From a virus: a stretch of DNA of 64,000 bases. The notes under the pieces were generated by a model. It was given only the letters and a program-made list of their open reading frames with translations, did not search any database and was not told the DNA's origin. The first letter of the stretch is position 1, and each line of letters opens with the position of its first letter. The position numbers and the translations under genes were made by a program. This document shows, piece after piece, positions 1 to 64,000 of this stretch. The stretch covers positions 62,001 to 126,000 of the IMG/VR virus record IMGVR_UViG_3300042402_007915; one strand, 5' to 3'.

Positions 1-1
1 C

Positions 2-3000
2 GATAATGCTCAGCTAGTCGTTGTCGACGCTGCAGCTGGTGTTAAGTCACTAAACCTTAGAATCATGCAGGGTACTAAGGGGAACATGAGACCGGTTATG
101 AACCTGCCAGTAGCGTTCAACCTCGGCAACACCGATGCGTCGATGCCTAACATCACAAGAATGGGGCGTGACTTTGCTACAGGGTACTTTGTTCCGCAAG
201 GCGTTATCGACACAAGAGAAATCTTGCATCAGCTTAAGGAGGGAAAGATCACTCCGGGTAACGTAAAGGGTGTTCAGTCGAATATGAAAAGCTTCGGCAG
301 CTATGCTCTTGGCTTACTAGAAGAACACTTTGAAATGACCCCGAGTGGAAGACTGAAGTCTCGACTTGGCACCACCAACAAAAAAGCACAGTCTGAAATG
401 TTTGCAGTGCTAAATGCGAACATGGAGAACATGCCTAGGTCTCTGTCTGCGACTCTAGAATCGAATGAAGCTCAGGCCGAATACCAGTCTCATGTTAAAA
501 AGCGTGCTGGTGCTAAACACAAGACTGTTTTGCTGACTCATGGTGAAGCTCTTACAGATGCTGACTTCAACTATGTGCATACTTCCTTGATTGGTGGAGA
601 TTCTCCTTTTGACCCTGGTGTTGGTGCTTCTCGTTTGCAGAACATAATTGGTGGTCGCAAGTTTGGTTTGCTTCAGTTGTCGAGTCATTCTGTTCATAGT
701 CGTTACAGATTGCCGTTTAAGGTGTCGCGTAAAGACGCGCCACTTATTGCTCGACAGGAGCAGGTAGAAGGTCGTATTGGTCAGTTCATTGCTCGAGGTG
801 GAAAGGAAAACAATCCGACTATCAGAGGCGGACTGACTCTGGGAGAAGAGACAGCCTCTCCTATCCTTGAGGGAATGACGGGACACAAGAACGTACTTGT
901 TGCAGTTGACGTCACAATGGGAAAAGGAAAGGGCGCTTATTCTGCGGCAGAAAATGAAGGTCAGTACTTTGTTCCAAAGAACAAAGGAGCAGGTCTTGGT
1001 GCCTACATCACAGAGAGCACAATCCCGCTACTCGACCCCGAAGAACACAAGCTTATGTCTTCAGAGCTACTCGAACAATTAAAGGCAGATTTCGAGGCAG
1101 GAAAGCCGCCGCGTTATTTCACGCTTGAAGAGATCGGCAAGCTTAACGGATATCTTGGTCACTCAACGCTTGGTAACAGGACTGTAAGGATTGATCCTCG
1201 TATGCTCGGCGCGTATATGGGTATTGCAGAGACAACAAGTGCTTCTGGAAAGAAGCAAATTCACCTGACATCTCGAGCTGTTAGAAAGGCTAGCGCAGGC
1301 AAAGTCTTCTCCACCTCGACAGTAAAAGGAACTTATAGAGCAACGAGAACTGCTTCTATCCGGCGAGATCTATCTACTTATGGTAGGACTAACTTGGTAG
1401 ACGGAAGACTTGTCAGAGAAGACGTATTCGACCGCATTCTCACTGACGTAAGTGGTGTAAAAAGCGGAGCCGGCCTAAACATCAAGGGTTCGTTTATCAC
1501 GGGCTCTGGAGACGTGCTGAAGAAGTCTGCTGCAAACAGGGCCAACTTCCTATTGACCTCCGCCGCTGTCTCTCTAGGTCAAAAGCACTCCAACCTCCTT
1601 CATGAAATGACTGGTAAAGTAAGCAGCTCGGAAGAACACTCCAGTTACCTGTTTAACAAGATTGCCACAGCTTTCGAAGCGGGACAAATCTCGGAAAGCC
1701 AAGCAGCCAATAGCTTATCTCTACCTTGGTGGGGAGGAGGCAGAGGAACAGGTAAAGGCGCTTACGCTCCGGAAATGAAGTCTATCGCAGATGAAATGCT
1801 TAAGCGTTCGCAAGAGACTACAGAGCAAGGAAAGAAGTGGGCTGCCCTGCTTGAGCTAACAGAAAAAGGACTTCAGGTAGGTGTGGATACTGTCACGCAG
1901 GGTACGGGACACGGAGATTACGGACTGGGTCGCGCATCTATTGAACCGAGAGCAATCGGGTTCATTCGCATGTCTCTCCAGGACATGGGTTTTGACAGCA
2001 AGCAGCAGGTTAACTTCATGCGAGAGATCCTCTCCAGAAAAGTAGGTGGAACCGCAACCCGTAGAACCCTTGAAGGCCTTACGACTGTAATGGCTTCGCA
2101 GATCTCTGCTCCAATTGATGGCGCAAGCAAGATGCCTTCATTCACGGTCAATCAGTTGCTCAAAGAGGCCAATACGCCTACCGAATTCAAAGAGTTAATG
2201 CGTAAAAACGAGAACGGCTTCTTTATCGATTTTAACAACGAGGAAGACCTCAATAGTTCAATCTTCAGAGAGGCAGCCCGCGAGAAGTACGGCAATGATA
2301 GACGCGTTTTCATTGCTGGAAAGCGTACTATTGAGAATATGAAGGGGACCGAGATCAAGCAGTCCAACCAGACAGTCAAGGTTGCCTCTGCGTACGAAGA
2401 GATGTCTTCCGAGTTCTTCTCGCAGATTAAGCAGCTTACGTCTAACTCTGACAATACAACCGTTGGCGATGTAATTAAGACGATGGACAGCTACAAACAG
2501 CAGACCACGCGTCTCTACACGTCGACTTTGCACCAGGTTACTCGTGGCAAGATCAAGGGCAATACTATGGGTATTGTCCACTTTACTGGTACTGAATACG
2601 ATATGGAGACAGCTACTGGAACCCAGAGAATGAAGATGGCTCTGAGTTCAACGCAGAGCGCCTATCAACGTGCCGCCGAAGAAGCCACCAAGAAACAAGT
2701 TGTATTTAGAGATACCCTTCAGTTCCTAAACAATCTTACGGACTACATGAACGTAACAAAAGACAAGGGTGAGCTTGGGGCCTCGCTTCGTAATTTTGCA
2801 TTGGAAAGTGCTCAGCTGCTTCGAGACAGTAAAGCTGGCGTTGCTACTACTGCTCAAGGTGAATGGGGCCTTATTGCTCGTGCCCCTGCTCTTGCTGCTG
2901 GTAACTTCAGGCTCATGGCCTCGTTTAGGTCTCCGCATGAAATGAACGAGAGCGTAGATCCCCTATTCCGAATGATTAAGGATTCAAAGTCAGCACGTAA

Positions 3001-4573
3001 AATACTTCACAAGTTTGAAGAAGACGCAGGCCTTGTGACTGTTACCGAGAAGAAAGTCACCAACAAGAAAGGCGAAGAAGTCGTCAAGCAAATCCGAAAG
3101 GGCACCCCAGTAGAAAGCTTTGATCAGCTACTTGACCTTGAGAAACAGCATCCTAACTTAGTTCGGACACTGTTTGAGGACTTCGCTGCAAACCTTAGAC
3201 AGTGGAATAGAGGTACCGGCGGCGGCTCTGTATTCATCGTCAAGGATATGGCGAACGCAAAGATTGACGGTAAAGTGAGGCCAGTGGATCTTGGTTTCGC
3301 TACTGGATCTCTTGCGGACGCAGACGGTGACTGGGCCTCTTTCATGACGCTGTCTAAAGAGCAGCGGAAAGTGATTGCAGCTAAGATGGCAGATCCAACT
3401 TCAGCTGCAGCGTATATTGCAGCACAGCAAGACCAAACTATTGCGTCAAGCGTATACGCAGAGTACGCAAAGAAAGGGCTTGTTTCGACTGGTGTCCTTA
3501 ACGAAACCTCAGATGAAATCCTGCGGAAGGACTTACTCAAGGAAAAGACTTCGGCTTCGGGCACCGGTAGCGTTGACGTTGCGTTGAACAAACTTCGTAA
3601 TGCAAGCCTTGCTTTCCAAACTGAAGACCCTCGTTTGCTTAGGGAAATGGTTCCGCTTTTTCAGATGCTGGAAGAGCACACTACGATTAAGTCTAAGAAG
3701 CTTGCAGACTTCAAGCCATGGGCAGAGCGTCTTTCCGCGTCTGTTGACGAAGCATTTCGTAGAGACAATATCGCTCCTTTTGCTAACTTCCTAAAGACAG
3801 AGATCTTTCCAGAAGCTGACATGAAGGAGCTTTACGCAGGCTTTGACGTTGAAGCAAGCGGGAGAACTACTCGCATTGAAGGTTTGGATGCAATCTTTGG
3901 TTACCTGCAAAAAGCCATCGTAAATGCCAAAGCGAATAAAATCGACCTTATGGCTACACCGAACATTGCAGCAACAACACTCGCTGGTGATGAAGTTGGT
4001 GTCGCAAGAGAATTGTTTGCCGCCATCACTTCAGGCAAAGCAACGATGCAAAGCGGTATGGCTGCTGAGTTCTTCGGAGACAGGGCTAACCAGAACTTAG
4101 CTAAAGCAGAAGTGCTGAGACAGGCCGCATCTAACCTGATGGACAAGATAGATGTTCGTGGTGCAGGGCTTGCTGTTGGGGCCCTTGCTTTGGGGGCTAT
4201 TACTGTAGGTGCTGTATCAGGCGGCGCCACCTCTTCTCCTCTCATGGTAGAAGGTGAGATGCCTGTTGCAGGGCTTAACAGAGCAGTTTCTGATGGTTTC
4301 CTAGAGGGAAGTGAAGCTCGTGGGATGAGTGGTGGGCCCATGTCAGACGTATATGACATGACAAACACTCCTCAAGGTCATGGTGTGACTTACATGTCAG
4401 GTGGGGCTGGGTTTGACATTAGAGGCGCGACCAGTTCCTTGGCCAACACTGAGACCAGTAGGGCTTTCATCAATTTAGTAACAAAAGGAAATGCTAGAGG
4501 TTCTGTTGTTATCAATGATACAAGAAGGCCTATTACGCCAAACTACTTGGATCGTCTTAACGGAGAATACTAA
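2..4573 (+). CDS. Giant DPBB-type RNA polymerase-like protein, 5' partial
   Basis: The frame is open from the first bases, so the start lies upstream; 1,523 residues are visible. Counting from the ATG at 65, residues 413-422 read K-x7-K-G, the spacing of the two catalytic lysines in the first double-psi beta-barrel of the bacterial RNAP beta subunit. Residues 1085-1089 read DADGD, matching the DxDGD metal-binding motif of the second barrel in beta' and in single-chain phage enzymes (YonO, crAss-like and P23-45 polymerases). The order and roughly 660-residue spacing suit a single-chain enzyme. Near the C-terminus (about residues 1364-1385) is a hydrophobic Gly/Ala-rich segment. The stop overlaps the next start (TAATG), coupling it to the tail hub gene; virion packaging is therefore an inference. 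No T7-type polymerase motif was noticed. Motifs are seen; the family assignment is inferred from short motifs only. Confidence 0.55.
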   Translation, partial: DNAQLVVVDAAAGVKSLNLRIMQGTKGNMRPVMNLPVAFNLGNTDASMPNITRMGRDFATGYFVPQGVIDTREILHQLKEGKITPGNVKGVQSNMKSFGSYALGLLEEHFEMTPSGRLKSRLGTTNKKAQSEMFAVLNANMENMPRSLSATLESNEAQAEYQSHVKKRAGAKHKTVLLTHGEALTDADFNYVHTSLIGGDSPFDPGVGASRLQNIIGGRKFGLLQLSSHSVHSRYRLPFKVSRKDAPLIARQEQVEGRIGQFIARGGKENNPTIRGGLTLGEETASPILEGMTGHKNVLVAVDVTMGKGKGAYSAAENEGQYFVPKNKGAGLGAYITESTIPLLDPEEHKLMSSELLEQLKADFEAGKPPRYFTLEEIGKLNGYLGHSTLGNRTVRIDPRMLGAYMGIAETTSASGKKQIHLTSRAVRKASAGKVFSTSTVKGTYRATRTASIRRDLSTYGRTNLVDGRLVREDVFDRILTDVSGVKSGAGLNIKGSFITGSGDVLKKSAANRANFLLTSAAVSLGQKHSNLLHEMTGKVSSSEEHSSYLFNKIATAFEAGQISESQAANSLSLPWWGGGRGTGKGAYAPEMKSIADEMLKRSQETTEQGKKWAALLELTEKGLQVGVDTVTQGTGHGDYGLGRASIEPRAIGFIRMSLQDMGFDSKQQVNFMREILSRKVGGTATRRTLEGLTTVMASQISAPIDGASKMPSFTVNQLLKEANTPTEFKELMRKNENGFFIDFNNEEDLNSSIFREAAREKYGNDRRVFIAGKRTIENMKGTEIKQSNQTVKVASAYEEMSSEFFSQIKQLTSNSDNTTVGDVIKTMDSYKQQTTRLYTSTLHQVTRGKIKGNTMGIVHFTGTEYDMETATGTQRMKMALSSTQSAYQRAAEEATKKQVVFRDTLQFLNNLTDYMNVTKDKGELGASLRNFALESAQLLRDSKAGVATTAQGEWGLIARAPALAAGNFRLMASFRSPHEMNESVDPLFRMIKDSKSARKILHKFEEDAGLVTVTEKKVTNKKGEEVVKQIRKGTPVESFDQLLDLEKQHPNLVRTLFEDFAANLRQWNRGTGGGSVFIVKDMANAKIDGKVRPVDLGFATGSLADADGDWASFMTLSKEQRKVIAAKMADPTSAAAYIAAQQDQTIASSVYAEYAKKGLVSTGVLNETSDEILRKDLLKEKTSASGTGSVDVALNKLRNASLAFQTEDPRLLREMVPLFQMLEEHTTIKSKKLADFKPWAERLSASVDEAFRRDNIAPFANFLKTEIFPEADMKELYAGFDVEASGRTTRIEGLDAIFGYLQKAIVNAKANKIDLMATPNIAATTLAGDEVGVARELFAAITSGKATMQSGMAAEFFGDRANQNLAKAEVLRQAASNLMDKIDVRGAGLAVGALALGAITVGAVSGGATSSPLMVEGEMPVAGLNRAVSDGFLEGSEARGMSGGPMSDVYDMTNTPQGHGVTYMSGGAGFDIRGATSSLANTETSRAFINLVTKGNARGSVVINDTRRPITPNYLDRLNGEY

Positions 4574-7500
4574 TGGCTCTCAGCCCCAACCAGCTCCCCT
4601 ACGTTGTTGATGTATTCACACCGGTAGGAGAAGAGGACCTTTACAGTCGCAAGGACGTCTTCATCATTAATGACATTGGCTTGATCATCCCGCCAATGGC
4701 TATCTCTATCCAGAAGGAAGATCTTTCCTACACCTGGAAAATGCTGCGTTCTGCTACTACTACCAAGCTCCCCACTGGGCATGGAGCTATTCGTATTGGT
4801 ATCACGATTCCTTTTTTGAACAATCACATCTTGGACTTTCACCGACTTCTTGTTCAGATTCGGCATAACCCTTTTGTTTATATCGAAAACAGGTATCTGA
4901 GAGAGTCAATCATTCCCGAAGCCCCAAGTTCACAGAACATGGCCTTTGGCGTGGACTCTGTTAACATTGCAAGCATGAACGGAACTGCTGACGCTTGGGT
5001 TCTGCAGCTAAACCTAAGTTGGTTTAACTACGCACCCTTTGGACCGAACTTCCTATTCAGGCGAGAGTGGGAAACAGTAGACGTAAATGAAATGAACTTT
5101 GCAAGCTCCTCAGACCCTAACGGGGAAGAGGTTCCGGTAATCGTTCGTAAGAGTATTGGGTGGCATCTCCCTGACGAGTACGGCAGGAGAACCCCGCGGC
5201 CCTGTATTACTTCAATGCGTTATCTTAGGGATGATAGCTTTGGTACAAGCGACTCTGAGACAGGAGAGTCAACTCCAGTAAACGACTTCGACACCACAAT
5301 CCCTAGTCCGATGACTTTGATTGATATGGAGTATGTTCACAAGGGTTTCGAGTGGGACTTGCTGCCTAAGATTTCAATGATGAGTAGGTCAGCGCCTTCT
5401 GTCTTCCCTGCTTCCTCAAGGATCTACACACGGTTCTATAACTACCTGCAGAGAGACGCACTAAAGGAAAACTTTGGCATTGACCTTGAGGGAATGCTTA
5501 GGGACCAAGGCGGCAATGTGGATGGCTACTTTGGTGTTTGGGATCCAACCAGAGCTGACCGTCTCGAAACGTGGTCTCTGCATAATGGTCCAAGAATGCT
5601 AGGGGCCTCAGAAGAGGAGCGCAAGCGCGAGATCGCTATATGGGCTTCTGTAATGTCATCCGTCCGAAGCGCCATGTTTGATATGAACGGACCTCTTGTG
5701 GTTGGCTTCCATTTGTACAAAGAAGTACGAATGCCAGCAGAGTGGGCCAAGGCTCTTGGCGATATGATTCGGGTAAAGAACACAGCGTCCCAGATGGCCT
5801 TGGATGAGAAGATCAACAACCCACTCAGCCCTGAACATCAGATGGATTCAATTACCTACCAAGACCCAAGTACTGGGAACTGGTACGTCATGGAGAAGAA
5901 GTACGAGGGTGGCCCTCTTAGTTGGAAGCCAAAGCTCTTCTCTCAGACTCCAGGGAACCTCCAGGGCCTTTCAACACCCATTGGCGTAGGCGGACGTAAG
6001 GCTACGTTTGCCGAGGTCTCAGCCGTCTCTGGACAGGGCATAGCGACTCGAAACTTTCCTGTTGCAGGTTCAGGCAGGACACTCAAGTCTGGTGAGCTTA
6101 GGGCACACTTGGGCTTGGACTTGTCTCCGCTGAGCAAGAGTGAAAGCACTTACGTCTATCCGGTTAAGGATGGCACCGTACTTAAAACCACTCAATACGA
6201 AGCTCTTAAGGGTACTTGGTATTGGACTTCAGATAGTGGAGTCACTGAGCCCGTTAGTGCTAAGCATTTAAGTCGTCTTAAAGTCGTGTTTAAGACTTAT
6301 AGCGGCTTCTTCTTTGGAGAGGGTGTAAGCCCTGAGTTGTACCTTCTTGGAATTGGTGACAACTTTGTTGGTGCCCAAAGTTACCTCGAGAAAGGAAGGG
6401 TTGGCTCGGTTTACCGCTGCGACTATGTTGGTACTGGGTGGGAAGAGTCTGGTTGGTTTTGGATTAACGGACCTTCTTCTGGTAACACAATTACCATTCA
6501 GCATGGAGATGGAAGCGTCTCTCGGTACATGCACCTTGAATCAATTACCAAGGGGCTGAGGGCCGGAGTGCCTGTTAGTGTTAACACCGTTATCGGTGTG
6601 ATGGGGCAAAGTGGAACCTATGCTTCTAACAAAGTTGCAGACTTCCTAACGACGAATGGCACAAGTGAGATTCGGTCTCTTGGGGCGGCAAACGAAAACT
6701 TAGCGTCTTTTGGGATTCATCTTCACCTTGAGTACGAAGAGCCTTTCAGGAACTCCCTCTGTGTTCCTTCAAGGGTCTTCACTTATGAAGGTGAAGTGGT
6801 TGATCCGGGCAAGACCCCTTCAACTGTTCTAGTTAACCTAAAGCAGATCTACAAGCATTTTGAAGATAGGCAGGCTGTTACTATTCCGGAGGACTACGTA
6901 GCTCCCGAGTACAAAGAATACATCGCGGAAGCGACGACAAAGGCCATCTTGTCTGAAGACTCAACAAAGCCTAAAACGCAGACAGAAGAAGAACAGCTTC
7001 AGTCCGTGGCCCAAGAGCTTGAGGACTTGGTGGAAGACGGATGGGCTAACTACGGCGGGTCTGGTGGTTTGGGTAACGTCTATGAAAAGGCGGTCTTCTT
7101 TAATTTCCGTACCGACCAAGCAAGTGCTATCAAGCTTCCGGAGAACCTAGTTTACACCTTCCAAGACACGTTCCTTACGGGTGTTAGTGCTTCTTACGGA
7201 GCCATTCTCTCAAGGATCCCTCTGCTTGGGCACGAGTACCCAACGCTTCAGCACCTAGGTTCAAACGAACCGTCTTATTCTTTTGAGTTTGCAGCTTTGG
7301 ATACCGAAGAGACTCTGGACGGAGTAAGCTCTGGAGTTAGAAACCTTGAGTCAATGAGGGCAAGGCTTCAGAAGAATGCGCGACTCTTTAGAGAGGTTCC
7401 CAATAGCTGGTCCTGTCTCATGGATACATTTCTCACTCGCCTAATGGGTAGCTACAAGGAGACAGACGTTGTCGTAGATAGTCCAGGAGAAGGACTGCCT

Positions 7501-10500
7501 TCTCGCTTGATGATGAAGAAGAGAATGAACCTCAGCCGTACCGAGGTCGGAACTATCCAAGGAAACCCCGGCGCCTCTTTCTATACGGTAGAGGCAGAAG
7601 AGACAAACGTCTTTGAGACAGAAATCCTAAAGAACACTAACAGTCAGTTCACGACAATTGAGAATGCAAGGCAAACGGTACTTCATAAGCTCCTTAATCT
7701 TGAAGTAAAAGATGTGGAGAATGAAGCTCTTACACTGGCTATCGCTAAAGCATTAGCACCACAGGCCCTTGATCCTGCAAACCCAATGTATGGGATTATC
7801 GATTTAAGCAACCAATCTCTCCTGAACTCTGACCTGTATCTTCCAGGGCCAGAAGACAGTAGCTCCAAGCCAGACAACGGTAGTCTTGAGAATCTGGTTA
7901 GCTTTTTGATGGCAGAGCGAGCCAGCGGAGAAGTGTATAGCGTTCTAGAAGAAACAGAGCTAGGCGGCTTGCTGGGAGAGTTCCCCAAACAACCATTCGC
8001 AAAGGCTGAAGAGCAGTATAGTGCTGACAAAAACAAGAGCGGAATCGTAGTAGATTTGACGAAGCTTACAGGCGTGACTCTTAACGATAGCTTCTTAGAC
8101 ATCAAGGAACTGCTTGCTAACAACGGGGGTCCCGAGGGGGCAGCCGCTTTCCTGCAGATGATGGACCTCCATTTCCTCCTCAAGGCTCTCATTGAAAAGA
8201 GTTGCATTGTACTTGCAGAAGACAAGTCTAGAGCAAGCGGTACCTATCCAGACGGCGGTTTCACTGTTGAGGAGGCCAGAAGTGAGCTCTACCAAATGCC
8301 TATCACTCCAAGCATGTGGAGCCTGTTTACTGAATACGAAAGGGTCTGTGCACAAAGGTTCTCTCTTGATGTAAACGGCTTTGATGTCCTGGAGGGAAAC
8401 TCAGAGGGCGCAATCGCAACGCTAGAAAGCAATGCTAACTGGAATACCTTTGAGCCGGTAAAGGACGGAAGCGAAGCCTACGTCAACAAGCTTACTATCG
8501 AAGCTAGAAAGGCTGGTCTAAGTGTGACCAATCTTCACTTGGCCTTTGACACTGTAGAGATCCTAACCTCTTCTGCCGTAGAAGGAGCTGCTGATACTGC
8601 ACTCGGGTTTGCAAGCTACATTCCAGGCGCAAGCCTCGCTATCGACCGCAATGGAGAGTCTGAAGGTCTTCTCGGAACTCGTATGTTTGACGCAAGTGTA
8701 AAGAACGCACTTAGTGAAGCTCATGAGTTTTTGGTTGAGGGATACATTAACAGCATCTTCAAGTCTGCTATCGGTTTGACGGAGACCGCAAAGGCTTACG
8801 GCCAAGAGTTTATCTTTAGGCCTCTCCAAGCACTTGTTACTTCTTCGAGCACTGGATATTCGCCACTCGACAACCCTATCGGAGCATTCACCAAGCACGT
8901 CGAATCTTCAGGTTATTGGGGCTATGGTTTTCACCACTTCCTTGGTTTAGGGCCAAACACTGGCGGTCTCACTTTCTGGGCGGCAAACCCAGAGGACTAT
9001 GTCATCGTTTACGACAAGAGCTACGAAGCTGGTAGGGCGCAAGTAACTAAGCAAATCTACGAAGGTGTTAACGGTAGCATGGCCACAAATGCTTTTGCCG
9101 CAATTGCTTCTCTTGCCAATGGTTCTCTACAGCCTTTTGATAACTCTAACATCACACAGTGGAACTCTCCTTTGGAGTGGAAGGTTACACGGCCAGAAGA
9201 GAAGGACAAGGTTGACCAGCTCAAGAGAGAGTTCTCCTCTCTCGCGGACAACATCCTAAACAACTACAACCTGCTCAAGTTATTTGGTTTGGAGAAGTAC
9301 ACCAATGTCCTAAACAACGAACAGTACCTCGAAGGAACAGAGGCGTATCCAGACCTTAAGCTGCCAGCCCATCCTTTCTACGGAACGGTGAAAGATACCG
9401 GGCCCGACTTCTATTACTGGAACGTATACGAAGACGGACAGATGCTTGACGCACAGGTTGTAAAGAGTGTTGAAGCTTCGATGGATGAGGTCGTTAAGAA
9501 TGCGTATCAGAGCATGCGACGGTTCCAGTCGGGTGAAAAATACAACCCGGTTAAAGACCCAAGTACCAACTACTCCAAAGACGTAGCACAGGCTGCTCAA
9601 GGGGTCATTCTGTTTAACGCAGAAGCTACTGACGGGAACAGCAACAACCCTGCAAATAAGGGTCGTACTTCTATCAGCTTCTACGAATACGAAAAGACTG
9701 AACAGATTGCAGAGTTTGAGAATGCCCTCACTGGAGCAAACGGAAAAGAAATCCTGAAGAGGCATCCAAAGATTCCAAACCTGTTTGGTACTAGTGGCAT
9801 CTCAATCGGTAGCGAGTTCATGCCGGATAATTTTGCTCCCATTAAGCAGCAAGACCTGGAGAACCTAGAGAAGACTCTTGAGGAAACTCAGAGCATGTTT
9901 GGATCTCGAAGTGGATACCTGAAGGAGAAAGTGGGCAACCCTCTTACTCGAGGTCTTGAGGGAACCAACAGAGCCTCCACTCCAGACATCACCGGGCATA
10001 GCTGGACTATGGAATCGCTTCAGGGTCTTGCGAAGGAAAGCGCAAAAGACATCTTCTCCCAGAAGATGACCATGGCTAGAGCCTACCCAACCTTCAAGCT
10101 GTTCTTTGTAGAGGAAGATGAGATTGAAAACGCTCTGATTTCTCTAGACGACTTCCACTCGTACAACGGTGTGAAGGACTTCACCTTTGTAGAATCAAAG
10201 GATTCACCGGCCAGTGTAGCTGTCATTTCTCTCCAGAACGTCTCAGGAGTGCTTGACGGAACAAAGAGAAACGTCGTTACTGACTTGGACTACTTTGACC
10301 GGAAGATCACTAAGTCCCTTGAGAAGAACCAGTCGCACCTCCAAGGAGATGTGCTTACGGAAGGTACTGACTACGAACAGCCGTTTGGCTCTGTCGTTCT
10401 ACGTCCAGGCCTAAACGTACAGCTTAGAGTTGGCTATTCAAATGACCCCAAGAACCTCTCGGTCCTCCTCTCAGGTCGTATTGTCGATATCTCTTGGAAC

Positions 10501-13479
10501 AAGAATAACGACCTTGCTGAAATTGTAGTCCAGTCCTTTGGAACAGAGTTGATTCAGCAAAAGAAGGAAGACACCGAAGTCCATTACACGACTCACCACC
10601 TACTCTCGCATCTTATGCTGTCTCCAGAGTTAGTTCACTTTGGTCGGTGGGAGATTGGAAAGCTCTTCCAGACTGGCGAAAGCAAAGACGCGCGTATGGA
10701 CTTTACGAACTACGCCCGTGAGGGTTTGGCTGGTAAGTTTGCGTTCACTACTTGGACTAATGAGTTTCTTGCCAACAATACCTACATCCTTGTCGCTCTC
10801 GGTATGGCTTCTGCTGTAGCGTCATTCTTCCCTGCCGGTAAGCTCCTTGGAAAAGCAGGGGCGGCTGGAGCCGCTGCTGCAAGCGGAGCCGCAAACGCCT
10901 CTAAGGTTGGTAGGATGACAAGCTGGGTCAAAGAATTGCTCTTGAAGGCAGCAGACACCCTTCCAGCAAGCAAGAGTGCCAGCCTTGCTAGACTGTTCAT
11001 CACACCAAGCAAAGAGTTCAGACTAACACAGCTTATCGAAAAAGAGGCGGCAAAGGTTGCAGCAACTTCAGGACGGGGACTCGCACCAAGCATTCAAAAT
11101 CTAATCGCCCAAGGGAATATAAAGTTGGTCGAAAAGCTTTTGATGAAAGCGGTGAAAGAAGACACCGTTTACCTCAGAAGCTTGATTAAAGCGCTCAACA
11201 ACAAAGAGGCAAACGATGCTGTCGCCAGGGCCTATGCTAACTACTTTAGCGCAAGAAGCGCAGCAGTAACTGCTGGCTCTATCGATAACGCGATTGCAGC
11301 AGGAGTTCAGTTCAGGTCTGAGCTTCAGTACATCTACGGAAGCATGAAGGTTCTAGATGCACCTGCGCTCTCTATCAAAGAGGTTGGCAAGGTAATCTGG
11401 TCGAACAAAATGGGGGCGCTAAAGGCGGGAGGATTCTTTGCGGCTCGGACTGTAGGAGGAGGTCTAACGGCAGGTAGTGTTCTTGCTGCGGGTGCCGTGG
11501 GAGGTGACTTCCTTGCTATGACAGACACGGCCAAACGAATCCGAGACCAGTACCTCTACTATCTATCAAGGTTCCTAGCCGCAACTGAAGTGTCTCTGAT
11601 GGTTTCGCCTCAGGACGACAACATCTTTGCACCTCATCCGAAAGACTACATGGACCTTAAGATCGGAGGCATCCTTGAAGGCTTAAGCCGTACTGTCACC
11701 TATGCGAGCGCCTCTATCCTTCTCCAGGACAACGTAATCGCTAATGACCTTGCCAACCTTGTAACCCTTAAGGGTTTGTTTGATAAGCGAGTCGACCCAC
11801 GCGCTTGTCAGTACTCACTAAACAAATCCACTATCTGGGAAGTGTTCCAAGAGATGAGCTACAGACACCCTGGTTGGGTTTATGGCGCTCGTCCTTATGG
11901 TACCGCCTTCAGGTATACCATGTTCTTCGGAGTGCCTTCACAGCGGTACTGGAGCCAGCCAGGGAGTGATAGCTTTATCACTCGCATGAACCAGCTAACT
12001 CGTGTCCTAGAGAAAGAGGGACCTGCTAAAGAGTCCAGGGTAACAGAGCAAGAGTACAGAGAGCTGTACGGAGACAACCTGCACGGAATGACGATTGCTG
12101 ATTGGTATGCCATGAACCCAGGTATCAACCTTGAAACTGAGTTCAAGGGCGTTGCCATGAAAGAGTATCTGAAGGGAATGGAGGCTAGATTCGTGCCCTT
12201 CAGAAGACATCACCACCTGTCTGCTCATACCGACATCGTCTGGAATGGTTTGCTTTCGTCGGAGAACGCTGCATCAAATGCAATCAACGTTCATTACTAC
12301 GAGACTGGAAGCAACCCAGAAATCGCTGGTAACCAAGTAGTAAAGGCGCACAGCTTCATCCCGCCACATATGACAAGAGTTCACGATATGCCAATCTATC
12401 GTAACTGCAAGTCGGACAGGATGGCTCGTAGATACGCGCTAGGTGGCTTGATGGAGCAAATGAAGAAAACGTACAGAGGTGAAATCCTTGTCGTAGGTAA
12501 CGCTCGTATCCGCCCTTGGGATATTGCTATCCTTTGTGATAGCTACAACGACATGTATGGTCCGATTGAGGTTGACCAAGTGGTGCATACATTCAGCTAC
12601 GAGACTGGATTCGTAACCGAAATTAAACCAGCAGCAGTCGTCATCGCAAATGAGATTTCTTCTTGGCCGCTTATCGAAGCCGCAAAGATTGCTTCTCTTG
12701 CAATTGAGGACATCACTCTTAAAGCAAACTCAACCCGTAGCTCCAAAGCTTTAGCTAACGCTAACGGACTGAGCGCTCTCACCAAGGGCACCTATGGTGT
12801 AGATGCAATGCTTTCACTTGCTCGTGACTTCTCGCAGGAAGAGATAGTTACTCTTAAGAGCCGCTGGCTTTCTCTCTCTAGGAACTCTAATAGCCTCTAC
12901 AACGCTCTCGAGGAAGACCCAGAACTTGCTTCTGCCTTGAGTGAGTTGGATCCTGGAATCGCTGCGGGCTATGAGACTGCACTGGCTAGCGCTTCAGTCG
13001 CAGTGGCTCTGACTGGTACTGCTCTCGGGCTTGGTACTTTGGCTTTGGCACAAAAGAGCGGAATAACAAGCCTTGGTTCAAAGAACTTAATCACGGGTGT
13101 TGCCGGTTTGGGTACTTTGGTTGCGTCCGGTGCGCTTTGGAGCGCTTCAAACATGACGCCTCCGTCCCTAATCAGCCTCCTGGGTGGTTCAATCCTCTTC
13201 CTGCAAACCATGAAGGAGGAGAGCATGATGCTAATTCCGCTGGTAAAGAGTGGCCGCCCTATTGTCTCCGGTTTGTCTCTCAAGGACCCATCTATCATGT
13301 GGAAGAACTTCAAGGGTAATATCACCAGAGAATTTGAAGATACTTTTGACGGCCTGCAAGACCTGCAAACCCTCTTTAACAAGTACCAAACTGGTGCCTG
13401 GGAGAAGATTGTAGAAGCCTCAGAAGAGGCCTCATACGACAGACTGAAGAGCAACAGGATTGATACCAGTACGCCCTAG
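4573..13479 (+). CDS. Giant tail hub-like protein with M23 peptidase domain
   Basis: 2,968 residues. A zinc metallopeptidase M23 (LytM) domain has all expected ligands: HLGLD at 512-516, a central MHLES histidine near 655, and HLH at 716-718. This family cuts peptidoglycan cross-links, so the protein probably opens the cell wall during infection. First and last ligands are about 200 residues apart, against roughly 80-100 usually, so the domain carries an insertion. Around residues 1940-1980 a beta-rich stretch (LRPGLNVQLRVGY, then SGRIVDISW) resembles baseplate hub/late-control proteins. Hydrophobic Ala/Gly-rich segments occur near 2073-2105 and 2797-2880 and could insert in the membrane. The ATG overlaps the preceding stop. 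Probably the central hub or tail-tip protein; a tape measure function is possible but no long coiled coil is evident. Confidence 0.7.
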   Translation: MALSPNQLPYVVDVFTPVGEEDLYSRKDVFIINDIGLIIPPMAISIQKEDLSYTWKMLRSATTTKLPTGHGAIRIGITIPFLNNHILDFHRLLVQIRHNPFVYIENRYLRESIIPEAPSSQNMAFGVDSVNIASMNGTADAWVLQLNLSWFNYAPFGPNFLFRREWETVDVNEMNFASSSDPNGEEVPVIVRKSIGWHLPDEYGRRTPRPCITSMRYLRDDSFGTSDSETGESTPVNDFDTTIPSPMTLIDMEYVHKGFEWDLLPKISMMSRSAPSVFPASSRIYTRFYNYLQRDALKENFGIDLEGMLRDQGGNVDGYFGVWDPTRADRLETWSLHNGPRMLGASEEERKREIAIWASVMSSVRSAMFDMNGPLVVGFHLYKEVRMPAEWAKALGDMIRVKNTASQMALDEKINNPLSPEHQMDSITYQDPSTGNWYVMEKKYEGGPLSWKPKLFSQTPGNLQGLSTPIGVGGRKATFAEVSAVSGQGIATRNFPVAGSGRTLKSGELRAHLGLDLSPLSKSESTYVYPVKDGTVLKTTQYEALKGTWYWTSDSGVTEPVSAKHLSRLKVVFKTYSGFFFGEGVSPELYLLGIGDNFVGAQSYLEKGRVGSVYRCDYVGTGWEESGWFWINGPSSGNTITIQHGDGSVSRYMHLESITKGLRAGVPVSVNTVIGVMGQSGTYASNKVADFLTTNGTSEIRSLGAANENLASFGIHLHLEYEEPFRNSLCVPSRVFTYEGEVVDPGKTPSTVLVNLKQIYKHFEDRQAVTIPEDYVAPEYKEYIAEATTKAILSEDSTKPKTQTEEEQLQSVAQELEDLVEDGWANYGGSGGLGNVYEKAVFFNFRTDQASAIKLPENLVYTFQDTFLTGVSASYGAILSRIPLLGHEYPTLQHLGSNEPSYSFEFAALDTEETLDGVSSGVRNLESMRARLQKNARLFREVPNSWSCLMDTFLTRLMGSYKETDVVVDSPGEGLPSRLMMKKRMNLSRTEVGTIQGNPGASFYTVEAEETNVFETEILKNTNSQFTTIENARQTVLHKLLNLEVKDVENEALTLAIAKALAPQALDPANPMYGIIDLSNQSLLNSDLYLPGPEDSSSKPDNGSLENLVSFLMAERASGEVYSVLEETELGGLLGEFPKQPFAKAEEQYSADKNKSGIVVDLTKLTGVTLNDSFLDIKELLANNGGPEGAAAFLQMMDLHFLLKALIEKSCIVLAEDKSRASGTYPDGGFTVEEARSELYQMPITPSMWSLFTEYERVCAQRFSLDVNGFDVLEGNSEGAIATLESNANWNTFEPVKDGSEAYVNKLTIEARKAGLSVTNLHLAFDTVEILTSSAVEGAADTALGFASYIPGASLAIDRNGESEGLLGTRMFDASVKNALSEAHEFLVEGYINSIFKSAIGLTETAKAYGQEFIFRPLQALVTSSSTGYSPLDNPIGAFTKHVESSGYWGYGFHHFLGLGPNTGGLTFWAANPEDYVIVYDKSYEAGRAQVTKQIYEGVNGSMATNAFAAIASLANGSLQPFDNSNITQWNSPLEWKVTRPEEKDKVDQLKREFSSLADNILNNYNLLKLFGLEKYTNVLNNEQYLEGTEAYPDLKLPAHPFYGTVKDTGPDFYYWNVYEDGQMLDAQVVKSVEASMDEVVKNAYQSMRRFQSGEKYNPVKDPSTNYSKDVAQAAQGVILFNAEATDGNSNNPANKGRTSISFYEYEKTEQIAEFENALTGANGKEILKRHPKIPNLFGTSGISIGSEFMPDNFAPIKQQDLENLEKTLEETQSMFGSRSGYLKEKVGNPLTRGLEGTNRASTPDITGHSWTMESLQGLAKESAKDIFSQKMTMARAYPTFKLFFVEEDEIENALISLDDFHSYNGVKDFTFVESKDSPASVAVISLQNVSGVLDGTKRNVVTDLDYFDRKITKSLEKNQSHLQGDVLTEGTDYEQPFGSVVLRPGLNVQLRVGYSNDPKNLSVLLSGRIVDISWNKNNDLAEIVVQSFGTELIQQKKEDTEVHYTTHHLLSHLMLSPELVHFGRWEIGKLFQTGESKDARMDFTNYAREGLAGKFAFTTWTNEFLANNTYILVALGMASAVASFFPAGKLLGKAGAAGAAAASGAANASKVGRMTSWVKELLLKAADTLPASKSASLARLFITPSKEFRLTQLIEKEAAKVAATSGRGLAPSIQNLIAQGNIKLVEKLLMKAVKEDTVYLRSLIKALNNKEANDAVARAYANYFSARSAAVTAGSIDNAIAAGVQFRSELQYIYGSMKVLDAPALSIKEVGKVIWSNKMGALKAGGFFAARTVGGGLTAGSVLAAGAVGGDFLAMTDTAKRIRDQYLYYLSRFLAATEVSLMVSPQDDNIFAPHPKDYMDLKIGGILEGLSRTVTYASASILLQDNVIANDLANLVTLKGLFDKRVDPRACQYSLNKSTIWEVFQEMSYRHPGWVYGARPYGTAFRYTMFFGVPSQRYWSQPGSDSFITRMNQLTRVLEKEGPAKESRVTEQEYRELYGDNLHGMTIADWYAMNPGINLETEFKGVAMKEYLKGMEARFVPFRRHHHLSAHTDIVWNGLLSSENAASNAINVHYYETGSNPEIAGNQVVKAHSFIPPHMTRVHDMPIYRNCKSDRMARRYALGGLMEQMKKTYRGEILVVGNARIRPWDIAILCDSYNDMYGPIEVDQVVHTFSYETGFVTEIKPAAVVIANEISSWPLIEAAKIASLAIEDITLKANSTRSSKALANANGLSALTKGTYGVDAMLSLARDFSQEEIVTLKSRWLSLSRNSNSLYNALEEDPELASALSELDPGIAAGYETALASASVAVALTGTALGLGTLALAQKSGITSLGSKNLITGVAGLGTLVASGALWSASNMTPPSLISLLGGSILFLQTMKEESMMLIPLVKSGRPIVSGLSLKDPSIMWKNFKGNITREFEDTFDGLQDLQTLFNKYQTGAWEKIVEASEEASYDRLKSNRIDTSTP

Positions 13480-13488
13480 GAGATGAAA

Positions 13489-13908
13489 ATGCCAATTCCA
13501 GGAGGAGCCCTCCAACGAAGAATGGCATCGCTAACATCGGAAAGCCTAAGAGAAAGCCCCTCTGGCCTGCAAGCGGTCAGGGGGGTAGTCTCTAATGCCT
13601 ACTGCATTACCGATGTGTCGATCCCAGATGACATCAAATTCAAACTGGAAGAAAATCCAGGTTTAATCTATCTAGAAGTTATGCTTTTGGATAAAAGGAT
13701 TTACTACCTACCTGCGGATATAAGCCTAGACGAAAAAGAATTGATCTATGGTAACACTGAAAACATTCGGTATAGACCTGTAGAGATTCGTTTTGCTGGG
13801 AACAGCATTGAGCTTGGAAAGGTGTATTTCTTAGCAGACCCACTTAATACTCGGATTCCAGATGAACAGATGCCAAAACCTTTTGACGTCTGCAAGGGGT
13901 TAATTTAA
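13489..13908 (+). CDS. Small tail/baseplate protein, unknown
   Basis: 139 residues starting MPIPGGALQRR. An ATG at 13483 is also in frame, but the AGGAG at 13478-13482 sits 6 bases before 13489 and would touch 13483, so the later start is preferred. The C-terminal half is beta-rich, with no cysteine-rich or membrane segment. It lies between the hub and the gp25-like gene and overlaps the next start (TAATG), which suggests a baseplate or tail-completion part. No family recognised. Confidence 0.7.
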   Translation: MPIPGGALQRRMASLTSESLRESPSGLQAVRGVVSNAYCITDVSIPDDIKFKLEENPGLIYLEVMLLDKRIYYLPADISLDEKELIYGNTENIRYRPVEIRFAGNSIELGKVYFLADPLNTRIPDEQMPKPFDVCKGLI

Positions 13909-14270
13909 TGAGACCAGCCAAAATCTTTCGACTTAATCTTTGGGACTTGGGAGAAGACGTTTCGGCGGCCATTACTCTTCTAGGGGCACCTGGAGAGATC
14001 CGCATTCAAGCCAACCAAGAGAGCTTCATGAACGTACGTCCTGACGGCCTCTCTCTTTCTCCAGGTAGAGGCAACAAGATCTCCATTCAGGGGTTACCTG
14101 CGACAATGAGATACGCAGGTATGATCCAAGCAGTACCGTTCCCGCTTTCGTTGATTCCAAGTACTGCAATCACTCCAATTCCTCAACATGTTATTGTACC
14201 GCCATTTAAGAGACTTGTTCCCTTGCTCACAAAGTTTGCAAATATCGCAAGCAAGATGGCTGGAGGCTAA
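13908..14270 (+). CDS. Small tail/baseplate protein, unknown
   Basis: 120 residues, start MRPAKIFRLNLWDLGED. A beta-rich N-terminal half (including GLSLSPGRGNKISI) is followed by a proline-rich stretch of hydrophobic character and the end LLTKFANIASKMAGG. The size and place between hub and gp25-like genes recall the short plug proteins of contractile phages that join tube and baseplate, but no family motif is recognised. Coupled to both neighbours. Confidence 0.65.
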   Translation: MRPAKIFRLNLWDLGEDVSAAITLLGAPGEIRIQANQESFMNVRPDGLSLSPGRGNKISIQGLPATMRYAGMIQAVPFPLSLIPSTAITPIPQHVIVPPFKRLVPLLTKFANIASKMAGG

Positions 14271-14271
14271 G

Positions 14272-14697
14272 ATGAGAGTTAGTCCCAAGAGCTTAGACTT
14301 GGCCTGGAGTGAAGAAGGGGACTTCTTGATTCGTGACGCTAGAGTGTATGACACGAAGAATGAGGCGGCCCTTTCGTTCATTCAGGCTCTTCGTGACAGA
14401 CTTGGGATTGAGCGTGGTTCTTGGAAGCTCTTTCCAGAAGCAGGCATCTCGATCAATAGCATTCTCGGCCGTGGCGTAAACAGAAACGCAGGAACCCTTG
14501 TCGAACAAGCCATTGCCGATGCGCTCACCTCTGGTGGGTTCTTGAACGTGAATGAATTTAGTGTCACTTCATACCCTGCAGATAAATCTACAATTGGCGT
14601 AAGGCTAAGAATTCAAACTAAAGATCTCCCCAAAGGCGTTGTCTTTGTTATAAGCTATGATACGCGAAACAACAGAGTTTCGCTTAGGAAGGTCTGA
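14272..14697 (+). CDS. gp25-like baseplate wedge protein (probable)
   Basis: 141 residues, start MRVSPKSLDLAWSEEGDF; a longer in-frame extension to 14188 overlaps the upstream gene and is not used. The pattern (N-terminal 'D...' block, ALSFIQALRDRLGIERGSW, then a mixed beta section VGVRLRIQT-like near the end) resembles the W/gp25 lysozyme-like fold that anchors the sheath to the baseplate. The best support is position: it directly precedes a gpJ/gp47-like gene and overlaps it by TGATG, the arrangement seen in contractile phages. It has no role in lysis despite the fold name. Confidence 0.5.
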   Translation: MRVSPKSLDLAWSEEGDFLIRDARVYDTKNEAALSFIQALRDRLGIERGSWKLFPEAGISINSILGRGVNRNAGTLVEQAIADALTSGGFLNVNEFSVTSYPADKSTIGVRLRIQTKDLPKGVVFVISYDTRNNRVSLRKV

Positions 14698-15908
14698 TGC
14701 CGACAGCACCAACTATCAAGAATCCAGCGACCATCCTTGGTGGCTTCAAGACAAGCTTTAGTCGACTCCTCGGGGTAAACGACTACACCAGCGATAGCAA
14801 ACTCAGAGCTATCACGGAGCCTCTGGCAAAAGAAATTATTGACCTGAACGAAGCTCAGCTCAATTTGTTTAATGCTAGAAACCCTACTACGGCACGAGGT
14901 GCCGACCTAGATGCTCTTGCACTTGAAGCTGGGATTAGCAGGAATCCTGCCTCGTTTGCTTTTGTGACAGCTTCAAGCAGGTGTCTTGCCTTTTACGTTG
15001 CAAGTGGAAACTTTGGGTCTCTATTTGACGGGCCAAGCTACACGATCCCTGCAAACACTCGCATCTACTCCACTCCAAACGGTAACGAAAAGAACAGCAG
15101 TGTCTCTTTCTACACGACAGAAGACGTTGTTCTCGAGGCGGCTGAAACTGTAGTGTTTGTCTCAGCTAGAGCTCAGTACGCCACCAAGGAGCATAACGTT
15201 GATGCTTATGTTCTTAGCAATCACAGCGTTTCTCTTAGCACTTTACGTGTTATCAACTTCTTCCCAATCCTCAATGGGGCCGATAGAGAGACTGATGAGC
15301 AGCTTCGATTCAGACTATCTCGCGTTGGTTCTGCTAATACTTCTCGCAATGCTGATCGTGGTTTGTTGGCTGGCCTGAGCGTTCCAGGAGTTCTTTTGGT
15401 TAAGACTCTGCCTGGCTATTATGGTCCAGGTACTAACGCTGTAGTCGTTCTGGGAACAGATATGGAAGTGTCTCCTAGTCTGTTACGTTCAGTTCAGGAC
15501 AGACTTGATAGGGACAGAGTAGCTGGAGTTCGTTCGGTAGCGGTGGGAGCAGTAAAGAACCTATTGGTTCCGGAGATAATCCTTGAGGTAAGGCAGGGAG
15601 TAACTGCCGCAGAGAAGACGGCACTACAAGCGCGCCTCATCTCTTCCCTCAAGGACCTCTGTAGAGCCCAGGGGCTTGGTGGCACAGTTTCCCTCAACAG
15701 CATTGAGGAAGCAATCAGAACGACTGCAGGGCCGTACTTGGCAAACCCGATGTCAACAAAGAAGCGGATCACAAACCTACGTAGCCAAAGGGAGACCGAA
15801 AACACAAGGTACTTCAGAAACAAGTTGGTTTACCAGGGAACGATTCAGCTCGAAGAGGATGAGTACGCAGACGTTGAGAACATTTCAGTTCGCTACGTAG
15901 AGGGTTAA
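14697..15908 (+). CDS. Baseplate J-like (gp47-like) protein
   Basis: 403 residues. Early residues contain ARGADLDALALEAGISRNPA, typical of the N-terminal part of baseplate assembly protein J / T4 gp6 relatives, where '(T)A.G..LD..a...G..R' recurs. A central NGADRETDEQLRFRLS matches the conserved 'G.d.EtDe.lR.R' element of the same family. In phage particles this protein forms the wedge ring around the hub. Start overlaps the gp25-like stop. This is one of the best-supported structural assignments in the window and, with the gp25-like gene, argues for a contractile tail. Confidence 0.8.
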   Translation: MPTAPTIKNPATILGGFKTSFSRLLGVNDYTSDSKLRAITEPLAKEIIDLNEAQLNLFNARNPTTARGADLDALALEAGISRNPASFAFVTASSRCLAFYVASGNFGSLFDGPSYTIPANTRIYSTPNGNEKNSSVSFYTTEDVVLEAAETVVFVSARAQYATKEHNVDAYVLSNHSVSLSTLRVINFFPILNGADRETDEQLRFRLSRVGSANTSRNADRGLLAGLSVPGVLLVKTLPGYYGPGTNAVVVLGTDMEVSPSLLRSVQDRLDRDRVAGVRSVAVGAVKNLLVPEIILEVRQGVTAAEKTALQARLISSLKDLCRAQGLGGTVSLNSIEEAIRTTAGPYLANPMSTKKRITNLRSQRETENTRYFRNKLVYQGTIQLEEDEYADVENISVRYVEG

Positions 15909-15909
15909 A

Positions 15910-17484
15910 ATGGGAACCTTCTTACACGCAAAAGCGACCCGGTCTTTCCCTTCTCAAAGCAAAGCCGCTCGTGACATAACCTCGAACGTTAACGTTCTCT
16001 ATCAAATTCTTGCCGAACCCCTTGAGGCTGTCAGGTCCAACGAGATCTCACTGCATAGGGATGCTTTTCTCTTCAAGAACTGGTTGGAAACAGCGACTGT
16101 TTACCAAGTGCGAATCCCTACAGACGAGGCGCCAGATAATTCGCGAGGTGTTATCACTTATCCGGTCGTAACAGCCCAAGAAGGAGAATACGTCTTCACC
16201 CGAGTAAACACCGTAGAGGAGTTGCTAAAGTCACACGCTAGGGCGCTGAGGGATTCCAATTTGTTCCAGTTAGAAGAGGGGGCCTTGTATGATCATGAGC
16301 CCTTAGGCATCTGGTCCGAAGAACCTCCCGATAACTTTGAACCTACAATGATTTCGGTTGACCATGTCTTTGAGTCCCCTATGAATCTTTGGGTCAACGT
16401 CTTAGGCGGAGAAGTGCCGCTCAAGAACAGGGAGCCCCTTGCCCCTGGTAATCCTTGGGTTAAGATTGTAGGCTACAATGAAAGCTGGATTTCCGTAGAA
16501 GAAATAATTCCGCTCAGGTCCTTTGAAGCAATACAGAGTAAACATGCTTATGCCGAAATCGTTTCAATAGAGCACTCAGAGTGCGGCTACCTTAACTTTT
16601 CGGTTGGGCCTAGACCTAACAACACCGTTCCAAAGCGCCACCCATTCCTCACGGTACATGGAGAGAACAAGAGTTCGCCGCTCTATCTTCACATCGAAAA
16701 CACTGAAGACGGAGCGTTAACCCTGTACTACTTCCTAAAGACTGCCAATGACTTTGTAAACCTGGATTCGTACCTTGATGCTTACGAAGAAATTGCTCGG
16801 CAAAGAATCGAAACAGAAGGGTCGCTTGCTCTTCAGGACTATTTTGTACATCCAGAAACTGGGCACCTATACGTGTCAGCGGCAGAAGAACTTCTCTTCA
16901 TTATTGAACCGACGCTGCCCGAAGTGCAGTCTCTTAACCTAAGAGAGTCTATTAGTTATCTTTCTAGCCTAACGGCAATCATGGATGAGCAGTACGTTTG
17001 TCCAGGAGATACCGTAAGAGGAAAGACTAAGCTTGTAAATACTGCGGCTCCGATTAACAAGGTCATCATCTCCCTTATCGATCCAAGTCTTCAGGTCTAC
17101 TATCTGCAATCAGACTTAAGTTGGGATACTACTTTGTACGCTTTTGAATACGACAGGGTAACGGCAGATGCTTGGCAAGACATTCACTTCGATGTGACGG
17201 CAGAAAGTGAGGGACAGTGGGAGGTCTATGTTGAAGCATTTACCGACCGTTATATCACCCTAAGTGGAACCGCTATCGTTGCAAGTCGTACAACGGACGT
17301 GGAAGTGCTCTCTGTGTTAAGCCATAGCGGGATGGTTCTTATAGACGGAAATGAGATTGCGTTGATTGACGGAACTGATGTAACCGCCTACGAGCCACTT
17401 AAGCTTGCTTGTTTGTTTGACACGGATAACAATTCAATCTATGTAGCCGATGAGTTTGACACCATTGAGGTGGCCCATGAGTAG
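15910..17484 (+). CDS. Baseplate/tail protein, unknown
   Basis: 524 residues. Starts one base after the J-like stop (TAA-A-ATG). The N-terminal 100 residues are helical and mention no motif; the remainder is beta-rich with repeated short strands, and the last third (DTVRGKTKLVNTAAPINKV onward) looks like an immunoglobulin-like sandwich that could bind a partner. No signal peptide or transmembrane segment. Position after the wedge protein suggests a wedge-to-fibre connector, by analogy only. Confidence 0.65.
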   Translation: MGTFLHAKATRSFPSQSKAARDITSNVNVLYQILAEPLEAVRSNEISLHRDAFLFKNWLETATVYQVRIPTDEAPDNSRGVITYPVVTAQEGEYVFTRVNTVEELLKSHARALRDSNLFQLEEGALYDHEPLGIWSEEPPDNFEPTMISVDHVFESPMNLWVNVLGGEVPLKNREPLAPGNPWVKIVGYNESWISVEEIIPLRSFEAIQSKHAYAEIVSIEHSECGYLNFSVGPRPNNTVPKRHPFLTVHGENKSSPLYLHIENTEDGALTLYYFLKTANDFVNLDSYLDAYEEIARQRIETEGSLALQDYFVHPETGHLYVSAAEELLFIIEPTLPEVQSLNLRESISYLSSLTAIMDEQYVCPGDTVRGKTKLVNTAAPINKVIISLIDPSLQVYYLQSDLSWDTTLYAFEYDRVTADAWQDIHFDVTAESEGQWEVYVEAFTDRYITLSGTAIVASRTTDVEVLSVLSHSGMVLIDGNEIALIDGTDVTAYEPLKLACLFDTDNNSIYVADEFDTIEVAHE

Positions 17485-18352
17485 TGTAACCCCAGTAAGG
17501 ATTCCTCTCGAAACTAATCTCGACAGGAAAGGCAGCAATCTTGCTCTCTCTAGGCTACCTGGAGAGAGCGCAAAGCTGTACCGGAAAAGACTTAGGGCGG
17601 AGGCCCTTGATCCCGGAAACGGTACACTAACGGGTCTACGTAAAAGCATTGGCCGCCAAGTTGGCTTGGAGCCAATTGTTGCTCTAAGGATTACGCTACG
17701 CTTAGATGAGAACGGAAGGCCTGTCGCAGAGAAACCGGCCGTTGTAGTTGAGCCAACGCGGGTGCTCTTCTACAGCTCCTACCCTGACGTAATTGAGCTG
17801 ACATGTCTGACTAGAGACAGGGCGCACTATTACCTTCTCGAGGATATTGTCTCTGCCCTAGAGAGTAGCTCATGCTTTGAAGGAACACTTGAAGACCCAG
17901 ACCATGCCTATAAGCTTTCTTCGAAACTAAGATGTGGTAGCAATCTAAAAACAGTGAATACCTTTGTCGTTCAAAAGGTCGCCGGTCTTGAACTCGGTAG
18001 ACAATACATCGCAGACATCTTGATTGGTAACACAAACCACTTCGTCTATGAAATGGAAAGCCCTGAAGATATTGAACTAGAAGGTCAATACCACATTGAT
18101 TATCTAAATGGGGTAATCCACACACTGAGTGGTTTTTCGGGATCGATTGACTACACCTATGCAGAGTTTCCTTTTAGGATGATGTGGGAGGACATTCAGA
18201 TGCTTGAGCTGTCAAAAGAAGAAACCCAAGATATGTTTGAAGGCAAGCGGCTCGACGAAGAAACTGGTGACGAAACGTATGGCTTGCTGAACTCCTATGG
18301 GAGTAAAGTGCAAAGAGTAGTCCTCTCAAAGATGGGCAATCAGTGGGGGTAA
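17477..18352 (+). CDS. Tail/baseplate protein, possibly gpI-like, unknown
   Basis: 291 residues, start MSSVTPVRIPLETNL. The ATG at 17477 follows GAGGTGG and overlaps the upstream gene by 8 bases; a longer frame to 17450 is less likely. The N-terminal region contains RLPGESAKLYRKRL and a 'DPGNGTLTGLRKSIGRQVGLE' type section, cut here to its elements DPGNGT and GLRKSIGRQVGLE, recalling tail proteins that follow gpJ in contractile phages. The second half is beta-rich. Function inferred from order only. Confidence 0.6.
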   Translation: MSSVTPVRIPLETNLDRKGSNLALSRLPGESAKLYRKRLRAEALDPGNGTLTGLRKSIGRQVGLEPIVALRITLRLDENGRPVAEKPAVVVEPTRVLFYSSYPDVIELTCLTRDRAHYYLLEDIVSALESSSCFEGTLEDPDHAYKLSSKLRCGSNLKTVNTFVVQKVAGLELGRQYIADILIGNTNHFVYEMESPEDIELEGQYHIDYLNGVIHTLSGFSGSIDYTYAEFPFRMMWEDIQMLELSKEETQDMFEGKRLDEETGDETYGLLNSYGSKVQRVVLSKMGNQWG

Positions 18353-18353
18353 A

Positions 18354-20771
18354 ATGTCTCTTGTCTCAGTTATCGCGCCAATTGAAATCCATGTCAGGTC
18401 TGAACTAGAAGACCAGCCGCTTATTGAACTGTTTCCCTTTAGGATGGACAGGGCTTCTTACTCTGCATTCGACACTGAAACCGATTACCTATCGTCGCAA
18501 GAAGTCTTGCTTGTCGAAGGCACCGCACACGACGAATGGGTTTCGGGCCATGTCCTCCCAGTTAAGTTCGAAGGCCTTAAGCTCTATGCAGAGAACGCCT
18601 TCTTTACTCACACCCCAGTTGTCTCTCCAGGTACAGTAAGCTTTTACTGGGATGAACGATATCTACCTGGAGAAGCTAGCGTTTGTGTTCTAGCCAGCAT
18701 GGAAGAACTCAGTGATATTGGCTATGAAGTGCAACTGCCAGAGGGAGCAATTGAATCCACGATTGTCGCAAGACTGTTTGTCCGAAATGAAGATGCAGAA
18801 GCCCTAACTCTTTTTAGGTGGGACTTTACCGATGAATTTACTGGTGTCCTAGAGGAAGGAGGTAGGCAGCCAACCATTGTAGACGAAAGCATTGTCTGGG
18901 AGTCCGTAAGTGATCGTCACTTTGAATGCCTGCTAGAAGAAGGGGTCCTTTACTTTAGCAACTCTCAGCACGTTAAAGTCGGCAAGACATACGAAGAGGG
19001 TGAGTCGAACATCATTGAATCGACTTGGGAGTACCACTACAATGCTAGTGCAGGAAGGACTGTCTTCACGAAGTTCTTCCCTGTTGAGAATGTGCAGGTT
19101 GCTACCGTAGACGGAGAGGTATTAACTTTCTGGGAAGAGGTTGAGAATCTCAACTTAGTAACAGATAGTACTAAGGCCTTCTCAGTTAATAGGGAACTTG
19201 GAATAGTAACCCTTGGGGGTTTTTCGAATCCTTCGCTTACGCTATCTGAAGACCTGACCGACAGCTCTAACTACATACCGTTTGTGTTTGCCGAACACCA
19301 CTCTTCTTATCCCAGCTACGGGGTTATTCAGATTGGGACCGAAAAGATCTTGTACGAAGAGAAAACCTCTCTAGGCTTCTCAAGTCTTGTTCGCGGATAT
19401 GACTCTACTACTGCAGCCGCTCACACAAGAGGGGACTATATTTCTGATAGCTCCCGAGGGGCTGTTGCGGAAGGAGAGCTTTACCTTAGTTACACTGCTG
19501 TCCCTAGGGTTGATTTTGAAGTGGCCGACAAAAGCAAGCTAGCAAGAAGAGGCCCTCGGCTTAATGTCAAGTCGACCGTATCTCCCTCCTCCTCTGGGGT
19601 CTTGCAAGTTGGAAGCAAAATCAAAAGCGTTTCTTCCTTGGTGCTTACGAGCGATTCTCCTTTAATTGGAGGCAACGTTTATGGACCAATCTATTTCGGA
19701 ACAGATGTAAGCAAGTTAACAGCTACTGCTCTTGATCGCTCTGGGAATCCGGTGGATGAAGTAGAAGTTACTATTGAAGTGCTGTCTGGAGCCGGATACC
19801 TTTCTGACGATTTGGCAATGACTGGTGGGTTCACCAACGCCGAAGGTGAGTTCTACGCAGACTACAGAAGCCCAGTAGACAGCATGGAGTCTTCTTACTC
19901 AGTTATGTCTATTACCCATGAGTCTGGAGGCACTACCATTAGAACCGAACCAATTGCAGGTTCTCTTCGCAACGAAAAGTTTTGGCTCTTCCAGGTGCTG
20001 AAGTGTGATCCCATCTATGGAACCATTGGAGTTAAGGCAAGAACAAAGCTTGCTGGGAGTACGAACGTCTTGGGAGCAAGTCATTCGATCTATATCGACG
20101 GAGTCTTTGGAGAGGTGTTCAATGGGGGCTACCTTGATGTTCTTAAGACCAACTTGGTTAAGCAACGCTTTACCGTCGTAAAGATGGACCAAGAGATAGT
20201 AGGCGGGCGGCTTGTAAGCCTTGCACACCTTGCAGAAGCTATTTCAGGCGGACAAATCATTAATCGTCCGTGCTGGTTGTTAGAGGAGGGGGCCGTCTCT
20301 TATGATTCAGACAATCCAAATGGTTTGATGCGCCTCGTCTATGAATGGTCTGAGGACGCAACGCACCCGATTACTGAAACGGCTGGAGCCTATATGCCAG
20401 TCTTTCCGGATACCGTATCCGCCTCTGCATTGGTCTATGAAGGGAGGAGCCTTCCTATTCCTGCTCCTGGTACAGATACAAACAACCTAGCTGCTTACAG
20501 AATTGTAGGTCCTAGAGAAGCTCTGTTAAGGGCTTCAGTGGTAGACCCTCTGACTGGGCAGACTATCTATTCTAACGAAATCAGACTTAAAGTTCTCATC
20601 GGTCCATCCTTGATTGGTGTTGATTTTAGTGGAGAACTTCCTATCCCGTACGGCTTAAGACTCTACACTGAAGAACATAATGATGGCGTTGCTATCGGCG
20701 GCGCAAACTTTTACACGATTAACCCTGAGGCTGTAGGGGCTTTGCAGCTTCCTCTTGCTGGAGTTATCTAA
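18354..20771 (+). CDS. Large tail/fibre protein with Ig-like domain
   Basis: 805 residues, beta-rich throughout. Around residues 320-370 it has the phage tail element in which a sheet 'G.IQIGTEKILYEE' is followed by LVRGYDSTTAAAHTRGD, a motif I recognise from many tail and fibre proteins. Around residues 455-520 LTATALDRSGNPVDEVEV and FTNAEGEFYADY match a bacterial Ig-like (Big_1/invasin) domain. Overlaps the next gene (TAATG). Likely a virion surface component binding the host or holding fibres. Confidence 0.65.
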   Translation: MSLVSVIAPIEIHVRSELEDQPLIELFPFRMDRASYSAFDTETDYLSSQEVLLVEGTAHDEWVSGHVLPVKFEGLKLYAENAFFTHTPVVSPGTVSFYWDERYLPGEASVCVLASMEELSDIGYEVQLPEGAIESTIVARLFVRNEDAEALTLFRWDFTDEFTGVLEEGGRQPTIVDESIVWESVSDRHFECLLEEGVLYFSNSQHVKVGKTYEEGESNIIESTWEYHYNASAGRTVFTKFFPVENVQVATVDGEVLTFWEEVENLNLVTDSTKAFSVNRELGIVTLGGFSNPSLTLSEDLTDSSNYIPFVFAEHHSSYPSYGVIQIGTEKILYEEKTSLGFSSLVRGYDSTTAAAHTRGDYISDSSRGAVAEGELYLSYTAVPRVDFEVADKSKLARRGPRLNVKSTVSPSSSGVLQVGSKIKSVSSLVLTSDSPLIGGNVYGPIYFGTDVSKLTATALDRSGNPVDEVEVTIEVLSGAGYLSDDLAMTGGFTNAEGEFYADYRSPVDSMESSYSVMSITHESGGTTIRTEPIAGSLRNEKFWLFQVLKCDPIYGTIGVKARTKLAGSTNVLGASHSIYIDGVFGEVFNGGYLDVLKTNLVKQRFTVVKMDQEIVGGRLVSLAHLAEAISGGQIINRPCWLLEEGAVSYDSDNPNGLMRLVYEWSEDATHPITETAGAYMPVFPDTVSASALVYEGRSLPIPAPGTDTNNLAAYRIVGPREALLRASVVDPLTGQTIYSNEIRLKVLIGPSLIGVDFSGELPIPYGLRLYTEEHNDGVAIGGANFYTINPEAVGALQLPLAGVI

Positions 20772-22960
20772 TGGCAGACAAGCTTAAATCTGGTATCTCA
20801 GTTGTACCTACATTTGTAGATGGAGAGGCAGTCAGAGCTGCAAAGCTTACTGCTATTACCGCCCAGCTTCAGCGTGCAGTTTCTAACCTAGAGAAAGCGA
20901 TTGGGGACATTCATGATGAGTCCTTCCCCTATTCGTCTGCTGCTGAGGCAAGACTGTCACCCCCATGGGGACGGTCTCTAACTCTAAATGAGTCTTTCCT
21001 TGACGCTGGACGGTCTCTAGACATTGTGAACTTGGCGCGTTTTGTTGGTCCCGCATCAAACCTAAACCCTACCATGCCCGCTACATCTAGGACGATTGTT
21101 GAACCAACGCCAACAAGCGCTCATTGCTTCCAGCTTAAGTTTCCAGCCAACACTGTTACTTCAAGCACTGATGCATCATTGACTACAAAGGTTGCAAGTC
21201 TCAACCTGCTTAATGCGGCAGGCGAATACTTCTATGATGCTGATACGAACAGCATCTACTGTGTGACAGCAACAGCTGGTGGAACAATTACTTACACAAC
21301 TGTTCCGTACACCTACGCAGGTGGAGCAAACTATACTGGTGCCAGATTCAACGTCATCCCAGACCCAAATCAATTGCATGAGGGCGGAGACGGTTGCGAC
21401 GTCTCGGCTGAGCTTGACTCTGAAGGACGCCACCTTATTTCTCTCCCGGTCATCTCTCATACGCAGAGGAGCTTTTCGGAAGCAGATGTTGCTCTAACCA
21501 GCCTAGATCCTCTCTACCAAGACCAGCTCTTACTCCCCAAGGTACTAGTGGACAACTTTACAGCCGGGGATACGATCCCAGCTGGGTTCCTAATGCTGAA
21601 GAACTGGACTACTGGCAAGGTCTACGACTCGGCAACTTATACGTACATCGATTCTGAAAGCTTCTACATCTCAGGGGTTGACCTAGAAGAAGAGGTGGCC
21701 AACGGAGATCAGTTCATTACACTGACGGTCGGAACTGACATTACTACGTCCATTGACGACCTTAGAATGAAAATGGGCCTCCACTCTCACGATGGTCGGT
21801 TCGGGGAGCAGCACATTGAAGCTGGCACTATTACTGGTTGGACTACTAACGCTGGACCTAGTGGCGTTTACATGCCTTCCAGCATTGCCAACAACCATGC
21901 CCCACAGTATCTCCTTCGAGACGGCAAGCGTACAGATAACTCTCCCCTCAATGACGACAATGCCATGAGAGGAGATATTTGGTTTGGACTTACGGCGGGA
22001 ACTCCTGGAGCTTACCTTCCCCTCCTCTCTAGCGGCGAAAGCTATGGTGTTCGGTTTGGCGGTTCGGGATGGCGCATCTACAGAAACAGCTCTGACGACC
22101 TTGTCATTACAACCCCTGCGGATGACCGCGTAAAGATTGAGACTACAAAGAACGTAGCCTTATTCACTCCGGTGAAGATGTTTGCCGGCTTCAACATAGA
22201 GACGGTTGAACTAACAAGCGGTTCCAAACCAGATGGCCAATACTGGGGTAGTTACAGCTTCGAGGAAGAAGCTCATGGCATTGCCGGTCATAACGTAGAT
22301 GCCACCTTCTCTGGGATTTATGTAGGGCCAACTTCTAACGAGTGGGGCGTTGATAGACTTCCTGCTTGGGATATTGATCGTCATGGAACCGAACATAGTG
22401 TCAGGGCGGAACAATCCTGGTGTACTTGGCCAGGAAGTGTAAGCGTCGCTGGCACCGTTAGTGGGAGTGCCGCTGCTGACTATTGGGTGGTTCCTAAGAT
22501 TCAGATTATACACGTTGGTCTTCAGAGTCTGAAGGTAAACTTCAAAGACAGCGGCGGAAGTAACGCAGCTACTTGGGCTGATGTTCAGTACGCAGTAACA
22601 GATGCTATCCCGCTTCCATCAGGCCTAATGCATTACCACGTTATCGGCATCATGGGTATGCTTCATCAGCCCGATATCGGAGCTAACGCCTGGGAGACGG
22701 GCTACACAAACATTAGAGGCCAAGCGCTCAGCCATATTGCCTTTAGGATTGTAAGCGGAGAAGTATTCGCCACCATCGACTGTGACACTGGCTCGGATTC
22801 AAATAATCCTTACTACTGGTCCAACTGGATGGATGCGGAGGGAGATACGTCTGGCGACGCACCGAACTCCTCAAGCATCAACTATGTAGACGTGAAGATT
22901 ACGCTTCTCATTGCAGCTCCAGAGAAAACAGGAATCACGAATATCTACGAGAGAACCTAA
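20771..22960 (+). CDS. Tail fibre-like protein
   Basis: 729 residues. A short helical N-terminus (about residues 20-50, LTAITAQLQRAVSNLEKAIGD) may be an attachment or trimer coil. The following beta-rich body includes, near residue 337, HSHDGRFGEQHIEAGTI, a histidine-containing element common in fibre shafts and tips. The end is a compact beta domain. No enzyme motif such as an SGNH hydrolase or lyase signature is visible. Start overlaps the preceding stop, and its stop overlaps the next ATG. Confidence 0.6.
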   Translation: MADKLKSGISVVPTFVDGEAVRAAKLTAITAQLQRAVSNLEKAIGDIHDESFPYSSAAEARLSPPWGRSLTLNESFLDAGRSLDIVNLARFVGPASNLNPTMPATSRTIVEPTPTSAHCFQLKFPANTVTSSTDASLTTKVASLNLLNAAGEYFYDADTNSIYCVTATAGGTITYTTVPYTYAGGANYTGARFNVIPDPNQLHEGGDGCDVSAELDSEGRHLISLPVISHTQRSFSEADVALTSLDPLYQDQLLLPKVLVDNFTAGDTIPAGFLMLKNWTTGKVYDSATYTYIDSESFYISGVDLEEEVANGDQFITLTVGTDITTSIDDLRMKMGLHSHDGRFGEQHIEAGTITGWTTNAGPSGVYMPSSIANNHAPQYLLRDGKRTDNSPLNDDNAMRGDIWFGLTAGTPGAYLPLLSSGESYGVRFGGSGWRIYRNSSDDLVITTPADDRVKIETTKNVALFTPVKMFAGFNIETVELTSGSKPDGQYWGSYSFEEEAHGIAGHNVDATFSGIYVGPTSNEWGVDRLPAWDIDRHGTEHSVRAEQSWCTWPGSVSVAGTVSGSAAADYWVVPKIQIIHVGLQSLKVNFKDSGGSNAATWADVQYAVTDAIPLPSGLMHYHVIGIMGMLHQPDIGANAWETGYTNIRGQALSHIAFRIVSGEVFATIDCDTGSDSNNPYYWSNWMDAEGDTSGDAPNSSSINYVDVKITLLIAAPEKTGITNIYERT

Positions 22961-25041
22961 TGGCTAAGCTAACCTTAAAGCTTCTTGCTAGTGGAGACGC
23001 CGATAACAAGATTGAGTTGTCGGCGCCGTTCCATGTTCACGTACATAACAATGTCGAGCAGTTCTCTTTCTCTAGGACCCTCAAAGAGGGACATGTACCC
23101 ATCGCCTACTTAGAGAATGAAGCAATCACACCTACCAAGAACTTGAGCCTAGTGGAAAGGTACTACGTTGCTCCTGGGTTCGTACCTGAACGTGTAGAAG
23201 ACCCCCTGAGGGCTGGTAAAACGTTTACAAGCGTCGCGTACAGCTCACCCTATAGACGAGTCCTCATGACAAACCAGACGGCCCAGAACGAACGTGGGAG
23301 ACTTGTACCGCTATACAAGAAACACCTTGTACCAACCGGAACAACAAGGGTTGAGATCCGCAAGGTCTCAACCGAAAACGATCCGAAACTAAATGCTGAG
23401 TTTAGATTTGACGCAGACACTTTGTCCGTCTTCAACAACTTCAAGAATCGCTTTGACACCGAGACTGAATACACCATTTACTTTGTAGACTGTTTTGGTG
23501 CGTATGGGAAGATTACTCAGATATTGAATAACGTCCCTGCGGTTTCAGAGGCAACTTGGGAAGACATTGACCTTGAGACTGGTGCGTTAAGAGAGGGGCT
23601 TTCCGTTTACACAGTAGAGAAGAACTCTGATGGCTACACTTTCTACTTGAACGTTGGAGACAAGTATTGGGTCAAAGCTAATGACGAGTACATGATTCGT
23701 CCAGTAAAACCCAAGACGTTAAGCTACAAAGACTCTTGGTATATGCAGTTCTCGGCTGGGGAAGTAGTTGATTTTCACAATGGCCTTACCATGCGGTATA
23801 GCGTTCCTGAGATTAGTACCCAGCCCTATACGCCCTATGCTCCTTACATGTTTGCAAGTCAACAGACTGGATTGCAGCTAGATGAAAGCCTGTTGTACCT
23901 TGGGAGAAAGAGATTGGCGATTAAGCCTGAAATGGGTCTCCACTTGGTAGTAAAACTGCTTGACGGCAATGGTCTCCTAAAGCGTGTCCTTACTACTCAG
24001 AGCTCCAAGAACGGATTGCCTTATAGCGGTGCAGTAAAGTATGAGTATGGTTCTATTGCGTCTTGGTCGAATGAAAGCGGCCTTGTCGTTCTTAATGAAC
24101 AAATCGGCACTAACACTCAGGTGGAAGCGTCCTTCTATTACGAAGCCGATCTTCTTAACTACACGGGTATCAATCTCAATCCCTTTACCGACTCTAGGAT
24201 CCTAAACCACACTATTGTGTTCTACATTGTTCCGAACGTCGTTGATGGAGAGCGGGCTATCCACCATCTGATTGTTGACTCTTCAGGGCGTATCGTTTAC
24301 TCCTCGCAAGGTCCGGGCGCAAGCTCTTATCCAAACCTGCAAAGACTCAACACTGATGAGTCTTTCAATGACAATACAGTTGTGGGTATGGCTTACCAAG
24401 ACGAAGAGGACGATTCCTTTTACGGCCTCTACTGCTTTGGCCAAGAGAACAACTTCGGGTATGTAGTCCTTGCAGAAGTTTCTTACCAAGACACTCAGCA
24501 CGTTAGCGATGTTAAGTCAGTAGATGTTCTTCCAAAAGGTGGTGTTCCTAAAGACAGAGTGTTCACGTATACACGTAACCCCAAACTCATTGAGTCAGCA
24601 AAGTCTTGGAGTCCTAGAGGAAGGAAGGTGGTGCGAAGTGGAGTGCTCTTAATAGAGGCGCCCCTTTCTCTTCTCCAGGACTATGGCGGCAGGCTCACCC
24701 TGCAAGAAGCAGAAACCCTGTTGACACAAAGAGTCGACATGTCAGTACTGCCTGTAATCGAGTGGACCTACCCTAAGTGCATAGTCAACGTAGATACAAC
24801 CGTTGAAAGTGAAGTTAGCTTTGCTTGCTCGTTCGAAGGTTTATACACCTACAACCTATACAGAAAAAACGAAGACGGTATATTTGACCTTTACGATAGC
24901 GTCGCAGTAACCGAACGAGGTGACATCAATTTTCTGGTTGATGAACTTAGCTCTGGGGCTGTAGAAACCTTCAGATTGTGTTTAAGCTATGGTGAGATTG
25001 AGTATCCAGCTTCTTGTGAAGTAACAGTTGAGGTGAAATAA
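22960..25041 (+). CDS. Large beta-rich tail protein, unknown
   Basis: 693 residues, mostly alternating strands. The last 95 residues, after PVIEWTYPKCIVNVD, look like a fibronectin type III-like module (CSFEGLYTYNLYRKNEDG then a terminal strand). No transmembrane or signal sequence. It sits inside the continuous tail operon and overlaps both neighbours by one base (TAATG). Role is probably structural; the family is not recognised. Confidence 0.6.
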   Translation: MAKLTLKLLASGDADNKIELSAPFHVHVHNNVEQFSFSRTLKEGHVPIAYLENEAITPTKNLSLVERYYVAPGFVPERVEDPLRAGKTFTSVAYSSPYRRVLMTNQTAQNERGRLVPLYKKHLVPTGTTRVEIRKVSTENDPKLNAEFRFDADTLSVFNNFKNRFDTETEYTIYFVDCFGAYGKITQILNNVPAVSEATWEDIDLETGALREGLSVYTVEKNSDGYTFYLNVGDKYWVKANDEYMIRPVKPKTLSYKDSWYMQFSAGEVVDFHNGLTMRYSVPEISTQPYTPYAPYMFASQQTGLQLDESLLYLGRKRLAIKPEMGLHLVVKLLDGNGLLKRVLTTQSSKNGLPYSGAVKYEYGSIASWSNESGLVVLNEQIGTNTQVEASFYYEADLLNYTGINLNPFTDSRILNHTIVFYIVPNVVDGERAIHHLIVDSSGRIVYSSQGPGASSYPNLQRLNTDESFNDNTVVGMAYQDEEDDSFYGLYCFGQENNFGYVVLAEVSYQDTQHVSDVKSVDVLPKGGVPKDRVFTYTRNPKLIESAKSWSPRGRKVVRSGVLLIEAPLSLLQDYGGRLTLQEAETLLTQRVDMSVLPVIEWTYPKCIVNVDTTVESEVSFACSFEGLYTYNLYRKNEDGIFDLYDSVAVTERGDINFLVDELSSGAVETFRLCLSYGEIEYPASCEVTVEVK

Positions 25042-25490
25042 TGGCGGCTAAAGATATCACATTTGAATTCGATGGGGATCCAATCCAGTCTCCCCAGGCC
25101 TTAGAGTCGGGGACTTCTGTTACGATTCACATTGTGAATTCAGGAGAAGAGGACCAAGCCACCCTTGGGATGTTTTTGGTACCCGCAGATAACCTCGGCA
25201 CTTGGGAAGATGCTTCCGAAGACGCTCCTGCAACGGATTACCAGACAGTTCTCACTTGGGGCACTAATACTGTCCTTGAAGAAGATACCCAGGGTGGTCT
25301 CAAGGTTACCTACCAAAATGGAGAGGGAGAAGTCACGACTTACTTTACAAGACTACAAGGCTCTCTTTACGAGAATAGGATCGAGCTGCTTGAGCTTGAG
25401 GTTGGAGAGTCACACGAGATTACCCTTGAGCTTGAAACCCCAACGGGAGAAGCTGCTAGAAAAATCTACGTAAGCCTAGCCGTGGAGTAA
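25041..25490 (+). CDS. Small beta-sandwich tail protein, unknown
   Basis: 149 residues, acidic. The order of strands (GTSVTIHIVNSGEED near the start, VGESHEITLELETPTGEA near the end) resembles a CARDB/Ig-like sandwich of the sort used as spacers or decoration domains. No catalytic motif. It is placed between large tail proteins in the same operon. Confidence 0.6.
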   Translation: MAAKDITFEFDGDPIQSPQALESGTSVTIHIVNSGEEDQATLGMFLVPADNLGTWEDASEDAPATDYQTVLTWGTNTVLEEDTQGGLKVTYQNGEGEVTTYFTRLQGSLYENRIELLELEVGESHEITLELETPTGEAARKIYVSLAVE

Positions 25491-25493
25491 ACC

Positions 25494-27245
25494 ATGAACA
25501 CAAGAATGACTCCCAAGTTCAGGGACGCTCAAGTTGCTGTTGTAGAAGAATATGTGAGAGGAAGGCGTAAGGGCGTTCTTGAACAGCAGGCTGGTAACGA
25601 GGAGATGAAGAAACGACTTCGACTCCTCGAAGGCAATCTTGTTACTGTACCTGTTCCGATGGATGGTCCAATTCGTGCTAAAGACCTAGACGAAGCTTTG
25701 ACGAGCTACCTTCTTCTCAACGGAAGCTTGGAGCGAGCCACGGAGTCCCATGTTGATTTTTGTTCGAAGCTTACAGAGAACGCTAAGATGCGCCTGGATG
25801 ACTTCGAAGTTAAGACGACAAGGGCTGAAGGTTTGGTTTTGGAAGTAAGTACCGAAGACGATGAGCAGACGCAGATTCATCTTAACCAGTTCCTCAACAA
25901 CAGAGACTTCGGCGATCAGATAGAAACCCCCATTACAGATCCTAAGACGGGTATTGTCTTCACGGAAGACCACCGTTGTTCTCCTCGTGGTCTTGGTGGA
26001 CTTAGACTTCCTGAAGCGGACATTGCCGAACTAAGGTTTGTACAAGCAGACATCAGTTATGAAGACACTTCGTTTTCGAACGTAAAGGCTCCAATCCCAA
26101 CCGATGACCCCGCCAAGGTGTTCCTCGAGAAAGCAGCCTTCAGGTTCAGTTCCTATCAGTCGAAAGACTGGAGAAAGACAAAGTCTAATGCAGCTTTGGG
26201 TTTGGTTTTGACGCTGCCTGGTTCCCAGCTAATCAACTCAATTAGAGTCAGAATGGGGTCGGCAAAGAAGACCGAAGTTGAGGAGCTTTACTTCGAGAAC
26301 GAATATGGCGAGTGGGAAAGTATTGAGGTGCATATACCAGTTGAAGGAGATAGCTTTGAGTTGCTATTTGCTCCAGTTACCACACGCCGGCTTAGGATTG
26401 TTTTTGTGCAGTACTCTCCGCTTTACGTGGGACCTCAAACCTTTAGTTTTGATAACAGAGTAATGCAGGAAGAAGTAGAGCATTACGAATTCGTAATCAA
26501 AGAGATTTGGGCGCGTAGGATCCAGTACAAGGGTCTTGGGTACTTTTTGAGCAAGAGCATGGAAGTAGAGCGGCCCCTCTCTTTCTCCCTCAAGGAAGCA
26601 GTGCTCGACCTAACAGGTTCACACGCAAGGTACTTTGTAAGTGATACTGTTACAACAGACACCTTAACTGATAAGTACCTACTCCTTACCTTGAGGGGAA
26701 GGGCGGGGAAAGAAAGCGAAGTCATCATTGCTGTACCTAGCAGCGCTACCGAAGCGGAGATGCTCCCAAGTACCAACCAAGCTAGTAGACTGAACTTCGC
26801 ACCACTCATCACAGAAACATCTGCTCCTGTAGTCAAGAACAGTTCTGGCGTCCTAGTGTTTGGTACTGACTACGAGATTACTTATAACGGCATTAACTGG
26901 ATTGGTGCGTACGACAGTACAAATCCATATATCAATGGAGACTTAACACCGGTAGCGACTTCAGCGCAAATAAGATTACTGGCTCCAGAATCCGGAGAGC
27001 TCTACTGGATTGAATACAAAGCTATGCCTAACCAGTATCTTGAGAAGTCTAAGAGATTCTTTCTGAAGAATGGTAGAGTGCAAACGGCGAAGAAAAATAA
27101 CCTGCTGGAAGGAGAAGTGAGAGTTCTCTACGTACTAAGATCTCTTTCTAACGATTTCTATCTAACACCCGTAATCAAGAATTACTTGCTGCGTGTAAGG
27201 GAAGGGAACAATGAGAACGAATCTTCTAGGCCAAGAGAGTCCTAA
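25494..27245 (+). CDS. Tail protein with discoidin-like domain (1 of 3)
   Basis: 583 residues. After a helical N-terminal third comes a beta domain around residues 215-305 with the pattern of an F5/8C (discoidin) module: a strand LVLTLPGSQLINSIRVRMG followed by TTRRLRIVFVQY. Such modules usually bind carbohydrate or protein surfaces. The next two genes show similar sections, so the three appear to be diverged relatives. The 3' end overlaps the next gene by 35 bases. Likely virion-exposed; ligand unknown. Confidence 0.6.
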   Translation: MNTRMTPKFRDAQVAVVEEYVRGRRKGVLEQQAGNEEMKKRLRLLEGNLVTVPVPMDGPIRAKDLDEALTSYLLLNGSLERATESHVDFCSKLTENAKMRLDDFEVKTTRAEGLVLEVSTEDDEQTQIHLNQFLNNRDFGDQIETPITDPKTGIVFTEDHRCSPRGLGGLRLPEADIAELRFVQADISYEDTSFSNVKAPIPTDDPAKVFLEKAAFRFSSYQSKDWRKTKSNAALGLVLTLPGSQLINSIRVRMGSAKKTEVEELYFENEYGEWESIEVHIPVEGDSFELLFAPVTTRRLRIVFVQYSPLYVGPQTFSFDNRVMQEEVEHYEFVIKEIWARRIQYKGLGYFLSKSMEVERPLSFSLKEAVLDLTGSHARYFVSDTVTTDTLTDKYLLLTLRGRAGKESEVIIAVPSSATEAEMLPSTNQASRLNFAPLITETSAPVVKNSSGVLVFGTDYEITYNGINWIGAYDSTNPYINGDLTPVATSAQIRLLAPESGELYWIEYKAMPNQYLEKSKRFFLKNGRVQTAKKNNLLEGEVRVLYVLRSLSNDFYLTPVIKNYLLRVREGNNENESSRPRES

Positions 27246-30078
27246 GGTATTTGCTCAACAGGTTGCAGATAGAAGCATTGCAACCTTTCGTTCGAGTAGA
27301 GGTTCAGTTGAAGAGGCCGCCGATGCTAGGGCGGCCGTAAGTTCTTTCTTCCTCAAGGTCATAGAGGCTGACCTCAACCTTGTTGAACAGGGGGATTATA
27401 TTGACCCCGAGAAGATGAGCCTGCTTAATCAGTACCTCAGTACTCTTGCTGTGCTGACCGAAGAAGCCTACTCTAACCTTGTCGCAAGAGAAAAAGAGTT
27501 TGCAAACGTGTCAGACGCTTTAGACACGGCCCTCTCTAGTTCACTCGTGAAAGTAAACCAGAAGCACTCGGCTCTTAAGTCTCTGTCGTCTACGGCAGCA
27601 CAAGTGGTCCGTGAAGGTTTTAAGAGGAGAGAGCGGCTGGCTTTAACTGGAGCTGCCGAAGAGCTTGCACTGTTCTCCAGGCAGGGAGTTGCTACTCTAC
27701 CTATTGAAAGCGAAGCCATCGTATCTATCTCAAAGATGTCTATCGCTCGTGGCTCTAACGGCATTAACGGAAACTCGGATAGAAAGGTGTTGCCTGAACT
27801 TGGGTACCTAAGTTCAATCTTGGACAGCAATCCAGACAACCACTTTGAGTACGAGTCTTACAAGCGTGGACCTTTAACTCTCAAGCTCAGAGTACAGCTT
27901 GACCGAGAATCTATTGTTAACCATCTACGTTTCAAGTTTGTGAATCCGGAAAGCGTTCCAAGTTTTACTGTTGAAAACATTCTAATCAACGACAAGAACT
28001 TGGGCATGATGAGCGTCAAGGAGTTGTGCCCTAACAGAAAGGAGCCAGACTTCTGGGACGCCATCAATGAGGATGGCACGGGGAACTGGGAGGTTGTTTT
28101 CCTCCCAGTAATCGCAACAGAGTTCACGCTTGTTCTGAAGCAGACACACGCCAACACTGAAGGCAGAAAGGCCATTGGTATCGGCGGCATGGAAGTAAAA
28201 GGAATTCGGTTCAAATCAAGTGGAAAGATTTCTTCAAAGCCAAGGGGGCTGGCTTCGTCTCTGTACTACGCAGAGAGACGCGCCCGTATTTTCCCTCCAG
28301 GTGAACGCTTCTACAAAGCAGATATCAAAACAGAGTATGAAATTGACGGTACAATAGCTCGTGACATTCATGGCCTCAGTGGTGAGGAGCAGGACATGAG
28401 TTGGTCTTGTTCCTTGAGAAGGAAAGAAGGTGCCGTCAGCTCCGCCAAGACGCTTCTAACCAAAGAAGAGTTGTACGAGGTAGATACCCTTACTAGGACA
28501 ATCAACCCAAACAGGTCTCCTGCTCTCGTTCCCCTAAACGTAGACCTTGAAGACACAAAGCTTTTAGTCGTTCAGCCAAACATTGCCAAGGTGGGAGAGA
28601 GGTCAGAACCCGTATCTCTTGGTCGTCTAAACACCGGGCAGTATCGAGTCACAACTCCGACCTCTATCCTTGAAAGAGACTTTGACGTAAGTGACCTTGT
28701 CGTGGAAGTAAGCGGCGAAAGATATGATTACGTTCAGGACACTGCTTCACTTGGAACTGCAAACTGGACCTTCTCCGAACTCTACAAGAAGATCATCCTC
28801 TCGGACGATGCTCCCTCTGGGGGAGAAGTTACTGTCCGGTTTAAGCCAGAAGTTCCTGTCTGGGAGAAGACACCTAACGGCTATGCCTGTAACCCAAGCT
28901 TCCTCTTTGATCCCGACAAGAAGCTTATCAGCATCTCCTTGACGGATGAACTCAACGCAAGCAAGGTCTTCAATCTGCCTAGGAACCAAGAAGTCATCCG
29001 CCTCCCGCACAAGCATATCAACCGAGATAGTGCTCAGCTTGTGGGTTCTGATGGTGTTGTTCTCGAGCTTGTAGATACTGTTGCCGAGCTTGCCTCTGGT
29101 AAGTGGTACCTCGATGAAAGTATTGGTGTTGTGAAGCTGTATGAAAGTTCAGGCCTTCTTGCGCTTACTCTTCACTACAGCTGTTCGCCTCGTACTGAGG
29201 TGAGAAAAGAACAGTACTCGGTGCTATTCGAAGGGGTTACTCCGAAGAGCCTCTTGGTGAGTTCGGAAGCTTTTAATGCATTCAGTGTTAGCGAACGTAA
29301 GGGCGATGAATTGATTAGCCGCAACAACCCGGTGACAGGGCGCTGGGGAGCAAGGAATGACCCCTACACTGGTGTCTCCAACAAGAAGCGCCTTTCATAC
29401 GAATCAATTATCAAGGGCACTCTTAAGACCAAGAACTTGTTTGTTGTCGGAGAAGACGCAGAAGAAATCCCGTACATTAACGGGTACTTGGAATTCTTAG
29501 GCGCCACTTATTCGGAAGAGAAGACAAACCAAACAGCTCCTGTTGCGGGTGTTGTTACGTTCTCTCTTGCCGGCGGCTCTCTTACTCTCAAGGAACTTGG
29601 TGTTCGTTTTTCAGACACAAGTGTGTTTGTTTCCCAGAAGGCTTTGTTGGGTGGGTTGTCCTCTACAGGTGACTACCACATTTCAAACTCTGGTGTTGTT
29701 TCGGTCAAGAGACCAACAGCACTGCCTGCAGACATTACTGTGTCCTACTACTACAGCAACCCAAGGTTTGTTTCCTCTAACAAGTATTCTGTCGATTACA
29801 GAAACGGAGACATCTTTAGTGAAACAGACATGAGGGACGAAGGAATAATTAGGTACAAAGTTTGTCCCTCTGTAATCGAGTATGATATCGTTAAAGAGTT
29901 AACAGAGGCTGTGTATTATGATGAGACGAATCTGTTGACTGTTGCAACAGAGGAAATGCTGCCTGTAAATAACAAGGTCAAAGTCTTCTGGAAGAAAACA
30001 GTGAACGTAGATACGCTAGAGGATTTGGCGGCCTACTTCTCCCCCATTGTGACAGCAATCACTCATAGGTACTACTAA
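27211..30078 (+). CDS. Tail protein with discoidin-like domain (2 of 3)
   Basis: 955 residues. The ATG at 27211 follows AAGGGAAGGGAAC, a good ribosome site, although it lies 35 bases inside the previous gene. The N-terminal 160 residues are helical and probably coiled. Around 210-330 is the discoidin-like part: TLKLRVQLDRESIVNHLRF then TEFTLVLKQTHANTEGRK. The rest is a series of beta modules. The stop overlaps the next ATG. Probably a fibre or baseplate-periphery component. Confidence 0.6.
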   Translation: MRTNLLGQESPKVFAQQVADRSIATFRSSRGSVEEAADARAAVSSFFLKVIEADLNLVEQGDYIDPEKMSLLNQYLSTLAVLTEEAYSNLVAREKEFANVSDALDTALSSSLVKVNQKHSALKSLSSTAAQVVREGFKRRERLALTGAAEELALFSRQGVATLPIESEAIVSISKMSIARGSNGINGNSDRKVLPELGYLSSILDSNPDNHFEYESYKRGPLTLKLRVQLDRESIVNHLRFKFVNPESVPSFTVENILINDKNLGMMSVKELCPNRKEPDFWDAINEDGTGNWEVVFLPVIATEFTLVLKQTHANTEGRKAIGIGGMEVKGIRFKSSGKISSKPRGLASSLYYAERRARIFPPGERFYKADIKTEYEIDGTIARDIHGLSGEEQDMSWSCSLRRKEGAVSSAKTLLTKEELYEVDTLTRTINPNRSPALVPLNVDLEDTKLLVVQPNIAKVGERSEPVSLGRLNTGQYRVTTPTSILERDFDVSDLVVEVSGERYDYVQDTASLGTANWTFSELYKKIILSDDAPSGGEVTVRFKPEVPVWEKTPNGYACNPSFLFDPDKKLISISLTDELNASKVFNLPRNQEVIRLPHKHINRDSAQLVGSDGVVLELVDTVAELASGKWYLDESIGVVKLYESSGLLALTLHYSCSPRTEVRKEQYSVLFEGVTPKSLLVSSEAFNAFSVSERKGDELISRNNPVTGRWGARNDPYTGVSNKKRLSYESIIKGTLKTKNLFVVGEDAEEIPYINGYLEFLGATYSEEKTNQTAPVAGVVTFSLAGGSLTLKELGVRFSDTSVFVSQKALLGGLSSTGDYHISNSGVVSVKRPTALPADITVSYYYSNPRFVSSNKYSVDYRNGDIFSETDMRDEGIIRYKVCPSVIEYDIVKELTEAVYYDETNLLTVATEEMLPVNNKVKVFWKKTVNVDTLEDLAAYFSPIVTAITHRYY

Positions 30079-32048
30079 TGAAACCCAAGCTAGAAGAAGC
30101 CATCGCAACCTTTGTCCTTGAGAATAGAAGGGCTCCATCTGCGTACGAGCTTAGACTTCTTGAGGAAGGGGTAAATAAAAACCCCCTACCGGATTTTGAT
30201 CCGGAGGGGGTGGAGATTGCTTTCAGAGAACAGTCTGACGCATTTAAGTTCAGCAAGTTAATGAAGCAAAGATTTGTTCGTGGGTTGAAGGCTTACGAAG
30301 AGATGCTCATGCAGTCCGCCAAGCTTAGGGAAGAACTGATCTTCAAAAAGCACGCCGCTAGTAGAATGCTGGATCGTCTTGCTCGGGTAGAGCAAGGGCT
30401 CGACAACATCTTGCTGAAAAAAGAAAACAAGTTGTTCTTCGCTACGGCAGAAGAGACCTTTGATACTAGAGCCAAGGTGGTAAGACAGAGCACTACGGCG
30501 TCTATTAAAGATGGCAATGTCTTCCTTGGTAAAACAAATGAAAGCAGCATTGAACTGTCTTCGGGAATGATTTCGTATGCGATCTATGCGCCCAAAGGCA
30601 TCATCTCCAAAGCTGTAACCGAAAGCACAGAGGCCCTAAAAAACAACGACGGGGTTATGTGGAATGCTTTTGTTTACACCGACTACGAGGTGGGAGAGAT
30701 TGCATTAGAGCTAACCATCGAATTGCCAAAGCCAACCACTATCAAGAGGCTTGAACTGATAGGCCCTCCAGTGAACGGCAACTCAGATACAACAGTCGCT
30801 GTCTTCTCTAGGTCCCCTAATGGGAAGCTGCAATCCATTGCTCCAGGTGAAGAAGCCTTTAGGAGCCTAAACACTTTCTTGGTGAACAAAGACGAAGTCG
30901 CTTCAATCAGCATTGTGCTCAAGAAGTCTGCCTTCGACACAAAAACTGATTCGGGAAGACAGAACGTCTACGTGTTCAGTCTAGACCAGTTGGTGTTGTA
31001 TGGAAGGGGGACGGAAGAGAGTCTGGAGTCTGTGTTGGTTTGCGGCCCCTACTCCTTCCTCAAGGACAATACCGCAGTTAAGTTTCAAAAGGCTCAGCTC
31101 TTCCCTTGTGAGTTCAAACCTAAAGACACAAGCATTAGTTACTTCCTGTCTGATGACGGCACCAACTTCCTTCCTTGGACTTCTGAGCCTGTACACTTCC
31201 AAGAGGAGGCAGAAGGAACAAGCGCGGCCCTCATTGAAGAGCTAGAGAACGGACAGTCTTTGATTGCAGATCCTGAAGTAATTGAAGAAGCAGAACTTCA
31301 AGTTTCACTGTCATACGAAGACGAAGCCATCGTCAATAAATACATTGATCCGGATGAAGCTGCCAATGTTCCTCTAACAACCCTCTTGGTCAAGAGAGGA
31401 ATCCTAACTGCAAGTAACAGAGATGTTAAGTTCTTCAACGCTACCTCGGGATGGAGATACAAGCGCGGAATCTATTACACATGCGTAGTCGTTAAAGAAG
31501 GGGAGGGCAAGACCCTGGACTTTGGACCCAACTCAATCAGGGTCAACGGCGTAGAGAAGAGCGGCCTAGTTACTTTCCCTCAAGGTATCAACGAAGTAGG
31601 TGTGTACAGTGCTAACTGGAAAACAATTGAACCACAAGCCCTAACAGAAGTGGAGCTTGAACAAGAAGACTCTCTGTACCCCTATAACCATAAGTACCTA
31701 CTACAAGGCTATCAGTATGCAATAGGATACACCGGAGAGAAGATCTACAACGGCTTTGATGAAATGTTTGCCGTGAAAATGGACTTCGTGTACCCAGAAA
31801 TTTTTGCAGTAAAGGACCTGACAGAAGAAGATTTCTATTCGGTCTTTACGGTAGAAGAAGAAGAAACGGGCTCCTTCATTAAAGTCAAGATTGACAGAAG
31901 CAGCCAAGAGTGGGTTAACGAACTCATCTCTGTATCCTGGTCCAAGATCTCGGCAAGCAGAACTCAGCTATGGGTCAAGGCCATACTAAGAACAACAGTG
32001 CCGGGACTAAGCCCGAGACTCGAATCCTTTAAGCTTCAGGTGGGGTAA
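30078..32048 (+). CDS. Tail protein with discoidin-like domain (3 of 3)
   Basis: 656 residues. Helical N-terminus to about residue 130, then the discoidin-like strand pattern IALELTIELPKPTTIKRLEL (about 214-233) and VASISIVLKKSAFD. This is the same layout, helices then discoidin-like domain then beta modules, as the two upstream genes. The first 45 codons contain a very strong DNA hairpin described separately. Structural role inferred from context. Confidence 0.6.
   Translation: MKPKLEEAIATFVLENRRAPSAYELRLLEEGVNKNPLPDFDPEGVEIAFREQSDAFKFSKLMKQRFVRGLKAYEEMLMQSAKLREELIFKKHAASRMLDRLARVEQGLDNILLKKENKLFFATAEETFDTRAKVVRQSTTASIKDGNVFLGKTNESSIELSSGMISYAIYAPKGIISKAVTESTEALKNNDGVMWNAFVYTDYEVGEIALELTIELPKPTTIKRLELIGPPVNGNSDTTVAVFSRSPNGKLQSIAPGEEAFRSLNTFLVNKDEVASISIVLKKSAFDTKTDSGRQNVYVFSLDQLVLYGRGTEESLESVLVCGPYSFLKDNTAVKFQKAQLFPCEFKPKDTSISYFLSDDGTNFLPWTSEPVHFQEEAEGTSAALIEELENGQSLIADPEVIEEAELQVSLSYEDEAIVNKYIDPDEAANVPLTTLLVKRGILTASNRDVKFFNATSGWRYKRGIYYTCVVVKEGEGKTLDFGPNSIRVNGVEKSGLVTFPQGINEVGVYSANWKTIEPQALTEVELEQEDSLYPYNHKYLLQGYQYAIGYTGEKIYNGFDEMFAVKMDFVYPEIFAVKDLTEEDFYSVFTVEEEETGSFIKVKIDRSSQEWVNELISVSWSKISASRTQLWVKAILRTTVPGLSPRLESFKLQVG
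30173..30210 (-). terminator. Intragenic antisense terminator-like hairpin
   Basis: A 12-pair stem with one bulged base: CCCCC/GGGGG (30182-30186 with 30206-30210), T30187 with A30205, and CCGGAT/ATCCGG (30189-30194 with 30199-30204) around a four-base loop. Read on the minus strand, the stem is followed at once by TTTTTATTT (complement of 30173-30181), the form of a Rho-independent terminator. It lies within a plus-strand coding sequence and would stop antisense transcripts. Confidence 0.6.
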
Positions 32049-32051
32049 CAA

Positions 32052-33341
32052 ATGGCTACGCTAACTAACAAACTACATACTGTCACTCAAGCGACAAGCA
32101 AGTTGGTCGCTGATAGGAGCGTAGTGAAGGACCTGGCAGGGATCGTTGAGCAACTTAACGAAGTCAACTACCCCCTGTTTGACGCACTACCGAGTACTGG
32201 TAAGGGTCATAACATTGATGCACTGGACTACGGTCTAAGTGGGAATGTCGTCTTTACTGACGTTGAAGCAAGTCTTGGTTCTGAACCTGTGTACTGGAAC
32301 ACTGCTCAGGGTAGACCTTGTACTGTTAAAGAGAGCCTTGAGGAAGTAAGTGCGCGGCTTGTTGGGCTGGACAATACAGTGGCGGCCCTTAATGACATTG
32401 CAGAGTACGATGACAGCGCTCTGTCTGACGGATTGGCAGAGCTTGAACTTAAAGTGGGGCAGGTTGCAGAGGATTCCTTTGGCGCTGGTTACACCTTGAA
32501 TTCAGATGGCGCCACCGTACTTCCCTACTCTGTGGCTGAGGTCCTAGACGCCCTGGGCGGGCTGTGTGAGGGCTATCTGGGGACAGGGCTAACCCACAGC
32601 GGTACTTTCCCAAGCATCTCCATCGCGAGAGGCTCAGTGTCGGAACTTGATGGAAACCTAGCTGAAATCTACGGAGCTATTGGCCTAGAAGAAGGTGACG
32701 AAACTATTGATTACTCCCTAGCTGGAGGTCCTTGGTCCTTTACCGATGGAATGTCTCTCGCACATGCAATGGTTAGTGTCGACGAGAACCTGTTCCGTCA
32801 ATGGGGAGAGCGTACCTTTGAAGCAGATCATCTTCACATCAATACTTCGGACACAGAAGTTAACGTAAGCTTTAACGCCTTGAGTTACCTCGGAGGAGAT
32901 GAAACGTACTTCCAAACCTTGGACATTACAGAGAACGTCGGCGCCCACTACTTTTCTCTCCAGGTAGTACCCCCAGTAGACGAAGACGGAAGAGCCCCTT
33001 CACAACTACAAGTAGAAGTATTCGCAACCTTCCTAAACCCACCCTCAGCAGGTACTGTAGCCAAGCTAGAAGTCTATGGACAAAACCAAGTCCCCTCAGG
33101 CCCACGGCTCCTAAGACACGGAGATGCACTAAACGTAGGCCACAAGCTTCTTGAAACCCTTACCTTCACCTACTCGGCTGTGAACACCCTTCATATTGCT
33201 ACCGGGAGTATGCACTCTATCGATAGCACCAACAAGGGTTTGATCACGCTGAAGTTCAAACGTCATTTTGGAACAATTGTCGGAGACGACTTCGATGGAA
33301 CACTCTCCGTACTGTTAGTAAAAGTTAAATGGTTCAAGTAA
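32052..33341 (+). CDS. Tail fibre/tail tip protein, unknown
   Basis: 429 residues. Helical first 150 residues with many small acidic segments (LVGLDNTVAALNDIAEYDD), then a beta-rich C-terminal domain with HLHINTSDTEVNVSF near 258. Preceded by a GGTGGGG ribosome site. It is the last large protein of the late operon before the membrane protein, a place often used for fibres. No family recognised. Confidence 0.55.
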   Translation: MATLTNKLHTVTQATSKLVADRSVVKDLAGIVEQLNEVNYPLFDALPSTGKGHNIDALDYGLSGNVVFTDVEASLGSEPVYWNTAQGRPCTVKESLEEVSARLVGLDNTVAALNDIAEYDDSALSDGLAELELKVGQVAEDSFGAGYTLNSDGATVLPYSVAEVLDALGGLCEGYLGTGLTHSGTFPSISIARGSVSELDGNLAEIYGAIGLEEGDETIDYSLAGGPWSFTDGMSLAHAMVSVDENLFRQWGERTFEADHLHINTSDTEVNVSFNALSYLGGDETYFQTLDITENVGAHYFSLQVVPPVDEDGRAPSQLQVEVFATFLNPPSAGTVAKLEVYGQNQVPSGPRLLRHGDALNVGHKLLETLTFTYSAVNTLHIATGSMHSIDSTNKGLITLKFKRHFGTIVGDDFDGTLSVLLVKVKWFK

Positions 33342-33356
33342 CCGAGGAGGCGACCT

Positions 33357-33770
33357 ATGGCAGAAAAGAACGCTGAAGAGGTGCTTCAGAGCTTACAAGC
33401 AATGAGACAAGAAGACCTTCGCGCCCTTGCCGAAAAGGAACGCGACCTAGTTTCAATGATTAGGGTCATGGAAGGAAGGCAGAATGCTCGGCTTCAAAGA
33501 GTTGAAGACAACCTCGCAAGGATAACAACCGACAGAGATTCAGACGTGGCAGATGCAAAAGAGTCCTTGAAAGAGATCAACGAAAAGATTAGTGCTATCT
33601 CGACTAAGCTCGTACAGCACAATCTGGACTTTGCAACGTTTAGCGCCAAGTTCAGTACTAAGACTGAAGGGGCCGATAATCTACTATGGAGGATTGTAGT
33701 GCCACTAATCACTGGTGTAGGAGTAGGCGCGGCCCTATTACTCGCTAAAGTAGTACTGGGGGTTTCATGA
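33357..33770 (+). CDS. Coiled-coil membrane protein, XhlA/holin-like
   Basis: 137 residues. Residues 1-95 are a charged heptad-rich helix (VLQSLQAMRQEDLRALAEKE and onward), and residues 110-134 form one hydrophobic segment, IVVPLITGVGVGAALLLAKVV, shown here only as a 21-residue span beginning IVVPLI. A long N-terminal coil with one C-terminal membrane anchor at the end of the late operon resembles hemolysin XhlA-type lysis proteins, which act with a holin at the cytoplasmic membrane. No endolysin or second holin lies beside it, so a structural membrane role is also possible. Strong GAGGAGG ribosome site. Confidence 0.5.
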   Translation: MAEKNAEEVLQSLQAMRQEDLRALAEKERDLVSMIRVMEGRQNARLQRVEDNLARITTDRDSDVADAKESLKEINEKISAISTKLVQHNLDFATFSAKFSTKTEGADNLLWRIVVPLITGVGVGAALLLAKVVLGVS

Positions 33771-33988
33771 CAGAACTGCAATACCAAAGAGTATTGGCTC
33801 GTCTAACTAAACTAGAAAACACAATGAATGACTTGATCACTGCACACCAACACTTCATCACTGCTCTCCAGGTAACAGAACTACTAACTATTACCCAAGC
33901 AAAGATTGAAGAGCTCAGGATCACTACCGAGTCTCTTGTGGATAGGGTAGAGGTCCTAGAGGAAGAGCCTTACGAAGACCGAACGTAA
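33767..33988 (+). CDS. Small coiled-coil protein
   Basis: 73 residues, start overlaps the upstream stop (ATGA). Nearly all of it is predicted helix with hydrophobic heptads (VLARLTKLENTMNDLI; LITITQ-type centre; VDRVEVLEEE). No membrane segment. It may pair with the coil of the preceding membrane protein, with which it is translationally coupled. Last gene of the plus-strand late operon. Confidence 0.6.
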   Translation: MTELQYQRVLARLTKLENTMNDLITAHQHFITALQVTELLTITQAKIEELRITTESLVDRVEVLEEEPYEDRT

Positions 33989-34004
33989 CCGCAGAAGAGA
34001 AAAT

Positions 34005-34034
34005 AAAAGGGGAGGCACTAAGCCTCCCCCTTTT
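34005..34034. terminator. Bidirectional terminator between convergent operons
   Basis: GGGGAGGC (34009-34016) pairs with GCCTCCCC (34022-34029) around a five-base loop. AAAA precedes and CTTTT follows, so both strands read stem then U-run. It separates the plus-strand late operon ending at 33988 from the minus-strand array ending at 34033; the first bases of the last minus gene lie inside its tail. Confidence 0.9.
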
Positions 34035-34455
34035 ACTGTATATTGTATCTTGCTGAGTAATTTTCGTCCCGCTTCTCAAAGAAGAGGACAAAAAGTTCTG
34101 AACCGTCCTCTCTGATGAAGTGATATGCATCGTGCAACAGGGCTTCGATATACTTTAAGGCCTCAATCGAACCACCAAATGCTTCCGTAACGAGGTTGGG
34201 GCCGAGAGTTAGATAAGTTCTCCACGATGTTAAATTCGAATCGGATGTTTTGGTAATGAATGACGTACAAGAGTATGTGGTAGCAATCTCCTTACCTATA
34301 CGAAAAGAGATGTCATCCAAAAAGTTGATAACAGGGTCTTTGCTTAGGGGCCAAGAGCTGGGCAGGCCTAATCGATGAGGACCTACCTGGGCAGGAGTAG
34401 TTTCAACTACGGTATCCCAAGCCGAAGATTTGGGAACCTCAAGGCTTAATCTCAC
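34033..34455 (-). CDS. Tagged paralog family member 1
   Basis: 140 residues from the GTG at 34455, which overlaps the upstream stop as GTGA and follows AGGAAG. A longer frame reaches 34485, but the family tag (VRLSLEVPKSSAWD) fixes the start. The central block is FLDDISFRIGKEIA. The C-terminus (LFVLFFEKRDENYSARY) is the most diverged of the family and loses the YxYDF element. Last gene of the operon, ending in the shared terminator. Function unknown. Confidence 0.8.
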   Translation of the reverse strand: MRLSLEVPKSSAWDTVVETTPAQVGPHRLGLPSSWPLSKDPVINFLDDISFRIGKEIATTYSCTSFITKTSDSNLTSWRTYLTLGPNLVTEAFGGSIEALKYIEALLHDAYHFIREDGSELFVLFFEKRDENYSARYNIQ

Positions 34456-34883
34456 GAGTTTCTTCCTCTGTATGCGAAGTACCACTTACCATCGGGAGGT
34501 CTCCGAGAGAAATCGTAAACGTAAATAGCGTCGCTATGTCTGCGTAGATTGCTGTATGCTCTTTCAAACCACTCAATAAGTTCCCTAAGGAAAGGGTCAT
34601 TTGCATTTGGTAACGACGCAAAAGCCGTCTCTACCTCCATAACGGAGAATGCATGTGCATAGTCAATTCTGTGCGATGGAAGACTATGACACAAGACAAC
34701 AGGAAGGTTTCGTTTAACGCCAGCCTCCAGTGCACAATGCAGAGATAAGGCATTTGCGAACTCTACACCATCAGAATATCGTTTCTGAAACACGTCAATT
34801 AAATCTGGAGAAGAAGCATCGCCTGCCTCTGAAGGAGGTACATCCCAAATTGAAGACCTAACTGAACCAAGGTTTAACTTCAC
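34452..34883 (-). CDS. Tagged paralog family member 2
   Basis: 143 residues, GTG start overlapping the upstream TGA. Tag KLNLGSVRSSIWD; central FANALSLHCALEAGVKRNLP; then TAFASLPN and the end AYSNLRRHSDAIYVYDFSRR with a final FAYRGR. This copy, with the next three, forms the closest subgroup (SLPxK/N and a YRGG-type end). No signal peptide, membrane segment or known catalytic motif; probably cytoplasmic or virion-borne. Confidence 0.8.
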   Translation of the reverse strand: MKLNLGSVRSSIWDVPPSEAGDASSPDLIDVFQKRYSDGVEFANALSLHCALEAGVKRNLPVVLCHSLPSHRIDYAHAFSVMEVETAFASLPNANDPFLRELIEWFERAYSNLRRHSDAIYVYDFSRRPPDGKWYFAYRGRNS

Positions 34884-35311
34884 AGACCTCCTCCTCTGTA
34901 TCCAAAGTAGGAATAAAAGCTAGAAGGGTAACGATTGAAGTCGTAAACGTAAATGGCGTCTTTGTGACACAATGAAGAACTATATGCTCTTTGAAGTGAC
35001 TCGACTAAACAGCCTAAGAGCACATGTTCTTTATCAGGCAACCTTGAGTAAGCCGTTTGAACGGTTTGTCGTTCCAATGTAATCCCTCGATAGTGGCTGT
35101 ATTCATTACAATCGCTAAGCAAAGAAATGGGAAGGCCTCGCTTGTAAGCGGCTTCGGTTGCAAGATGCATAGATAATGCGTTCAAGAAGTCTATGGGAGA
35201 ATCGTATTGTCTTTCAAATACGTCGGTCAAATCCAAAGGAGGGACAGCTTTACCTTCAGGTGGAACTGTATCCCAAATTGAAGATCTACTTAGCTCAAGG
35301 TTTAATATCAC
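34880..35311 (-). CDS. Tagged paralog family member 3
   Basis: 143 residues, GTG start in a GTGA overlap with the upstream gene. Tag ILNLELSRSSIWD; central FLNALSMHLATEAAYKRGLP; QTAYSRLPDKE; C-terminal HKDAIYVYDFNRYP and FGYRGG. Member of the subgroup with 34452-34883 and 35308-35733. Function unknown; the conserved aromatic C-terminal strands suggest a stable folded domain. Confidence 0.8.
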   Translation of the reverse strand: MILNLELSRSSIWDTVPPEGKAVPPLDLTDVFERQYDSPIDFLNALSMHLATEAAYKRGLPISLLSDCNEYSHYRGITLERQTVQTAYSRLPDKEHVLLGCLVESLQRAYSSSLCHKDAIYVYDFNRYPSSFYSYFGYRGGGL

Positions 35312-35733
35312 CTGCCACCTCGATACCCAACATAATGTCCACCCGGGCTGTGAAAACGAGCGAAATCGTAAGCGTAAATAGCCTGTCGATGTCTTGAGGA
35401 CTCATAAGCGAGCCTAAGCCTCTGAAGGATAAACTGAACTTCAGGGCTGTCCTTATCTGGTAATGACCTGAAAGCCTCATCAACTCTTTCTTTATTTAAC
35501 GTAAAGCCCCAAACAGTATCTCTAGTGGGAAAATAACAACATAAAAGACAAGGGATCTCCCGCTTAGAAGCGTATTCCTGTGCAAGTTCTAGAGACAATA
35601 TATTCAGGAACCCTAAGGGGGTAGGATAGTTTCTACCAAACAGATCGGTATGGTCCAAGGAAGGAGCGTCTATTGTTTCGGAAAGAAATCCTTCCCAAAC
35701 AGATGATCTGGTTCCCTCAAGGTTCAGCCTCAT
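35308..35733 (-). CDS. Tagged paralog family member 4
   Basis: 141 residues, ATG start in an ATGA overlap. Tag RLNLEGTRSSVWE; central FLNILSLELAQEYASKREIP; EAFRSLPDKDSPE; C-terminal RQAIYAYDFARFHSP and VGYRGG. Cysteines in the middle (CLLCCYF) are not shared with the relatives, so a conserved metal site is unlikely. Function unknown. Confidence 0.8.
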   Translation of the reverse strand: MRLNLEGTRSSVWEGFLSETIDAPSLDHTDLFGRNYPTPLGFLNILSLELAQEYASKREIPCLLCCYFPTRDTVWGFTLNKERVDEAFRSLPDKDSPEVQFILQRLRLAYESSRHRQAIYAYDFARFHSPGGHYVGYRGGR

Positions 35734-36155
35734 AAGTATCCACCTCTATACCCTGTATAGATAACAGGGCACGATGGACGGAGAGAAAATTCAACAACAT
35801 TAATCGAACGGCAAAGCGGAGGTGTGACAGACAAAGGCACGTTACAAGTATGCCTAAAAGAGGAAATCAAACGCTCAATTTGAAGATCGTTTTTGTTTGG
35901 TAAGGACGAAAATACACTGTTTACGTAATCTTCCAGAAACGCGTAGGCCAAAATAGTTTTCTCCCCGAAGTCAGAAAGAAAAGCAAGCGGAAGGTTTTGT
36001 TCAGTTGCAATCTCTTGTGCAACAGACAAGGACAATGCATTCAGAAACTCTAAAGCAGAAGTGTATTCCCTTTCAAAGATATCGGTGCAGTTCTTCTCTC
36101 TAGGTGAGATTGCATCCCAGAGAGAATGTTTGGGAACGTTCACGTCAAGACGCAA
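35730..36155 (-). CDS. Tagged paralog family member 5
   Basis: 141 residues. The start is TTG at 36155, preceded by AGGAGGT, and lies 11 bases inside the upstream membrane-protein gene. Tag RLDVNVPKHSLWD is a degraded version; the central FLNALSLSVAQEIATEQNLP and SVFSSLPNKND are well kept; the end is INVVEFSLRPS and TGYRGG. Function unknown. Confidence 0.8.
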   Translation of the reverse strand: MRLDVNVPKHSLWDAISPREKNCTDIFEREYTSALEFLNALSLSVAQEIATEQNLPLAFLSDFGEKTILAYAFLEDYVNSVFSSLPNKNDLQIERLISSFRHTCNVPLSVTPPLCRSINVVEFSLRPSCPVIYTGYRGGYL

Positions 36156-36933
36156 AGGAAGACCTCCTGAGTTCAGCAGCTAGGGTTTTATTGGCAAGCT
36201 CTTGCTCTTGTGAAATAGATATCACTTCAGCAAGGTACTTAAGCTCTGCAGCTTTAGCGTCCTCAAAAGCATCATGGTCGGGTTGTATTTGATCCATGAA
36301 ATCCATAAGCCAATGATAGTTGACTAACTGATCAGAACAGTATTGAACAAAGTTCGTCTCATCACAGTTGCGAGCCACCATACTTTTGTCCAGGAAAGGA
36401 AACTCTCGCCGAGAAAAGTCTTCCCAGTAGTGATTGAAGTGAGCAGCATCAGCGAGTGCTGAAAATAGAACTCCAATTTTGTCCGGAGAAGGTCTTGGCA
36501 TGTGGTAGTATTTGTCTTTGTAAACAAAAGTGTACGTCGGAAAAGCTAATCTAACGCCATTGTTGGGAAGCATCTTTTTGATCGTAGAGACGAAAGGTAA
36601 ATTCAAAAAGAAAATCGGTGACAGGAAGACAATCCCACAAAGAGTCAAAACGAATGCATTCTGGAGCAATACGCTTACGAGAAAAAGAAAGAGCAGACTT
36701 GCTAGCCACAAGTCCAGACTTACGTAGAAGTAAAAAGCAAGCTGCTGAGAGCTAACGGGCAAATTGTTAGTTTTAGCGAAAGTATTGCTCCGAACCAAAA
36801 CGCGCACTTCTTTCTCAAAATGTGCCTTGGCTGGATGATTGTGGAGATTCTCATAAAGGGAGACAAGGTCTGCCTTAATCTTTAATTTCTGCTCAGTGGC
36901 CGATGAAGAGGTATTACCCTGGACGGTAGGCAT
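36145..36933 (-). CDS. Two-helix membrane protein inside the array
   Basis: 262 residues from the ATG at 36933 (MPTVQGNTSSS), which follows GGGGAGA; an upstream start at 36984 lacks a good ribosome site. About residues 83-130 form two membrane helices (WLASLLFLFLVSVLL, then ALTLCGIVF-like and SPIFFL). The rest is soluble and probably cytoplasmic: a charged N-terminus and a C-terminal helix rich in E/A/K. It lacks the family tag and is not related to its neighbours, yet is embedded between them with overlaps on both sides, which suggests a shared process at the membrane (inference). Confidence 0.7.
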   Translation of the reverse strand: MPTVQGNTSSSATEQKLKIKADLVSLYENLHNHPAKAHFEKEVRVLVRSNTFAKTNNLPVSSQQLAFYFYVSLDLWLASLLFLFLVSVLLQNAFVLTLCGIVFLSPIFFLNLPFVSTIKKMLPNNGVRLAFPTYTFVYKDKYYHMPRPSPDKIGVLFSALADAAHFNHYWEDFSRREFPFLDKSMVARNCDETNFVQYCSDQLVNYHWLMDFMDQIQPDHDAFEDAKAAELKYLAEVISISQEQELANKTLAAELRRSSFAS

Positions 36934-37369
36934 TACTGAACAGTCTCCCCTGAATTTTAGAATCTCTGATATCTTTAGAATCAAAAGTAATTATGGGGCA
37001 ATCACTCACAGCCACCCAATCCGCTACAAAGAAGAAGTTATCTTCGTAGAGTCGAAAGATCCGACTAACAAAACGAGAGTGTGAAGTATGGTCTCCAAGG
37101 TAAGCTGCAATGATTTCGGGCATCCAAAAGTCATAGTCCAAACACTCAGGTACAGCAGGAGCTAAGTCCCATCTACGGGAATAATTGTTCCAGCCCTTAC
37201 GGCGCAAGCCCTCTAGCTGCTGGCAACTTGAAATTCCATTAGCCCAAACAAGAGCACTCTCAATCCGAAGAGAAATTTCTTTCTGCTTATCCTGCGGAAC
37301 ATTAGGGACAGCGTAAATCGGGCCCCAAATATTCTCTCTCAAGGTCTCCAAATTAAGTTTCAGGGACAT
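36914..37369 (-). CDS. Tagged paralog family member 6 (diverged)
   Basis: 151 residues, ATG start in a TAATG overlap. Tag LKLNLETLRENIWG after two extra residues; central WANGISSCQQLEGLRRKG. The C-terminal block is changed: after FRLYEDNFFFVADW the sequence continues for another 35 residues without YxF. Counted in the family on the tag and central block. Function unknown. Confidence 0.7.
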   Translation of the reverse strand: MSLKLNLETLRENIWGPIYAVPNVPQDKQKEISLRIESALVWANGISSCQQLEGLRRKGWNNYSRRWDLAPAVPECLDYDFWMPEIIAAYLGDHTSHSRFVSRIFRLYEDNFFFVADWVAVSDCPIITFDSKDIRDSKIQGRLFSNAYRPG

Positions 37370-37794
37370 TACTGTAAGTCATCAAGAGTGTGACGTAGGA
37401 CGAATACAAGATTCTCATCTTCGTTGTAGATAAAGGTATAAAGTCTGACCTTGTTGGCATGGAGGAGAAGGTTGTAATTTCTCCGTAAGAATTCGGTAAA
37501 CCGCATCCTTTCTTCAAGGATCTTGCCGTCTTCGGTCTCTTGAAGAACTGCTTCTAAAATTTCCGACTCTTGAAAGGTATACACCTCTTGTACGGGAGAA
37601 GGTCTATCGTCAAGTAAAACAGATCGGCCCGCTTTGGTTAGTTTTTCTTGCTTTTCCAAAGCTAACTGTAAAGAAAGTTTGTTAAGTAAGACAATCGCTC
37701 TATCAATGGCAGATGCGTAGGTAACCTCTCCAGTCAAAGACGTCTCGGTCAGCTCCCAGATAGAGCTTCTTGGGGCTTCAAAACTTAACTTCAA
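37369..37794 (-). CDS. Tagged paralog family member 7
   Basis: 141 residues. TTG start at 37794, about 11 bases after GGAGG and overlapping the upstream gene by 17 bases. Tag LKLSFEAPRSSIWE; central LLNKLSLQLALEKQEKLTK; C-terminal NYNLLLHANKVRLYTFIYNE. No membrane or signal segment. Function unknown. Confidence 0.8.
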   Translation of the reverse strand: MKLSFEAPRSSIWELTETSLTGEVTYASAIDRAIVLLNKLSLQLALEKQEKLTKAGRSVLLDDRPSPVQEVYTFQESEILEAVLQETEDGKILEERMRFTEFLRRNYNLLLHANKVRLYTFIYNEDENLVFVLRHTLDDLQ

Positions 37795-38194
37795 AGTCGG
37801 CGCGCCTCCTCAAAAACAGAAAGAACTTATCGTACCTAATTACTTTGAAACAATAGACCTTGTAACTATGTATTGAGCTTAGATAGTACTCTCGGATTCT
37901 TTCAGGAACCCAAGAGTTAGCAAAGTTGTCCGAAGCAAGATTTGCGTCAAACACATCTTCTACGTTATCTGCTAGAAGGAAAGCGGTAACTATTGTATCT
38001 GCGTTCTTGTCATCTTCAGGGGGAGACCCAATGTCTGGATTCATTATTTGTCTGCCTCTAGCTTCGGCTTCGTAAACGCAGATTTTGTTTAGCTCTTCAA
38101 GAACAGGGTCTGCAAACTCAGGGGGCAAACGCTGCTGAGACATTTCCAACGCGTCCCAAACCCCTCCCTTTGCTGACTCAAGATTAAGTTTCAC
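37778..38194 (-). CDS. Tagged paralog family member 8
   Basis: 138 residues. GTG start at 38194 sharing its first base with the upstream TAG. Tag KLNLESAKGGVWD; central ELNKICVYEAEARGRQ; then NVEDVFDANLAS and C-terminal YYLSSIHSYKVYCFKVIRYD. The final 17 bases overlap the next gene. Function unknown. Confidence 0.8.
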   Translation of the reverse strand: MKLNLESAKGGVWDALEMSQQRLPPEFADPVLEELNKICVYEAEARGRQIMNPDIGSPPEDDKNADTIVTAFLLADNVEDVFDANLASDNFANSWVPERIREYYLSSIHSYKVYCFKVIRYDKFFLFLRRRADFEVKF

Positions 38195-38559
38195 TAGCGA
38201 GGCTTACCGAGTGAGTAATAGATCTTGCCGTCTCGCTCAAAGAAGTGCCAACGGGTAGAATAAGTGTAGAGGTTGGATATTCTATCTCTAATCTGAGCAT
38301 CCTTCTCTTTCGAGTCCTTGCCTCCAAAAAAAGCATCCCAAGCAAACTCCAAATCACAAAAGGCAGCTCCTAAAAGCTCGGGATCTCTGACCGAAGGCGA
38401 AGTCTTTGTTGTCCTATGTAGGAAATAGAACTCTGAGAGATTGTTAAACCAAGTAAGAAGACGCGACAAGTTTTCAGGGCTTTTTTCATATTTGGAATCA
38501 AAAGCTTCAGGAGCAGTACCCCAAACACTACTTCTCTCAAGGTCAAGATTGAGTTTCAT
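38194..38559 (-). CDS. Tagged paralog family member 9 (short)
   Basis: 121 residues, ATG start in an ATGA overlap. Tag KLNLDLERSSVWG; central WFNNLSEFYFLHRTTKT; LEFAWDAFFGGKD; C-terminal NLYTYSTRWHFFERDGKIYY. About 20 residues shorter than the subgroup of members 2-4, the loss lying between the central and C-terminal blocks. Function unknown. Confidence 0.75.
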   Translation of the reverse strand: MKLNLDLERSSVWGTAPEAFDSKYEKSPENLSRLLTWFNNLSEFYFLHRTTKTSPSVRDPELLGAAFCDLEFAWDAFFGGKDSKEKDAQIRDRISNLYTYSTRWHFFERDGKIYYSLGKPR

Positions 38560-38921
38560 CGATCATGCCTGTAGGCAGTAAATCCTGAACTCGTCCGCCT
38601 TGCCGTATAAAGTTTGACTTGATGTCTATGCACAGAATGGCAATAAAGCTCTTGAATCTTATGAAATAGGCGTAAATCATCTTTCCCGTCAAAGGCGGCA
38701 AGAACCTCTGCTGTGGTAAAGCTGTCTCTCATCAAACTAGGATAGGGCCGCGCATCAATTGCGACGTTCAACTCGGCGGCTCTTTTTTGAGCAAGCGTAT
38801 AAAGTAGGCCGTTAAGATAGACAAGGAGTTCAACACTCTTTTGTTGTTCTTGCTCTTGTGGAGTGAGCTCAGGCAAAGTATGCCAAATAGAAGATGGTTC
38901 CCCAGTCAAATTAAGTTTCAA
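38556..38921 (-). CDS. Tagged paralog family member 10
   Basis: 121 residues from a TTG at 38921. The frame runs open to 39191, but the family tag LKLNLTGEPSSIWH and the length of its neighbours place the start here. It overlaps the upstream gene by 11 bases. Central YLNGLLYTLAQKRAAELN; C-terminal LYCHSVHRHQVKLYTARR. Function unknown. Confidence 0.75.
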   Translation of the reverse strand: MKLNLTGEPSSIWHTLPELTPQEQEQQKSVELLVYLNGLLYTLAQKRAAELNVAIDARPYPSLMRDSFTTAEVLAAFDGKDDLRLFHKIQELYCHSVHRHQVKLYTARRTSSGFTAYRHDR

Positions 38922-39324
38922 AACTACAAGCCCACTGCCTAAAGATACGGAATTCATTCTCAGCTTCTTCAAAGACGTAAAGGTATACCTTTTCTCTGTG
39001 AACACTCGAAAGATACAAGTTCCGAATCGAAAGGATAAAACCATCCAAGGCTTCAAGGCGAAGATCTGCATCCGGAGAGGTTGATAAGTTGGCTTGTAAA
39101 GTTTCAAAAATAGATAGAATTGTATCCTTATCCCAACTGTCGATTTGGATACGAGGCTCTGTTTCATAATTGATAGAAATCTGCAACTCATCCGATCTGC
39201 GAGCAGCTTCCCCTAAGGAGAGATTATTCAAAAACTCAAGAATACTAGGAAACTCAGAGTTGGTAGAATGTGTCCTTGAAACATCCCACATAGTGGTAGG
39301 CTCTCCTTCTAGATTGAGCTTCAT
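38911..39324 (-). CDS. Tagged paralog family member 11
   Basis: 137 residues, ATG start in an ATGA overlap. Tag KLNLEGEPTTMWD; central FLNNLSLGEAARRSDELQ; C-terminal LYLSSVHREKVYLYVFEEAE. With members 10, 12 and 13 it shares the SxH...VxLY form of the last block and an ExEPxI-type middle (YETEPRIQI). Function unknown. Confidence 0.8.
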   Translation of the reverse strand: MKLNLEGEPTTMWDVSRTHSTNSEFPSILEFLNNLSLGEAARRSDELQISINYETEPRIQIDSWDKDTILSIFETLQANLSTSPDADLRLEALDGFILSIRNLYLSSVHREKVYLYVFEEAENEFRIFRQWACSFET

Positions 39325-39725
39325 TTCTCTTGTCTCCCCATGTCTAAAGATGTTTGTGTTTTCTCTCGAAAAGTATAGAGCTGTACCTCGTGGAAATGGT
39401 TTGCAGATCCATATCTTAGCCTAATCATTTCACGGAGCTGTTGATAGTGATTCCAATCTGCCAAAGTAACATCACCGACTTCAGTGGAGCCATAGGTATA
39501 AGCGCCTAAGGCCTGTGAAAGGGGCAGCTCCCTAACTGAAACAAAAGGCTCTGTCTGAAAATTGATATTCACTCCTAAACGGTTAGCTCTAAGATGGGCT
39601 TCGTCTAGAGACAATTGGTTCAAGAAAGTAATAAGCCTAGAGTGAGGAGTTTCCGGAGTCTGTGTAGTTGGTACATTCCAAAAAGAGGAGAGCTTCCCTT
39701 CAGCGGGAATAATAATGTGTACCAC
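39321..39725 (-). CDS. Tagged paralog family member 12 (altered tag)
   Basis: 134 residues from a GTG at 39725, preceded by GAGGCAGGAAGG; an ATG at 39767 is an alternative that would add 14 residues. The tag is altered to VHIIIPAEGKLSSFWN, keeping only the S-S-x-W end. Central FLNQLSLDEAHLRANRLG and C-terminal RYGSANHFHEVQLYTF are typical. QTEPFVSV parallels YETEPRIQI of member 11. Function unknown. Confidence 0.7.
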   Translation of the reverse strand: MVHIIIPAEGKLSSFWNVPTTQTPETPHSRLITFLNQLSLDEAHLRANRLGVNINFQTEPFVSVRELPLSQALGAYTYGSTEVGDVTLADWNHYQQLREMIRLRYGSANHFHEVQLYTFREKTQTSLDMGRQEK

Positions 39726-40089
39726 GCCTTCCTGCCTCGATATAATTACCGGAGACCCTAAAGACATAAGGCTTCACTCCATTGTCATGAATCGAATTGA
39801 GATACCAACTTCTTATCCTAGCGACAATATTTGTATAGGATCGAGAAGTCTGACTTTCATCCTCATAGGCTAAAAGAACGTCGCTGCGTAAAATCCCTGC
39901 AACCCAAAATGGATCAGAAGGCAGACACTCTAGTCCGCTACCTAACTGTGCAGCTCTTTCGGCTGCTAACCTGTAAGAAAGAAGACAAAGAAATTTCAGA
40001 AGCTGGTCTTCTTCATCTGATTCAGCAACGACCTGAGGTGAGGGTGCATCCCAAATGGTAGAACGTGGGGATTCAAGATTCAGTTTCAC
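39700..40089 (-). CDS. Tagged paralog family member 13
   Basis: 129 residues. GTG at 40089 overlaps the upstream stop as GTGA and follows GAGGA; the frame is open to 40140 but the tag VKLNLESPRSTIWD marks the start. Central FLCLLSYRLAAERAAQLG; C-terminal WYLNSIHDNGVKPYVFRV. First member of the contiguous array in transcription order. Function unknown. Confidence 0.8.
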   Translation of the reverse strand: MKLNLESPRSTIWDAPSPQVVAESDEEDQLLKFLCLLSYRLAAERAAQLGSGLECLPSDPFWVAGILRSDVLLAYEDESQTSRSYTNIVARIRSWYLNSIHDNGVKPYVFRVSGNYIEAGRRGTHYYSR

Positions 40090-40364
40090 TTCGGTCCTCG
40101 AGTGATGTAAATTGGTGGCCTGCCCGGGCCTCCTGGCCACCAGCTTCCAGGATAGCTTGTTTCAGGCTTAAGCTTACTTGCGGCGACGCAAACGTAAACA
40201 AGAGCTGACAATAAGAACAGGCCTAAGCCCACTTCAGCCCACGTATTATCTTTGGGCTGTATCGGTTCGTGATACAGATTGCACACATGCGCATGATAAT
40301 TGTGCCCGTGAGATTGGGTTGAAATACGACTAGTAGTGTAGTGCAAATGATTAGGAGAGCTCAT
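40086..40364 (-). CDS. Small single-helix membrane protein, His-rich N-terminus
   Basis: 92 residues from the ATG at 40364 (MSSPNHLHYTTSR), after AGAGGAAG. The first 45 residues hold seven histidines, including HGHNYHAH; one membrane helix follows (VGLGLFLLSALVYVCVAA, about 52-69), then a Pro/Gly-rich tail (WWPGGPGRPP). The histidines might bind metal. It precedes the tagged array and is translationally coupled to member 13 by GTGA. Confidence 0.65.
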   Translation of the reverse strand: MSSPNHLHYTTSRISTQSHGHNYHAHVCNLYHEPIQPKDNTWAEVGLGLFLLSALVYVCVAASKLKPETSYPGSWWPGGPGRPPIYITRGPK

Positions 40365-40572
40365 TTGACTTCCTCTTCTTTCTACGCGCTTTGCGGTTGA
40401 AAATAGGAGGAGGCTTGCGAACCGAGTAGCTACACAGATCTTCAAATAGTTCTGGATGGATCAGCACTGTATCAATGAAGAATGGTGTCGCAAGGGTCTC
40501 ACGGCACCACTCTCCAAATTCGGCCCTACTCTTCGGAATCGATATCGTCAAGGAAGATTGTTTCTTCTCCAT
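40351..40572 (-). CDS. Small basic protein, unknown
   Basis: 73 residues if started at the ATG at 40572 (MEKKQSSLTISIP). The end KARRKKRKSNELS is strongly basic and could bind nucleic acid. The gene overlaps the upstream one by 47 bases and has only a weak ribosome site, so a later start is possible. No family recognised. Confidence 0.45.
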   Translation of the reverse strand: MEKKQSSLTISIPKSRAEFGEWCRETLATPFFIDTVLIHPELFEDLCSYSVRKPPPIFNRKARRKKRKSNELS

Positions 40573-40825
40573 TCCAGATCCAGCTTCCAGAAACGGTGAG
40601 GCCATCATACTCCCCAATAGGCTCGCAGTACTCCTGCTCTTCAGGGTCCTCGGGCATAACGCCTTGATATACAAACGCTACCGGAAACTGACCTTCAATA
40701 CAGACGAACGAAACCCAGAAGGGCTCATCACCAGATACCGTAAAACTATGGGGAGTCATATGGAGAGGTTTGGTAGTTCCATCTTCATCGTCTCCAAACT
40801 CAGTAAACACTTCGCACTTGATCAT
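40526..40825 (-). CDS. Small acidic protein, unknown
   Basis: 99 residues from the ATG at 40825 (MIKCEVFTEFGDDEDG) after AAGGAG; the longer frame to 40906 would run into the upstream gene. Very acidic, with beta-type spacing (FTVSGDEPFWVSFVC; LTVSGSWIWNGEETIF). Strong negative charge could mimic DNA, as some phage anti-restriction proteins do, but nothing specific supports that. Confidence 0.6.
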   Translation of the reverse strand: MIKCEVFTEFGDDEDGTTKPLHMTPHSFTVSGDEPFWVSFVCIEGQFPVAFVYQGVMPEDPEEQEYCEPIGEYDGLTVSGSWIWNGEETIFLDDIDSEE

Positions 40826-40848
40826 GTTAGCTCCTTCTCTTGGTCCTC

Positions 40849-41511
40849 TTAGGATCCGGCAAGACGTCCAGGGAAATAGATACGAATAGAGGCTTCGTCG
40901 AACCAATCGCCAAAGCTAGTAAAGAAATCATCGCTTTCTATTTTGGCAATTATTGGTACGAATAGTTTAACGGGAGTAGGTCCGTTAGATAGGCCGCCAA
41001 GACTAGGAGGAGGGGGAGACGAATAAATTGTCTTGATCTTTCGAGGATTACTCTTAGCGGAAGTAGTCTCTCGCTCTACAGTAAACAATGCAGAAGCAGA
41101 AAGAAAAACGCCTTCATTCTTCTGTACGATTTCTACGTTTGTAATCTGTGATAAATCATTTAAGGACGAAATGCGTCTCTCATCGGTTGGGATTTCAACA
41201 TAGGGATTGATAAACGGTTCTATATCTAACCCCCAAGAAGCCACATTGCGTTCTGCATCGTAGGCTAGGTAAGGGAAATCATTGAGACAAGTTTCGGAGA
41301 AGCACTCAAAGTTGCTGACATCTTTGAGTACGTCTGCTTCAACAACCTCTAAAGCCTCGTTTAGAAACCGCGTCAAATATTCTTCGTCAACAAGCCAAAA
41401 GATATAACCTTCGTACGTCATGGTATTTGTTTCCGGACCATCTTCCAACGGAGAGTAATAACGCTTATCACAGTAAATCTGGAAGTTAGGGGCAGAACTT
41501 CTCTTTCCCAT
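40849..41511 (-). CDS. Hypothetical protein, accessory region
   Basis: 220 residues, ATG in a TAATG overlap. Mixed alpha/beta with a Pro-rich linker (YSSPPPPSLGG, about 165-176) separating an N-terminal domain from a short C-terminal beta domain. No signal or membrane segment. It shares the general layout of the next genes (charged N-terminal helix, then strands) but no clear motif. Unknown function. Confidence 0.6.
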   Translation of the reverse strand: MGKRSSAPNFQIYCDKRYYSPLEDGPETNTMTYEGYIFWLVDEEYLTRFLNEALEVVEADVLKDVSNFECFSETCLNDFPYLAYDAERNVASWGLDIEPFINPYVEIPTDERRISSLNDLSQITNVEIVQKNEGVFLSASALFTVERETTSAKSNPRKIKTIYSSPPPPSLGGLSNGPTPVKLFVPIIAKIESDDFFTSFGDWFDEASIRIYFPGRLAGS

Positions 41512-42158
41512 TAGCCTCTTCTCTTGGGGAAGTTCGATTCCAATTGACCTGGAACATATAAATAGGCGTCACTCAGTCTATTACACATGCTATGGCGGTA
41601 AAGCAGGGCTCGCCTAATGGTGATAGAAACAGGATCTGGTAGGTGCACCTTCTGCTCGCCATGATAAACCAAATTGTCAACAGTAACTGTTGTCTTCTCG
41701 ATCCGATATCCGGGACAAGTAGTCTTAGCAACAAGACTCAACACCAAATTACCAGCAGAGCTGTATTGGTCTTCTAGGTCAATCTCGATACTTTTGAAAT
41801 CTCTAGAAAGCTCTTTGAAAGGAAGAAAGTCGCAGGCTTGACTTACCATGACTTTAAGATCTTTTTGACAGAATTTATCGACTAGATGAGCAGACATATA
41901 GAAAGAATCTTTGGCATCCGAGTGACCTCTGTAAACGAAAGAACCCAATTCCTTTTCCTCAGCTTCAGAGACTGGAAGCAGATTTGGGTATCGAGATTCA
42001 ATAAGGCTCTTCAATTCTTGGAGGAATTCTTTCTCACGACTCATCTCCAGGATGAAAAGCCTGTAATCAGAAATGCGTTTTGAACTACCTAAATCCCTAG
42101 ACAGAAACAAACTCATATCAAGGTTAAGGGCGCAAAGGCCTCTACTCGAAACACCCAT
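41511..42158 (-). CDS. Hypothetical protein, possible second paralog family
   Basis: 215 residues, start MGVSSRGLCALNLDMSL. The element ALNLDMSLF has a faint likeness to the KLNLE tag but lacks the W. The late part VTVDNLVYHGEQKV followed by SITIRRALLYR resembles KTIDGIVYSAEDAV in the next upstream gene and TITLNGKVFYSPSTV at 44639-45331, so these may be old duplicates. Function unknown. Confidence 0.6.
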   Translation of the reverse strand: MGVSSRGLCALNLDMSLFLSRDLGSSKRISDYRLFILEMSREKEFLQELKSLIESRYPNLLPVSEAEEKELGSFVYRGHSDAKDSFYMSAHLVDKFCQKDLKVMVSQACDFLPFKELSRDFKSIEIDLEDQYSSAGNLVLSLVAKTTCPGYRIEKTTVTVDNLVYHGEQKVHLPDPVSITIRRALLYRHSMCNRLSDAYLYVPGQLESNFPKRRG

Positions 42159-42163
42159 GTAAG

Positions 42164-42691
42164 TCAGAACCTTCCATGCATCATATCGACGCTGTTAGCA
42201 CGAGAAAGAGTGGGAGCGTCTTGTACACGGTACATCCAATATGTGAACTTAAGTGTGGCTTGGTACCTAGTTCTAACGGCATCTTCTGCCGAGTATACAA
42301 TTCCGTCAATTGTCTTCTTGGGGCGAGAAGAGTGTTCGATTTCTGTATCCAAGTAGCCTTGAAGGAAGTAAGAAAACTGGTTTGGAGGGCATAGTGTAAT
42401 AGAAAAATCCCTAACCATGTCGTTATGTTTTAGTACAAATATAAATCTTTTTTCATCGCTAGAAAGAGCTTCAGAGCTTAAGCTACTAGGCGAATCTATT
42501 TGCCAAGTTTTATTTGGCAAAGAGATTGTTCTGTTCGTAAAGAGAGGGAAGGCTCCCTTTTCTGTTCTTTCCTTAACTTCCGTAATAAGGTCTGCGTTGA
42601 ATTGCTCAAGGTTATATTTTTCAGGATCAAATAGAAGTGGAGTTGGTGCTCTAAAGACTTCTGGGTTTAAGGTTACGCTAAGGACGCCCAT
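42164..42691 (-). CDS. Hypothetical protein, possible second paralog family
   Basis: 175 residues, start MGVLSVTLNPEVFRAP. A helical part (NLEQFNADLITEVKERTEKG) comes first, then strands including RFIFVLKHNDMVRDFSI and KTIDGIVYSAEDAVRTRY. The last element corresponds in position and form to genes 41511-42158 and 44639-45331. No membrane segment. Function unknown. Confidence 0.6.
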   Translation of the reverse strand: MGVLSVTLNPEVFRAPTPLLFDPEKYNLEQFNADLITEVKERTEKGAFPLFTNRTISLPNKTWQIDSPSSLSSEALSSDEKRFIFVLKHNDMVRDFSITLCPPNQFSYFLQGYLDTEIEHSSRPKKTIDGIVYSAEDAVRTRYQATLKFTYWMYRVQDAPTLSRANSVDMMHGRF

Positions 42692-42701
42692 TCTTTACTG
42701 C

Positions 42702-43553
42702 CTAAAAGATGTATCGTATTGTCTTCGGGTCGAAGAACTCTGAATAGACTTTGGTGAAGTCAGCAATGTACTGACGCTTCAAAGACCACTTATACCTGAT
42801 GTTGTCTGGGGCGTACTCCGAATCCTTTTCCTCCTGGATGTCTGGTTTCCACAGCAAAGCACGAACGTCTTCAGAGTTCCGTTCGTGTTGGTGTTTGTTG
42901 TGCGTGAGGAAGATACATTCACATTGGGTTTTGATTCCGGCCACAGAGACTTGCCTGAACAAGTCTCTGTAGTGGTCAAGCCAGCCTGGTTCAACAATGA
43001 TCGGGCTGTAGTTAATGTGGACTTCCATGTGTTGGCTTAAGGGAAGGATAGTCTGAATACGTTTGGCAATAGGGTCTGTGCCTAGCTCCAGTACGTCAGA
43101 ATAGGCCTGAGGCATTAGGCTTACCCTGAGTCGATGCCTTTCTGGGGCGAGCTCATAAGCTTCAGGATTGAACCTGGAGGGATACTTAGTAGCGAAGGTG
43201 CTCTTGAGGTCTGCACTGGCATTGAAGAACTGAAATACTGGACGCCAATCATACAACCGAGACATGAGAGGAACGTCCGTACTGCAGCCAATATCAATAG
43301 TGTAATACTTTGGATCTACTTGATTAGGTATCTTGGCTAGAGGCTGTGTATCGCGCCACCTCTTTATGCTCTCAAGGATCTGTTCTACATTCTCATTGAA
43401 ATAAACCTTATCAAAGTTATACCGACCAACATAGCAATAAGACCGCATGCAGCCGCCAAGACACCCATAAATGAAGTTGGGTGAGATGGCGTCTGAGCTG
43501 CGGCCGTTATCCCTAGTAGTTAGAGTCTTTGTCTTTTGATGGATTAATTTCAT
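42702..43553 (-). CDS. Radical SAM enzyme of the spore photoproduct lyase family
   Basis: 283 residues. A cysteine cluster at C31, C35 and C40 (YGCLGGCMRSYCYVGRYN) would hold a [4Fe-4S] cluster and SAM. Downstream the family pattern is clear: IGCSTDVPLM and FFNASADLKSTFATK (the S/T-K strand), HINYSPIIVEPGWLDHYRDLF (given here as the SPII...GW...Y..LF element), CIFLTHNKHQ, and near the C-terminus IRYKW, which parallels the RxKWGRY of spore photoproduct lyase. That enzyme repairs a thymine photoproduct in DNA. Cysteine spacing is CX3CX4C instead of CX3CX2C. Start overlaps the upstream gene by 41 bases. Substrate in a phage is unknown; DNA lesion repair is the obvious guess. Confidence 0.75.
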   Translation of the reverse strand: MKLIHQKTKTLTTRDNGRSSDAISPNFIYGCLGGCMRSYCYVGRYNFDKVYFNENVEQILESIKRWRDTQPLAKIPNQVDPKYYTIDIGCSTDVPLMSRLYDWRPVFQFFNASADLKSTFATKYPSRFNPEAYELAPERHRLRVSLMPQAYSDVLELGTDPIAKRIQTILPLSQHMEVHINYSPIIVEPGWLDHYRDLFRQVSVAGIKTQCECIFLTHNKHQHERNSEDVRALLWKPDIQEEKDSEYAPDNIRYKWSLKRQYIADFTKVYSEFFDPKTIRYIF

Positions 43554-43869
43554 AAGAATGCATCTTCACCCTAACGTTAAGAATTGCATTGACAGCCAAG
43601 AAAGCAGCAAGCAGAAAGTACAACAAGAAAGTCCAGAGATTCAAAGCAAAAACACTAAGTGCGAAAATAGCAACTGCTTGAATCGGTCCCAAGATCAAGA
43701 AGAGCATGAAGAGCAAACTACCTTCGTAGTGCAATTTCATATTTTCAGCCCTATCGCTATAAGAGTACAGAAGGAATCCTAATCCAAAATGGATGTTTAG
43801 AATAAGGTTGGAGATCGTATTGAAGACTCTGCTGACTTTCGTAAGTAGGTTGAAGTGCTCAGTTTTCAA
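43513..43869 (-). CDS. Small membrane protein, about three helices
   Basis: 118 residues from a TTG that follows GGAG by about 11 bases. Hydrophobic spans near 20-36 (ISNLILNIHFGLGFLLY), 52-73 (LLFMLFLILGPIQAVAIFAL) and 76-98 (ALNLWTFLLYFLLAAFLAV) suggest three membrane helices with a charged cytoplasmic tail. It overlaps the SPL-like gene and the next upstream membrane gene. Possible holin-like or superinfection-exclusion role cannot be tested from sequence. Confidence 0.6.
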   Translation of the reverse strand: MKTEHFNLLTKVSRVFNTISNLILNIHFGLGFLLYSYSDRAENMKLHYEGSLLFMLFLILGPIQAVAIFALSVFALNLWTFLLYFLLAAFLAVNAILNVRVKMHSYEINPSKDKDSNY

Positions 43870-44083
43870 AGTTGTTTAGCTCCTCCTGTAGTGGCATTGG
43901 GAACACGCGGTAATACAAAGAACGAGCCAAGACGTAAGGCACCCAGATCGGAGAGGCGAGGATAATCAGGAACCAGAACAGAACGATCGAGAAAGGATTC
44001 TCGTCTCGCTTGGCAGACTCAACAAGCCAACTCCAAAAGGAGAGGCACCCCCCAAGGAGGACGGACACGAACTTCTTCTGCAC
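43859..44083 (-). CDS. Small membrane protein
   Basis: 74 residues from GTG at 44083, which has a strong AGGAG site and begins 11 bases after the upstream stop; an ATG at 44119 lacks such a site. Hydrophobic stretches near 5-18 (FVSVLLGGCLSFWS) and 29-50 (PFSIVLFWFLIILASPIW). Stop overlaps the next membrane gene region. Unknown function. Confidence 0.55.
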   Translation of the reverse strand: MQKKFVSVLLGGCLSFWSWLVESAKRDENPFSIVLFWFLIILASPIWVPYVLARSLYYRVFPMPLQEELNNFEN

Positions 44084-44093
44084 GAAAGAACTC

Positions 44094-44576
44094 CTATGGT
44101 TTGTTTGGAGACCAGACATTCAGAGTCAGAGGCGACTCTAGTCTAGCCAAAGTTGAAAACCGAAGAATCTTCCCAGGAATAAGAGAACCATGAGAAGCTT
44201 GACTGATGAAATTAGTACTAAATTCTTCTCGGCAATAAATCTCTGCCGGTGTGATGCCGTCGACAAAGTCTCTGTGAATCAAAACCTTACGAGAATCACA
44301 AGTATAACTTTGTGCTACAGACCAGTAAGCAATAGGCTTGTCGTAAAAAACAAGTGAAGTATCGTGATAACCTGCACCATTAGTCGGATAGTAATTCTCT
44401 TCGGAAACAAGAAATAGACATGAACTTTGGGGTCCAGAACATCCAGAATATAAAGGCGGAACAGCGTTCGAAGAAAGGTGCTTCTCAATCCGCTCTGTAA
44501 CTTCTTGCAGAGCTTCCTCTTGGTGTTCCTGGAGGAAGAGAAGATCACGGAAACCCCACCTAGGATGGGGTTCCAT
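44094..44576 (-). CDS. Hypothetical protein, accessory region
   Basis: 160 residues from the ATG at 44576. A helical stretch (EHQEEALQEVTERIEKHL) is followed by a strand-rich, cysteine-containing body and a final LESPLTLNVW. The frame stays open upstream to a CTG at 44642 that overlaps the previous stop and would give LSLDLGVKTTYRR, faintly like the family tag; no ribosome site supports it, so it is not adopted. Function unknown. Confidence 0.55.
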   Translation of the reverse strand: MEPHPRWGFRDLLFLQEHQEEALQEVTERIEKHLSSNAVPPLYSGCSGPQSSCLFLVSEENYYPTNGAGYHDTSLVFYDKPIAYWSVAQSYTCDSRKVLIHRDFVDGITPAEIYCREEFSTNFISQASHGSLIPGKILRFSTLARLESPLTLNVWSPNKP

Positions 44577-44638
44577 TAAGTTACAAGGGAAGATAAAATG
44601 GAGCCTTCTATAAGTTGTCTTAACTCCGAGATCCAGGC

Positions 44639-45331
44639 TCAGGGGAGTGTCTGCGAATTACAAATTAAATGAATAGTATTTTTTGAATCAGGTTCCACTT
44701 CACAGAAACAAGAATCTAGTCTTACATATCCTTTTACATATGCGACCGTTGAGGGGGAATAAAATACCTTACCATTGAGTGTTATTGTCTCTTGCTCCCC
44801 CCTCGCTCGCAAGGTAGCGGGGCAGATAGCAGTAAAATAGATTGAGTGATTCTTGACGTTACATACGAGATGAATTGGATCTTCAATCTTTTCAACCCAC
44901 GCTTCCGGACGCGAAACATACCAATAATTATGCTCAGTGCCGTATCCTGGATAACCCGCAAACCCATACCACTTTGAAATACCAAGCTTTGATAAATCAG
45001 CTACAGAGTTTCTGCACTCATAAACTGAATTGGAGCTACTTACAACGGTAGGGGTTACCGTTCTTGCAAGTAAGTCGAAAAGAGTACTATGTGCGCTTGA
45101 AGCATTATCATTTATCTTTGCTCTGCAAACCTCCAAGAGAGATTCAAGAAGCTTTGACTGCGCGTCCTTGCGGACACTAAGGTAGGTTTTTGAATCCCTA
45201 ATCAAATCTGGAGAAAGAATCCTTGGCACATTAACCTTAAAAGTAACCTGAGATTGATTGGCGAGTTCCTGCTTTGTCCTTGGAAAATCAAAGCAAGAAA
45301 GCAAAGAGGCACCAATAGGGGTCCTTTCCAT
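44639..45331 (-). CDS. Hypothetical protein, possible second paralog family
   Basis: 230 residues from ATG 45331 (MERTPIGASLL), 4 bases after AAGGAGCC; the frame extends to a TTG at 45346. The middle is aromatic and Gly-rich (WYGFAGYPGYG). Near the end TITLNGKVFYSPSTVAYVKG corresponds to elements in the genes at 41511 and 42164. Six cysteines but no metal motif. Function unknown. Confidence 0.6.
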   Translation of the reverse strand: MERTPIGASLLSCFDFPRTKQELANQSQVTFKVNVPRILSPDLIRDSKTYLSVRKDAQSKLLESLLEVCRAKINDNASSAHSTLFDLLARTVTPTVVSSSNSVYECRNSVADLSKLGISKWYGFAGYPGYGTEHNYWYVSRPEAWVEKIEDPIHLVCNVKNHSIYFTAICPATLRARGEQETITLNGKVFYSPSTVAYVKGYVRLDSCFCEVEPDSKNTIHLICNSQTLP

Positions 45332-45342
45332 GACTGGCTCCT

Positions 45343-45618
45343 TCAAGCGCTAATTTCAATCGATGCGATACAATCAGTGATAGAAATAAAAAACCCAAAC
45401 CAAGTCAAGCAGAAGACCTCTTGAGGTCCTCTGGAGAAATTTGGAATGGGTGATAGTGGGTATGTGGGAAGCTCCCAGCCCCAGCCTAGAGAGTAAAGGG
45501 TACTTTCGTACTTAGCCGTAACGCGAACAGCAAATAGTAGCCGCGCTGCTTTTTGGTAGAACGCTCCTACTCGTAAATCCTTGAAGTATGGAACCTTAAC
45601 GGTCTTACCCCAGAACAT
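45343..45618 (-). CDS. Small hypothetical protein
   Basis: 91 residues, start MFWGKTVKVPYFKDLR after a GGTGG site. Basic, aromatic-rich first half; the C-terminus LTWFGFFISITDCIASIEIS is moderately hydrophobic but interrupted, so membrane insertion is uncertain. No family recognised. Confidence 0.5.
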   Translation of the reverse strand: MFWGKTVKVPYFKDLRVGAFYQKAARLLFAVRVTAKYESTLYSLGWGWELPTYPLSPIPNFSRGPQEVFCLTWFGFFISITDCIASIEISA

Positions 45619-45621
45619 TGG

Positions 45622-45960
45622 CTACCACCAATAGTCGAGACTGATTCGACCGTCTGAAATGGCATTGGCCTTAAAGATCTCATCAAGAATCTCTGGTAGC
45701 CATCGTTCGAAGAACGTAGCGTTGTCAGCTAAAGGTCTCTCTGCGAGAGAGGCAACTTCTACGGAAACAATTTGTCCGTTAGCAGTATCTTCAAAATAGT
45801 CCTCTCTCCACCTTAGGACCTCAGTCTCTGGGGGGCGGCTTGAGACGACTTTGTTCTTCTCAAGAAACTGCCTATAACACTCAACTAATTTCTTCTCGAA
45901 CTCCCAAATATCGTAAATAGTTTTAGGAGTCATCTTAAGGGCTTGGGGGTTTACTACCAT
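45622..45960 (-). CDS. Small hypothetical protein, paralog of its neighbour
   Basis: 112 residues. The ATG at 45960 overlaps the upstream stop. From MTPKTIYDIWEFEKKL to the end DEIFKANAISDGRISLDYWW it parallels the gene at 45954-46289 in length and in both termini (MTPxxxxD..EF...L, and I..AN......I....W). A local duplication. Mostly helical, acidic. Function unknown. Confidence 0.6.
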   Translation of the reverse strand: MVVNPQALKMTPKTIYDIWEFEKKLVECYRQFLEKNKVVSSRPPETEVLRWREDYFEDTANGQIVSVEVASLAERPLADNATFFERWLPEILDEIFKANAISDGRISLDYWW

Positions 45961-46289
45961 GAGATCTGTACCTCGATGAACTTCGTTTTCAAATCATTTG
46001 CTTGGATAATCCTTTCCAAGAGAATACCAAGAGAAGATTCAAAATGATTTCGACGTTTCTTCTCAAACGGAAGATAGTCGTCAAAATTCTTTGGGTTAAA
46101 ACGCTGTAAAGCACCGTTCCCGACTTCTGCAAAAGCGTAATCAAGCCAAGCATGAACTCGTTCAATAGCTGCATCGTTATACTGTCGGCCTTCTTCAGCA
46201 CAAAGATCTTTATAAGCTACAAGCAAGACCTTAGAGAAGTCGCGGTAATCAAAATAAATACCAGGTGTCATTCGAAGTTGTTCAAACAT
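45954..46289 (-). CDS. Small hypothetical protein, paralog of its neighbour
   Basis: 111 residues, ATG in a TAATG overlap. MTPGIYFDYRDFSKVLL and ERIIQANDLKTKFIEVQISW match the neighbouring gene at 45622-45960. Helical with short terminal strands. Function unknown. Confidence 0.6.
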   Translation of the reverse strand: MFEQLRMTPGIYFDYRDFSKVLLVAYKDLCAEEGRQYNDAAIERVHAWLDYAFAEVGNGALQRFNPKNFDDYLPFEKKRRNHFESSLGILLERIIQANDLKTKFIEVQISW

Positions 46290-46579
46290 TACTTGTGCTT
46301 AGTATTTTGGCGAGCTTGCTCCAGGGCCATCTGTGCTGTCAGTTGAGCTGAAAACCAGTTAGCGATGAAGGTAGCTTTTTCGACCATGTACATACTCTGA
46401 GGTACTTCAAGCTTTGGATCCATGGCCCTAATAGCTTCAATGCAACTATCCAAGAGAGAAAGCACTTGGTTGAGATGAGCAATAATGAGTGGGAATTCTG
46501 TATAGATCAAAGAATTAACGTCTGCCCAAGTGGTAGAACCCTCGGCGACCTCTTTTTGTACGTCTTGCTTAGTACTCAA
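46289..46579 (-). CDS. Small helical protein
   Basis: 96 residues. TTG start (TTGA overlap) after AGGGAC. All helical, including LIIAHLNQVLSLLDSCIEAI and NWFSAQLTAQMALEQARQN. No membrane segment. Unknown function; coupled to the membrane protein gene upstream. Confidence 0.55.
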   Translation of the reverse strand: MSTKQDVQKEVAEGSTTWADVNSLIYTEFPLIIAHLNQVLSLLDSCIEAIRAMDPKLEVPQSMYMVEKATFIANWFSAQLTAQMALEQARQNTKHK

Positions 46580-46905
46580 AACATGTCCCTAATACTCAGC
46601 TCTGCTTGCAGTACGAACCTTGAAGCTTCAGCAGTTATGACGTCACTATCTTCCCAATCCTCAAGGTCTGCAGGGACATAAGCAATGAGTTCGTAATCTG
46701 TACCTTCATTCTCATAGCCGACAATTCGGACTCTACCCAGAGTAGGAATCTCAACGATCTGTCCAGCGATGCAATAGCGCCGCAGCTTCTCATACTTAAG
46801 CCTTTCTGCCTCAAGGCCCTTTTTGAATCCAACCCTATAGCCCCCGTAGCCGGCCGCCAAGCAACCAGCTACGAGGACAAGGGATACCACTAAGGCAGTA
46901 ATCAA
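46576..46905 (-). CDS. Small membrane-anchored protein
   Basis: 109 residues, TTG start in a TTGA overlap after GGAAG. Residues 2-24 form an N-terminal membrane helix (ITALVVSLVLVAGCLAAGYG). LVAGC has the form of a lipobox, but positive residues before it are absent, so a plain membrane anchor is more likely. A basic coil (KKGLEAERLKYEKLRR) and an acidic beta domain follow. Paired with the lipoprotein gene next to it, an inner/outer spanin-like pair is conceivable but unproven. Confidence 0.55.
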   Translation of the reverse strand: MITALVVSLVLVAGCLAAGYGGYRVGFKKGLEAERLKYEKLRRYCIAGQIVEIPTLGRVRIVGYENEGTDYELIAYVPADLEDWEDSDVITAEASRFVLQAELSIRDMF

Positions 46906-47585
46906 CGACGGCTTCCAGAGCGGTAACCGCTAGAACGAGAGCCGGAAGAACGAGAAGAGCCACTAGAGCGGTATCCGCTTGAACGAGAAGAGCTTGAAGG
47001 CGTAGTCGCACGAGGAGGAGGGCTACGATTGGTAGAAGGAGTTGAATAGTAGTTGTTTGAAGGAGCGCGCCGAACAGGCTTGGAGTTCCAAGAGGTGTTG
47101 GACTTGCCGCTAGTATAATCACGATGAACGGTATAGTCAGGAGAAGAGCGATAAGAGTGGTAGGAGGTATGGGAAGTGTGTCCAGCGGACATCACGGCCT
47201 GGTAAAGAAGAAGGTCACCAAGATCAATACCGCCGGTTTGAGCGCTTACCATAGTGCTACCACCAAGGTGCTGAGTGCTGGGAGCGAGGACCGAGTGGGC
47301 TCCACAGCCTTGCGTCCTGCAAAGAAGCTCACCGATTAGAATCTCTTCACCCTTCTTCTGGCCGTAAGAGCAAAGCTGCTCTGAGCTTCGGTCGTAGTAA
47401 GGAACGCAATACGGACCTGTATAGCTTGGAGTTTTGACTCCTTCAACAATAGTGGGCGGGAACATCTTGTCAAGGTAAGTAGTGGCAAGAACGTTTGCCT
47501 GCGGAGTAGTGAGAGTTGGTTGTGACTCAGCGCAACTCATAAGAGCTGCAAGGAGAAAAAGGAGGTAGAACTTGACTTGCGACAC
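46902..47585 (-). CDS. Predicted lipoprotein with Ser/Arg/Gly-rich tail
   Basis: 227 residues from the GTG at 47585 after TTGGAG; the frame is open to 47720 but the earlier part overlaps the upstream gene. The N-terminus VSQVKFYLLFLLAALMSCAES is a signal sequence ending in the lipobox-like LMSC, so the mature protein would begin at Cys18 and be membrane-bound by lipid. The middle has paired cysteines (GPYCVPYYD, LCSYG, LLCRTQGCG). The last 70 residues are low complexity, rich in S, R, G and Y. Possible surface or superinfection-exclusion lipoprotein. Confidence 0.65.
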   Translation of the reverse strand: MSQVKFYLLFLLAALMSCAESQPTLTTPQANVLATTYLDKMFPPTIVEGVKTPSYTGPYCVPYYDRSSEQLCSYGQKKGEEILIGELLCRTQGCGAHSVLAPSTQHLGGSTMVSAQTGGIDLGDLLLYQAVMSAGHTSHTSYHSYRSSPDYTVHRDYTSGKSNTSWNSKPVRRAPSNNYYSTPSTNRSPPPRATTPSSSSRSSGYRSSGSSRSSGSRSSGYRSGSRR

Positions 47586-47616
47586 AGAGACTCCAAGTGA
47601 GAAAGAATACTGTTTC

Positions 47617-48240
47617 TTAGGTACGCTGAAGGACGTACTGATAGTTCTCGTGAGGATGATTGACGATTGATACTTTGGCTTTGGTTGGCTCCTGAATAAT
47701 CGGGACGCCGTAAAGACCAAGCTTATTCCAGAAAGGAGTCCAATAGCGTCGACTTGCAGGAAGGATTCCTACCTTTCGTTGACCGTTATAGAAATCAATT
47801 TCGCTAGTTACCCAGCCAGAGTTGATATAAAGGAGAACGATTGCTCTCCTTAAAAACTCGCTTGGAGATCTTGAAACTCGCTCTGAATTTCCAGCAGGAC
47901 ATTCACGTCCATTCCAGGCGCCGAATCCTTCAACTAAAGTTTTCAGCACCATATCTTCGTTTGGATCGTATTCATGATAAGTGATTAAGGGATCAATCAA
48001 CTCATTCTTGATAGACGGAAGTACGTGGTAACCTAAATACCCCTGCGTACAACGAGCAAAGAAGCTCTCCAGGTTCGCAGTGTAATTCACGCCTAACGAC
48101 CTGCGCCAACGCAAAAGAAACTTCTCAATAGTTTCGTCTTGAAATTCCTGGAAAGTTTGGCCGGAAAATGCCAAGGTCTTTGGGGAACCAGTTCCCCACG
48201 CCGTGCTCATCGGAAGAGTAAAGTTTAAGTTCAGGTTCAT
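47617..48240 (-). CDS. Distant member of the tagged paralog family
   Basis: 207 residues from the ATG at 48240, after GGAGGGAC; the longer frame to 48291 runs through a terminator hairpin. Tag NLNLNFTLPMSTAWG keeps the L-N-L and S-x-x-W pattern with one inserted residue. The central block is weak (EKFLLRWRRSLGVNYTANLE) and the C-terminal one (LLYINSGWVTSEIDFYN) is recognisable. About 70 residues longer than array members. Probably a founding or displaced copy. Function unknown. Confidence 0.6.
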   Translation of the reverse strand: MNLNLNFTLPMSTAWGTGSPKTLAFSGQTFQEFQDETIEKFLLRWRRSLGVNYTANLESFFARCTQGYLGYHVLPSIKNELIDPLITYHEYDPNEDMVLKTLVEGFGAWNGRECPAGNSERVSRSPSEFLRRAIVLLYINSGWVTSEIDFYNGQRKVGILPASRRYWTPFWNKLGLYGVPIIQEPTKAKVSIVNHPHENYQYVLQRT

Positions 48241-48256
48241 TGTCCCTCCATCAAAA

Positions 48257-48292
48257 GAACAGGGGAGAGGGTTACCCCTCTCCCCTGTCATG
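48257..48292 (-). terminator. Minus-strand Rho-independent terminator
   Basis: ACAGGGGAGAGGG (48259-48271) pairs perfectly with CCCTCTCCCCTGT (48276-48288) around a four-base loop. On the minus strand the stem is followed by TCTTTTG; the plus strand lacks a U-run. It ends transcription after 48307-48828 and separates the replication region from the accessory region. Confidence 0.85.
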
Positions 48293-48306
48293 ATCCAACT
48301 TTTAGA

Positions 48307-48828
48307 TCAGGTCCTAGTTCCATACTGCCCGTAAGCAGCAGGGTCTGGCGTAATCGTATAAGATGGTTCCCAGTTCTCCGACGTGTCATCGAAAGACTTA
48401 GTCGTATCTACATACGCATACACTCCAGTCACATCTGCATGCAAGGCTACCGAGTTTGGGTTCTTGGTTAGAGCCTTAGTCAGCAGCGAAGCCAAATACA
48501 TCTTACGGTCTGGATGTACATCCCAAGCAGGTGCTCCACTTGGATGACGTTCAAACCTCTCGACCTGAATACGCTGGTACTTGGAGAGATCAACCTCACG
48601 AGTAAAGGAGAACCTAAACTCAGTAAAGCGAGGAAGCTTCCTAGTATAGACGTAGAAGACCTCGGTAAGACGATCGACAGTATCTACAGTCTTCCTGAAC
48701 GTAGCACCTCCTGGTATAAGATACCTGATGGGCCTAAAGTTCTGGGGATTAGTAGCCTTGACAATCGCTTCCTGATCCGTTGCCCTGCGGCTGGCCAGAA
48801 CCTCAGCTTTTGTTTTCTCAATAGACAT
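48307..48828 (-). CDS. Hypothetical protein, perhaps abundant
   Basis: 173 residues from ATG 48828, after GGAGGAG. Mixed alpha/beta: VFYVYTRKLPRFTEFRFSF, then helices near MYLASLLTKALTKNPN and a final acidic stretch. Ends at its own strong terminator. It has no signal sequence or known motif. The gene has a strong ribosome site and private terminator, which may mean high expression. Confidence 0.65.
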   Translation of the reverse strand: MSIEKTKAEVLASRRATDQEAIVKATNPQNFRPIRYLIPGGATFRKTVDTVDRLTEVFYVYTRKLPRFTEFRFSFTREVDLSKYQRIQVERFERHPSGAPAWDVHPDRKMYLASLLTKALTKNPNSVALHADVTGVYAYVDTTKSFDDTSENWEPSYTITPDPAAYGQYGTRT

Positions 48829-48895
48829 GAACAATCTCCTCCGGGAAGCGACCAGCGCTTGCCTGTTTTGCAGTGTAGAACAAGATGACTTATTT

Positions 48896-49531
48896 TCAAA
48901 GCCCCTTGAGACGTTCTCTCAATCTTCTTAAATAGAGCCTTTTCTTCCTCCCGGCATCTACTGGGTAGGTGTGAAGTAGCTCTGCTAATTCTGTTTCTGA
49001 CATTTCAGAAGAATAGATGTCCTCCCAGTATCCGATTGGAAACATGGTCGGCTCAATTGGAAGAGTTACTTCTTCTTCCGTATTATTTTGCGTGTACTTT
49101 CTAGGGTGTACACGTTGTTTTCGTAGTAGGTCCTTGAGAGACAAAATAAAAAGCCTGGAAAGAAGGAAGGCGACTTTATGCGGCCTTATCTTTTTCCAGA
49201 ATACAAGTTGGGACCGAAAGAGTTCGGCCAATATCACACAAAGCTCCTGGTATAAATCAGAACCAGGAAGACTACTTAAGGAACGCAAGCGGCGCAAGCC
49301 GTCAGGAAAGCTCCGGAAATAAGACAGGAGCAAGCAGATGTACGGGTCTTCTCCAGAAAAGGACTTGATGCGCGAAACCCAACCCTGCAAAAACCCCTCA
49401 CAAATATGAAACAATACTGACAGGTTATGGGACTTGTCCCGAGAGGCGGCAACCCACTCTTCCCGCAAGAGGCTATGCACCTCTACGGGAAGAAGGGAGC
49501 CAACAGTCTTGTGCAGCCGCAAGACTCTCAT
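48896..49531 (-). CDS. Possible sigma-like transcription factor
   Basis: 211 residues. The central part SDLYQELCVILAELFRSQ, then KVAFLLSRLFILSLKDLLRKQ, resembles sigma-70 region 2 (the D-L-x-Q-E and the helix ending in DxLRKx). The end MSETELAELL...RKKRLYLRRLRERLKG is basic and could take the role of region 4. The likeness is in pattern only, without a full motif set, so this is a weak call. If right, it would redirect host RNA polymerase. Confidence 0.3.
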   Translation of the reverse strand: MRVLRLHKTVGSLLPVEVHSLLREEWVAASRDKSHNLSVLFHICEGFLQGWVSRIKSFSGEDPYICLLLSYFRSFPDGLRRLRSLSSLPGSDLYQELCVILAELFRSQLVFWKKIRPHKVAFLLSRLFILSLKDLLRKQRVHPRKYTQNNTEEEVTLPIEPTMFPIGYWEDIYSSEMSETELAELLHTYPVDAGRKKRLYLRRLRERLKGL

Positions 49532-49533
49532 GA

Positions 49534-49914
49534 CTAATCTTTGTAGTTTAAGGCGGCCCAGTCTTCAAGCGTCATCTTTTGGGCAAGCTTAAGCCAATCC
49601 TTTAGTCTCATGGTCACAAGCACATCGTCTCGATCATCCTGCGTTACGACAACAGGGATACGGTTCTCCTTAGAGGCCTTGATATCTTCGTGTGCTTGGA
49701 ATAAAGCCCCCTTGATATTGGTTCGCTTTCCCTTCTTGCATTCTATGTGTAAGCGAGGGATGTCGGGAGAGACAACATCCGAAGTTTCAGCACCACCTGA
49801 TCTAGTCTGGTGTAGTCCTCTTCGGAACTGAACCCCAAGTGCTTCAGATAGAATGATAGCAATAGCACGCTCAAAGTTATGACCTTTGCGTCGAACACCT
49901 GCGCCTCCTGGCAT
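49534..49914 (-). CDS. PD-(D/E)XK nuclease, Holliday junction resolvase-like
   Basis: 126 residues, start MPGGAGVRRKGHNFERAIA. An early glutamate (NFERAI), then SDVV and the strand LHIECKKGKR give the E...D...ExK core of a PD-(D/E)XK nuclease; size and the RRKGHxFER start match small resolvase-type enzymes such as Hjc. These act on branched DNA, useful before packaging. It is separated from the upstream ClpP-like gene by nine bases. Strong AGAGGAAG site. Confidence 0.7.
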   Translation of the reverse strand: MPGGAGVRRKGHNFERAIAIILSEALGVQFRRGLHQTRSGGAETSDVVSPDIPRLHIECKKGKRTNIKGALFQAHEDIKASKENRIPVVVTQDDRDDVLVTMRLKDWLKLAQKMTLEDWAALNYKD

Positions 49915-49923
49915 ATCTTCCTC

Positions 49924-50673
49924 TCAGTCCTTAAGGATTTCGGGTTTGCATTCCGTGAGAGCCGCAATAACCAAGTCTTCAATCTTGGCAAAATTCTTCT
50001 TAGGGGCGGGCTCAATAATCTCGTCAATGAGGCCAAACTTAAGTGCCTCCTTGGTTGTCATGGAGAAGTCAATGTTGTTCTCGAAATACTTCTTGAACTT
50101 CTTCTTTGACATCCCAGAGCGTTGAATAACAAGCTTCTTCAACCGCTTGGCAGTAAGCTGATACTGCCTGTAGTTAGTAGCTGCCTGGATCGGGTTGACT
50201 GTCATATTCATTGAAATGGCCTCATGCCAGAACAGTCTTGTGTTTGGGTATGCAAGACGGCAGTTGCCAGCCTGGAGGATAAGGAAGCCCGCAGATGCAC
50301 AGTCGCCCATTGCAATAGTTACAATCGGGCAAGGAGAAGATACTAGCGTGTCGTAAATAGCAAAGAATGCAGTTACGTCTCCGCCTCCCGAATTGACATA
50401 AACGTAGATCGGAAGAGTATCACTGTCCTGCTGTAGAGACCAAATCTGGGTACAAATAGCTGCGGCCAGTTGCTCGTTGAACTCTCCAGTAATCAGAACA
50501 GATCGACTTTCTCTTCCAAGGCCGACTACTGAGTTCGGCGTCCAATCCTCAGGGGCCGAAATACCTGTGATCATACCAGACTCGCTACCCTCTAGAAGCT
50601 CGGTATCTGAACCCTCATCATTTTCCGGGTCACAATCCATATTGACTTTCGTCAGAGGCCTAAAAGTTGTCAT
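49924..50673 (-). CDS. ClpP-like serine protease
   Basis: 249 residues. Catalytic triad visible: S127 in GDCASAGFL, H150 in TRLFWHEA, and D202 in NNIDFSMTTKEA, the last placed 8 residues before the A of KEA as in E. coli ClpP. VYVNSGGGDV and FGLIDEI are also family features. In cells ClpP degrades proteins with an ATPase partner; no ClpX-like partner lies nearby, so it may use the host's or work alone. A ClpP-type prohead protease is the alternative, but capsid genes are absent from this neighbourhood. About 40 extra N-terminal residues compared with ClpP. Confidence 0.85.
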   Translation of the reverse strand: MTTFRPLTKVNMDCDPENDEGSDTELLEGSESGMITGISAPEDWTPNSVVGLGRESRSVLITGEFNEQLAAAICTQIWSLQQDSDTLPIYVYVNSGGGDVTAFFAIYDTLVSSPCPIVTIAMGDCASAGFLILQAGNCRLAYPNTRLFWHEAISMNMTVNPIQAATNYRQYQLTAKRLKKLVIQRSGMSKKKFKKYFENNIDFSMTTKEALKFGLIDEIIEPAPKKNFAKIEDLVIAALTECKPEILKD

Positions 50674-51137
50674 GCTTTCTTCTCCATCAGCTCAAGGATC
50701 CGAGCGTAAGTAATGCTGTTTCTTTCACTATAAGGTATTTCAAGGAAACAGAAACCCTTGTCCAATGCTGCTCTCTTCTTCAAAGCGTCTCTCTTCTGAC
50801 CCAAAAGGTACTGACGCTCCGCCTCGTCGTATTGGACATTACCCCTATTGGTAAACTTATAGTGTTGATCTCCGTGGCACTCTATAATGACACCAAGACC
50901 TTCAATGATAAAATCGTACCTATGATTGTGGTACGGATATTCTGGGTCGACGTATCTAACATCTACCTCTTGGTAAATACCTAGAGAAGCAATAGGAGAG
51001 GCAAGAAGAACCTCCCTAACCTTCTCGTGGAATAAAGATTGGTTTGGCAAGGTCTTCGCTATCGGAGTAAGAGAAGTCCGCTTAACTGGGTCCCGCAAGT
51101 TTGCCCGCCTTGAACTCTGTGAGGGCGAGGTATCCAC
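50670..51137 (-). CDS. PD-(D/E)XK endonuclease, Vsr/DUF559-like
   Basis: 155 residues from a GTG with a GAGGG site, 56 bases inside the upstream gene; a TTG at 51098 is an alternative start. The core RYDFIIEGLGVIIECHGDQHY contains the D...ExHxxxHY pattern of Vsr/DUF559-type endonucleases, followed by RDALKKRAALDKGFCFLEIP. Such enzymes nick or cleave DNA in repair or homing. Coupled to ClpP by overlap (ATGA). Confidence 0.65.
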   Translation of the reverse strand: MDTSPSQSSRRANLRDPVKRTSLTPIAKTLPNQSLFHEKVREVLLASPIASLGIYQEVDVRYVDPEYPYHNHRYDFIIEGLGVIIECHGDQHYKFTNRGNVQYDEAERQYLLGQKRDALKKRAALDKGFCFLEIPYSERNSITYARILELMEKKA

Positions 51138-51393
51138 GATCCCTCAAGAAGTTGTAGAGATCCTGCCACTCGGCATCGTCTTCAATACGAACGAAGACGG
51201 TTTCAGAGTGAACATCGATCTGTTCGATGTAGGCCTTGTCTCTTCGATGGGCGTGGACAAAAGCAACATACTCCTTGAAGCCTCTGCGTACCGTGGCGAG
51301 ATGAAGCCACGGTCCCCCTGCAAAGATCTTGGGGTTTAAGAGTTGGCGCACATCATTGATGACAATGAAATCTGTACCAAATGAACGGCTCAT
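51082..51393 (-). CDS. Small hypothetical protein
   Basis: 103 residues, ATG after GGAGGT. Alpha/beta, with GPWLHLATVRRGFKEYVAFV and a final basic helix. No motif recognised. It lies between nuclease genes and overlaps the downstream one. Confidence 0.6.
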   Translation of the reverse strand: MSRSFGTDFIVINDVRQLLNPKIFAGGPWLHLATVRRGFKEYVAFVHAHRRDKAYIEQIDVHSETVFVRIEDDAEWQDLYNFLRDRGYLALTEFKAGKLAGPS

Positions 51394-51396
51394 AAC

Positions 51397-51999
51397 TTAC
51401 CTCCGGGCTCTGTCGCCTGCGGTCCTATATGTTTTCAAAGCAAAGTTCATACAACAATCCTTATAAGTTTTGTTAAACCAGTCAGCGAACCGATTAGCTT
51501 CTTCATCTAAATGCAAGGTGTTGTGAAGATAACTACGATACAACGTTGCAAAGACATCTATGGCCACTAAGGCCATGCCCCAAAAACTGGAAGACAAAAT
51601 AGGCTTCAGTACAAAGTCTTGCTTATAGAACTCACCGTCCACAACACTCCAGGCTCTGAGAATTGCATGCACTTCTTTAGAGTCTTCAGGAGTCTTGTCC
51701 TTAAGGCGATCAAGCTCTGGATCGTTAAAATACGCTCGGATAGACAACTCTCCGCCTTCCGAAATTGCATCGGCAACAGTAGTTCGCTTATAGACTTCTG
51801 AATCGGTCCGTAAGAAGAGACAAGGGTGCTCCTCCAAGATCTTTGGATTCTTGTACACCCTAATGAGACCGTCTAAGAGTTCTTGATCTGCTAGCGGATA
51901 GAGGCTTAGGCAATCCTCTTCTGTCATCGAAGGAAGTTCGTAACGGAATTCGGAGCTACCAATCTTCAATCTTACATTCGGCCATATTTTTGACGACAC
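51397..51999 (-). CDS. Hypothetical protein
   Basis: 200 residues from GTG 51999 after GAGGTG. Helical, with SFWGMALVAIDVFATLYRSYL (about 139-159) as the most hydrophobic span; with charged flanks it may be amphipathic rather than membrane. Ends in the basic RTAGDRARR. Function unknown; in an operon with nucleases. Confidence 0.6.
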   Translation of the reverse strand: MSSKIWPNVRLKIGSSEFRYELPSMTEEDCLSLYPLADQELLDGLIRVYKNPKILEEHPCLFLRTDSEVYKRTTVADAISEGGELSIRAYFNDPELDRLKDKTPEDSKEVHAILRAWSVVDGEFYKQDFVLKPILSSSFWGMALVAIDVFATLYRSYLHNTLHLDEEANRFADWFNKTYKDCCMNFALKTYRTAGDRARR

Positions 52000-52002
52000 T
52001 AT

Positions 52003-52737
52003 TCACCTCGTTGGGTAGCAGGTTTGTTTGAATGGACATGAAAGCTGGCAAGGGTTTAGGGGGAAATGAACTCCAGCTCGTATCCCACGAACAAGATTCG
52101 CAAGAACGGCCTTCACTTCTTGGTTCACTTCTTTGTCTCCTACAACCCGTGAGACAATCTTGCCAAACTTATCAAAGCCAAAGACAAATACTGAAGCTGT
52201 ATTCCGTGCAAAGTGTTTCTGTCCGTACTGAGACAGAAGCATTGTCAAGTAGTAAGGTATTAAATCATTAAGCATTGAATGCTCTACCGTGAAGGGAGAG
52301 AAGTAAACGCCGATTAATTCCTTGCTATTTGCTTTACGAAAGATGGCCGATGTTGTCAGCTCGAGAACAGTACCTTCCACTGTGAACCTAAAAGTGTACG
52401 GCCCCGCAATGGGGATATACATAGCAGGACTCACAAGTGCGTAGAAGTCGTTCAGAGCGAACGTCGACTTAGTCTGTAGATCAATCTGCTCTCCCTCAAG
52501 GAGATGCTTGTATACGCCTTGAGAGCGCATTGAAGACTTGAGGTAGGGAATGAAGTTCTGCCTCGGGTTCTCAATATCAAGAAGAAGAGCATCGCAGACC
52601 ATACGCTCTACAGTCTCTTTGACTAAAGAGGTGACAACAGGGTACTCAGCCTTACCACCGTAATGGTAAAACTGAGTACACCTGCTGTATGCGCGCAAGT
52701 CTTCTTCATTCAGAATTCTGCCCGCAGTTTCTTTCAC
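52003..52737 (-). CDS. Cas4/RecB-like protein, catalytic residues apparently lost
   Basis: 244 residues, GTG start in a GTGA overlap. C20 within AYSRCTQFYHYGG and the C-terminal CQLSCPFKQTC (three cysteines) match the four ligands of the [4Fe-4S] cluster in Cas4/AddB-type nucleases. The expected D...ExK core is not found: the matching strands read TVEGTVLELTTSAIF and ELIGVYFSPFT. It may be an inactive DNA-binding partner of the intact nuclease at 56892-57977. The alternative is an unrelated cysteine protein. Confidence 0.5.
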   Translation of the reverse strand: MKETAGRILNEEDLRAYSRCTQFYHYGGKAEYPVVTSLVKETVERMVCDALLLDIENPRQNFIPYLKSSMRSQGVYKHLLEGEQIDLQTKSTFALNDFYALVSPAMYIPIAGPYTFRFTVEGTVLELTTSAIFRKANSKELIGVYFSPFTVEHSMLNDLIPYYLTMLLSQYGQKHFARNTASVFVFGFDKFGKIVSRVVGDKEVNQEVKAVLANLVRGIRAGVHFPLNPCQLSCPFKQTCYPTR

Positions 52738-52919
52738 TCCATCATTCTCCAGGTAGACCAGCTACCGTGGACAGGATGTGGCTTTACAAAGACAGTCTTC
52801 ATGTCTTGAGAACAAGCAGAGCATTTAGGTGTAGTGCCTCGCTTGATGTAAAGCTCAATAGTTTTGCCATGTTCAGGGCAGGACTCATTCTTGCAGGTAT
52901 AGTCTTGAAGGATCTTCAT
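52734..52919 (-). CDS. Small zinc-ribbon protein
   Basis: 61 residues, ATG in a TAATG overlap. Two cysteine pairs, CKNESC (C9, C14) and CSAC (C33, C36), flank a short hairpin, giving a zinc ribbon like FmdB-type regulators. Ends in a Trp-containing helix. May bind nucleic acid or a polymerase. The stop is used for GTGA coupling to the Cas4-like gene. Confidence 0.7.
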   Translation of the reverse strand: MKILQDYTCKNESCPEHGKTIELYIKRGTTPKCSACSQDMKTVFVKPHPVHGSWSTWRMME

Positions 52920-53212
52920 TACCAGACCTTGTTGGTACCGGCGACTGCCTGCTTTGCTTCGTATGCCTTCTTTACCATAGCGGTTAGGAACTTCAGCTCA
53001 ACAGTAGCGCCTCGTTCGTTTGCTTGCTTCAAAGAAATGATCTCATAAGGACAGGTGTTCTTATTGAGTTCATACCGGAAAGCACCCTGGGCATGAAGAA
53101 TAGTTACAAGCTTATCAATGCTCTTAGGATTGGGTCCCGATTCCAAGAGGTAAAACATCTTGGTCTCAGGAATATAGACGCCCTGTTGAGCTACGTCATT
53201 TGGATGTGTCAT
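52919..53212 (-). CDS. Small hypothetical protein
   Basis: 97 residues, ATG after AGGAG. Alpha/beta with no recognised motif; C-terminal helix TAMVKKAYEAKQAV. Lies between ThyX and the zinc-ribbon gene. Confidence 0.6.
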   Translation of the reverse strand: MTHPNDVAQQGVYIPETKMFYLLESGPNPKSIDKLVTILHAQGAFRYELNKNTCPYEIISLKQANERGATVELKFLTAMVKKAYEAKQAVAGTNKVW

Positions 53213-53223
53213 TCAATAACTCC

Positions 53224-54081
53224 TCACTTGCTGTCTTTCTGAACAATTGTTCTTAGCTTCTGTAAGAATTCAGCTCGTTCACTTGTACTCATTGAAGAAT
53301 CGAATATCAAGTCTCGGCTCTCTTTGTCTGGCGGCATATTCTCAAGAGCACCCACAAAGACACCAAGATTGCTAAGAGTCGTCATCTCTTTGGCCGTAAA
53401 GGTAATTGCGTTGAGCTGATAGTCCAAGAAGTCTTGGGCAATAATGGGCCAGTGTTCTTTAATGATTTCAAATACAGCCTGTGCATAGAGACGAATCTCT
53501 AGCTGTGCATGCTCATCTAAACGAGCCTTGAGGAATAAAAGCCAGTCGCCAAGATTGGCTTTAACAAAGAACGTAATGTACTGACCGACAGAAGTAACTG
53601 ATCGGGCTTGTTCTCTGCAGACCCCAAGCTCCAAGAGCCTGTTGTAAGCAGAGCGGCAATCCATTTCCGAAGTAGCATGAAGGTACTCGGCCTCCTCATA
53701 CTTCTCTTCCTCAAGGGAACCGGAACCAACCTGCTTGTTAGCACCAGATCCTTGCGAACGGAAACCACCAGTGTCTTGAGGAACCCAAAAGTCCTCACTC
53801 AGTACTGAATAGCGGGCGGACTCAACATTGAAAATAAAACGGTCATGCCGAACCCACTGATTGAACACAAACATTGGGGCACGAACCTGGAGCTTAAGCT
53901 CACACATGCCAAACGGAGAGAAGTGCTTGTGCCTATGAAGGTAGGATAGGAGACCCCTATCTTCATTTACCGTCTTAGTGCCTCCTTGGTAGGAGGCCCT
54001 TGCTGCCTGTGCAACTGCACTATCGTTTCCCATGTGATCAATACGCCTAACAAAACCCTTACCAATATTGTATTCATTCAT
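53224..54081 (-). CDS. thyX: Flavin-dependent thymidylate synthase ThyX, atypical motif
   Basis: 285 residues from ATG 54081 (a GTG at 54084 overlaps the primase stop). ThyX makes dTMP from dUMP using FAD and NADPH. The signature region reads RHDRFIFNVESARYS (residues 78-92), against the usual RHRxxSxNExSxRYS: the third R is D, the S is I and the E is shifted by one. Flanking family features are present: FSPFGMCELKLQVRAPMFVFNQW split around the motif, and the C-terminal ITFFVKANLGDWLLFLKAR. Coupled to the primase-helicase gene. Likely active, but the changed motif leaves doubt. Confidence 0.85.
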   Translation of the reverse strand: MNEYNIGKGFVRRIDHMGNDSAVAQAARASYQGGTKTVNEDRGLLSYLHRHKHFSPFGMCELKLQVRAPMFVFNQWVRHDRFIFNVESARYSVLSEDFWVPQDTGGFRSQGSGANKQVGSGSLEEEKYEEAEYLHATSEMDCRSAYNRLLELGVCREQARSVTSVGQYITFFVKANLGDWLLFLKARLDEHAQLEIRLYAQAVFEIIKEHWPIIAQDFLDYQLNAITFTAKEMTTLSNLGVFVGALENMPPDKESRDLIFDSSMSTSERAEFLQKLRTIVQKDSK

Positions 54082-56555
54082 CACGCATACTCCGATTCCT
54101 CCATAGCTTCTTCGGTGAAATCAATCTCGTCAAGATCCTCTAGAAATTGCTTAGCCTCACGACGAGCTGCTTCAATATTGACCTCACGAACAGTGACCGT
54201 AGTCTTATCCAAATCGAGGACGAGTTTGTTCTCTGGAGACTTGAACGAAGTAATCTTGTTCTTGCCGACAAGGATGAAGATACGCGGCTGCTTAACTCCG
54301 TCCTTATCTTTCCAGTACACAGTTGCATGCTCTCCACGGTCATGCAAGTCTTGATAGACATGCATGATTACGTTCGGCCTATAGATCATTGCACGGGCGT
54401 CAGCAATATCGTCGTTATCTGGGAACCGCATTTGCTCTGGGTTGAGCAGGCCGCCCTTTCTATACTCGACAGTGCCGAAGATACAGCAATGGTACTTAGT
54501 AGTCATATTCTTCAAGTCCGTAGCGATAGCCTCCATACGCGCAGTCTTTTCCTTCTCTGGGTAAGACGTTACGTTGTGGACGTTGTCAAGGATGACAAGA
54601 ATCTTCTTGTCTGGATACCTTGAGCGAAGTACACGCAACTGCCTCTCTAGAGGAGCAAGAGTAGAGCCATCTTCAGAGTCAATAATGACAAGCTTCTCGT
54701 TCTCAAGAAGCGAACGGAACATGTCTGTTGCTCTGTGATAAACCTCCCAGCAACGAGGATCAACAATATTCCGATAAGGATTTGCAGCCTGGTGAATCTT
54801 CAAAGGAACGTCTTTCGGACCAGCAAGGAACGCAGCAACGTTACAGAGAGCACGAGGAGCAACCTGAACATAAGAGTCGTCAGTAAAGTGAAATAGAACA
54901 ATAGTGTTCGGGTCGTGGACAGCAACATCCATACCCAAAGAAACAATAGTGGCGGTCTTGCCACTGTTAGCACGGCCACCCAAGAACATCAAGTTGCCGT
55001 CACAGGCGTTCATACCGCCAGAGAGAGCGGCACCGAACTCTCTGTAGAACGCAAACTGGAACTCAGTAAGGTTCTTATCGTTAACGGTAGACTTGCCTTC
55101 CTCCATACTATCGAAGCGAGTGACTTGGTAAGTAGTACCCGTACTTGCCTTGTCATAGTCCTTGTTAATGGCCTCTAGCTCAAGCTCATGACGAGCAAGA
55201 GCCGCAAGGATATTACCTGGATCTGTAGAAACATTGGCAATGTACTTCTTGGTAGCTGCTTCAATACGCTCATGACGCTCGCGTTCTTTACCGTCACGAA
55301 TAGTTGCAATGTCTTGCTGAATAGAAGTAACGCTAACGCCCGTATGCTCGGAGAGCTTAACTGAAAGAAGCTCCCTTCTAACTGCAACAGCTTCCGAAGC
55401 AATGAGCGGAATCATAATGGCGCAAGTATCTTCGTGTGTGGCTTTGTCTGAGATCCGTGAAAGCACCCACTCGAAGGCAGGGGTCATTGCTAGCCCCTGG
55501 AAGGGGCCAGAATCCATTTCATTGAGAGTTGAACAGAACTCCGAACAGTCCTTAGCCTCCGTAGTAGGAGCGTCTACAACGAAGCAGGACAAGCCAGGAG
55601 CGAACTTAATCTCGTTAAAGAGAATCTTCTGGATAGCAGCTTGGCCAGCAGGATCCCAATCCAAACAAAAGTAGACCTGTTTAATGCCCACAGACTTCAG
55701 TAGGTTAAGGTGTTGATTTGTGAATGCAACACCACAAATGCCTGCAACGTTATAGATACCTACTCGATGCAATGCAGCTACGTCTCCAGGACCTTCTACA
55801 ATGTAAAGACCATTCTGCTTAGCCTTACCAAGAGAAAGGGCCACATCTAATCCGAACAGAGTCTCCTTCTTATGATAGATGGCTGTCTCTGCTGAGTTGA
55901 TGTACTTGGGCTTACCCTCACCAAGGTTCCTTGAGATGAAAGCAACTGGCCGTCCACGTTCGTCATTGATCATAAACGAGAAAAAGTTCTCATCTACGAA
56001 TTTGAAGTCGTTACTCGATAGTGCTCTGGACTGAAGCAGGTAATTCCTTTCCCAGCCCTTCTCAAGAAGCTCAGACTCAATAATGGAGTAAGGCATTGTG
56101 CCCGCAACAATATGGGCGTCAGACCACTTACGAGTCTCTAGGTACTCTTCGTTCCTATTGTTAGAAAGAATGCCTGCAATATCTTCAAAGAGGCGGTATA
56201 GCTTATGCCTCTCTTTCTCTTCTTCGGTCAGTGCCGAGAAGGATAGATTGAAGCCAAACATACTTGCCAATGCAGGAAGCGTTTGCTCAAACAAATCGCT
56301 TCCAGTCTTTTCAATGCCATTGATTAACGCATAAGCGTCAAAGATGTCTAAGGAAGCTCCGCAAGCAAAGCAGTGAGCAACTTCATAATTCCGTCGAGGA
56401 TCCAAATGCATAGAAGGGCTACTATCGTCATGTGAAATACATTTGAATTTCTTCTTGGGGAAAGTCTTGAGATCAATCCCCACGATAGGCGAGAGGTACT
56501 CAGCCATCCTTGGACGGATGGAAGACATAGCCTCTGAAAAGTTGGTTATCCGCAT
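54081..56555 (-). CDS. Fused DNA primase-helicase
   Basis: 824 residues in the T7 gp4 layout. Zinc finger ligands C39, H42, C62 and C65 (KCISHDD...HCFACG) for template recognition; a TOPRIM domain with E254 (IVEGPGDVAAL) and D299/D301 (CLDWDPAGQ) for primer synthesis; then a DnaB-type helicase with Walker A GGRANSGKT at 526-534 and later acidic strands (KLVIIDSEDGS, LVILDNVHNV). It unwinds DNA and primes the lagging strand for the DnaE-type polymerase. Starts ATG after AAGGAT; its stop overlaps thyX. Confidence 0.9.
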   Translation of the reverse strand: MRITNFSEAMSSIRPRMAEYLSPIVGIDLKTFPKKKFKCISHDDSSPSMHLDPRRNYEVAHCFACGASLDIFDAYALINGIEKTGSDLFEQTLPALASMFGFNLSFSALTEEEKERHKLYRLFEDIAGILSNNRNEEYLETRKWSDAHIVAGTMPYSIIESELLEKGWERNYLLQSRALSSNDFKFVDENFFSFMINDERGRPVAFISRNLGEGKPKYINSAETAIYHKKETLFGLDVALSLGKAKQNGLYIVEGPGDVAALHRVGIYNVAGICGVAFTNQHLNLLKSVGIKQVYFCLDWDPAGQAAIQKILFNEIKFAPGLSCFVVDAPTTEAKDCSEFCSTLNEMDSGPFQGLAMTPAFEWVLSRISDKATHEDTCAIMIPLIASEAVAVRRELLSVKLSEHTGVSVTSIQQDIATIRDGKERERHERIEAATKKYIANVSTDPGNILAALARHELELEAINKDYDKASTGTTYQVTRFDSMEEGKSTVNDKNLTEFQFAFYREFGAALSGGMNACDGNLMFLGGRANSGKTATIVSLGMDVAVHDPNTIVLFHFTDDSYVQVAPRALCNVAAFLAGPKDVPLKIHQAANPYRNIVDPRCWEVYHRATDMFRSLLENEKLVIIDSEDGSTLAPLERQLRVLRSRYPDKKILVILDNVHNVTSYPEKEKTARMEAIATDLKNMTTKYHCCIFGTVEYRKGGLLNPEQMRFPDNDDIADARAMIYRPNVIMHVYQDLHDRGEHATVYWKDKDGVKQPRIFILVGKNKITSFKSPENKLVLDLDKTTVTVREVNIEAARREAKQFLEDLDEIDFTEEAMEESEYA

Positions 56556-56564
56556 GTAGATCCT

Positions 56565-56879
56565 TTAGTTTGCGAAGATTAAAGTTGCTAAGTTAAACGT
56601 CTTCAATTCAATGTCCCAGAGGTGAGTTCCTGGGTTAAACATATGTTCTACAATGTCAATCTGTACCAACGCGCCTTCTTCGAACTTCTCCTTCTCTACG
56701 ATACAATTCAGATTAGAGTTCATAATCAGTTCGGACATCACATTCCCCACAGAAGCTGCATGCTGCATGTGGGTATAAGGGCCGAACGTACTAGTCTCTT
56801 CTTTGTTGGTTCTAACATGTAGGAAGAAGAAGGTCTCGGGTGGCGTATAGAGGTCCGCTACGTCTTCTAGTTGCTCCAA
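56565..56879 (-). CDS. Small hypothetical protein
   Basis: 104 residues from a TTG directly after AAGGAGGT, an ideal ribosome site, which supports the unusual start. Alpha/beta; contains FFLHVRTNKEETSTFGPYT and a C-terminal FNPGTHLWDIEL. Placed between the Cas4-like nuclease and the primase-helicase. Function unknown. Confidence 0.65.
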   Translation of the reverse strand: MEQLEDVADLYTPPETFFFLHVRTNKEETSTFGPYTHMQHAASVGNVMSELIMNSNLNCIVEKEKFEEGALVQIDIVEHMFNPGTHLWDIELKTFNLATLIFAN

Positions 56880-56891
56880 TGTACCTCCTTT

Positions 56892-57977
56892 TTAGTTTAC
56901 CTTTGAGCAGGTCTTGGCAAAGTCGCAATAAGTGCAAGCAAAGTCTGCCACGCTTGGGGGCTTAATGTTGACCTTGGGAGGCAAACCTTCGGCGGCTCTT
57001 TCTTGGTTAAGCTTTACTCTAGCTGAGTAAGATTCCCATTGCTCTCGGTCTGCTTTACGAGTAAGGAGATCCCTTTCGTAAGCCTTGGACAAATCCTCAA
57101 TGGAATACTCGGCCTTGAAATCTCGAGGTGGAATAGTCTGCGAAGTAAGATGATCCGCAATATACTTGTATGCTTCAAGAATCTGGCCAATAGTAAAAGG
57201 CGCTTCGACCCATTTCCCCTTTGGGGACAGCGGCTTGTAGAAAACACGAGCTACGTGATCTTCGTCTGGTACCGTTCTAACAAGGTACTCAGCATGCATT
57301 CCAGTGCCACGGTCTCCATAGAGCAGGCGAGAGTCTCCCCAGTTCTGTGGGTCTGGCCAAGTAGTTTTAACATGCCAATCATACAAGGCAATCTGCATTA
57401 AGTTGCTGTCTTTGGGGGTGCCAAGGAGTCCCTTGTTGCGGTTAGCAACACTGCCCAAGGCCTTCTCGCCTCCACGACCATGAACAGACTTGCACTCAGC
57501 AATAGTAAGCAAACCGCTATCTGGATCGATAGCGACAAGGTCTAGCTTGCCACTAAGGTTGTACTCAGGAAGATAGACGGCACTTTGTGTTGTAACAAAG
57601 ATCCCAGTCAGCTTCGCCTGTTCAATAACATACTGCTCGTATAGCTCACCCTGGGCCCAAATGAATAACATCTCCTCTCGAGGTGATGCTTTCTCTTCAA
57701 CAAGCTGATGAGACAAAGCTCGTAGATCTGGGCTTAGGACCGAAGGTGAGTGGTTGTTTGTATCAACCAGTAGTCTGAAATAAGCTCTGCGTCGACAAGA
57801 CCCGAGAACCTCGGACTCGCCGTATTCATTTACTACGGCGGCCGAGGCTTCGGATGGCCATTGAGTAGGTGCTTTAGAGTCACCCATTTTAGGCCTTGTC
57901 AGAGCAAGTGTAATGTGTTCCAGGAGCGACCAGGAAGATTCGTTAGAATTAGTAGGCACAAGCTCTGAGGTGGCCAT
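56892..57977 (-). CDS. Cas4/RecB-like PD-(D/E)XK exonuclease with Fe-S cluster
   Basis: 361 residues. The core is intact: SGKLDLVAIDPDSGLLTIAECKSVHGRG is present, whose D of KLDL and E/K of ECK form the D...ExK metal site. One cysteine near 60 (GSCRRRAYF) and the C-terminal CTYCDFAKTC supply the four [4Fe-4S] ligands of the Cas4/AddB type. Such enzymes resect DNA ends, for recombination-dependent replication. ATG at 57975-57977; three bases separate it from the upstream gene. No cas1 or CRISPR is present. Confidence 0.8.
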   Translation of the reverse strand: MATSELVPTNSNESSWSLLEHITLALTRPKMGDSKAPTQWPSEASAAVVNEYGESEVLGSCRRRAYFRLLVDTNNHSPSVLSPDLRALSHQLVEEKASPREEMLFIWAQGELYEQYVIEQAKLTGIFVTTQSAVYLPEYNLSGKLDLVAIDPDSGLLTIAECKSVHGRGGEKALGSVANRNKGLLGTPKDSNLMQIALYDWHVKTTWPDPQNWGDSRLLYGDRGTGMHAEYLVRTVPDEDHVARVFYKPLSPKGKWVEAPFTIGQILEAYKYIADHLTSQTIPPRDFKAEYSIEDLSKAYERDLLTRKADREQWESYSARVKLNQERAAEGLPPKVNIKPPSVADFACTYCDFAKTCSKVN

Positions 57978-57979
57978 TC

Positions 57980-58222
57980 TTAATCGTCCGCCATCTTAAC
58001 GGCTTCGGCTCTGACCTTGGACTGAAGGGCTTTCATCTCTGCAATCCGTTCATTTCGGTATGCTTCGAATTCAATTTCAAGTGCAGCTTGGCCCTCTGGA
58101 GTATCAGCTCCAGGAAGCTTCTGTACTAGAAACTCTGCTAGTAGACCGAGGCTTGTAAGCTCTCGAGTGATTAGCTTGACTCTCTCATCTAAAGAAACAA
58201 TAACCTTATACAGTTCATCCAT
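57980..58222 (-). CDS. Small coiled-coil protein
   Basis: 80 residues, ATG after AGGAG. Helical throughout with heptads (VIVSLDERVKLITRELTSLG; ALEIEFEAYRNERIAEMKAL). Between the metallophosphoesterase and the Cas4-like nuclease, so perhaps an accessory of one of them. Function unknown. Confidence 0.65.
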   Translation of the reverse strand: MDELYKVIVSLDERVKLITRELTSLGLLAEFLVQKLPGADTPEGQAALEIEFEAYRNERIAEMKALQSKVRAEAVKMADD

Positions 58223-58234
58223 ATTTAGCTCCTG

Positions 58235-59521
58235 TTAAAATGCTTTCTTGGGTGGGTTTGAAGATCCAAGCGCGTATACGTTGGAGAAGTTGCGAAGAGT
58301 ATTTCCCTGTGCGTCTTGCCATAGAACAGCATAGCCATTCTGTGAACCGCCGCTATAGGAAAGATGAGGAGTATGTGCGTAATGCATAGGTCCAGCAAAG
58401 CAACCCTGCTCCATGATCAAGAGCCTGTCGTAAACGAACTTAGAAATCTTGTGGGTGTGTCCGATAACAACAGTATCAATTTCCTCTTCGGGATACCTTG
58501 AGCTAAAATAGTTGGCGGTCTTGTGTGCCAAGCTTGCAATGCCGCCCGAACCCCTGGTGTGAGGATGGGCAAAGATTGCTTTACCTACCTTACAGTACCA
58601 AGAATCTCGAAGGTCGAAATGCACGTTGTCGAAGTCATGCTTCTTAACAAGCTTCCCAGCAGCATTGATCTCTTCACCATTTGCAATACGCCCAAGAGCA
58701 GAAGGATTGAAATAGCTTACCGTATTCTTGTTGATACCGTTCTCAGAGAGTACACGCGCAACGCGGCTTTCGTGATTACCCTCGGTAAGAATAACCTTCT
58801 CAAAGTTCTCGCTGCACCACTTCACAAGAGCAAAAGCGCAACGGTATTCATCTACAATAGTAATCTCACGACTCTTCGAATAAGAAGAAGCAGAGTATCC
58901 CTCAAGGATATCTCCATTCAAGACGAGAACACTAGCGTCTGTATGGAGGGAAAGAGTCTCCTCAAGGAGATCTACCCTTGCAAACGGGAAGTGAATATCT
59001 GAAACGGAGACAATCTTGCGAACAGGTTCTCCTGTCTCATCCCCAATGGTTACCATTGGGTTGGGGTACTTGTTCTGAATGGTCTCGATCAGATCGAATG
59101 CGTTGGTTTCTGACAATGGCGACTCCTTCTTCGAAGGCTCAGTAGACGTAGCAACTACCGGGGTGGGAATAGGAGTCTTCTTCGTAGGAATGAAGACTCT
59201 GCTCGGGCCCTTAAACTGGGCAATGCGATTACCAGCCCTGTTAACGGGGAACGTATAGTTGGCAGTGTTTCGAATAGCCTCTACAAAGTAGGGGTCATTT
59301 CTATGACGGCTATACCAACGAGAGATTGCCTTCTCAGAACGCTGGCTTCCAATAGCACGCAGAGCAGCTACGGCCTTGTCCATCGGCTGGTTTTCATCTC
59401 CAGTGCCAGCAAGACCAAAGCCATACCAGCCCCTTTCCCAGACCTTATACTTCTCTGCGATGAGCATAACAGCAAAGGCCTCGTCATCTGACCAAGGATC
59501 GCCGAATTGATGTTTGTTCAT
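58235..59521 (-). CDS. Metallophosphoesterase (Mre11/SbcD superfamily)
   Basis: 428 residues. Metal motifs occur in order: D175-x-H177 (SVSDIHFP), G203-D204 (NGDILEG), G248-N249-H250-E251 (EGNHESR), IFAHPHTRG and GHTH. The superfamily includes nucleases and phosphatases. Residues 1-110 form a separate helical domain (WSDDEAFAVML and KAISRWYSRH), which resembles a DNA-binding helix bundle. Start overlaps the polymerase stop (ATGA), which points to DNA end processing or proofreading; the latter is speculation. Confidence 0.8.
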   Translation of the reverse strand: MNKHQFGDPWSDDEAFAVMLIAEKYKVWERGWYGFGLAGTGDENQPMDKAVAALRAIGSQRSEKAISRWYSRHRNDPYFVEAIRNTANYTFPVNRAGNRIAQFKGPSRVFIPTKKTPIPTPVVATSTEPSKKESPLSETNAFDLIETIQNKYPNPMVTIGDETGEPVRKIVSVSDIHFPFARVDLLEETLSLHTDASVLVLNGDILEGYSASSYSKSREITIVDEYRCAFALVKWCSENFEKVILTEGNHESRVARVLSENGINKNTVSYFNPSALGRIANGEEINAAGKLVKKHDFDNVHFDLRDSWYCKVGKAIFAHPHTRGSGGIASLAHKTANYFSSRYPEEEIDTVVIGHTHKISKFVYDRLLIMEQGCFAGPMHYAHTPHLSYSGGSQNGYAVLWQDAQGNTLRNFSNVYALGSSNPPKKAF

Positions 59522-61974
59522 TGTTTACCTCCATAGATTGTTATTTCTCTAGCAAGGATTTCAGCAGTTTGGTTCTCTTCGTCTTCGTCAGAGTCTGACG
59601 ACTTGATGAGGCCCGAGACCTTTAAGATCATCCCAGATTCTAGTTTTACGTTTGGGTACTTAGCTTCTAGCTTCTTTACGCCTTCTGCGAAAATCAGTAC
59701 TGTGGCAAAAGACGTGCCGTCTTCGATTTCAATAAGACCCATGCGACTACCCTTCTTTGTAGTCTTAATCTTTGCTGATACAATTGCGCCCGCAAAAATA
59801 CCTCTATCGTCAGGTCTTGCATTGATCAAGAATTCTGCTTCTGGGTAGATAGTGTGGGCCGGATGTTTGCCTAAGTAGCAGCCAATAGCTTGTCCCTGTT
59901 CAAGCTGTTCCTTGAGAGAAAGCTGAGCGTTATAAGGCCTAACTGGGAAGGTAATGAAATGCGGCATCTCTTTATGTTTAAGCTCTGGCTTGCGTCTGAG
60001 GTCCTTATGTTCTTCGAGGAAGGTTTCTTCTTCGAGAGTAAGAGGCGCGGCTTTCTTTAGCGACTTTTGATGCCGAAGCTTGTCGCGTCTTTCAATGAGT
60101 GGCAATACGATAGCCATCTCTTTGTCTCTCTCAAGGATCTCAGCTTCTCTTTCATGATAGGCAATCAGATCAGGCTTGTAAGCAAAGATCAGCTCCATCA
60201 TCTCTAACAAGTGTTCTCTGTAATGACCGAAGCAATCCATAGCCCCACTCTGTACAAGAGCAGTGAAAACCTTAGTGTTCATTTTAGTCTGGTTTGTTCT
60301 GTTCATGAAATCTTGAAGGTCTTCAAATGGCTTAGATCCTCGGATCTTTAAGATGTGGCTGACTGCAGAGCCGCCAACATTCTTGATTCCATTCAAACCA
60401 AACCTAATACATGTTGGATTGATAATCTCAAAATGGTTTCCTGACTCGTTGATGTCTGGGCAAAGCACGTCAATATCAAACTGACGCGCTTCATCAATGT
60501 ACTCCATCACTTTAACACGCCACATCTTTGGCGACATCATTCTAGATCCAACAGACATCAGAGCACAGAAGTACTCAACGGTGTGGTTCGCCTTCAGGTA
60601 GGCACACACATAAGACAAGTACGAATAGGCAACGGAATGGGAGGCATTGAACAAGTAGTCCGCACAACCAATGATAATGTCCCACAAACGGGAGACTTGC
60701 GCTTCAGAAAGGCCGTACTTCGCACAACCAGCAAAGAACAGAGGCTGTAGCTTCTCTAGGTACTTCTTGTCCTTCTTACCTACAGCCCTTCTTGCAGTAT
60801 CGGCGTCCTGGAGAGAAAGGCCTGCAACTTCAGTGAAGAGCTTAATGAGCTGCTCTTGGTAAACAAGAACGCGCCTAGTATTACTCCACATATCTGCGAT
60901 AACCGCAGGAATTTCAGGATCGGATTCTCTATTCAAGTAACGATCTAAGAAGCCTGCCGACATTGGACCTGGACGTACAAGCGCCGAAATGTCCGAAAGC
61001 TCAGCAACGCTTGTTGGTTTAGCTTTCATTACGGCATCTCCAATAAGAGATGAGGTCTCGAACTGAAAGACGCCGGTAAGCAGCCCACGAGCAAAGAGAG
61101 CGTAAGTCCTCTTGTCGTTGTCAGGGATGTTGTAGATGTCGATAGAGAGGCCCTTACGCTTTTGTATAAGTTCAACAGCTACCTGGAGTACGTCCAAGGT
61201 CTTAATGATCAAGAAGTCGTACTTGATTAAACCAAGCGCCTCAACTTCCTTCATATCAAACTGGGTAACCCGAAGCTTATCTGCAGTCGTATAAGTCGGC
61301 GCCACTAAATGTACAGGGAAATCTGAAATGATCATACCAGCAGGATGAACACCATTATTCGAAATCATACCATCTAGGTTGTAAGTGAAATCGAACCACT
61401 CAGAATACTTGGCGTCTTCTAGTAACTCAGGATGTGCAGGATATCCCTTCTCCGGGTTCCCCTTGACAACTTCCTTAAGGGTTGGCTCTTTACCAAACAA
61501 AGGGTCAGGAATCTTTGCAAGGATTTCATTTCGAACAGCAAGATGAGAGTCCTTGGCTTTGTCTCCAAGTTCTTTGTCTGGCATCCAGATAGAGAAATAT
61601 CTTTGAGTTAAAGAGCGAGGCCCAAACTTACCGTGAGTACCAATGTTGGCGACGTTATCGATGCCCCAAAGGTTGACAATGTGGTCAATGAGCTTTGTCC
61701 GACCACTCTCGGAAAAGTCCATATCGATGTCTGGAGCTGCTCCACCGATAGTGTCACTTCGTCCTTGCTGAAAATCAAAATCATCAGTTAGCCCCAAAGT
61801 AAATAAGAGTAAACTGTTGCGCTCGTTAACCTTAAAGAATAGACTCTTCTCTAAACAAAAGAGTAATCTCTCGACGTCTGCTTCTGTGGTAAATTCGAGT
61901 TCGTAATCTAGAAAGTCTTTATCCACAAGAGCGACTCGTTCCTCTAGCAGCGAAGAACGTATCTTCTCTTTCAT
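59518..61974 (-). CDS. dnaE: DNA polymerase III alpha subunit (DnaE-like), no PHP domain
   Basis: 818 residues from ATG 61974, after AAGGAGGT; frame continues to 62064 but through the opposing gene's start. Catalytic acids: PDIDMDF at 81-87 and the third in LIKYDFL. HPAGMIIS, VRPGPMSAGF and YQEQLIKLF are C-family polymerase features, and the C-terminus has an OB-fold (IVSAKIKTTKKGSRMGLIEI). Bacterial DnaE has about 280 PHP residues and more before this point; here only 80 precede the active site. No 3'-5' exonuclease is fused. Main replicative polymerase of the phage, working with the primase-helicase. Confidence 0.93.
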   Translation of the reverse strand: MKEKIRSSLLEERVALVDKDFLDYELEFTTEADVERLLFCLEKSLFFKVNERNSLLLFTLGLTDDFDFQQGRSDTIGGAAPDIDMDFSESGRTKLIDHIVNLWGIDNVANIGTHGKFGPRSLTQRYFSIWMPDKELGDKAKDSHLAVRNEILAKIPDPLFGKEPTLKEVVKGNPEKGYPAHPELLEDAKYSEWFDFTYNLDGMISNNGVHPAGMIISDFPVHLVAPTYTTADKLRVTQFDMKEVEALGLIKYDFLIIKTLDVLQVAVELIQKRKGLSIDIYNIPDNDKRTYALFARGLLTGVFQFETSSLIGDAVMKAKPTSVAELSDISALVRPGPMSAGFLDRYLNRESDPEIPAVIADMWSNTRRVLVYQEQLIKLFTEVAGLSLQDADTARRAVGKKDKKYLEKLQPLFFAGCAKYGLSEAQVSRLWDIIIGCADYLFNASHSVAYSYLSYVCAYLKANHTVEYFCALMSVGSRMMSPKMWRVKVMEYIDEARQFDIDVLCPDINESGNHFEIINPTCIRFGLNGIKNVGGSAVSHILKIRGSKPFEDLQDFMNRTNQTKMNTKVFTALVQSGAMDCFGHYREHLLEMMELIFAYKPDLIAYHEREAEILERDKEMAIVLPLIERRDKLRHQKSLKKAAPLTLEEETFLEEHKDLRRKPELKHKEMPHFITFPVRPYNAQLSLKEQLEQGQAIGCYLGKHPAHTIYPEAEFLINARPDDRGIFAGAIVSAKIKTTKKGSRMGLIEIEDGTSFATVLIFAEGVKKLEAKYPNVKLESGMILKVSGLIKSSDSDEDEENQTAEILAREITIYGGKQ
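61912..61938. repeat. Duplicated junction repeat, copy A (inside dnaE 5' end)
   Basis: Twenty-four of 27 bases match 63615-63641: identical AAAGTCTTTA, six partly different bases, then identical AGAGCGACTCG ending. On the minus strand it encodes the ERVALVDKDFL element of DnaE. Both copies are followed downstream by CCTTGGGGG(G)AAAATG of a plus-strand gene. Confidence 0.75.
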
Positions 61975-61993
61975 GCAACCTCCTTGGGGGAAA

Positions 61994-63589
61994 ATGTCTG
62001 CCCATACCGAAATTTCATCTTCAGAGCTGCCAGTTTTGCCTGACGATGCTCGAGTCCTTCGCAAGCTGCGTCGTATTCAAGACGGTGGCGAGATTAGGTA
62101 TGCAGATATTTTTGCTGGGTGTGGTGGTATTTCTCTTGGTTTCTTGACAGCTGGGTTCAAGCCGGTCGGATCTATTGAGTGTGACCCCTGGGCAGCCAAG
62201 TCACACGGAACAAACTTTGGACCCCATTCTGCAGGGGCTGATCGTCCGGCACTTCATATCCCACGCGATGCTGTTACTGAAACCGCTGAAAGCTTTTTTG
62301 CTGACCTCGGGATTAGTGGCGAGACAGAAGATCAAATAGATGTATTGGTTGGCGGCCCACCTTGCCAAGCATTCGCTCGTGTCGGCAGAGCCAAGCTTCG
62401 AGAGCAAGCTCGCCTTCGAGATGAAGTCACAGCGGACCAAGCCTTTCTTGTAGATGGACGTGTAAACCTTTGGGAGCGTTATGTTGCATTCATTAGGGCT
62501 ACAAAGCCAGTAGCTCTTCTTATGGAAAATGTCCCAGATATCCTGAATCATGGTGGGGCTAATGTTGCAGAGCTTGTAGCCAAAAGCCTTGAGAAGGAAG
62601 GGTATGACGTTGTATACACTCTGCTAAACGCTGCTTGGTATGGCGTACCGCAGATAAGAGAACGGATGATACTTGTCGGCTTTCACAAGGCAACAGGTAT
62701 CAGGCCTCGATTCCCAACACCTACGCACTACCTTGATTTGCCGTCTGGTTATGTCTCTCTAAGGAATACTGCACGCCGAGTAATCAAGAGCGAAGGCTCA
62801 GATTATCACCGCTGGGTAGATGGGCCTTCAAGCTTAGCAATGCCTGCAACTTCCGCTGCCGATGCTTTAGCTGACCTTCCGGTCTTCTGTGCGCAAGATC
62901 TTTTACACTCTGGCAAGTTGCGTCGTGGCCCTAAAGATTTATCCGAACAGATTGATTACACAACAAACGAACCAGCTACTTCCTACTCTAGGTTAATGAG
63001 GGAATGGTTCGGGTTTGCAACGAAAGCGGCGACTAGCCATGTCTTCCGCTACTTACCACGAGACTACAAAATCTTCGCTGAAATGAGAGCCGGGTGGGAG
63101 TACCCAGCGATTCATGCTCATGTAGAGCACAAAATTACAGAGTGGCTAGCTGAACGTAAACGCTGTGGTCTCTCTACCGACCTCTCAGATCCTGAAGTGA
63201 ACAGCTTTGTTACGAGTTGGCGTCTATCCTCTGATCCCCACAAGTTCCCAAACAAGTGGTGGAAGATGGAAGCCAACAAACCCGTACGAACTTTGATGGC
63301 TCACCTTGGGAAAGACTCCTACTCACACATTCACTTTGACTCTGAGCAAGCTCGGACTATCACAGTCCGTGAGGCGGCTCGGCTTCAGTCTTTCCCTGAT
63401 GGATTTGTATTTGAAGGCTCAATGAATCCTGCGTTTAAGCAAATTGGTAACGCTGTGCCGCCGTTATTTGCTTACGCTATTGCACGAGCGATGCTAGAAT
63501 GCTTAGCAGCCCCTACTGTTCCCGACATGCGGGTTGAGTTGCTTGGGTTATCCGCTTCGCAGATTACGACAACTCGGGGAACTCCATGA
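61994..63589 (+). CDS. DNA (cytosine-5) methyltransferase
   Basis: 531 residues from ATG 61994 (MSAHTEISSSELP), after TTGGGGG; an in-frame ATG at 61973 would overlap the dnaE start. Motif I is DIFAGCGGISLGF (SAM binding), motif IV GGPPCQAFA with the catalytic Cys, motif VI MENVP, motif VIII QIRERMILVGF and motif X QIGNAVPPLFAYAIA; all are present, so it should be active. The variable region between VIII and IX chooses the DNA target. No matching restriction gene is nearby, so it is a solitary enzyme, most likely for protection from host restriction. Short flanking repeats suggest a later insertion. Confidence 0.95.
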   Translation: MSAHTEISSSELPVLPDDARVLRKLRRIQDGGEIRYADIFAGCGGISLGFLTAGFKPVGSIECDPWAAKSHGTNFGPHSAGADRPALHIPRDAVTETAESFFADLGISGETEDQIDVLVGGPPCQAFARVGRAKLREQARLRDEVTADQAFLVDGRVNLWERYVAFIRATKPVALLMENVPDILNHGGANVAELVAKSLEKEGYDVVYTLLNAAWYGVPQIRERMILVGFHKATGIRPRFPTPTHYLDLPSGYVSLRNTARRVIKSEGSDYHRWVDGPSSLAMPATSAADALADLPVFCAQDLLHSGKLRRGPKDLSEQIDYTTNEPATSYSRLMREWFGFATKAATSHVFRYLPRDYKIFAEMRAGWEYPAIHAHVEHKITEWLAERKRCGLSTDLSDPEVNSFVTSWRLSSDPHKFPNKWWKMEANKPVRTLMAHLGKDSYSHIHFDSEQARTITVREAARLQSFPDGFVFEGSMNPAFKQIGNAVPPLFAYAIARAMLECLAAPTVPDMRVELLGLSASQITTTRGTP

Positions 63590-63614
63590 TGTTCGTAAGC
63601 ACTGCAACACTTAA

Positions 63615-63641
63615 AAAGTCTTTACTCGCAAGAGCGACTCG
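63615..63641. repeat. Duplicated junction repeat, copy B
   Basis: Matches 61912-61938 at 24 of 27 bases. The minus strand reads ERVALASKDFL, without a start codon and with a stop just before, so it looks like a remnant of a dnaE 5' end. It overlaps a perfect 7-base inverted repeat with a one-base centre (AGAGCGA-C-TCGCTCT, 63631-63645). The stretch 63590-63661 otherwise holds only the ribosome site for 63662. Confidence 0.75.
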
Positions 63642-63661
63642 CTCTTATCCTTGGGGGGAAA

Positions 63662-64000
63662 ATGGCTACATACACTCGAATCTCCTCTGACGTCCCGATG
63701 GACGGACGGAGTCTCAAGATTACCGACGTAGCAGAAGGCGATCAAATTGACATCGTTGATGCTCTGGGAAAAGGAGCGCGACATATGCGTTTCTACTTAA
63801 CGGATCCTGCAGACACTATCTCGTATCGTATCAACAGCCGAATCGCTACTTCAGTTAAAGAAGACAAGACTCGTATTGAGCTCAGCTCAGTACATGCTTA
63901 CTTGGGCATCTCAAACAAGGTTGAAATTGTTAATTGGTCTCAGGCTAGCTCTTTCCCTGTATACGAAGAGGAAGGCGAAGCAATTGCGATTGATGACATC
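63662..64000 (+). CDS. Unknown protein, 3' partial
   Basis: First 113 residues; the frame runs off the window. Starts MATYTRISSDVPMDG with the ribosome site TTGGGGGGAAA, nearly the same leader as the methyltransferase gene. Beta-rich, acidic, without signal or membrane segments. Plus-strand orientation away from dnaE suggests the beginning of another late/structural operon, but no family is recognised. Confidence 0.7.
   Translation, partial: MATYTRISSDVPMDGRSLKITDVAEGDQIDIVDALGKGARHMRFYLTDPADTISYRINSRIATSVKEDKTRIELSSVHAYLGISNKVEIVNWSQASSFPVYEEEGEAIAIDDI

Follow-up and report, generated by a model that had tools for sequence, protein, structure and literature searches.

The stretch of DNA analysed here, called the window, comprises 64,000 nucleotides of a 147,225-bp virus record (G000), and it begins within a large open reading frame (window positions 2 to 4573, plus strand) that has no start inside the window and is open to its left edge. 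In the complete record the gene encodes 1767 amino acids, from an MGFDPF start at G000:C1:61270 to a stop at 66573, and its first 731 bp (G000:C1:61270-62000) lie to the left of the window. The codon for residue i of the full protein starts at window position 3i-733, and residue numbers below are those of the full protein. The start of the gene overlaps the end of an upstream gene for a 1366-aa protein, and its stop overlaps the start of the baseplate hub gene by one base, at 4573. A preliminary description, made from the sequence alone, had placed K-x7-K-G at 1301-1330 and DADGD at 3317-3331 in one frame and in the right order, and had the gene extending past the left edge of the window and lying directly upstream of the tail hub and coupled to it. 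All of these statements held, the motif positions exactly.

The upstream protein (G000:C1:57180-61280, equivalent to L002:15180-19280) is homologous to gp035 of Acinetobacter phage ME3 and to others, with relatives of 677-1949 aa. Its C-terminus reads I-x-V-N-D-D-R and resembles the tail of the protein under study, and it could possibly be the true tape measure of these phages. At another site in the window, a DnaE-like DNA polymerase ORF (59518-62064, minus strand) and a DNA methyltransferase ORF (61973-63589, plus strand) overlap head-to-head by about 90 bp.

Table 1. Features of the putative polymerase gene and its downstream neighbour (window coordinates)
Feature	Residues	Position	Strand	Remarks
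Two-barrel RNA polymerase gene (predicted)		2..4573	+	Window holds C-terminal 1523 aa of a 1767-aa single chain
N-terminal core half, including the lysine-bearing barrel	492-888	743..1933	+	Matches C-terminal part of Rpb2/beta
Lysine pair, K-x7-K-G	K678, K686-G687	1301..1330	+	Compare E. coli beta K1065-x7-K1073-G
RGKIKG	1092-1097	2543..2560	+	Start of catalytic barrel; equivalent to beta' GKRVDYSGR; RGKxxGS conserved in relatives
Catalytic double-psi barrel, with an insertion between R-x-P and DxDGD	1094-1394	2549..3451	+	Separate AlphaFold model
R-A-P	1204-1206	2879..2887	+	R-x-P ahead of DxDGD; in 22/23 relatives
DADGD, metal-binding aspartates	D1350-D1354	3317..3331	+	Invariant in 24/24; in register with beta' 460-464
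Long predicted helix, bridge-helix candidate, KEKTSASGTGSVDVALNKLRNA	1414-1448	3509..3613	+	Helix in both models; conserved
IKSK, with fourth invariant residue K1476	1473-1476	3686..3697	+	Alignment
Hydrophobic segment near C-terminus	1631-1649	4160..4216	+	Hydropathy scan
Conserved C-terminal tail, proposed docking tail, INDTRRPITPNY	1748-1759	4511..4546	+	Kept in relatives
Baseplate hub with Peptidase_M23 domain		4573..13479	+	Translationally coupled neighbour of the polymerase gene

Active-site motifs and their chance expectation

Sequence and structure prediction together support a single chain with a beta-like half that carries the lysine pair, followed by a beta'-like half that carries R-x-P, DxDGD and the bridge-helix candidate, and they also support an order of the halves that is that of the cellular and single-chain enzymes. 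The beta' subunit of E. coli has R-A-P ahead of DFDGD, and an R-x-P ahead of DxDxD is found in each of YonO, P23-45 gp64, P23-45 gp96 and crAss001 gp50. By themselves the motifs prove little and are only suggestive, because about 0.7% of shuffled copies of the protein contain both in order (in 20,000 shuffles, DxDGD arose in 2.4%, K-x7-K-G in 56%, and the two in order in 0.66%). What lifts the motif pair above chance is its conservation across 24 diverged proteins.

Relatives and conservation

The protein had no match in Pfam, PHROGs, NCBIfam or the PDB sequences, and tblastn against 50,697 phages gave nothing useful. Relatives were gathered through the downstream hub, since the hub is better conserved than the putative polymerase. 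The hub search led to Acinetobacter phage ME3, Bacillus phage KLEB27-3 and Moorella phage MTATph1, and scans of viral contigs with a hub alignment added about 40 further loci; a hub scan of a further genome-contig collection gave no match. The lineage is called 0305phi8-36-like because the annotation of ME3 names 0305phi8-36 homologues, citing them for the sheath, portal, terminase, hub and other proteins. The order tail protein, polymerase, hub is conserved across the lineage, and the sequence evidence supports one fixed position for the polymerase gene, between the 1366-aa tail protein and the baseplate hub, throughout it.

A DxDxD motif occurs in the gene directly upstream of the hub at 37 of the 39 distinct loci with a readable neighbour. 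This tally includes four loci (L029, L031, L032 and L047) in which the motif context is weak, and these are not relied on. The two exceptions are L034 and MTATph1. The protein upstream of the hub in L034 (L034:7368-9614) has 749 aa and keeps the hydrophobic segment and an NVTDNSR tail, with the polymerase absent. In MTATph1 (L008:6925-14281), the gene at the polymerase position is split by an IS21-like transposase pair; its downstream piece keeps the C-terminal tail of the family (HMM E=7e-7), and its upstream piece carries an RNase_T exonuclease domain (E=5e-5).

Conservation was assessed in an alignment of 24 proteins that are 14-43% identical to the window protein, with a mean column identity of 20%. 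Only four columns are invariant, namely D1350, D1352, D1354 and K1476, and K678, K686, R1204 and P1206 are nearly so. Both lysines of the pair are present in all 23 proteins that cover them, and from one relative to another their spacing can differ by one or two residues. The order of motifs is also kept: K...K-[GAT], RGKxxGS, R-x-P, DxDxD, a KE..VGxxDVxL helix and I[KS]xK. The insertion between R-x-P and DxDGD is longer in the window clade than in other clades.

Two further clades occupy the same gene position. The L024/L025/L027-type clade has the same signature and is homologous over about 900 residues (hhalign E=7e-28). The Bacillus KLEB27-3-type clade, with proteins of 2434-2523 aa, carries RYP...DYDGD and K...NKG. 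Its RYP...DYDGD stretch matches the PHROG "RNA polymerase beta subunit" (E=1.8e-6), and it also resembles Pfam RNA_pol_Rpb1_2, although that match stays under the threshold. When profiles of the window clade and the Bacillus-type clade were compared, only the DxDGD neighbourhood was aligned, with low probability. The kinship of these two clades is argued from shared gene position, motif order and a C-terminal tail shared via the third clade, since that tail links the KLEB27-3 type to the L024/L025/L027 clade (E=3e-7). Alignments by hhalign to single reference enzymes were not significant; when the catalytic domain alone was compared, the top alignment to five of the six references lay on DxDGD, again without significance.

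Predicted fold

Residues 440-1600 were modelled by AlphaFold with the family alignment, giving a mixed alpha/beta globular fold (pLDDT 79.1, pTM 0.76) in which K678 and K686 each begin or sit in a strand of a predicted hairpin. When this model was compared with known structures by VIA-align, all 50 of the listed top rows were two-barrel RNA polymerases. Model residues 36-449 aligned with Rpb2/beta (model 53-449 with Rpb2 720-1061, Z up to 9.9) and model residues 506-1161 with Rpb1/beta' (Z up to 8.9), and QDE-1 spanned both halves (375 residues, 4.0 A, Z 9.0). When the catalytic domain (residues 1079-1449) was modelled separately, its pLDDT was 79, with a core above 90, and here all 50 rows were largest subunits of RNA polymerases. 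Residues 1094-1394 aligned in register with E. coli beta' 346-500 or yeast Rpb1 344-521; at the ends of this alignment, RGKIKG fell on beta' GKRVDYSGR (start 345/346) and DADGD on DFDGD. Several of the catalytic-domain alignments extended to about beta' 800-803, in the bridge helix, at a high rmsd of about 7 A.

Structural Z scores of 7.5-9.9 are in a range where chance resemblance can occur, and for this reason the case for the fold rests on the fact that all top rows are RNA polymerases, on the order of the halves and on the register. Foldseek E-values of 0.29 and 0.034 were not significant. Neither P23-45 gp96 nor crAss gp66 was among the structural rows listed, but this does not rule them out. 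In a viral structure library the model also matched two proteins of ME3, 802 and 798 aa long (E about 3e-6 to 7e-6). From their lengths we infer that they are the C-terminal half of gp036, which is the ME3 protein at the equivalent position, and gp152.

The preliminary description had proposed a two-barrel (double-psi beta-barrel) RNA polymerase with both signatures, to be refuted by a predicted structure without two double-psi barrels. The proposal is supported by the conservation and the predicted fold, in which the top matches are only two-barrel RNA polymerases and the halves fall on the expected subunits. It is thus very likely that the gene encodes a two-barrel RNA polymerase by fold and active site, with the reservations that this is a model prediction, that the geometry of the active site is unmeasured and that RNA synthesis is inferred. 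The same description had suggested a virion-borne, injected enzyme. This part has no direct evidence, but it can reasonably be inferred from where the gene lies, from its relatives and from the precedent of P23-45.

Comparison with known two-barrel polymerases

The closest known parallel is found in the Thermus phage P23-45, where the tape-measure protein itself carries the virion polymerase and gp64 is a non-virion polymerase (PMC10770324). Like P23-45 gp96, the window protein is a single-chain two-barrel polymerase of a tail module with R-x-P followed by DxDGD, but outside the surroundings of DxDGD no similarity between the two sequences could be detected, and the polymerase is mid-chain in the window protein rather than N-terminal. 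P23-45 is a siphophage with a 5,002-aa fusion, whereas the window lineage is contractile-tailed with a protein of 1,400-2,500 aa. The crAss-like RNA polymerases (phi14:2 gp66 and crAss001 gp50) are likewise giant single-chain two-barrel enzymes, and virion RNA polymerases fused to large proteins have been cited for these phages (PMC10770324); however, there is no significant similarity to the window protein and the gene neighbourhood is different.

Both barrels are also found in a single chain in the YonO/QDE-1 family, which includes 0305phi8-36 orf99, but neither YonO nor orf99 is encoded in a tail module. Membership in this family (Pfam RdRP, PF05183) was considered and rejected, as no match was found for the protein family or the whole record; in this search B. 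subtilis matched, but below the cut-off. The phiKZ type resembles the present case as a virion polymerase of large contractile-tailed phages (virion location being inferred here), but its beta and beta' equivalents are split over several polypeptides (PMC7824862), unlike the one chain that holds both barrels here. A split multisubunit enzyme of that type was ruled out, with both halves in one open frame. The position of the window gene is that of 0305phi8-36 orf146, the "tape measure" directly upstream of the hub orf147 (PMC2147016), and the sequenced Bacillus relative KLEB27-3 carries the polymerase signature at the position equivalent to orf146.

Alternative explanations

One rival is a plain tape measure whose motifs arose by coincidence, with DxDGD being, for instance, a calcium-binding loop. 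In its favour, 0305phi8-36 orf146 was assigned as tape measure, mainly from a correlation with tail length (PMC2147016), and the shuffles show that single motifs come cheaply by chance. Against it stand the conservation of the motifs in 24 proteins, the long protein one gene further upstream as an alternative candidate for the ruler, and the mixed alpha/beta prediction for residues 440-1600, which matches only RNA polymerases and is not an almost wholly alpha-helical rod. This rival is very improbable, being already contradicted by the predicted fold. A related reading, in which one polypeptide is both tape measure and polymerase as in P23-45 gp96, modifies the best explanation and does not oppose it, and it is less likely than not. 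It would account for the tape-measure gene position, the hydrophobic segment and the long flanks (about 440 aa N-terminal and 170-270 aa C-terminal in the window protein, with a greater total length in the Bacillus-type proteins). In addition, L034 has lost the polymerase but retains the C-terminal tail, a situation also known from some relatives of P23-45 (PMC10770324). On the other side, the window clade leaves little sequence for a ruler, and the variable-length protein just upstream is itself a possible ruler.

The protein might instead be an inactive relative of polymerases recruited as a structural protein of the tail, as its placement in the tail module and the lack of activity data would allow. 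This seems most unlikely, because three metal-binding aspartates that never vary at 20% mean column identity are the opposite of what a loss of catalysis predicts. There is equally little to recommend a two-barrel enzyme with another product or template, such as a PolD-like DNA polymerase or an RNA-templated polymerase. The two-barrel fold does occur in archaeal PolD (PMC10770324) and in QDE-1, and QDE-1 is among the structural matches, but the genome has a DnaE-like DNA polymerase and a primase-helicase of its own, PF05183 matches nowhere in the record, and the tested tail-linked relative P23-45 gp96 is a DNA-dependent RNA polymerase (PMC10770324).

A probable virion-borne polymerase and its possible role

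The preferred reading remains a single-chain two-barrel RNA polymerase of the tail module. That it is virion-borne and injected is likely, as inferred from gene position, the annotation of relatives and the precedent of P23-45; the sole relative-based support for a virion location is that KLEB27-3 gp034 is annotated as "structural protein". The whole statement, taken loosely, is also likely. According to the proposed mechanism, the polymerase would be assembled into the virion, either within the tail or on it, where the conserved C-terminal tail probably serves as the docking element that holds it. It would then enter the cell with the leading DNA and transcribe the first phage genes before, or without, the host RNA polymerase. 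A shared early-promoter motif was sought in the intergenic DNA, and only A/G-rich words resembling intrinsic-terminator hairpins were found. Such A/G-rich stretches flank GC hairpins at G000:C1:23000-30600 and at window positions 34005-34034, and they occur mostly in the left part of the record.

Neither the two-barrel superfamily nor the concept of a virion polymerase linked to the tail is new, and two-barrel virion polymerases had been described from phiKZ-like phages, from crAss-like phages and, in a single case of fusion to a tape measure, from Thermus siphophages. Within the open literature that was searched, the novelty is a lineage-wide, highly diverged family at the hub of contractile-tailed phages. 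No report of this tail-module family was found there, with the caveat that the supplementary two-barrel survey of PMC10770324 might list members. The family of the window clade was invisible to the sequence libraries searched, and it gives specific grounds for revisiting a tape-measure annotation that dates from 2007. A bolder reading, which could as easily prove wrong as right, is that the protein long classified as tape measure, or else the one next to it on the baseplate hub, functions as an RNA polymerase and exits the tail tip before the DNA. If so, genome entry and first transcription would be coupled from the moment of injection across an ancient and widespread contractile-tailed lineage. 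A general question can now be tested, namely whether polymerases lodged in the tail link the entry of DNA to early transcription.

A second candidate polymerase

The record also contains a 1407-aa ORF (G000:C1:18831-23054, minus strand; L064:831-5054, minus strand) with R-F-P and DDDGD (RFPAILPQSLMTLKV...LQGDDDGDIAAW) and with no match in the family libraries or to phages. It is a possible non-virion two-barrel polymerase, on motif grounds only, and here the comparison with P23-45 is incomplete, since that phage encodes a second, non-virion polymerase and the window genome only a candidate. In the proposed scheme this second two-barrel-like enzyme would serve later genes, as gp64 does in P23-45. 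Whether one virion and one non-virion two-barrel enzyme form a common plan is a second testable question.

An arrangement of another kind is seen at gp152-gp154 of ME3 (L068:16115-20850, minus strand), where gp152 ends in ...GLHVRNPS, gp154 begins near ...SDVDGD, and an endonuclease gene, gp153, lies between them. Judging from these sequences, ME3 has a probable second polymerase whose catalytic barrel seems to be interrupted between R-x-P and DVDGD.

What the first reader, a model, noticed from the sequence alone, without database searches (positions are those of the whole stretch)
34033..40089. Tandem array of thirteen paralogs sharing an N-terminal tag: possible new system
Each protein (120-151 residues) begins with a short tag close to M-K-L-N-L-E-x-x-R-S-S-I-W-D. 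It then shares FLNxLSLxLAxE and a C-terminal SxHxxxVxLYxF block, while the rest has diverged strongly. Keeping the first 14 residues while the body varies suggests the tag is recognised by one partner, for example a virion-packaging, compartment-targeting or protease-recognition signal (T4 internal head proteins use short N-terminal targeting tags in that way). The bodies could then be a set of variable effectors or decoys against host defences. Seen: tag and blocks. Inferred: role.
Basis: partly seen in the sequence, partly recalled or inferred. Interest (0 to 1): 0.85.

Follow-up and report, generated by a model that had tools for sequence, protein, structure and literature searches.

The report
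Thirteen-gene tagged family in a phage
This bacterial virus carries thirteen side-by-side copies of an unknown small gene, whose products share a nearly fixed 14-residue front end joined to widely differing bodies; the front end looks like a docking label, possibly for packing the proteins into the virus head, but no partner or function has been shown.

Summary
Thirteen tandem minus-strand genes (34033-40089; 121-151 aa) are paralogs. Leave-one-out profiles recover all 13, ten of them strongly by the body alone. One unrelated membrane-protein gene (36145-36933) sits inside the array.

The 13 tag columns after the start average 1.30 bits of conservation. The best 13-column block elsewhere has 0.88, and the whole remainder about 0.50. 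Synonymous codons in the tag vary, so selection is on the peptide. In two AlphaFold models from different subfamilies the tag lies outside the confident fold and is low-confidence coil. A tag profile built without it also finds gene 47617-48240, whose body does not match.

The record is a 147-kb myovirus-like phage. The array lies in a 14.3-kb island between conserved convergent flanks. Relatives have about 0.2-3.6 kb there, without array or tag. No match appeared in Pfam, PHROGs, NCBIfam, PADLOC, the PDB or BFVD folds, cultured phages, IMG/VR or GTDB.

Best reading: a lineage-specific, tandemly duplicated accessory family with a shared docking peptide. Packaging into the head, as with T4 internal proteins, is the likeliest specific role (about 0.35) but unproven; intracellular docking is close behind.

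The parts
34005..34033 (-). Hairpin with T-rich ends on both strands, between the convergent structural module and the array (likely bidirectional terminator)
   Evidence: -22.5 kcal/mol; equivalent hairpins in L134 and G004
34033..34455 (-). array member 1 (GTG start; RLSLEVPKSSAWD tag; divergent body)
34452..34883 (-). array member 2 (KLNLGSVRSSIWD)
34880..35311 (-). array member 3 (ILNLELSRSSIWD); AlphaFold model 1
35308..35733 (-). array member 4 (RLNLEGTRSSVWE)
35730..36155 (-). array member 5 (RLDVNVPKHSLWD)
36145..36933 (-). NOT a family member: 262-aa protein with a hydrophobic, apparently membrane-spanning segment, embedded in the array, no tag
36914..37369 (-). array member 6 (MSLKLNLETLRENIWG; two residues before the tag; most divergent body)
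37369..37794 (-). array member 7 (KLSFEAPRSSIWE)
37778..38194 (-). array member 8 (KLNLESAKGGVWD)
38194..38559 (-). array member 9 (KLNLDLERSSVWG; shortened C-terminal block)
38556..38921 (-). array member 10 (TTG start at 38921; KLNLTGEPSSIWH)
38911..39324 (-). array member 11 (KLNLEGEPTTMWD); AlphaFold model 2
39321..39767 (-). array member 12 (decayed tag HIIIPAEGKLSSFWN; alternative GTG start at 39725)
39700..40089 (-). array member 13, first of the array in transcription order (KLNLESPRSTIWD)
47617..48240 (-). 14th tagged protein (MNLNLNFTLPMSTAWG), 207 aa, body not matching the family; first gene of the island
48258..48289 (-). Strong hairpin (14 pairs, weak T run) after the last conserved core gene (48307-48834) and just before gene 47617; a terminator sits at the same place in L134
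34033..48306 (-). Lineage-specific 14.3-kb island between conserved flanks 33767-33988 (+) and 48307-48834 (-)

Best explanation
This is a lineage-specific accessory gene family that grew by tandem duplication at the far end of the phage's leftward (replication-gene) operon. Each product is a small alpha/beta domain preceded by a flexible, conserved 14-residue peptide (M-K-L-N-L-E-x-x-R-S-S-[IV]-W-D). The peptide docks every member onto one common partner; the bodies diversify. Shown: the family, the tag, its greater conservation, its place outside the confident fold, the tandem origin, and absence from relatives. Inferred: docking itself, and the partner. The partner I think likeliest is the prohead core or inner shell, so that the proteins are packaged and ejected with the DNA, in the way of T4 internal proteins or P1 DarB. 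Confidence 0.35 is for this packaging form; about 0.6 for docking to some common partner.
For: Tag 1.30 bits/column against 0.88 for the best other block and about 0.50 for the whole remainder; 43% tag identity in pairs with only 16% body identity. Varied synonymous codons (L3 uses TTA, CTT, CTG, CTC) rule out recent DNA homogenisation. Residues 1-18 and 1-26 are coil at low pLDDT while bodies reach 90 or more, in two subfamilies. A 14th tagged protein has a non-matching body. Neighbours are more alike than distant genes (Mantel r -0.41, p 0.00075). The island is absent or much smaller in kin. The phage has a candidate prohead protease fused to a scaffold-like tail (L007:3298-4779, PHROG head maturation protease E 1e-4), which a packaging route with processing would need. 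Precedents: the first 10 residues of T4 IPIII suffice for packaging (PMC9026906); 30 residues of P1 DarB suffice (PMC9024508); SPN3US virion paralogs gp53 and gp54 have identical first 15 residues, and its virion paralog families reach 20 members (PMC5694885).
Against: No virion proteomics exist for this uncultured phage. The array runs opposite to the structural genes, with the replication operon. Members are mostly acidic (pI 4.5-7.9), whereas T4 internal proteins are basic (own knowledge). The tag has no T4-type L/I-x-E cleavage site; eight of 13 have N/S-x-E at residues 4-6, which is only suggestive. No tagged protein was found among the structural genes or in kin that share the same head proteins, as might be expected if the partner were a conserved head protein.
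Confidence: 0.35

Rival explanations
1. Same docking peptide, but the partner is inside the infected cell (a host machine or a non-virion phage protein). The array makes a set of host-takeover or counter-defence effectors brought to one target by the tag; nothing is packaged.
For: The array sits at the distal end of the operon that begins with DNA polymerase and primase-helicase genes; accessory location and strong variation between phages are typical of such genes. Absence of the tag from structural proteins and from kin with conserved heads fits a non-virion partner.
Against: No match to any defence or anti-defence model beyond chance; timing of expression is inferred only; partner unknown.
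Confidence: 0.27
2. The tag is an inter-subunit arm: the paralogs co-assemble with each other (strand or arm exchange), giving a mixed oligomer, filament or shell, so the tag's partner is the family's own body domain.
For: Strand-like alternation K-L-N-L-E and an invariant Trp; conserved core positions in the body (N, S, Y, H) could form the acceptor; co-transcribed, overlapping genes favour co-assembly.
Confidence: 0.17
3. The tag is not a separate signal. It packs onto its own domain, AlphaFold with 13 sequences missed it, and strong N-terminal conservation is ordinary.
For: Shallow alignment; the first ten residues reach pLDDT 60 in model 2; C-terminal strands could accept another strand.
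Against: Low confidence in two subfamilies while the bodies reach 90 or more; conservation is far above the rest; the linker after it is highly variable in length; the tag recurs on gene 47617.
Confidence: 0.14
4. The tag is a proteolysis signal (N-terminal degron) read by a phage protease, for example the phage's own ClpP homologue with its Lon-like AAA+ ATPase.
For: The phage encodes a ClpP (49924-50673, PF00574 E 8e-34) and an AAA+ ATPase with PHROG protease/ATPase-type hits (record 141488-143368).
Against: Kin have homologues of ClpP and, in G004, of the ATPase but no tag; no selective reason for 13 unstable paralogs.
Confidence: 0.05

Closest known systems
T4 internal head proteins IPI, IPII, IPIII with the capsid targeting sequence (CTS)
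   Same: Small accessory proteins with a short N-terminal peptide kept while bodies diverge; variable gene set between related phages; 10 residues suffice for targeting (PMC9026906).
   Different: Three genes, not thirteen; CTS sequence unrelated and cut at an L/I-x-E type site (own knowledge), which the tag here lacks; T4 proteins are basic (own knowledge), these mostly acidic; no sequence or fold match found.
Salmonella phage SPN3US / phiKZ virion paralog families A and B
   Same: Multi-member paralog families (2-7 and up to 20) varying in number between phages; gp53 and gp54 share an identical first 15 residues (PMC5694885).
   Different: Propeptides mostly over 100 residues; those phages are unrelated here; no PF12699-type or other Pfam hit in the array members scanned.
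P1 DarB N-terminal packaging signal
   Same: An N-terminal stretch (30 residues) sends a reporter into the capsid; anti-restriction role (PMC9024508).
   Different: Single 250-kDa protein; no array; no sequence relation tested or seen.

Membership tests
T4-type internal head protein with CTS | Short conserved N-terminal peptide on diverged small bodies | tested here: met
   tag outside fold
T4-type internal head protein with CTS | Sequence homology to known internal proteins | tested here: not met
   no Pfam, PHROG or NCBIfam family; no match for members 34452 and 38911 in 50,697 phage records
T4-type internal head protein with CTS | Removal of the peptide by the prohead protease at an L/I-x-E type site | tested here: inconclusive
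   No L/I-x-E in the tag; N/S-x-E at residues 4-6 in 8 of 13 (read); protease specificity of this phage unknown; capsid N-termini of kin uninformative
T4-type internal head protein with CTS | Phage encodes a prohead protease | tested here: inconclusive
   L007:3298-4779 hits a PHROG head maturation protease at E 1e-4 only, no Pfam hit
T4-type internal head protein with CTS | Presence inside the virion | not testable with these tools
   needs virion proteomics
SPN3US/phiKZ inner-head paralog families (e.g. PF12699) | Match to the family profile | tested here: not met
   no such hit among the array members scanned: eight at E up to 1 (which also held 36145 and 47617) and a ninth at E up to 0.05; four members not scanned against Pfam
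Known anti-defence or defence protein family | Profile match shared by members | tested here: not met
   PADLOC: three single-member weak hits only; this library covers defence, not counter-defence, so the test is partial

The most novel reading that the evidence does not exclude
A new protein family in which a portable 14-residue N-terminal sorting peptide, unrelated to any known signal, delivers a whole panel of diversified proteins (13 paralogs plus at least one protein with a different body) to one site, most interestingly into the phage head for ejection into the host.
Probability: 0.3. Interest if true: 0.8.

Novelty: new variant of a known kind. Interest (0 to 1): 0.55.

Why it matters
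If the tag is a sorting peptide, it gives a compact, testable signal for loading cargo, and a panel of thirteen diversified proteins that probably act on host variation. The number of copies, the orphan fold and the absence from relatives make it a clear case of gene-family growth in a virus. Fusing the tag to a reporter would settle the main question quickly once a host or a surrogate system is available.

Tried and rejected
Descent from the conserved neighbour 48307-48834 (a weak blast hit suggested it): rejected, profile comparison E 0.19 with probability 0.3%. Tag-like start in related locus L051 (score 9.7): chance, homologues lack it. Weak profile hits in L199-L201: E 0.02-0.04, a spread-out match in the middle of another protein, not convincing. 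Winged-helix or RepE-like fold (helix-strand-helix-helix-strand-strand order): Foldseek E about 1 with TM below 0.2, rejected; archease 1jw3 appears in both PDB searches but at TM 0.26-0.27. Known fold among viral models: none. RiPP-like leader with variable core: considered because a spore-photoproduct-lyase-like gene is nearby, rejected because the bodies are conserved folded domains of 100 residues or more. Island as a separate transcription unit: the hairpin at 48258 suggested it, but only 17 bases remain before the next start, so readthrough from the upstream operon is more likely. Homologue searches in IMG/VR, GTDB genomes, phages and 51 related records plus fetched loci found none; the pattern scans reach close relatives only, and near-identical records may be left out by the tool.

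Full report
WHAT THE WINDOW IS. The window is positions 62001-126000 of a 147,225-base virus record. The record encodes a large terminase, a capsid protein (PF25209, E 7e-12) and a replication set with a DnaE-type polymerase, primase-helicase and thymidylate synthase. The terminase is about 30% identical to Moorella phage MTATph1 and Acinetobacter phage ME3; ME3's own terminase is annotated as resembling that of Bacillus phage 0305phi8-36. An alignment-guided scan found 79 IMG/VR loci, the best 45-60% identical in terminase. So this is a poorly sampled lineage of large myovirus-like phages ('myovirus-like' is inferred from these relatives).

THE OBSERVATION. The thirteen genes are real. They overlap head to tail, often by four bases, and the end of one gene often encodes the Shine-Dalgarno of the next; the repeated C-terminal 'GYRGG' of the proteins is partly this. 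Every member is recovered by a profile of the other twelve (E 6e-4 or better), and ten are recovered by the body alone at E 1.6e-5 or better; 38194, 36914 and 34033 depend largely on the tag. Body identity falls with distance along the array (Mantel r -0.41, p 0.00075), as expected from tandem duplication. One foreign gene with a hydrophobic, apparently membrane-spanning segment, 36145-36933, interrupts the array.

THE TAG. Columns 2-14 carry 1.30 bits each; the best 13-column block elsewhere has 0.88 and the whole remainder averages about 0.50. Leaving out the invariant tryptophan, the tag still has 0.94. In 45 pairs with under 20% body identity the tag is still 43% identical. Codons for the fixed residues vary, so the peptide is selected, not the DNA. 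In AlphaFold models of two subfamilies it is not: residues 1-18 and 1-26 are low-confidence coil, while helices and strands of the body reach pLDDT above 90. The alignment is shallow, so low confidence is not proof of disorder.

A FOURTEENTH TAG. A tag profile built from twelve array members scores gene 47617-48240 at 16.3; the best other reading frame in the genome scores 4.0, and the best of 65,880 shuffled N-termini scores 11.3. The body of that protein does not match the family. It is the first gene of the island, so tagged genes stand at both ends.

THE ISLAND. In relatives the last structural gene (33767-33988 family) and the first gene of the opposing operon (48307-48834 family) are direct or near neighbours: a few hundred bases or less apart in G004, G005, G006 and G007, about 2 kb in G009, 3.6 kb in L134. 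Here 14.3 kb lies between them. L134, the closest kin with this junction (primase 63%, nuclease 82%), has in its 3.6 kb a homologue of window gene 46902 (24.7%, E 1e-6) and, by eye, of 46576, but no array gene and no tag. Both phages have a hairpin after the 48307 family gene and another at the convergent end. The array was therefore gained, or grew, after these lineages split, or was lost from the others.

SEARCH FOR RELATIVES. Nothing in Pfam, PHROGs, NCBIfam, PADLOC, PDB sequences, PDB or BFVD folds, cultured phages, IMG/VR, GTDB genomes or the roughly 3 Mb of kin contigs fetched here. The pattern-based scans find only close relatives, and near-identical records may be hidden, so 'orphan' means orphan at this sensitivity.

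HOW IT MOST LIKELY WORKS. A conserved flexible peptide on a variable folded body, repeated thirteen times and once on another body, is best read as a docking signal for one partner. The best-known phage precedents for this pattern are proteins packed into heads: T4 internal proteins, P1 DarB and the SPN3US paralogs. Against it, the array is transcribed with the replication operon, the proteins are mostly acidic, and kin with the same head proteins show no tag. Intracellular docking is nearly as likely. Co-assembly of the paralogs, a strand of the own fold, or a degron are weaker readings.

VERDICT. Observation confirmed; interpretation partly supported: the tag is real, portable in one further case and outside the predicted fold, but its role is untested.

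Noticed in passing
window 49924-50673: ClpP-type protease (PF00574, E 8e-34) conserved in all kin with this region; an AAA+ ATPase with Lon-like sequence (own reading) and no evident protease domain lies at record 141488-143368. They might form a phage-encoded ATP-dependent protease.
   Followed up: partly
window 42702-43553: Protein in the island just below the Pfam cut-off for spore photoproduct lyase (PF20903, E 3e-6), a radical-SAM repair enzyme; an unusual phage gene.
   Followed up: partly
window 45622-45960 and 45954-46289: Second, smaller tandem paralog pair in the same island (22% identity, E 4.5e-4).
   Followed up: partly
window 36145-36933: Orphan protein with a hydrophobic, apparently membrane-spanning segment, inserted between array members 5 and 6; could be a partner of the family.
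   Followed up: no
window 34452-36155: The repeated C-terminal GYRGG of array proteins encodes the ribosome-binding site of the next gene, so part of the C-terminal conservation is translational, not structural.
   Followed up: partly
window 49534-49914: PD-(D/E)XK phage endonuclease (PF24608, E 3e-11), strongly conserved across the lineage; useful marker for finding relatives.
   Followed up: yes
L014: IMG/VR fragment 3300042386_000635 encodes a capsid protein stretch 100% identical to this phage's, so the same or a near-identical phage occurs in another record.
   Followed up: no
window 46902-47639: Protein with a lipoprotein-like start and a long Ser/Arg/Tyr-rich low-complexity tail; a diverged homologue lies in L134 (14051-14773).
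   Followed up: no
record 53597-55670 (outside the window): Three consecutive related structural genes (24-25% identity), conserved in G004.
   Followed up: no

Follow-up and report, generated by a model that had tools for sequence, protein, structure and literature searches.

A probable gene-acquisition scar between divergent dnaE and P3 genes in an uncultured phage with a split DNA polymerase III alpha

We analyzed a locus in a 64,000-base stretch of phage DNA (the window), which spans positions 62001-126000 in a virus record of 147,225 bases. The locus contains the catalytic half of a split dnaE gene (dnaE-C), a methyltransferase gene and gene 63662 (P3). The features, in window coordinates, are listed below.

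59518-61974, minus strand: dnaE-C, encoding the catalytic half (818 amino acids) of a split DNA polymerase III alpha, whose N-terminus carries an extension of ~77 amino acids specific to the lineage
61899-61906: GTTCGTAA, tentative outer end of the duplicated stretch; the same 8-mer stands at 63591-63598, co-linear with copy B
61909-61941: copy A, dnaE-C codons 12-22 (ERVALVDKDFL), the functional copy; its residues are conserved in the dnaE-C of relatives
61975-61993: divergent junction of 19 bases, with ribosome-binding sites read in the sequence for dnaE-C (AAGGAGG, minus strand) and the methyltransferase (GGGGGA, plus strand)
61982-61996: CCTTGGGGGAAAATG, junction element beside copy A
61994-63589, plus strand: orphan C5-cytosine DNA methyltransferase, 531 amino acids from this start (PF00145, E = 1.2e-54)
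63591-63598: GTTCGTAA, tentative start of the dnaE remnant, one base past the methyltransferase stop codon
63612-63644: copy B, putative decayed dnaE remnant with no start codon, encoding ERVALASKDFL on the minus strand
63630-63646: perfect 8+1+8 palindrome AAGAGCGA-C-TCGCTCTT, overlapping copy B
63649-63661: second copy of the junction, CCTTGGGGGGAAA, the leader of gene 63662
63649-63664: CCTTGGGGGGAAAATG, junction element beside copy B
63662-64000, continuing beyond the window end, plus strand: P3, 136 amino acids, beta-rich, ancestral divergent partner of dnaE-C

The methyltransferase appears intact. The open reading frame call (61994-63589) is correct, with an in-frame ATG at 61973 as an alternative start. 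The protein matches the PF00145 profile at both ends with no stops (186.4 bits against a curated cut-off of 22). FAGCGG, PPCQ, ENV, QIRER and GNAVPP, which we take to be the catalytic motifs of C5 methyltransferases, were read directly in the protein. P3 had no match in PHROG, Pfam or GenBank phages and none with E <= 0.001 in a fold search, and a plain protein search gave none (0 of 14 candidates). Its predicted structure is an all-beta model.

We found that a stretch of dnaE-C is repeated on the far side of the methyltransferase. Copies A and B are identical at 28 of 33 bases. A preliminary description of this DNA had reported 24 of 27; the best ungapped 27-mer reproduces that figure, and the match extends beyond it. 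As had also been described, CCTTGGGGG(G)AAAATG follows both copies, forming the start of the methyltransferase after copy A and the start of P3 after copy B. The spacing from repeat to junction is 36 bases longer at copy A than at copy B. In the dnaE frame the copies have five base differences. Two are synonymous (GAA/GAG and CTA/TTA), as the preliminary description had it, and the other three fall in two codons (GTG to GCG and GAT to AGT); reading the sequence confirmed the two peptides that it had given.

The repeat is real and well beyond chance. A BLAST search within the 147,225-base record with a 91-base query recovered copy B with E = 4e-5. In 60 simulated 147 kb genomes of equal size and dinucleotide composition, no match to the copy A 33-mer had fewer than 10 mismatches, compared with 5 for the real match (6 in the register used by the script, which was shifted by one base). 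Local alignment of ~100 bases around both copies scored 62.5, and the maximum in 2,979 random window pairs was 43. There was no third copy in the whole record in a search allowing up to 10 mismatches, no match in a nucleotide search of GenBank phages, and no occurrence of the exact degenerate pattern in genome_contigs. One candidate third copy, at window 15915-15944, matched copy B at 22 of 30 bases (8 mismatches) and was not accepted. It is slightly better than the best such match in 40 simulated genomes (21/30, 9 mismatches), and it sits in the start of gene 15910 (no match in GenBank phages) without a junction. It is probably a chance match.

Copy B is predicted to be non-functional. Alignment of 16 dnaE-C N-termini from the clade shows three residues here to be invariant, the R and both aspartates of VDxDFL. 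Copy B has lost the first of these aspartates and has no start codon. Homology between copies A and B ends or becomes gapped on both sides of copy B. Candidate outer ends are the shared GTTCGTAA on one side and, on the junction side, CTCTT with short remnants. If these outer ends are real, which we propose tentatively, the insert would be almost exactly the methyltransferase coding sequence and the duplicated target would be ~98 bases.

The preliminary description had proposed that a methyltransferase entered an ancestral divergent pair, dnaE and gene 63662, and left a dnaE remnant. Comparison with relatives lacking the methyltransferase supports this proposal. An abutting divergent dnaE-C/P3 pair is present in 10 distinct phage contigs, nine identified by HMM (L019, L020, L022, L024, L071, L072, L073, L074 and L081) and one by position (L076, with a P3-like gene at the same place that falls below the P3 profile). 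Of the first five relatives found with the dnaE 5' region, P3 lies divergently and directly upstream in L019, L020, L022 and L024, and not in L023. A further search, in which the N-terminal extension of dnaE served as query, gave 22 loci, five of them on the same contigs as L019, L020, L022, L023 and L024. Eighteen are distinct when near-identical sets with the same ORF coordinates and residues (L074/L075, L079/L080 and L088/L089/L090) are counted once. The P3 profile picks out a divergent P3 beside dnaE in 10 loci of the full set of 22, or 9 once the set is reduced to the 18 distinct ones. Seven of the 18 have small same-strand genes upstream of dnaE instead, and one (L084) is cut at the contig end. 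The junction of L019/L070 has 20 bases, compared with 19 here (CAT-N20-ATG), and contains CCTTGGAGTAAATA; that of L019, CAT-ATTGTTCCTTGGAGTAAATA-ATG, is similar in make-up to the junction in the window.

The insertion target is thus uninterrupted in 10 distinct loci, and the comparison shows the ancestral state: dnaE-C leftward and P3 rightward, diverging from a short junction. All relatives that include the dnaE-C 5' end are distant, sharing 34-45% identity with the window in that region, and the closest contig, G001, ends inside dnaE. A plain protein search for close dnaE relatives found none (0 of 3 candidates), and a primase profile found no relatives among 54 candidates in genome_contigs.

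It is highly improbable that the methyltransferase was ancestral at the dnaE/P3 junction and was lost in the relatives. The distance of the relatives, and a codon use near the phage's own, would allow it. However, the methyltransferase is absent between dnaE-C and P3 in every P3-type locus, each loss would have had to restore the abutting pair, and copy B records a duplicated target. The gene was also absent from the rest of the 10 P3-type records (0/10; controls, this record and that of L003, 2/2 positive), although most of the relatives are fragments or of unknown completeness, so that absence at the junction counts for more than absence genome-wide. Five records searched earlier were likewise negative (0/5); among them was L023, the sole record of the co-directional group searched for the methyltransferase.

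We examined codon use of 61994-63589 in frame, a comparison that the preliminary description had suggested. The gene is only mildly atypical, ranking fourth among the 38 genes of the window (z 3.9; GC3 0.424). Codon use can thus not serve as strong proof that the gene is foreign, and the mild atypicality gives no strong sign that it came recently from a foreign source. Together with the 15% divergence of copy B and its deletion, it fits an acquisition that is not very recent. The most codon-atypical of the 38 genes encodes a 2,968-amino-acid virion-type protein (window 4573-13479) that has a stretch of peptidase M23 and an endolysin-like match in PHROG.

The repeat might also be a promoter or operator before two rightward genes, with a palindromic copy B that could bind a repressor, and not a scar. 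Both copies do precede rightward genes, copy B overlaps the perfect palindrome AAGAGCGA-C-TCGCTCTT, and CCTTGGGGG resembles a motif, CCTTGAG, that recurs in the genome. Nevertheless, we consider a regulatory site very unlikely. The preliminary description had held that relatives with the element upstream of many genes would speak against a scar. In this record the element does not stand upstream of many genes; there are two copies in 147 kb. Copy A lies inside dnaE, is conserved coding sequence, and is not a perfect palindrome. The record has 35 listed perfect palindromes (31 distinct) with arms of at least 8 bases and loops of up to 3, so the one at copy B is weak evidence for an operator. 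By eye, the 10 relative junctions have no such common element, and the locus has no sigma-70-like promoter site beyond chance. Finally, membership of the repeat's junctions in the CCTTGAG family was rejected, as the motif profile gives them scores of 11.2 and 4.2, below the threshold of 13.

The CCTTGAG motif is itself a candidate phage-specific signal. CCTTGAG alone occurs 136 times in the record (~29 expected), and a bipartite form, CCTTGAG followed by ~10 mostly purine bases and GGCGC, occurs 29 times (~1 expected). Examples, in record coordinates, are 14066(+), 14777(+), 15417(+), 16825(-), 26001(+) and 88574(-). In the first 40 kb, 8 of 15 occurrences of the bipartite motif lie between genes; in the window, 10 of 10 lie inside genes. 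The motif is hardly present in the eight relative loci in which it was counted.

Based on these results we suggest that 61899-63661 is very probably a gene-acquisition scar, formed when the methyltransferase was added at the ancestral dnaE/P3 junction with duplication of the target. Here the dnaE-C/P3 junction contains the methyltransferase gene from its start codon through its stop codon. On the far side of the gene is a partial copy of the target, consisting of dnaE codons 12-22 without a start and then the P3 leader. The gene could have entered by illegitimate recombination or repair synthesis, duplicating ~100 bases of target; alternatively, the homologous junction of a relative could have been brought along with it. 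A gene set into the junction would cost P3 its leader, and a duplicated junction would solve that problem. Each junction copy would have supplied a leader, CCTTGGGGG(G)AAA-ATG, and both the methyltransferase and P3 would have kept a translation start. The redundant piece of dnaE would have decayed, through loss of the start-codon segment and substitutions.

The preliminary description had the methyltransferase arrive as a cassette with its own junction. Acquisition holds up; for the second junction, duplication of the target and a donor phage fit equally well. In one sub-case of the scar, the dnaE/methyltransferase junction of a co-infecting related phage replaced the 5' part of the resident dnaE, and copy B is the old end of the resident gene. 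We regard this as possible, at somewhat less than an even chance. Five differences in 33 bases, as between copies A and B, might also separate two related phages, and phage genomes are commonly mosaics made by illegitimate recombination. Nothing decisive speaks against this origin, but decay of a redundant copy explains the divergence equally well.

The methyltransferase appears to act alone, since it is the only PF00145 gene in the record and the record has no gene for Z1 (PF10593) or HATPase_c_3 (PF13589). Thus, this phage has no complete restriction-modification or Mza-like system. In viral_contigs we found only two relatives of the methyltransferase, in L003 (57% identity) and L004 (45%). 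Both adjoin genes for a MutL-like (GHKL) ATPase and Z1, matching MzaB and MzaC of PADLOC, and in L004 there is also a vsr gene beside the relative. The best-ranked match in a phage collection had 31% identity over 86%. Self-protection is likely, as the two best relatives are located in restriction-type islands of the MutL/Z1 kind. Judging from these neighborhoods, the enzyme probably methylates cytosines of the phage's own DNA against a host restriction-type system of MutL-like ATPase and Z1.

The gene resembles the orphan C5 methyltransferases ("morons") of other phages in being a lone PF00145 gene between unrelated phage genes with no restriction partner. It differs from them in that a duplicated, decayed piece of dnaE marks the insertion, and in that its best relatives are in MutL/Z1 islands and not in named phages. 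Neighborhoods of MORC/paraMORC MutL-like GHKL ATPases with a cytosine methylase and Vsr are described as restriction-modification systems (PMC2292703). The methyltransferase relatives in L003 and L004 are in such settings, whereas the phage has the methyltransferase alone. In the named Mza system, mzaA is a sigma factor (PMC9523054), and we therefore term the L003 and L004 islands Mza-like without assigning them to Mza.

The split of the polymerase is the more surprising part of this locus. The N part of dnaE, with a PHP domain, is a separate gene outside the window at record 127906-129165 (L009:5907-7166). In Pfam, dnaE-C matches the finger domain, HHH_6 and positions 100-259 of PF07733 (260 positions). 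PF07733 matches exactly two genes in the record, dnaE-C and, at positions 2-102, the N part. In a comparison with solved structures, a profile of the N part aligns with Thermus aquaticus DnaE as far as residue 464 and a profile of the C part with residues 460-962, which places the split just before the catalytic PDIDxDF. The PHP, NTPase/palm, finger and HHH regions are complete only with both halves together, and no one polypeptide has them all. No family A or family B polymerase was found in the record (controls were positive).

We found that the split is shared by relatives. The N part is a separate upstream gene in 17 of the 22 loci, and also in L022. Split DnaE is present in L019, L020, L022, L023, L024, L071, L072, L074, L076, L078, L079, L082, L085 and L088. 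At more distant dnaE loci (e.g., L029 and L035), the two parts directly adjoin each other in tblastn coordinates. Here the halves are ~4 kb apart, and the methyltransferase, P3, P0004 and a tail-fibre-like gene lie between them on the other strand. Several opposite-strand genes also lie between the halves in L020, L022 and L072, including one for a 2,294-amino-acid protein in L022. The virion-type genes between the halves in P3-type members indicate that the methyltransferase joined an already existing cargo position.

The ~77-amino-acid extension of dnaE-C is conserved in the clade, and it had no match in 50,697 phage records. It is modelled as helices in a dnaE-C model (pTM 0.50) that has low confidence around the split. 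By inspection, the N parts end within ~15-40 amino acids of the FLNPGR region and the extension has no recognizable intein block; Pfam scans of both halves, in this record and in L019, listed no intein domain. We also considered the extension as a degenerate duplicate of the GS-motif region of the N part. The register was suggestive, but hhalign gave a probability of 0.2% (E 0.29), which does not support this origin.

dnaE-C seems to be a favored target of mobile elements. In the nearest relative it contains a group I intron (L011:707-986; Rfam RF00028, 48.2 bits, gathering score 50) near the active-site ADYxFNxSHS region. There is a probable intein in dnaE-C at L023:9950-11560, with a weak Pfam intein match below the cut-off. 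Another probable intein is at ~8960 in L024, where the dnaE-C frame breaks at PPD-C with ~1 kb inserted.

Splitting of Pol III alpha as such is not new. In group 2.2 jumbo phages, Pol III alpha is described as split into an NTP-binding N part and a C part that binds Mg2+ and template, minimal in form, encoded by distant genes and found beside a family B polymerase (PMC7824862). The N/C division is the same here; unlike those proteins, the N part here keeps PHP, and the halves are ~4 kb apart around virion-type genes. In the open-licence literature we did not encounter a PHP-bearing split DnaE with virion-type genes between its halves. Cyanobacterial DnaE is described as split by an intein and encoded by two genes (PMC3919608). 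Here there are likewise two genes, but by inspection no intein-like tail or head at the split point. The cyanobacterial protein is split at another place than the phage protein.

Taken together, we think the chances are about even that the clade replicates with a two-subunit DnaE, a PHP half and a catalytic half with the ~77-amino-acid stretch as a docking extension, as its only recognized polymerase. The gap between the halves would be a cargo site that exchanges host-recognition and anti-defence genes, with the methyltransferase as a scarred later arrival. Independently of this reading, the locus reveals an uncultured phage clade with its replicative polymerase split inside the palm domain and unrelated genes in between, and assembly of a split C-family polymerase becomes testable. 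The scar itself is an unusually readable case of a phage gaining a single, probably anti-restriction gene with no neighbor lost. The duplicated junction would serve as leader for both the old and the new gene, and the relics tell which side was copied.
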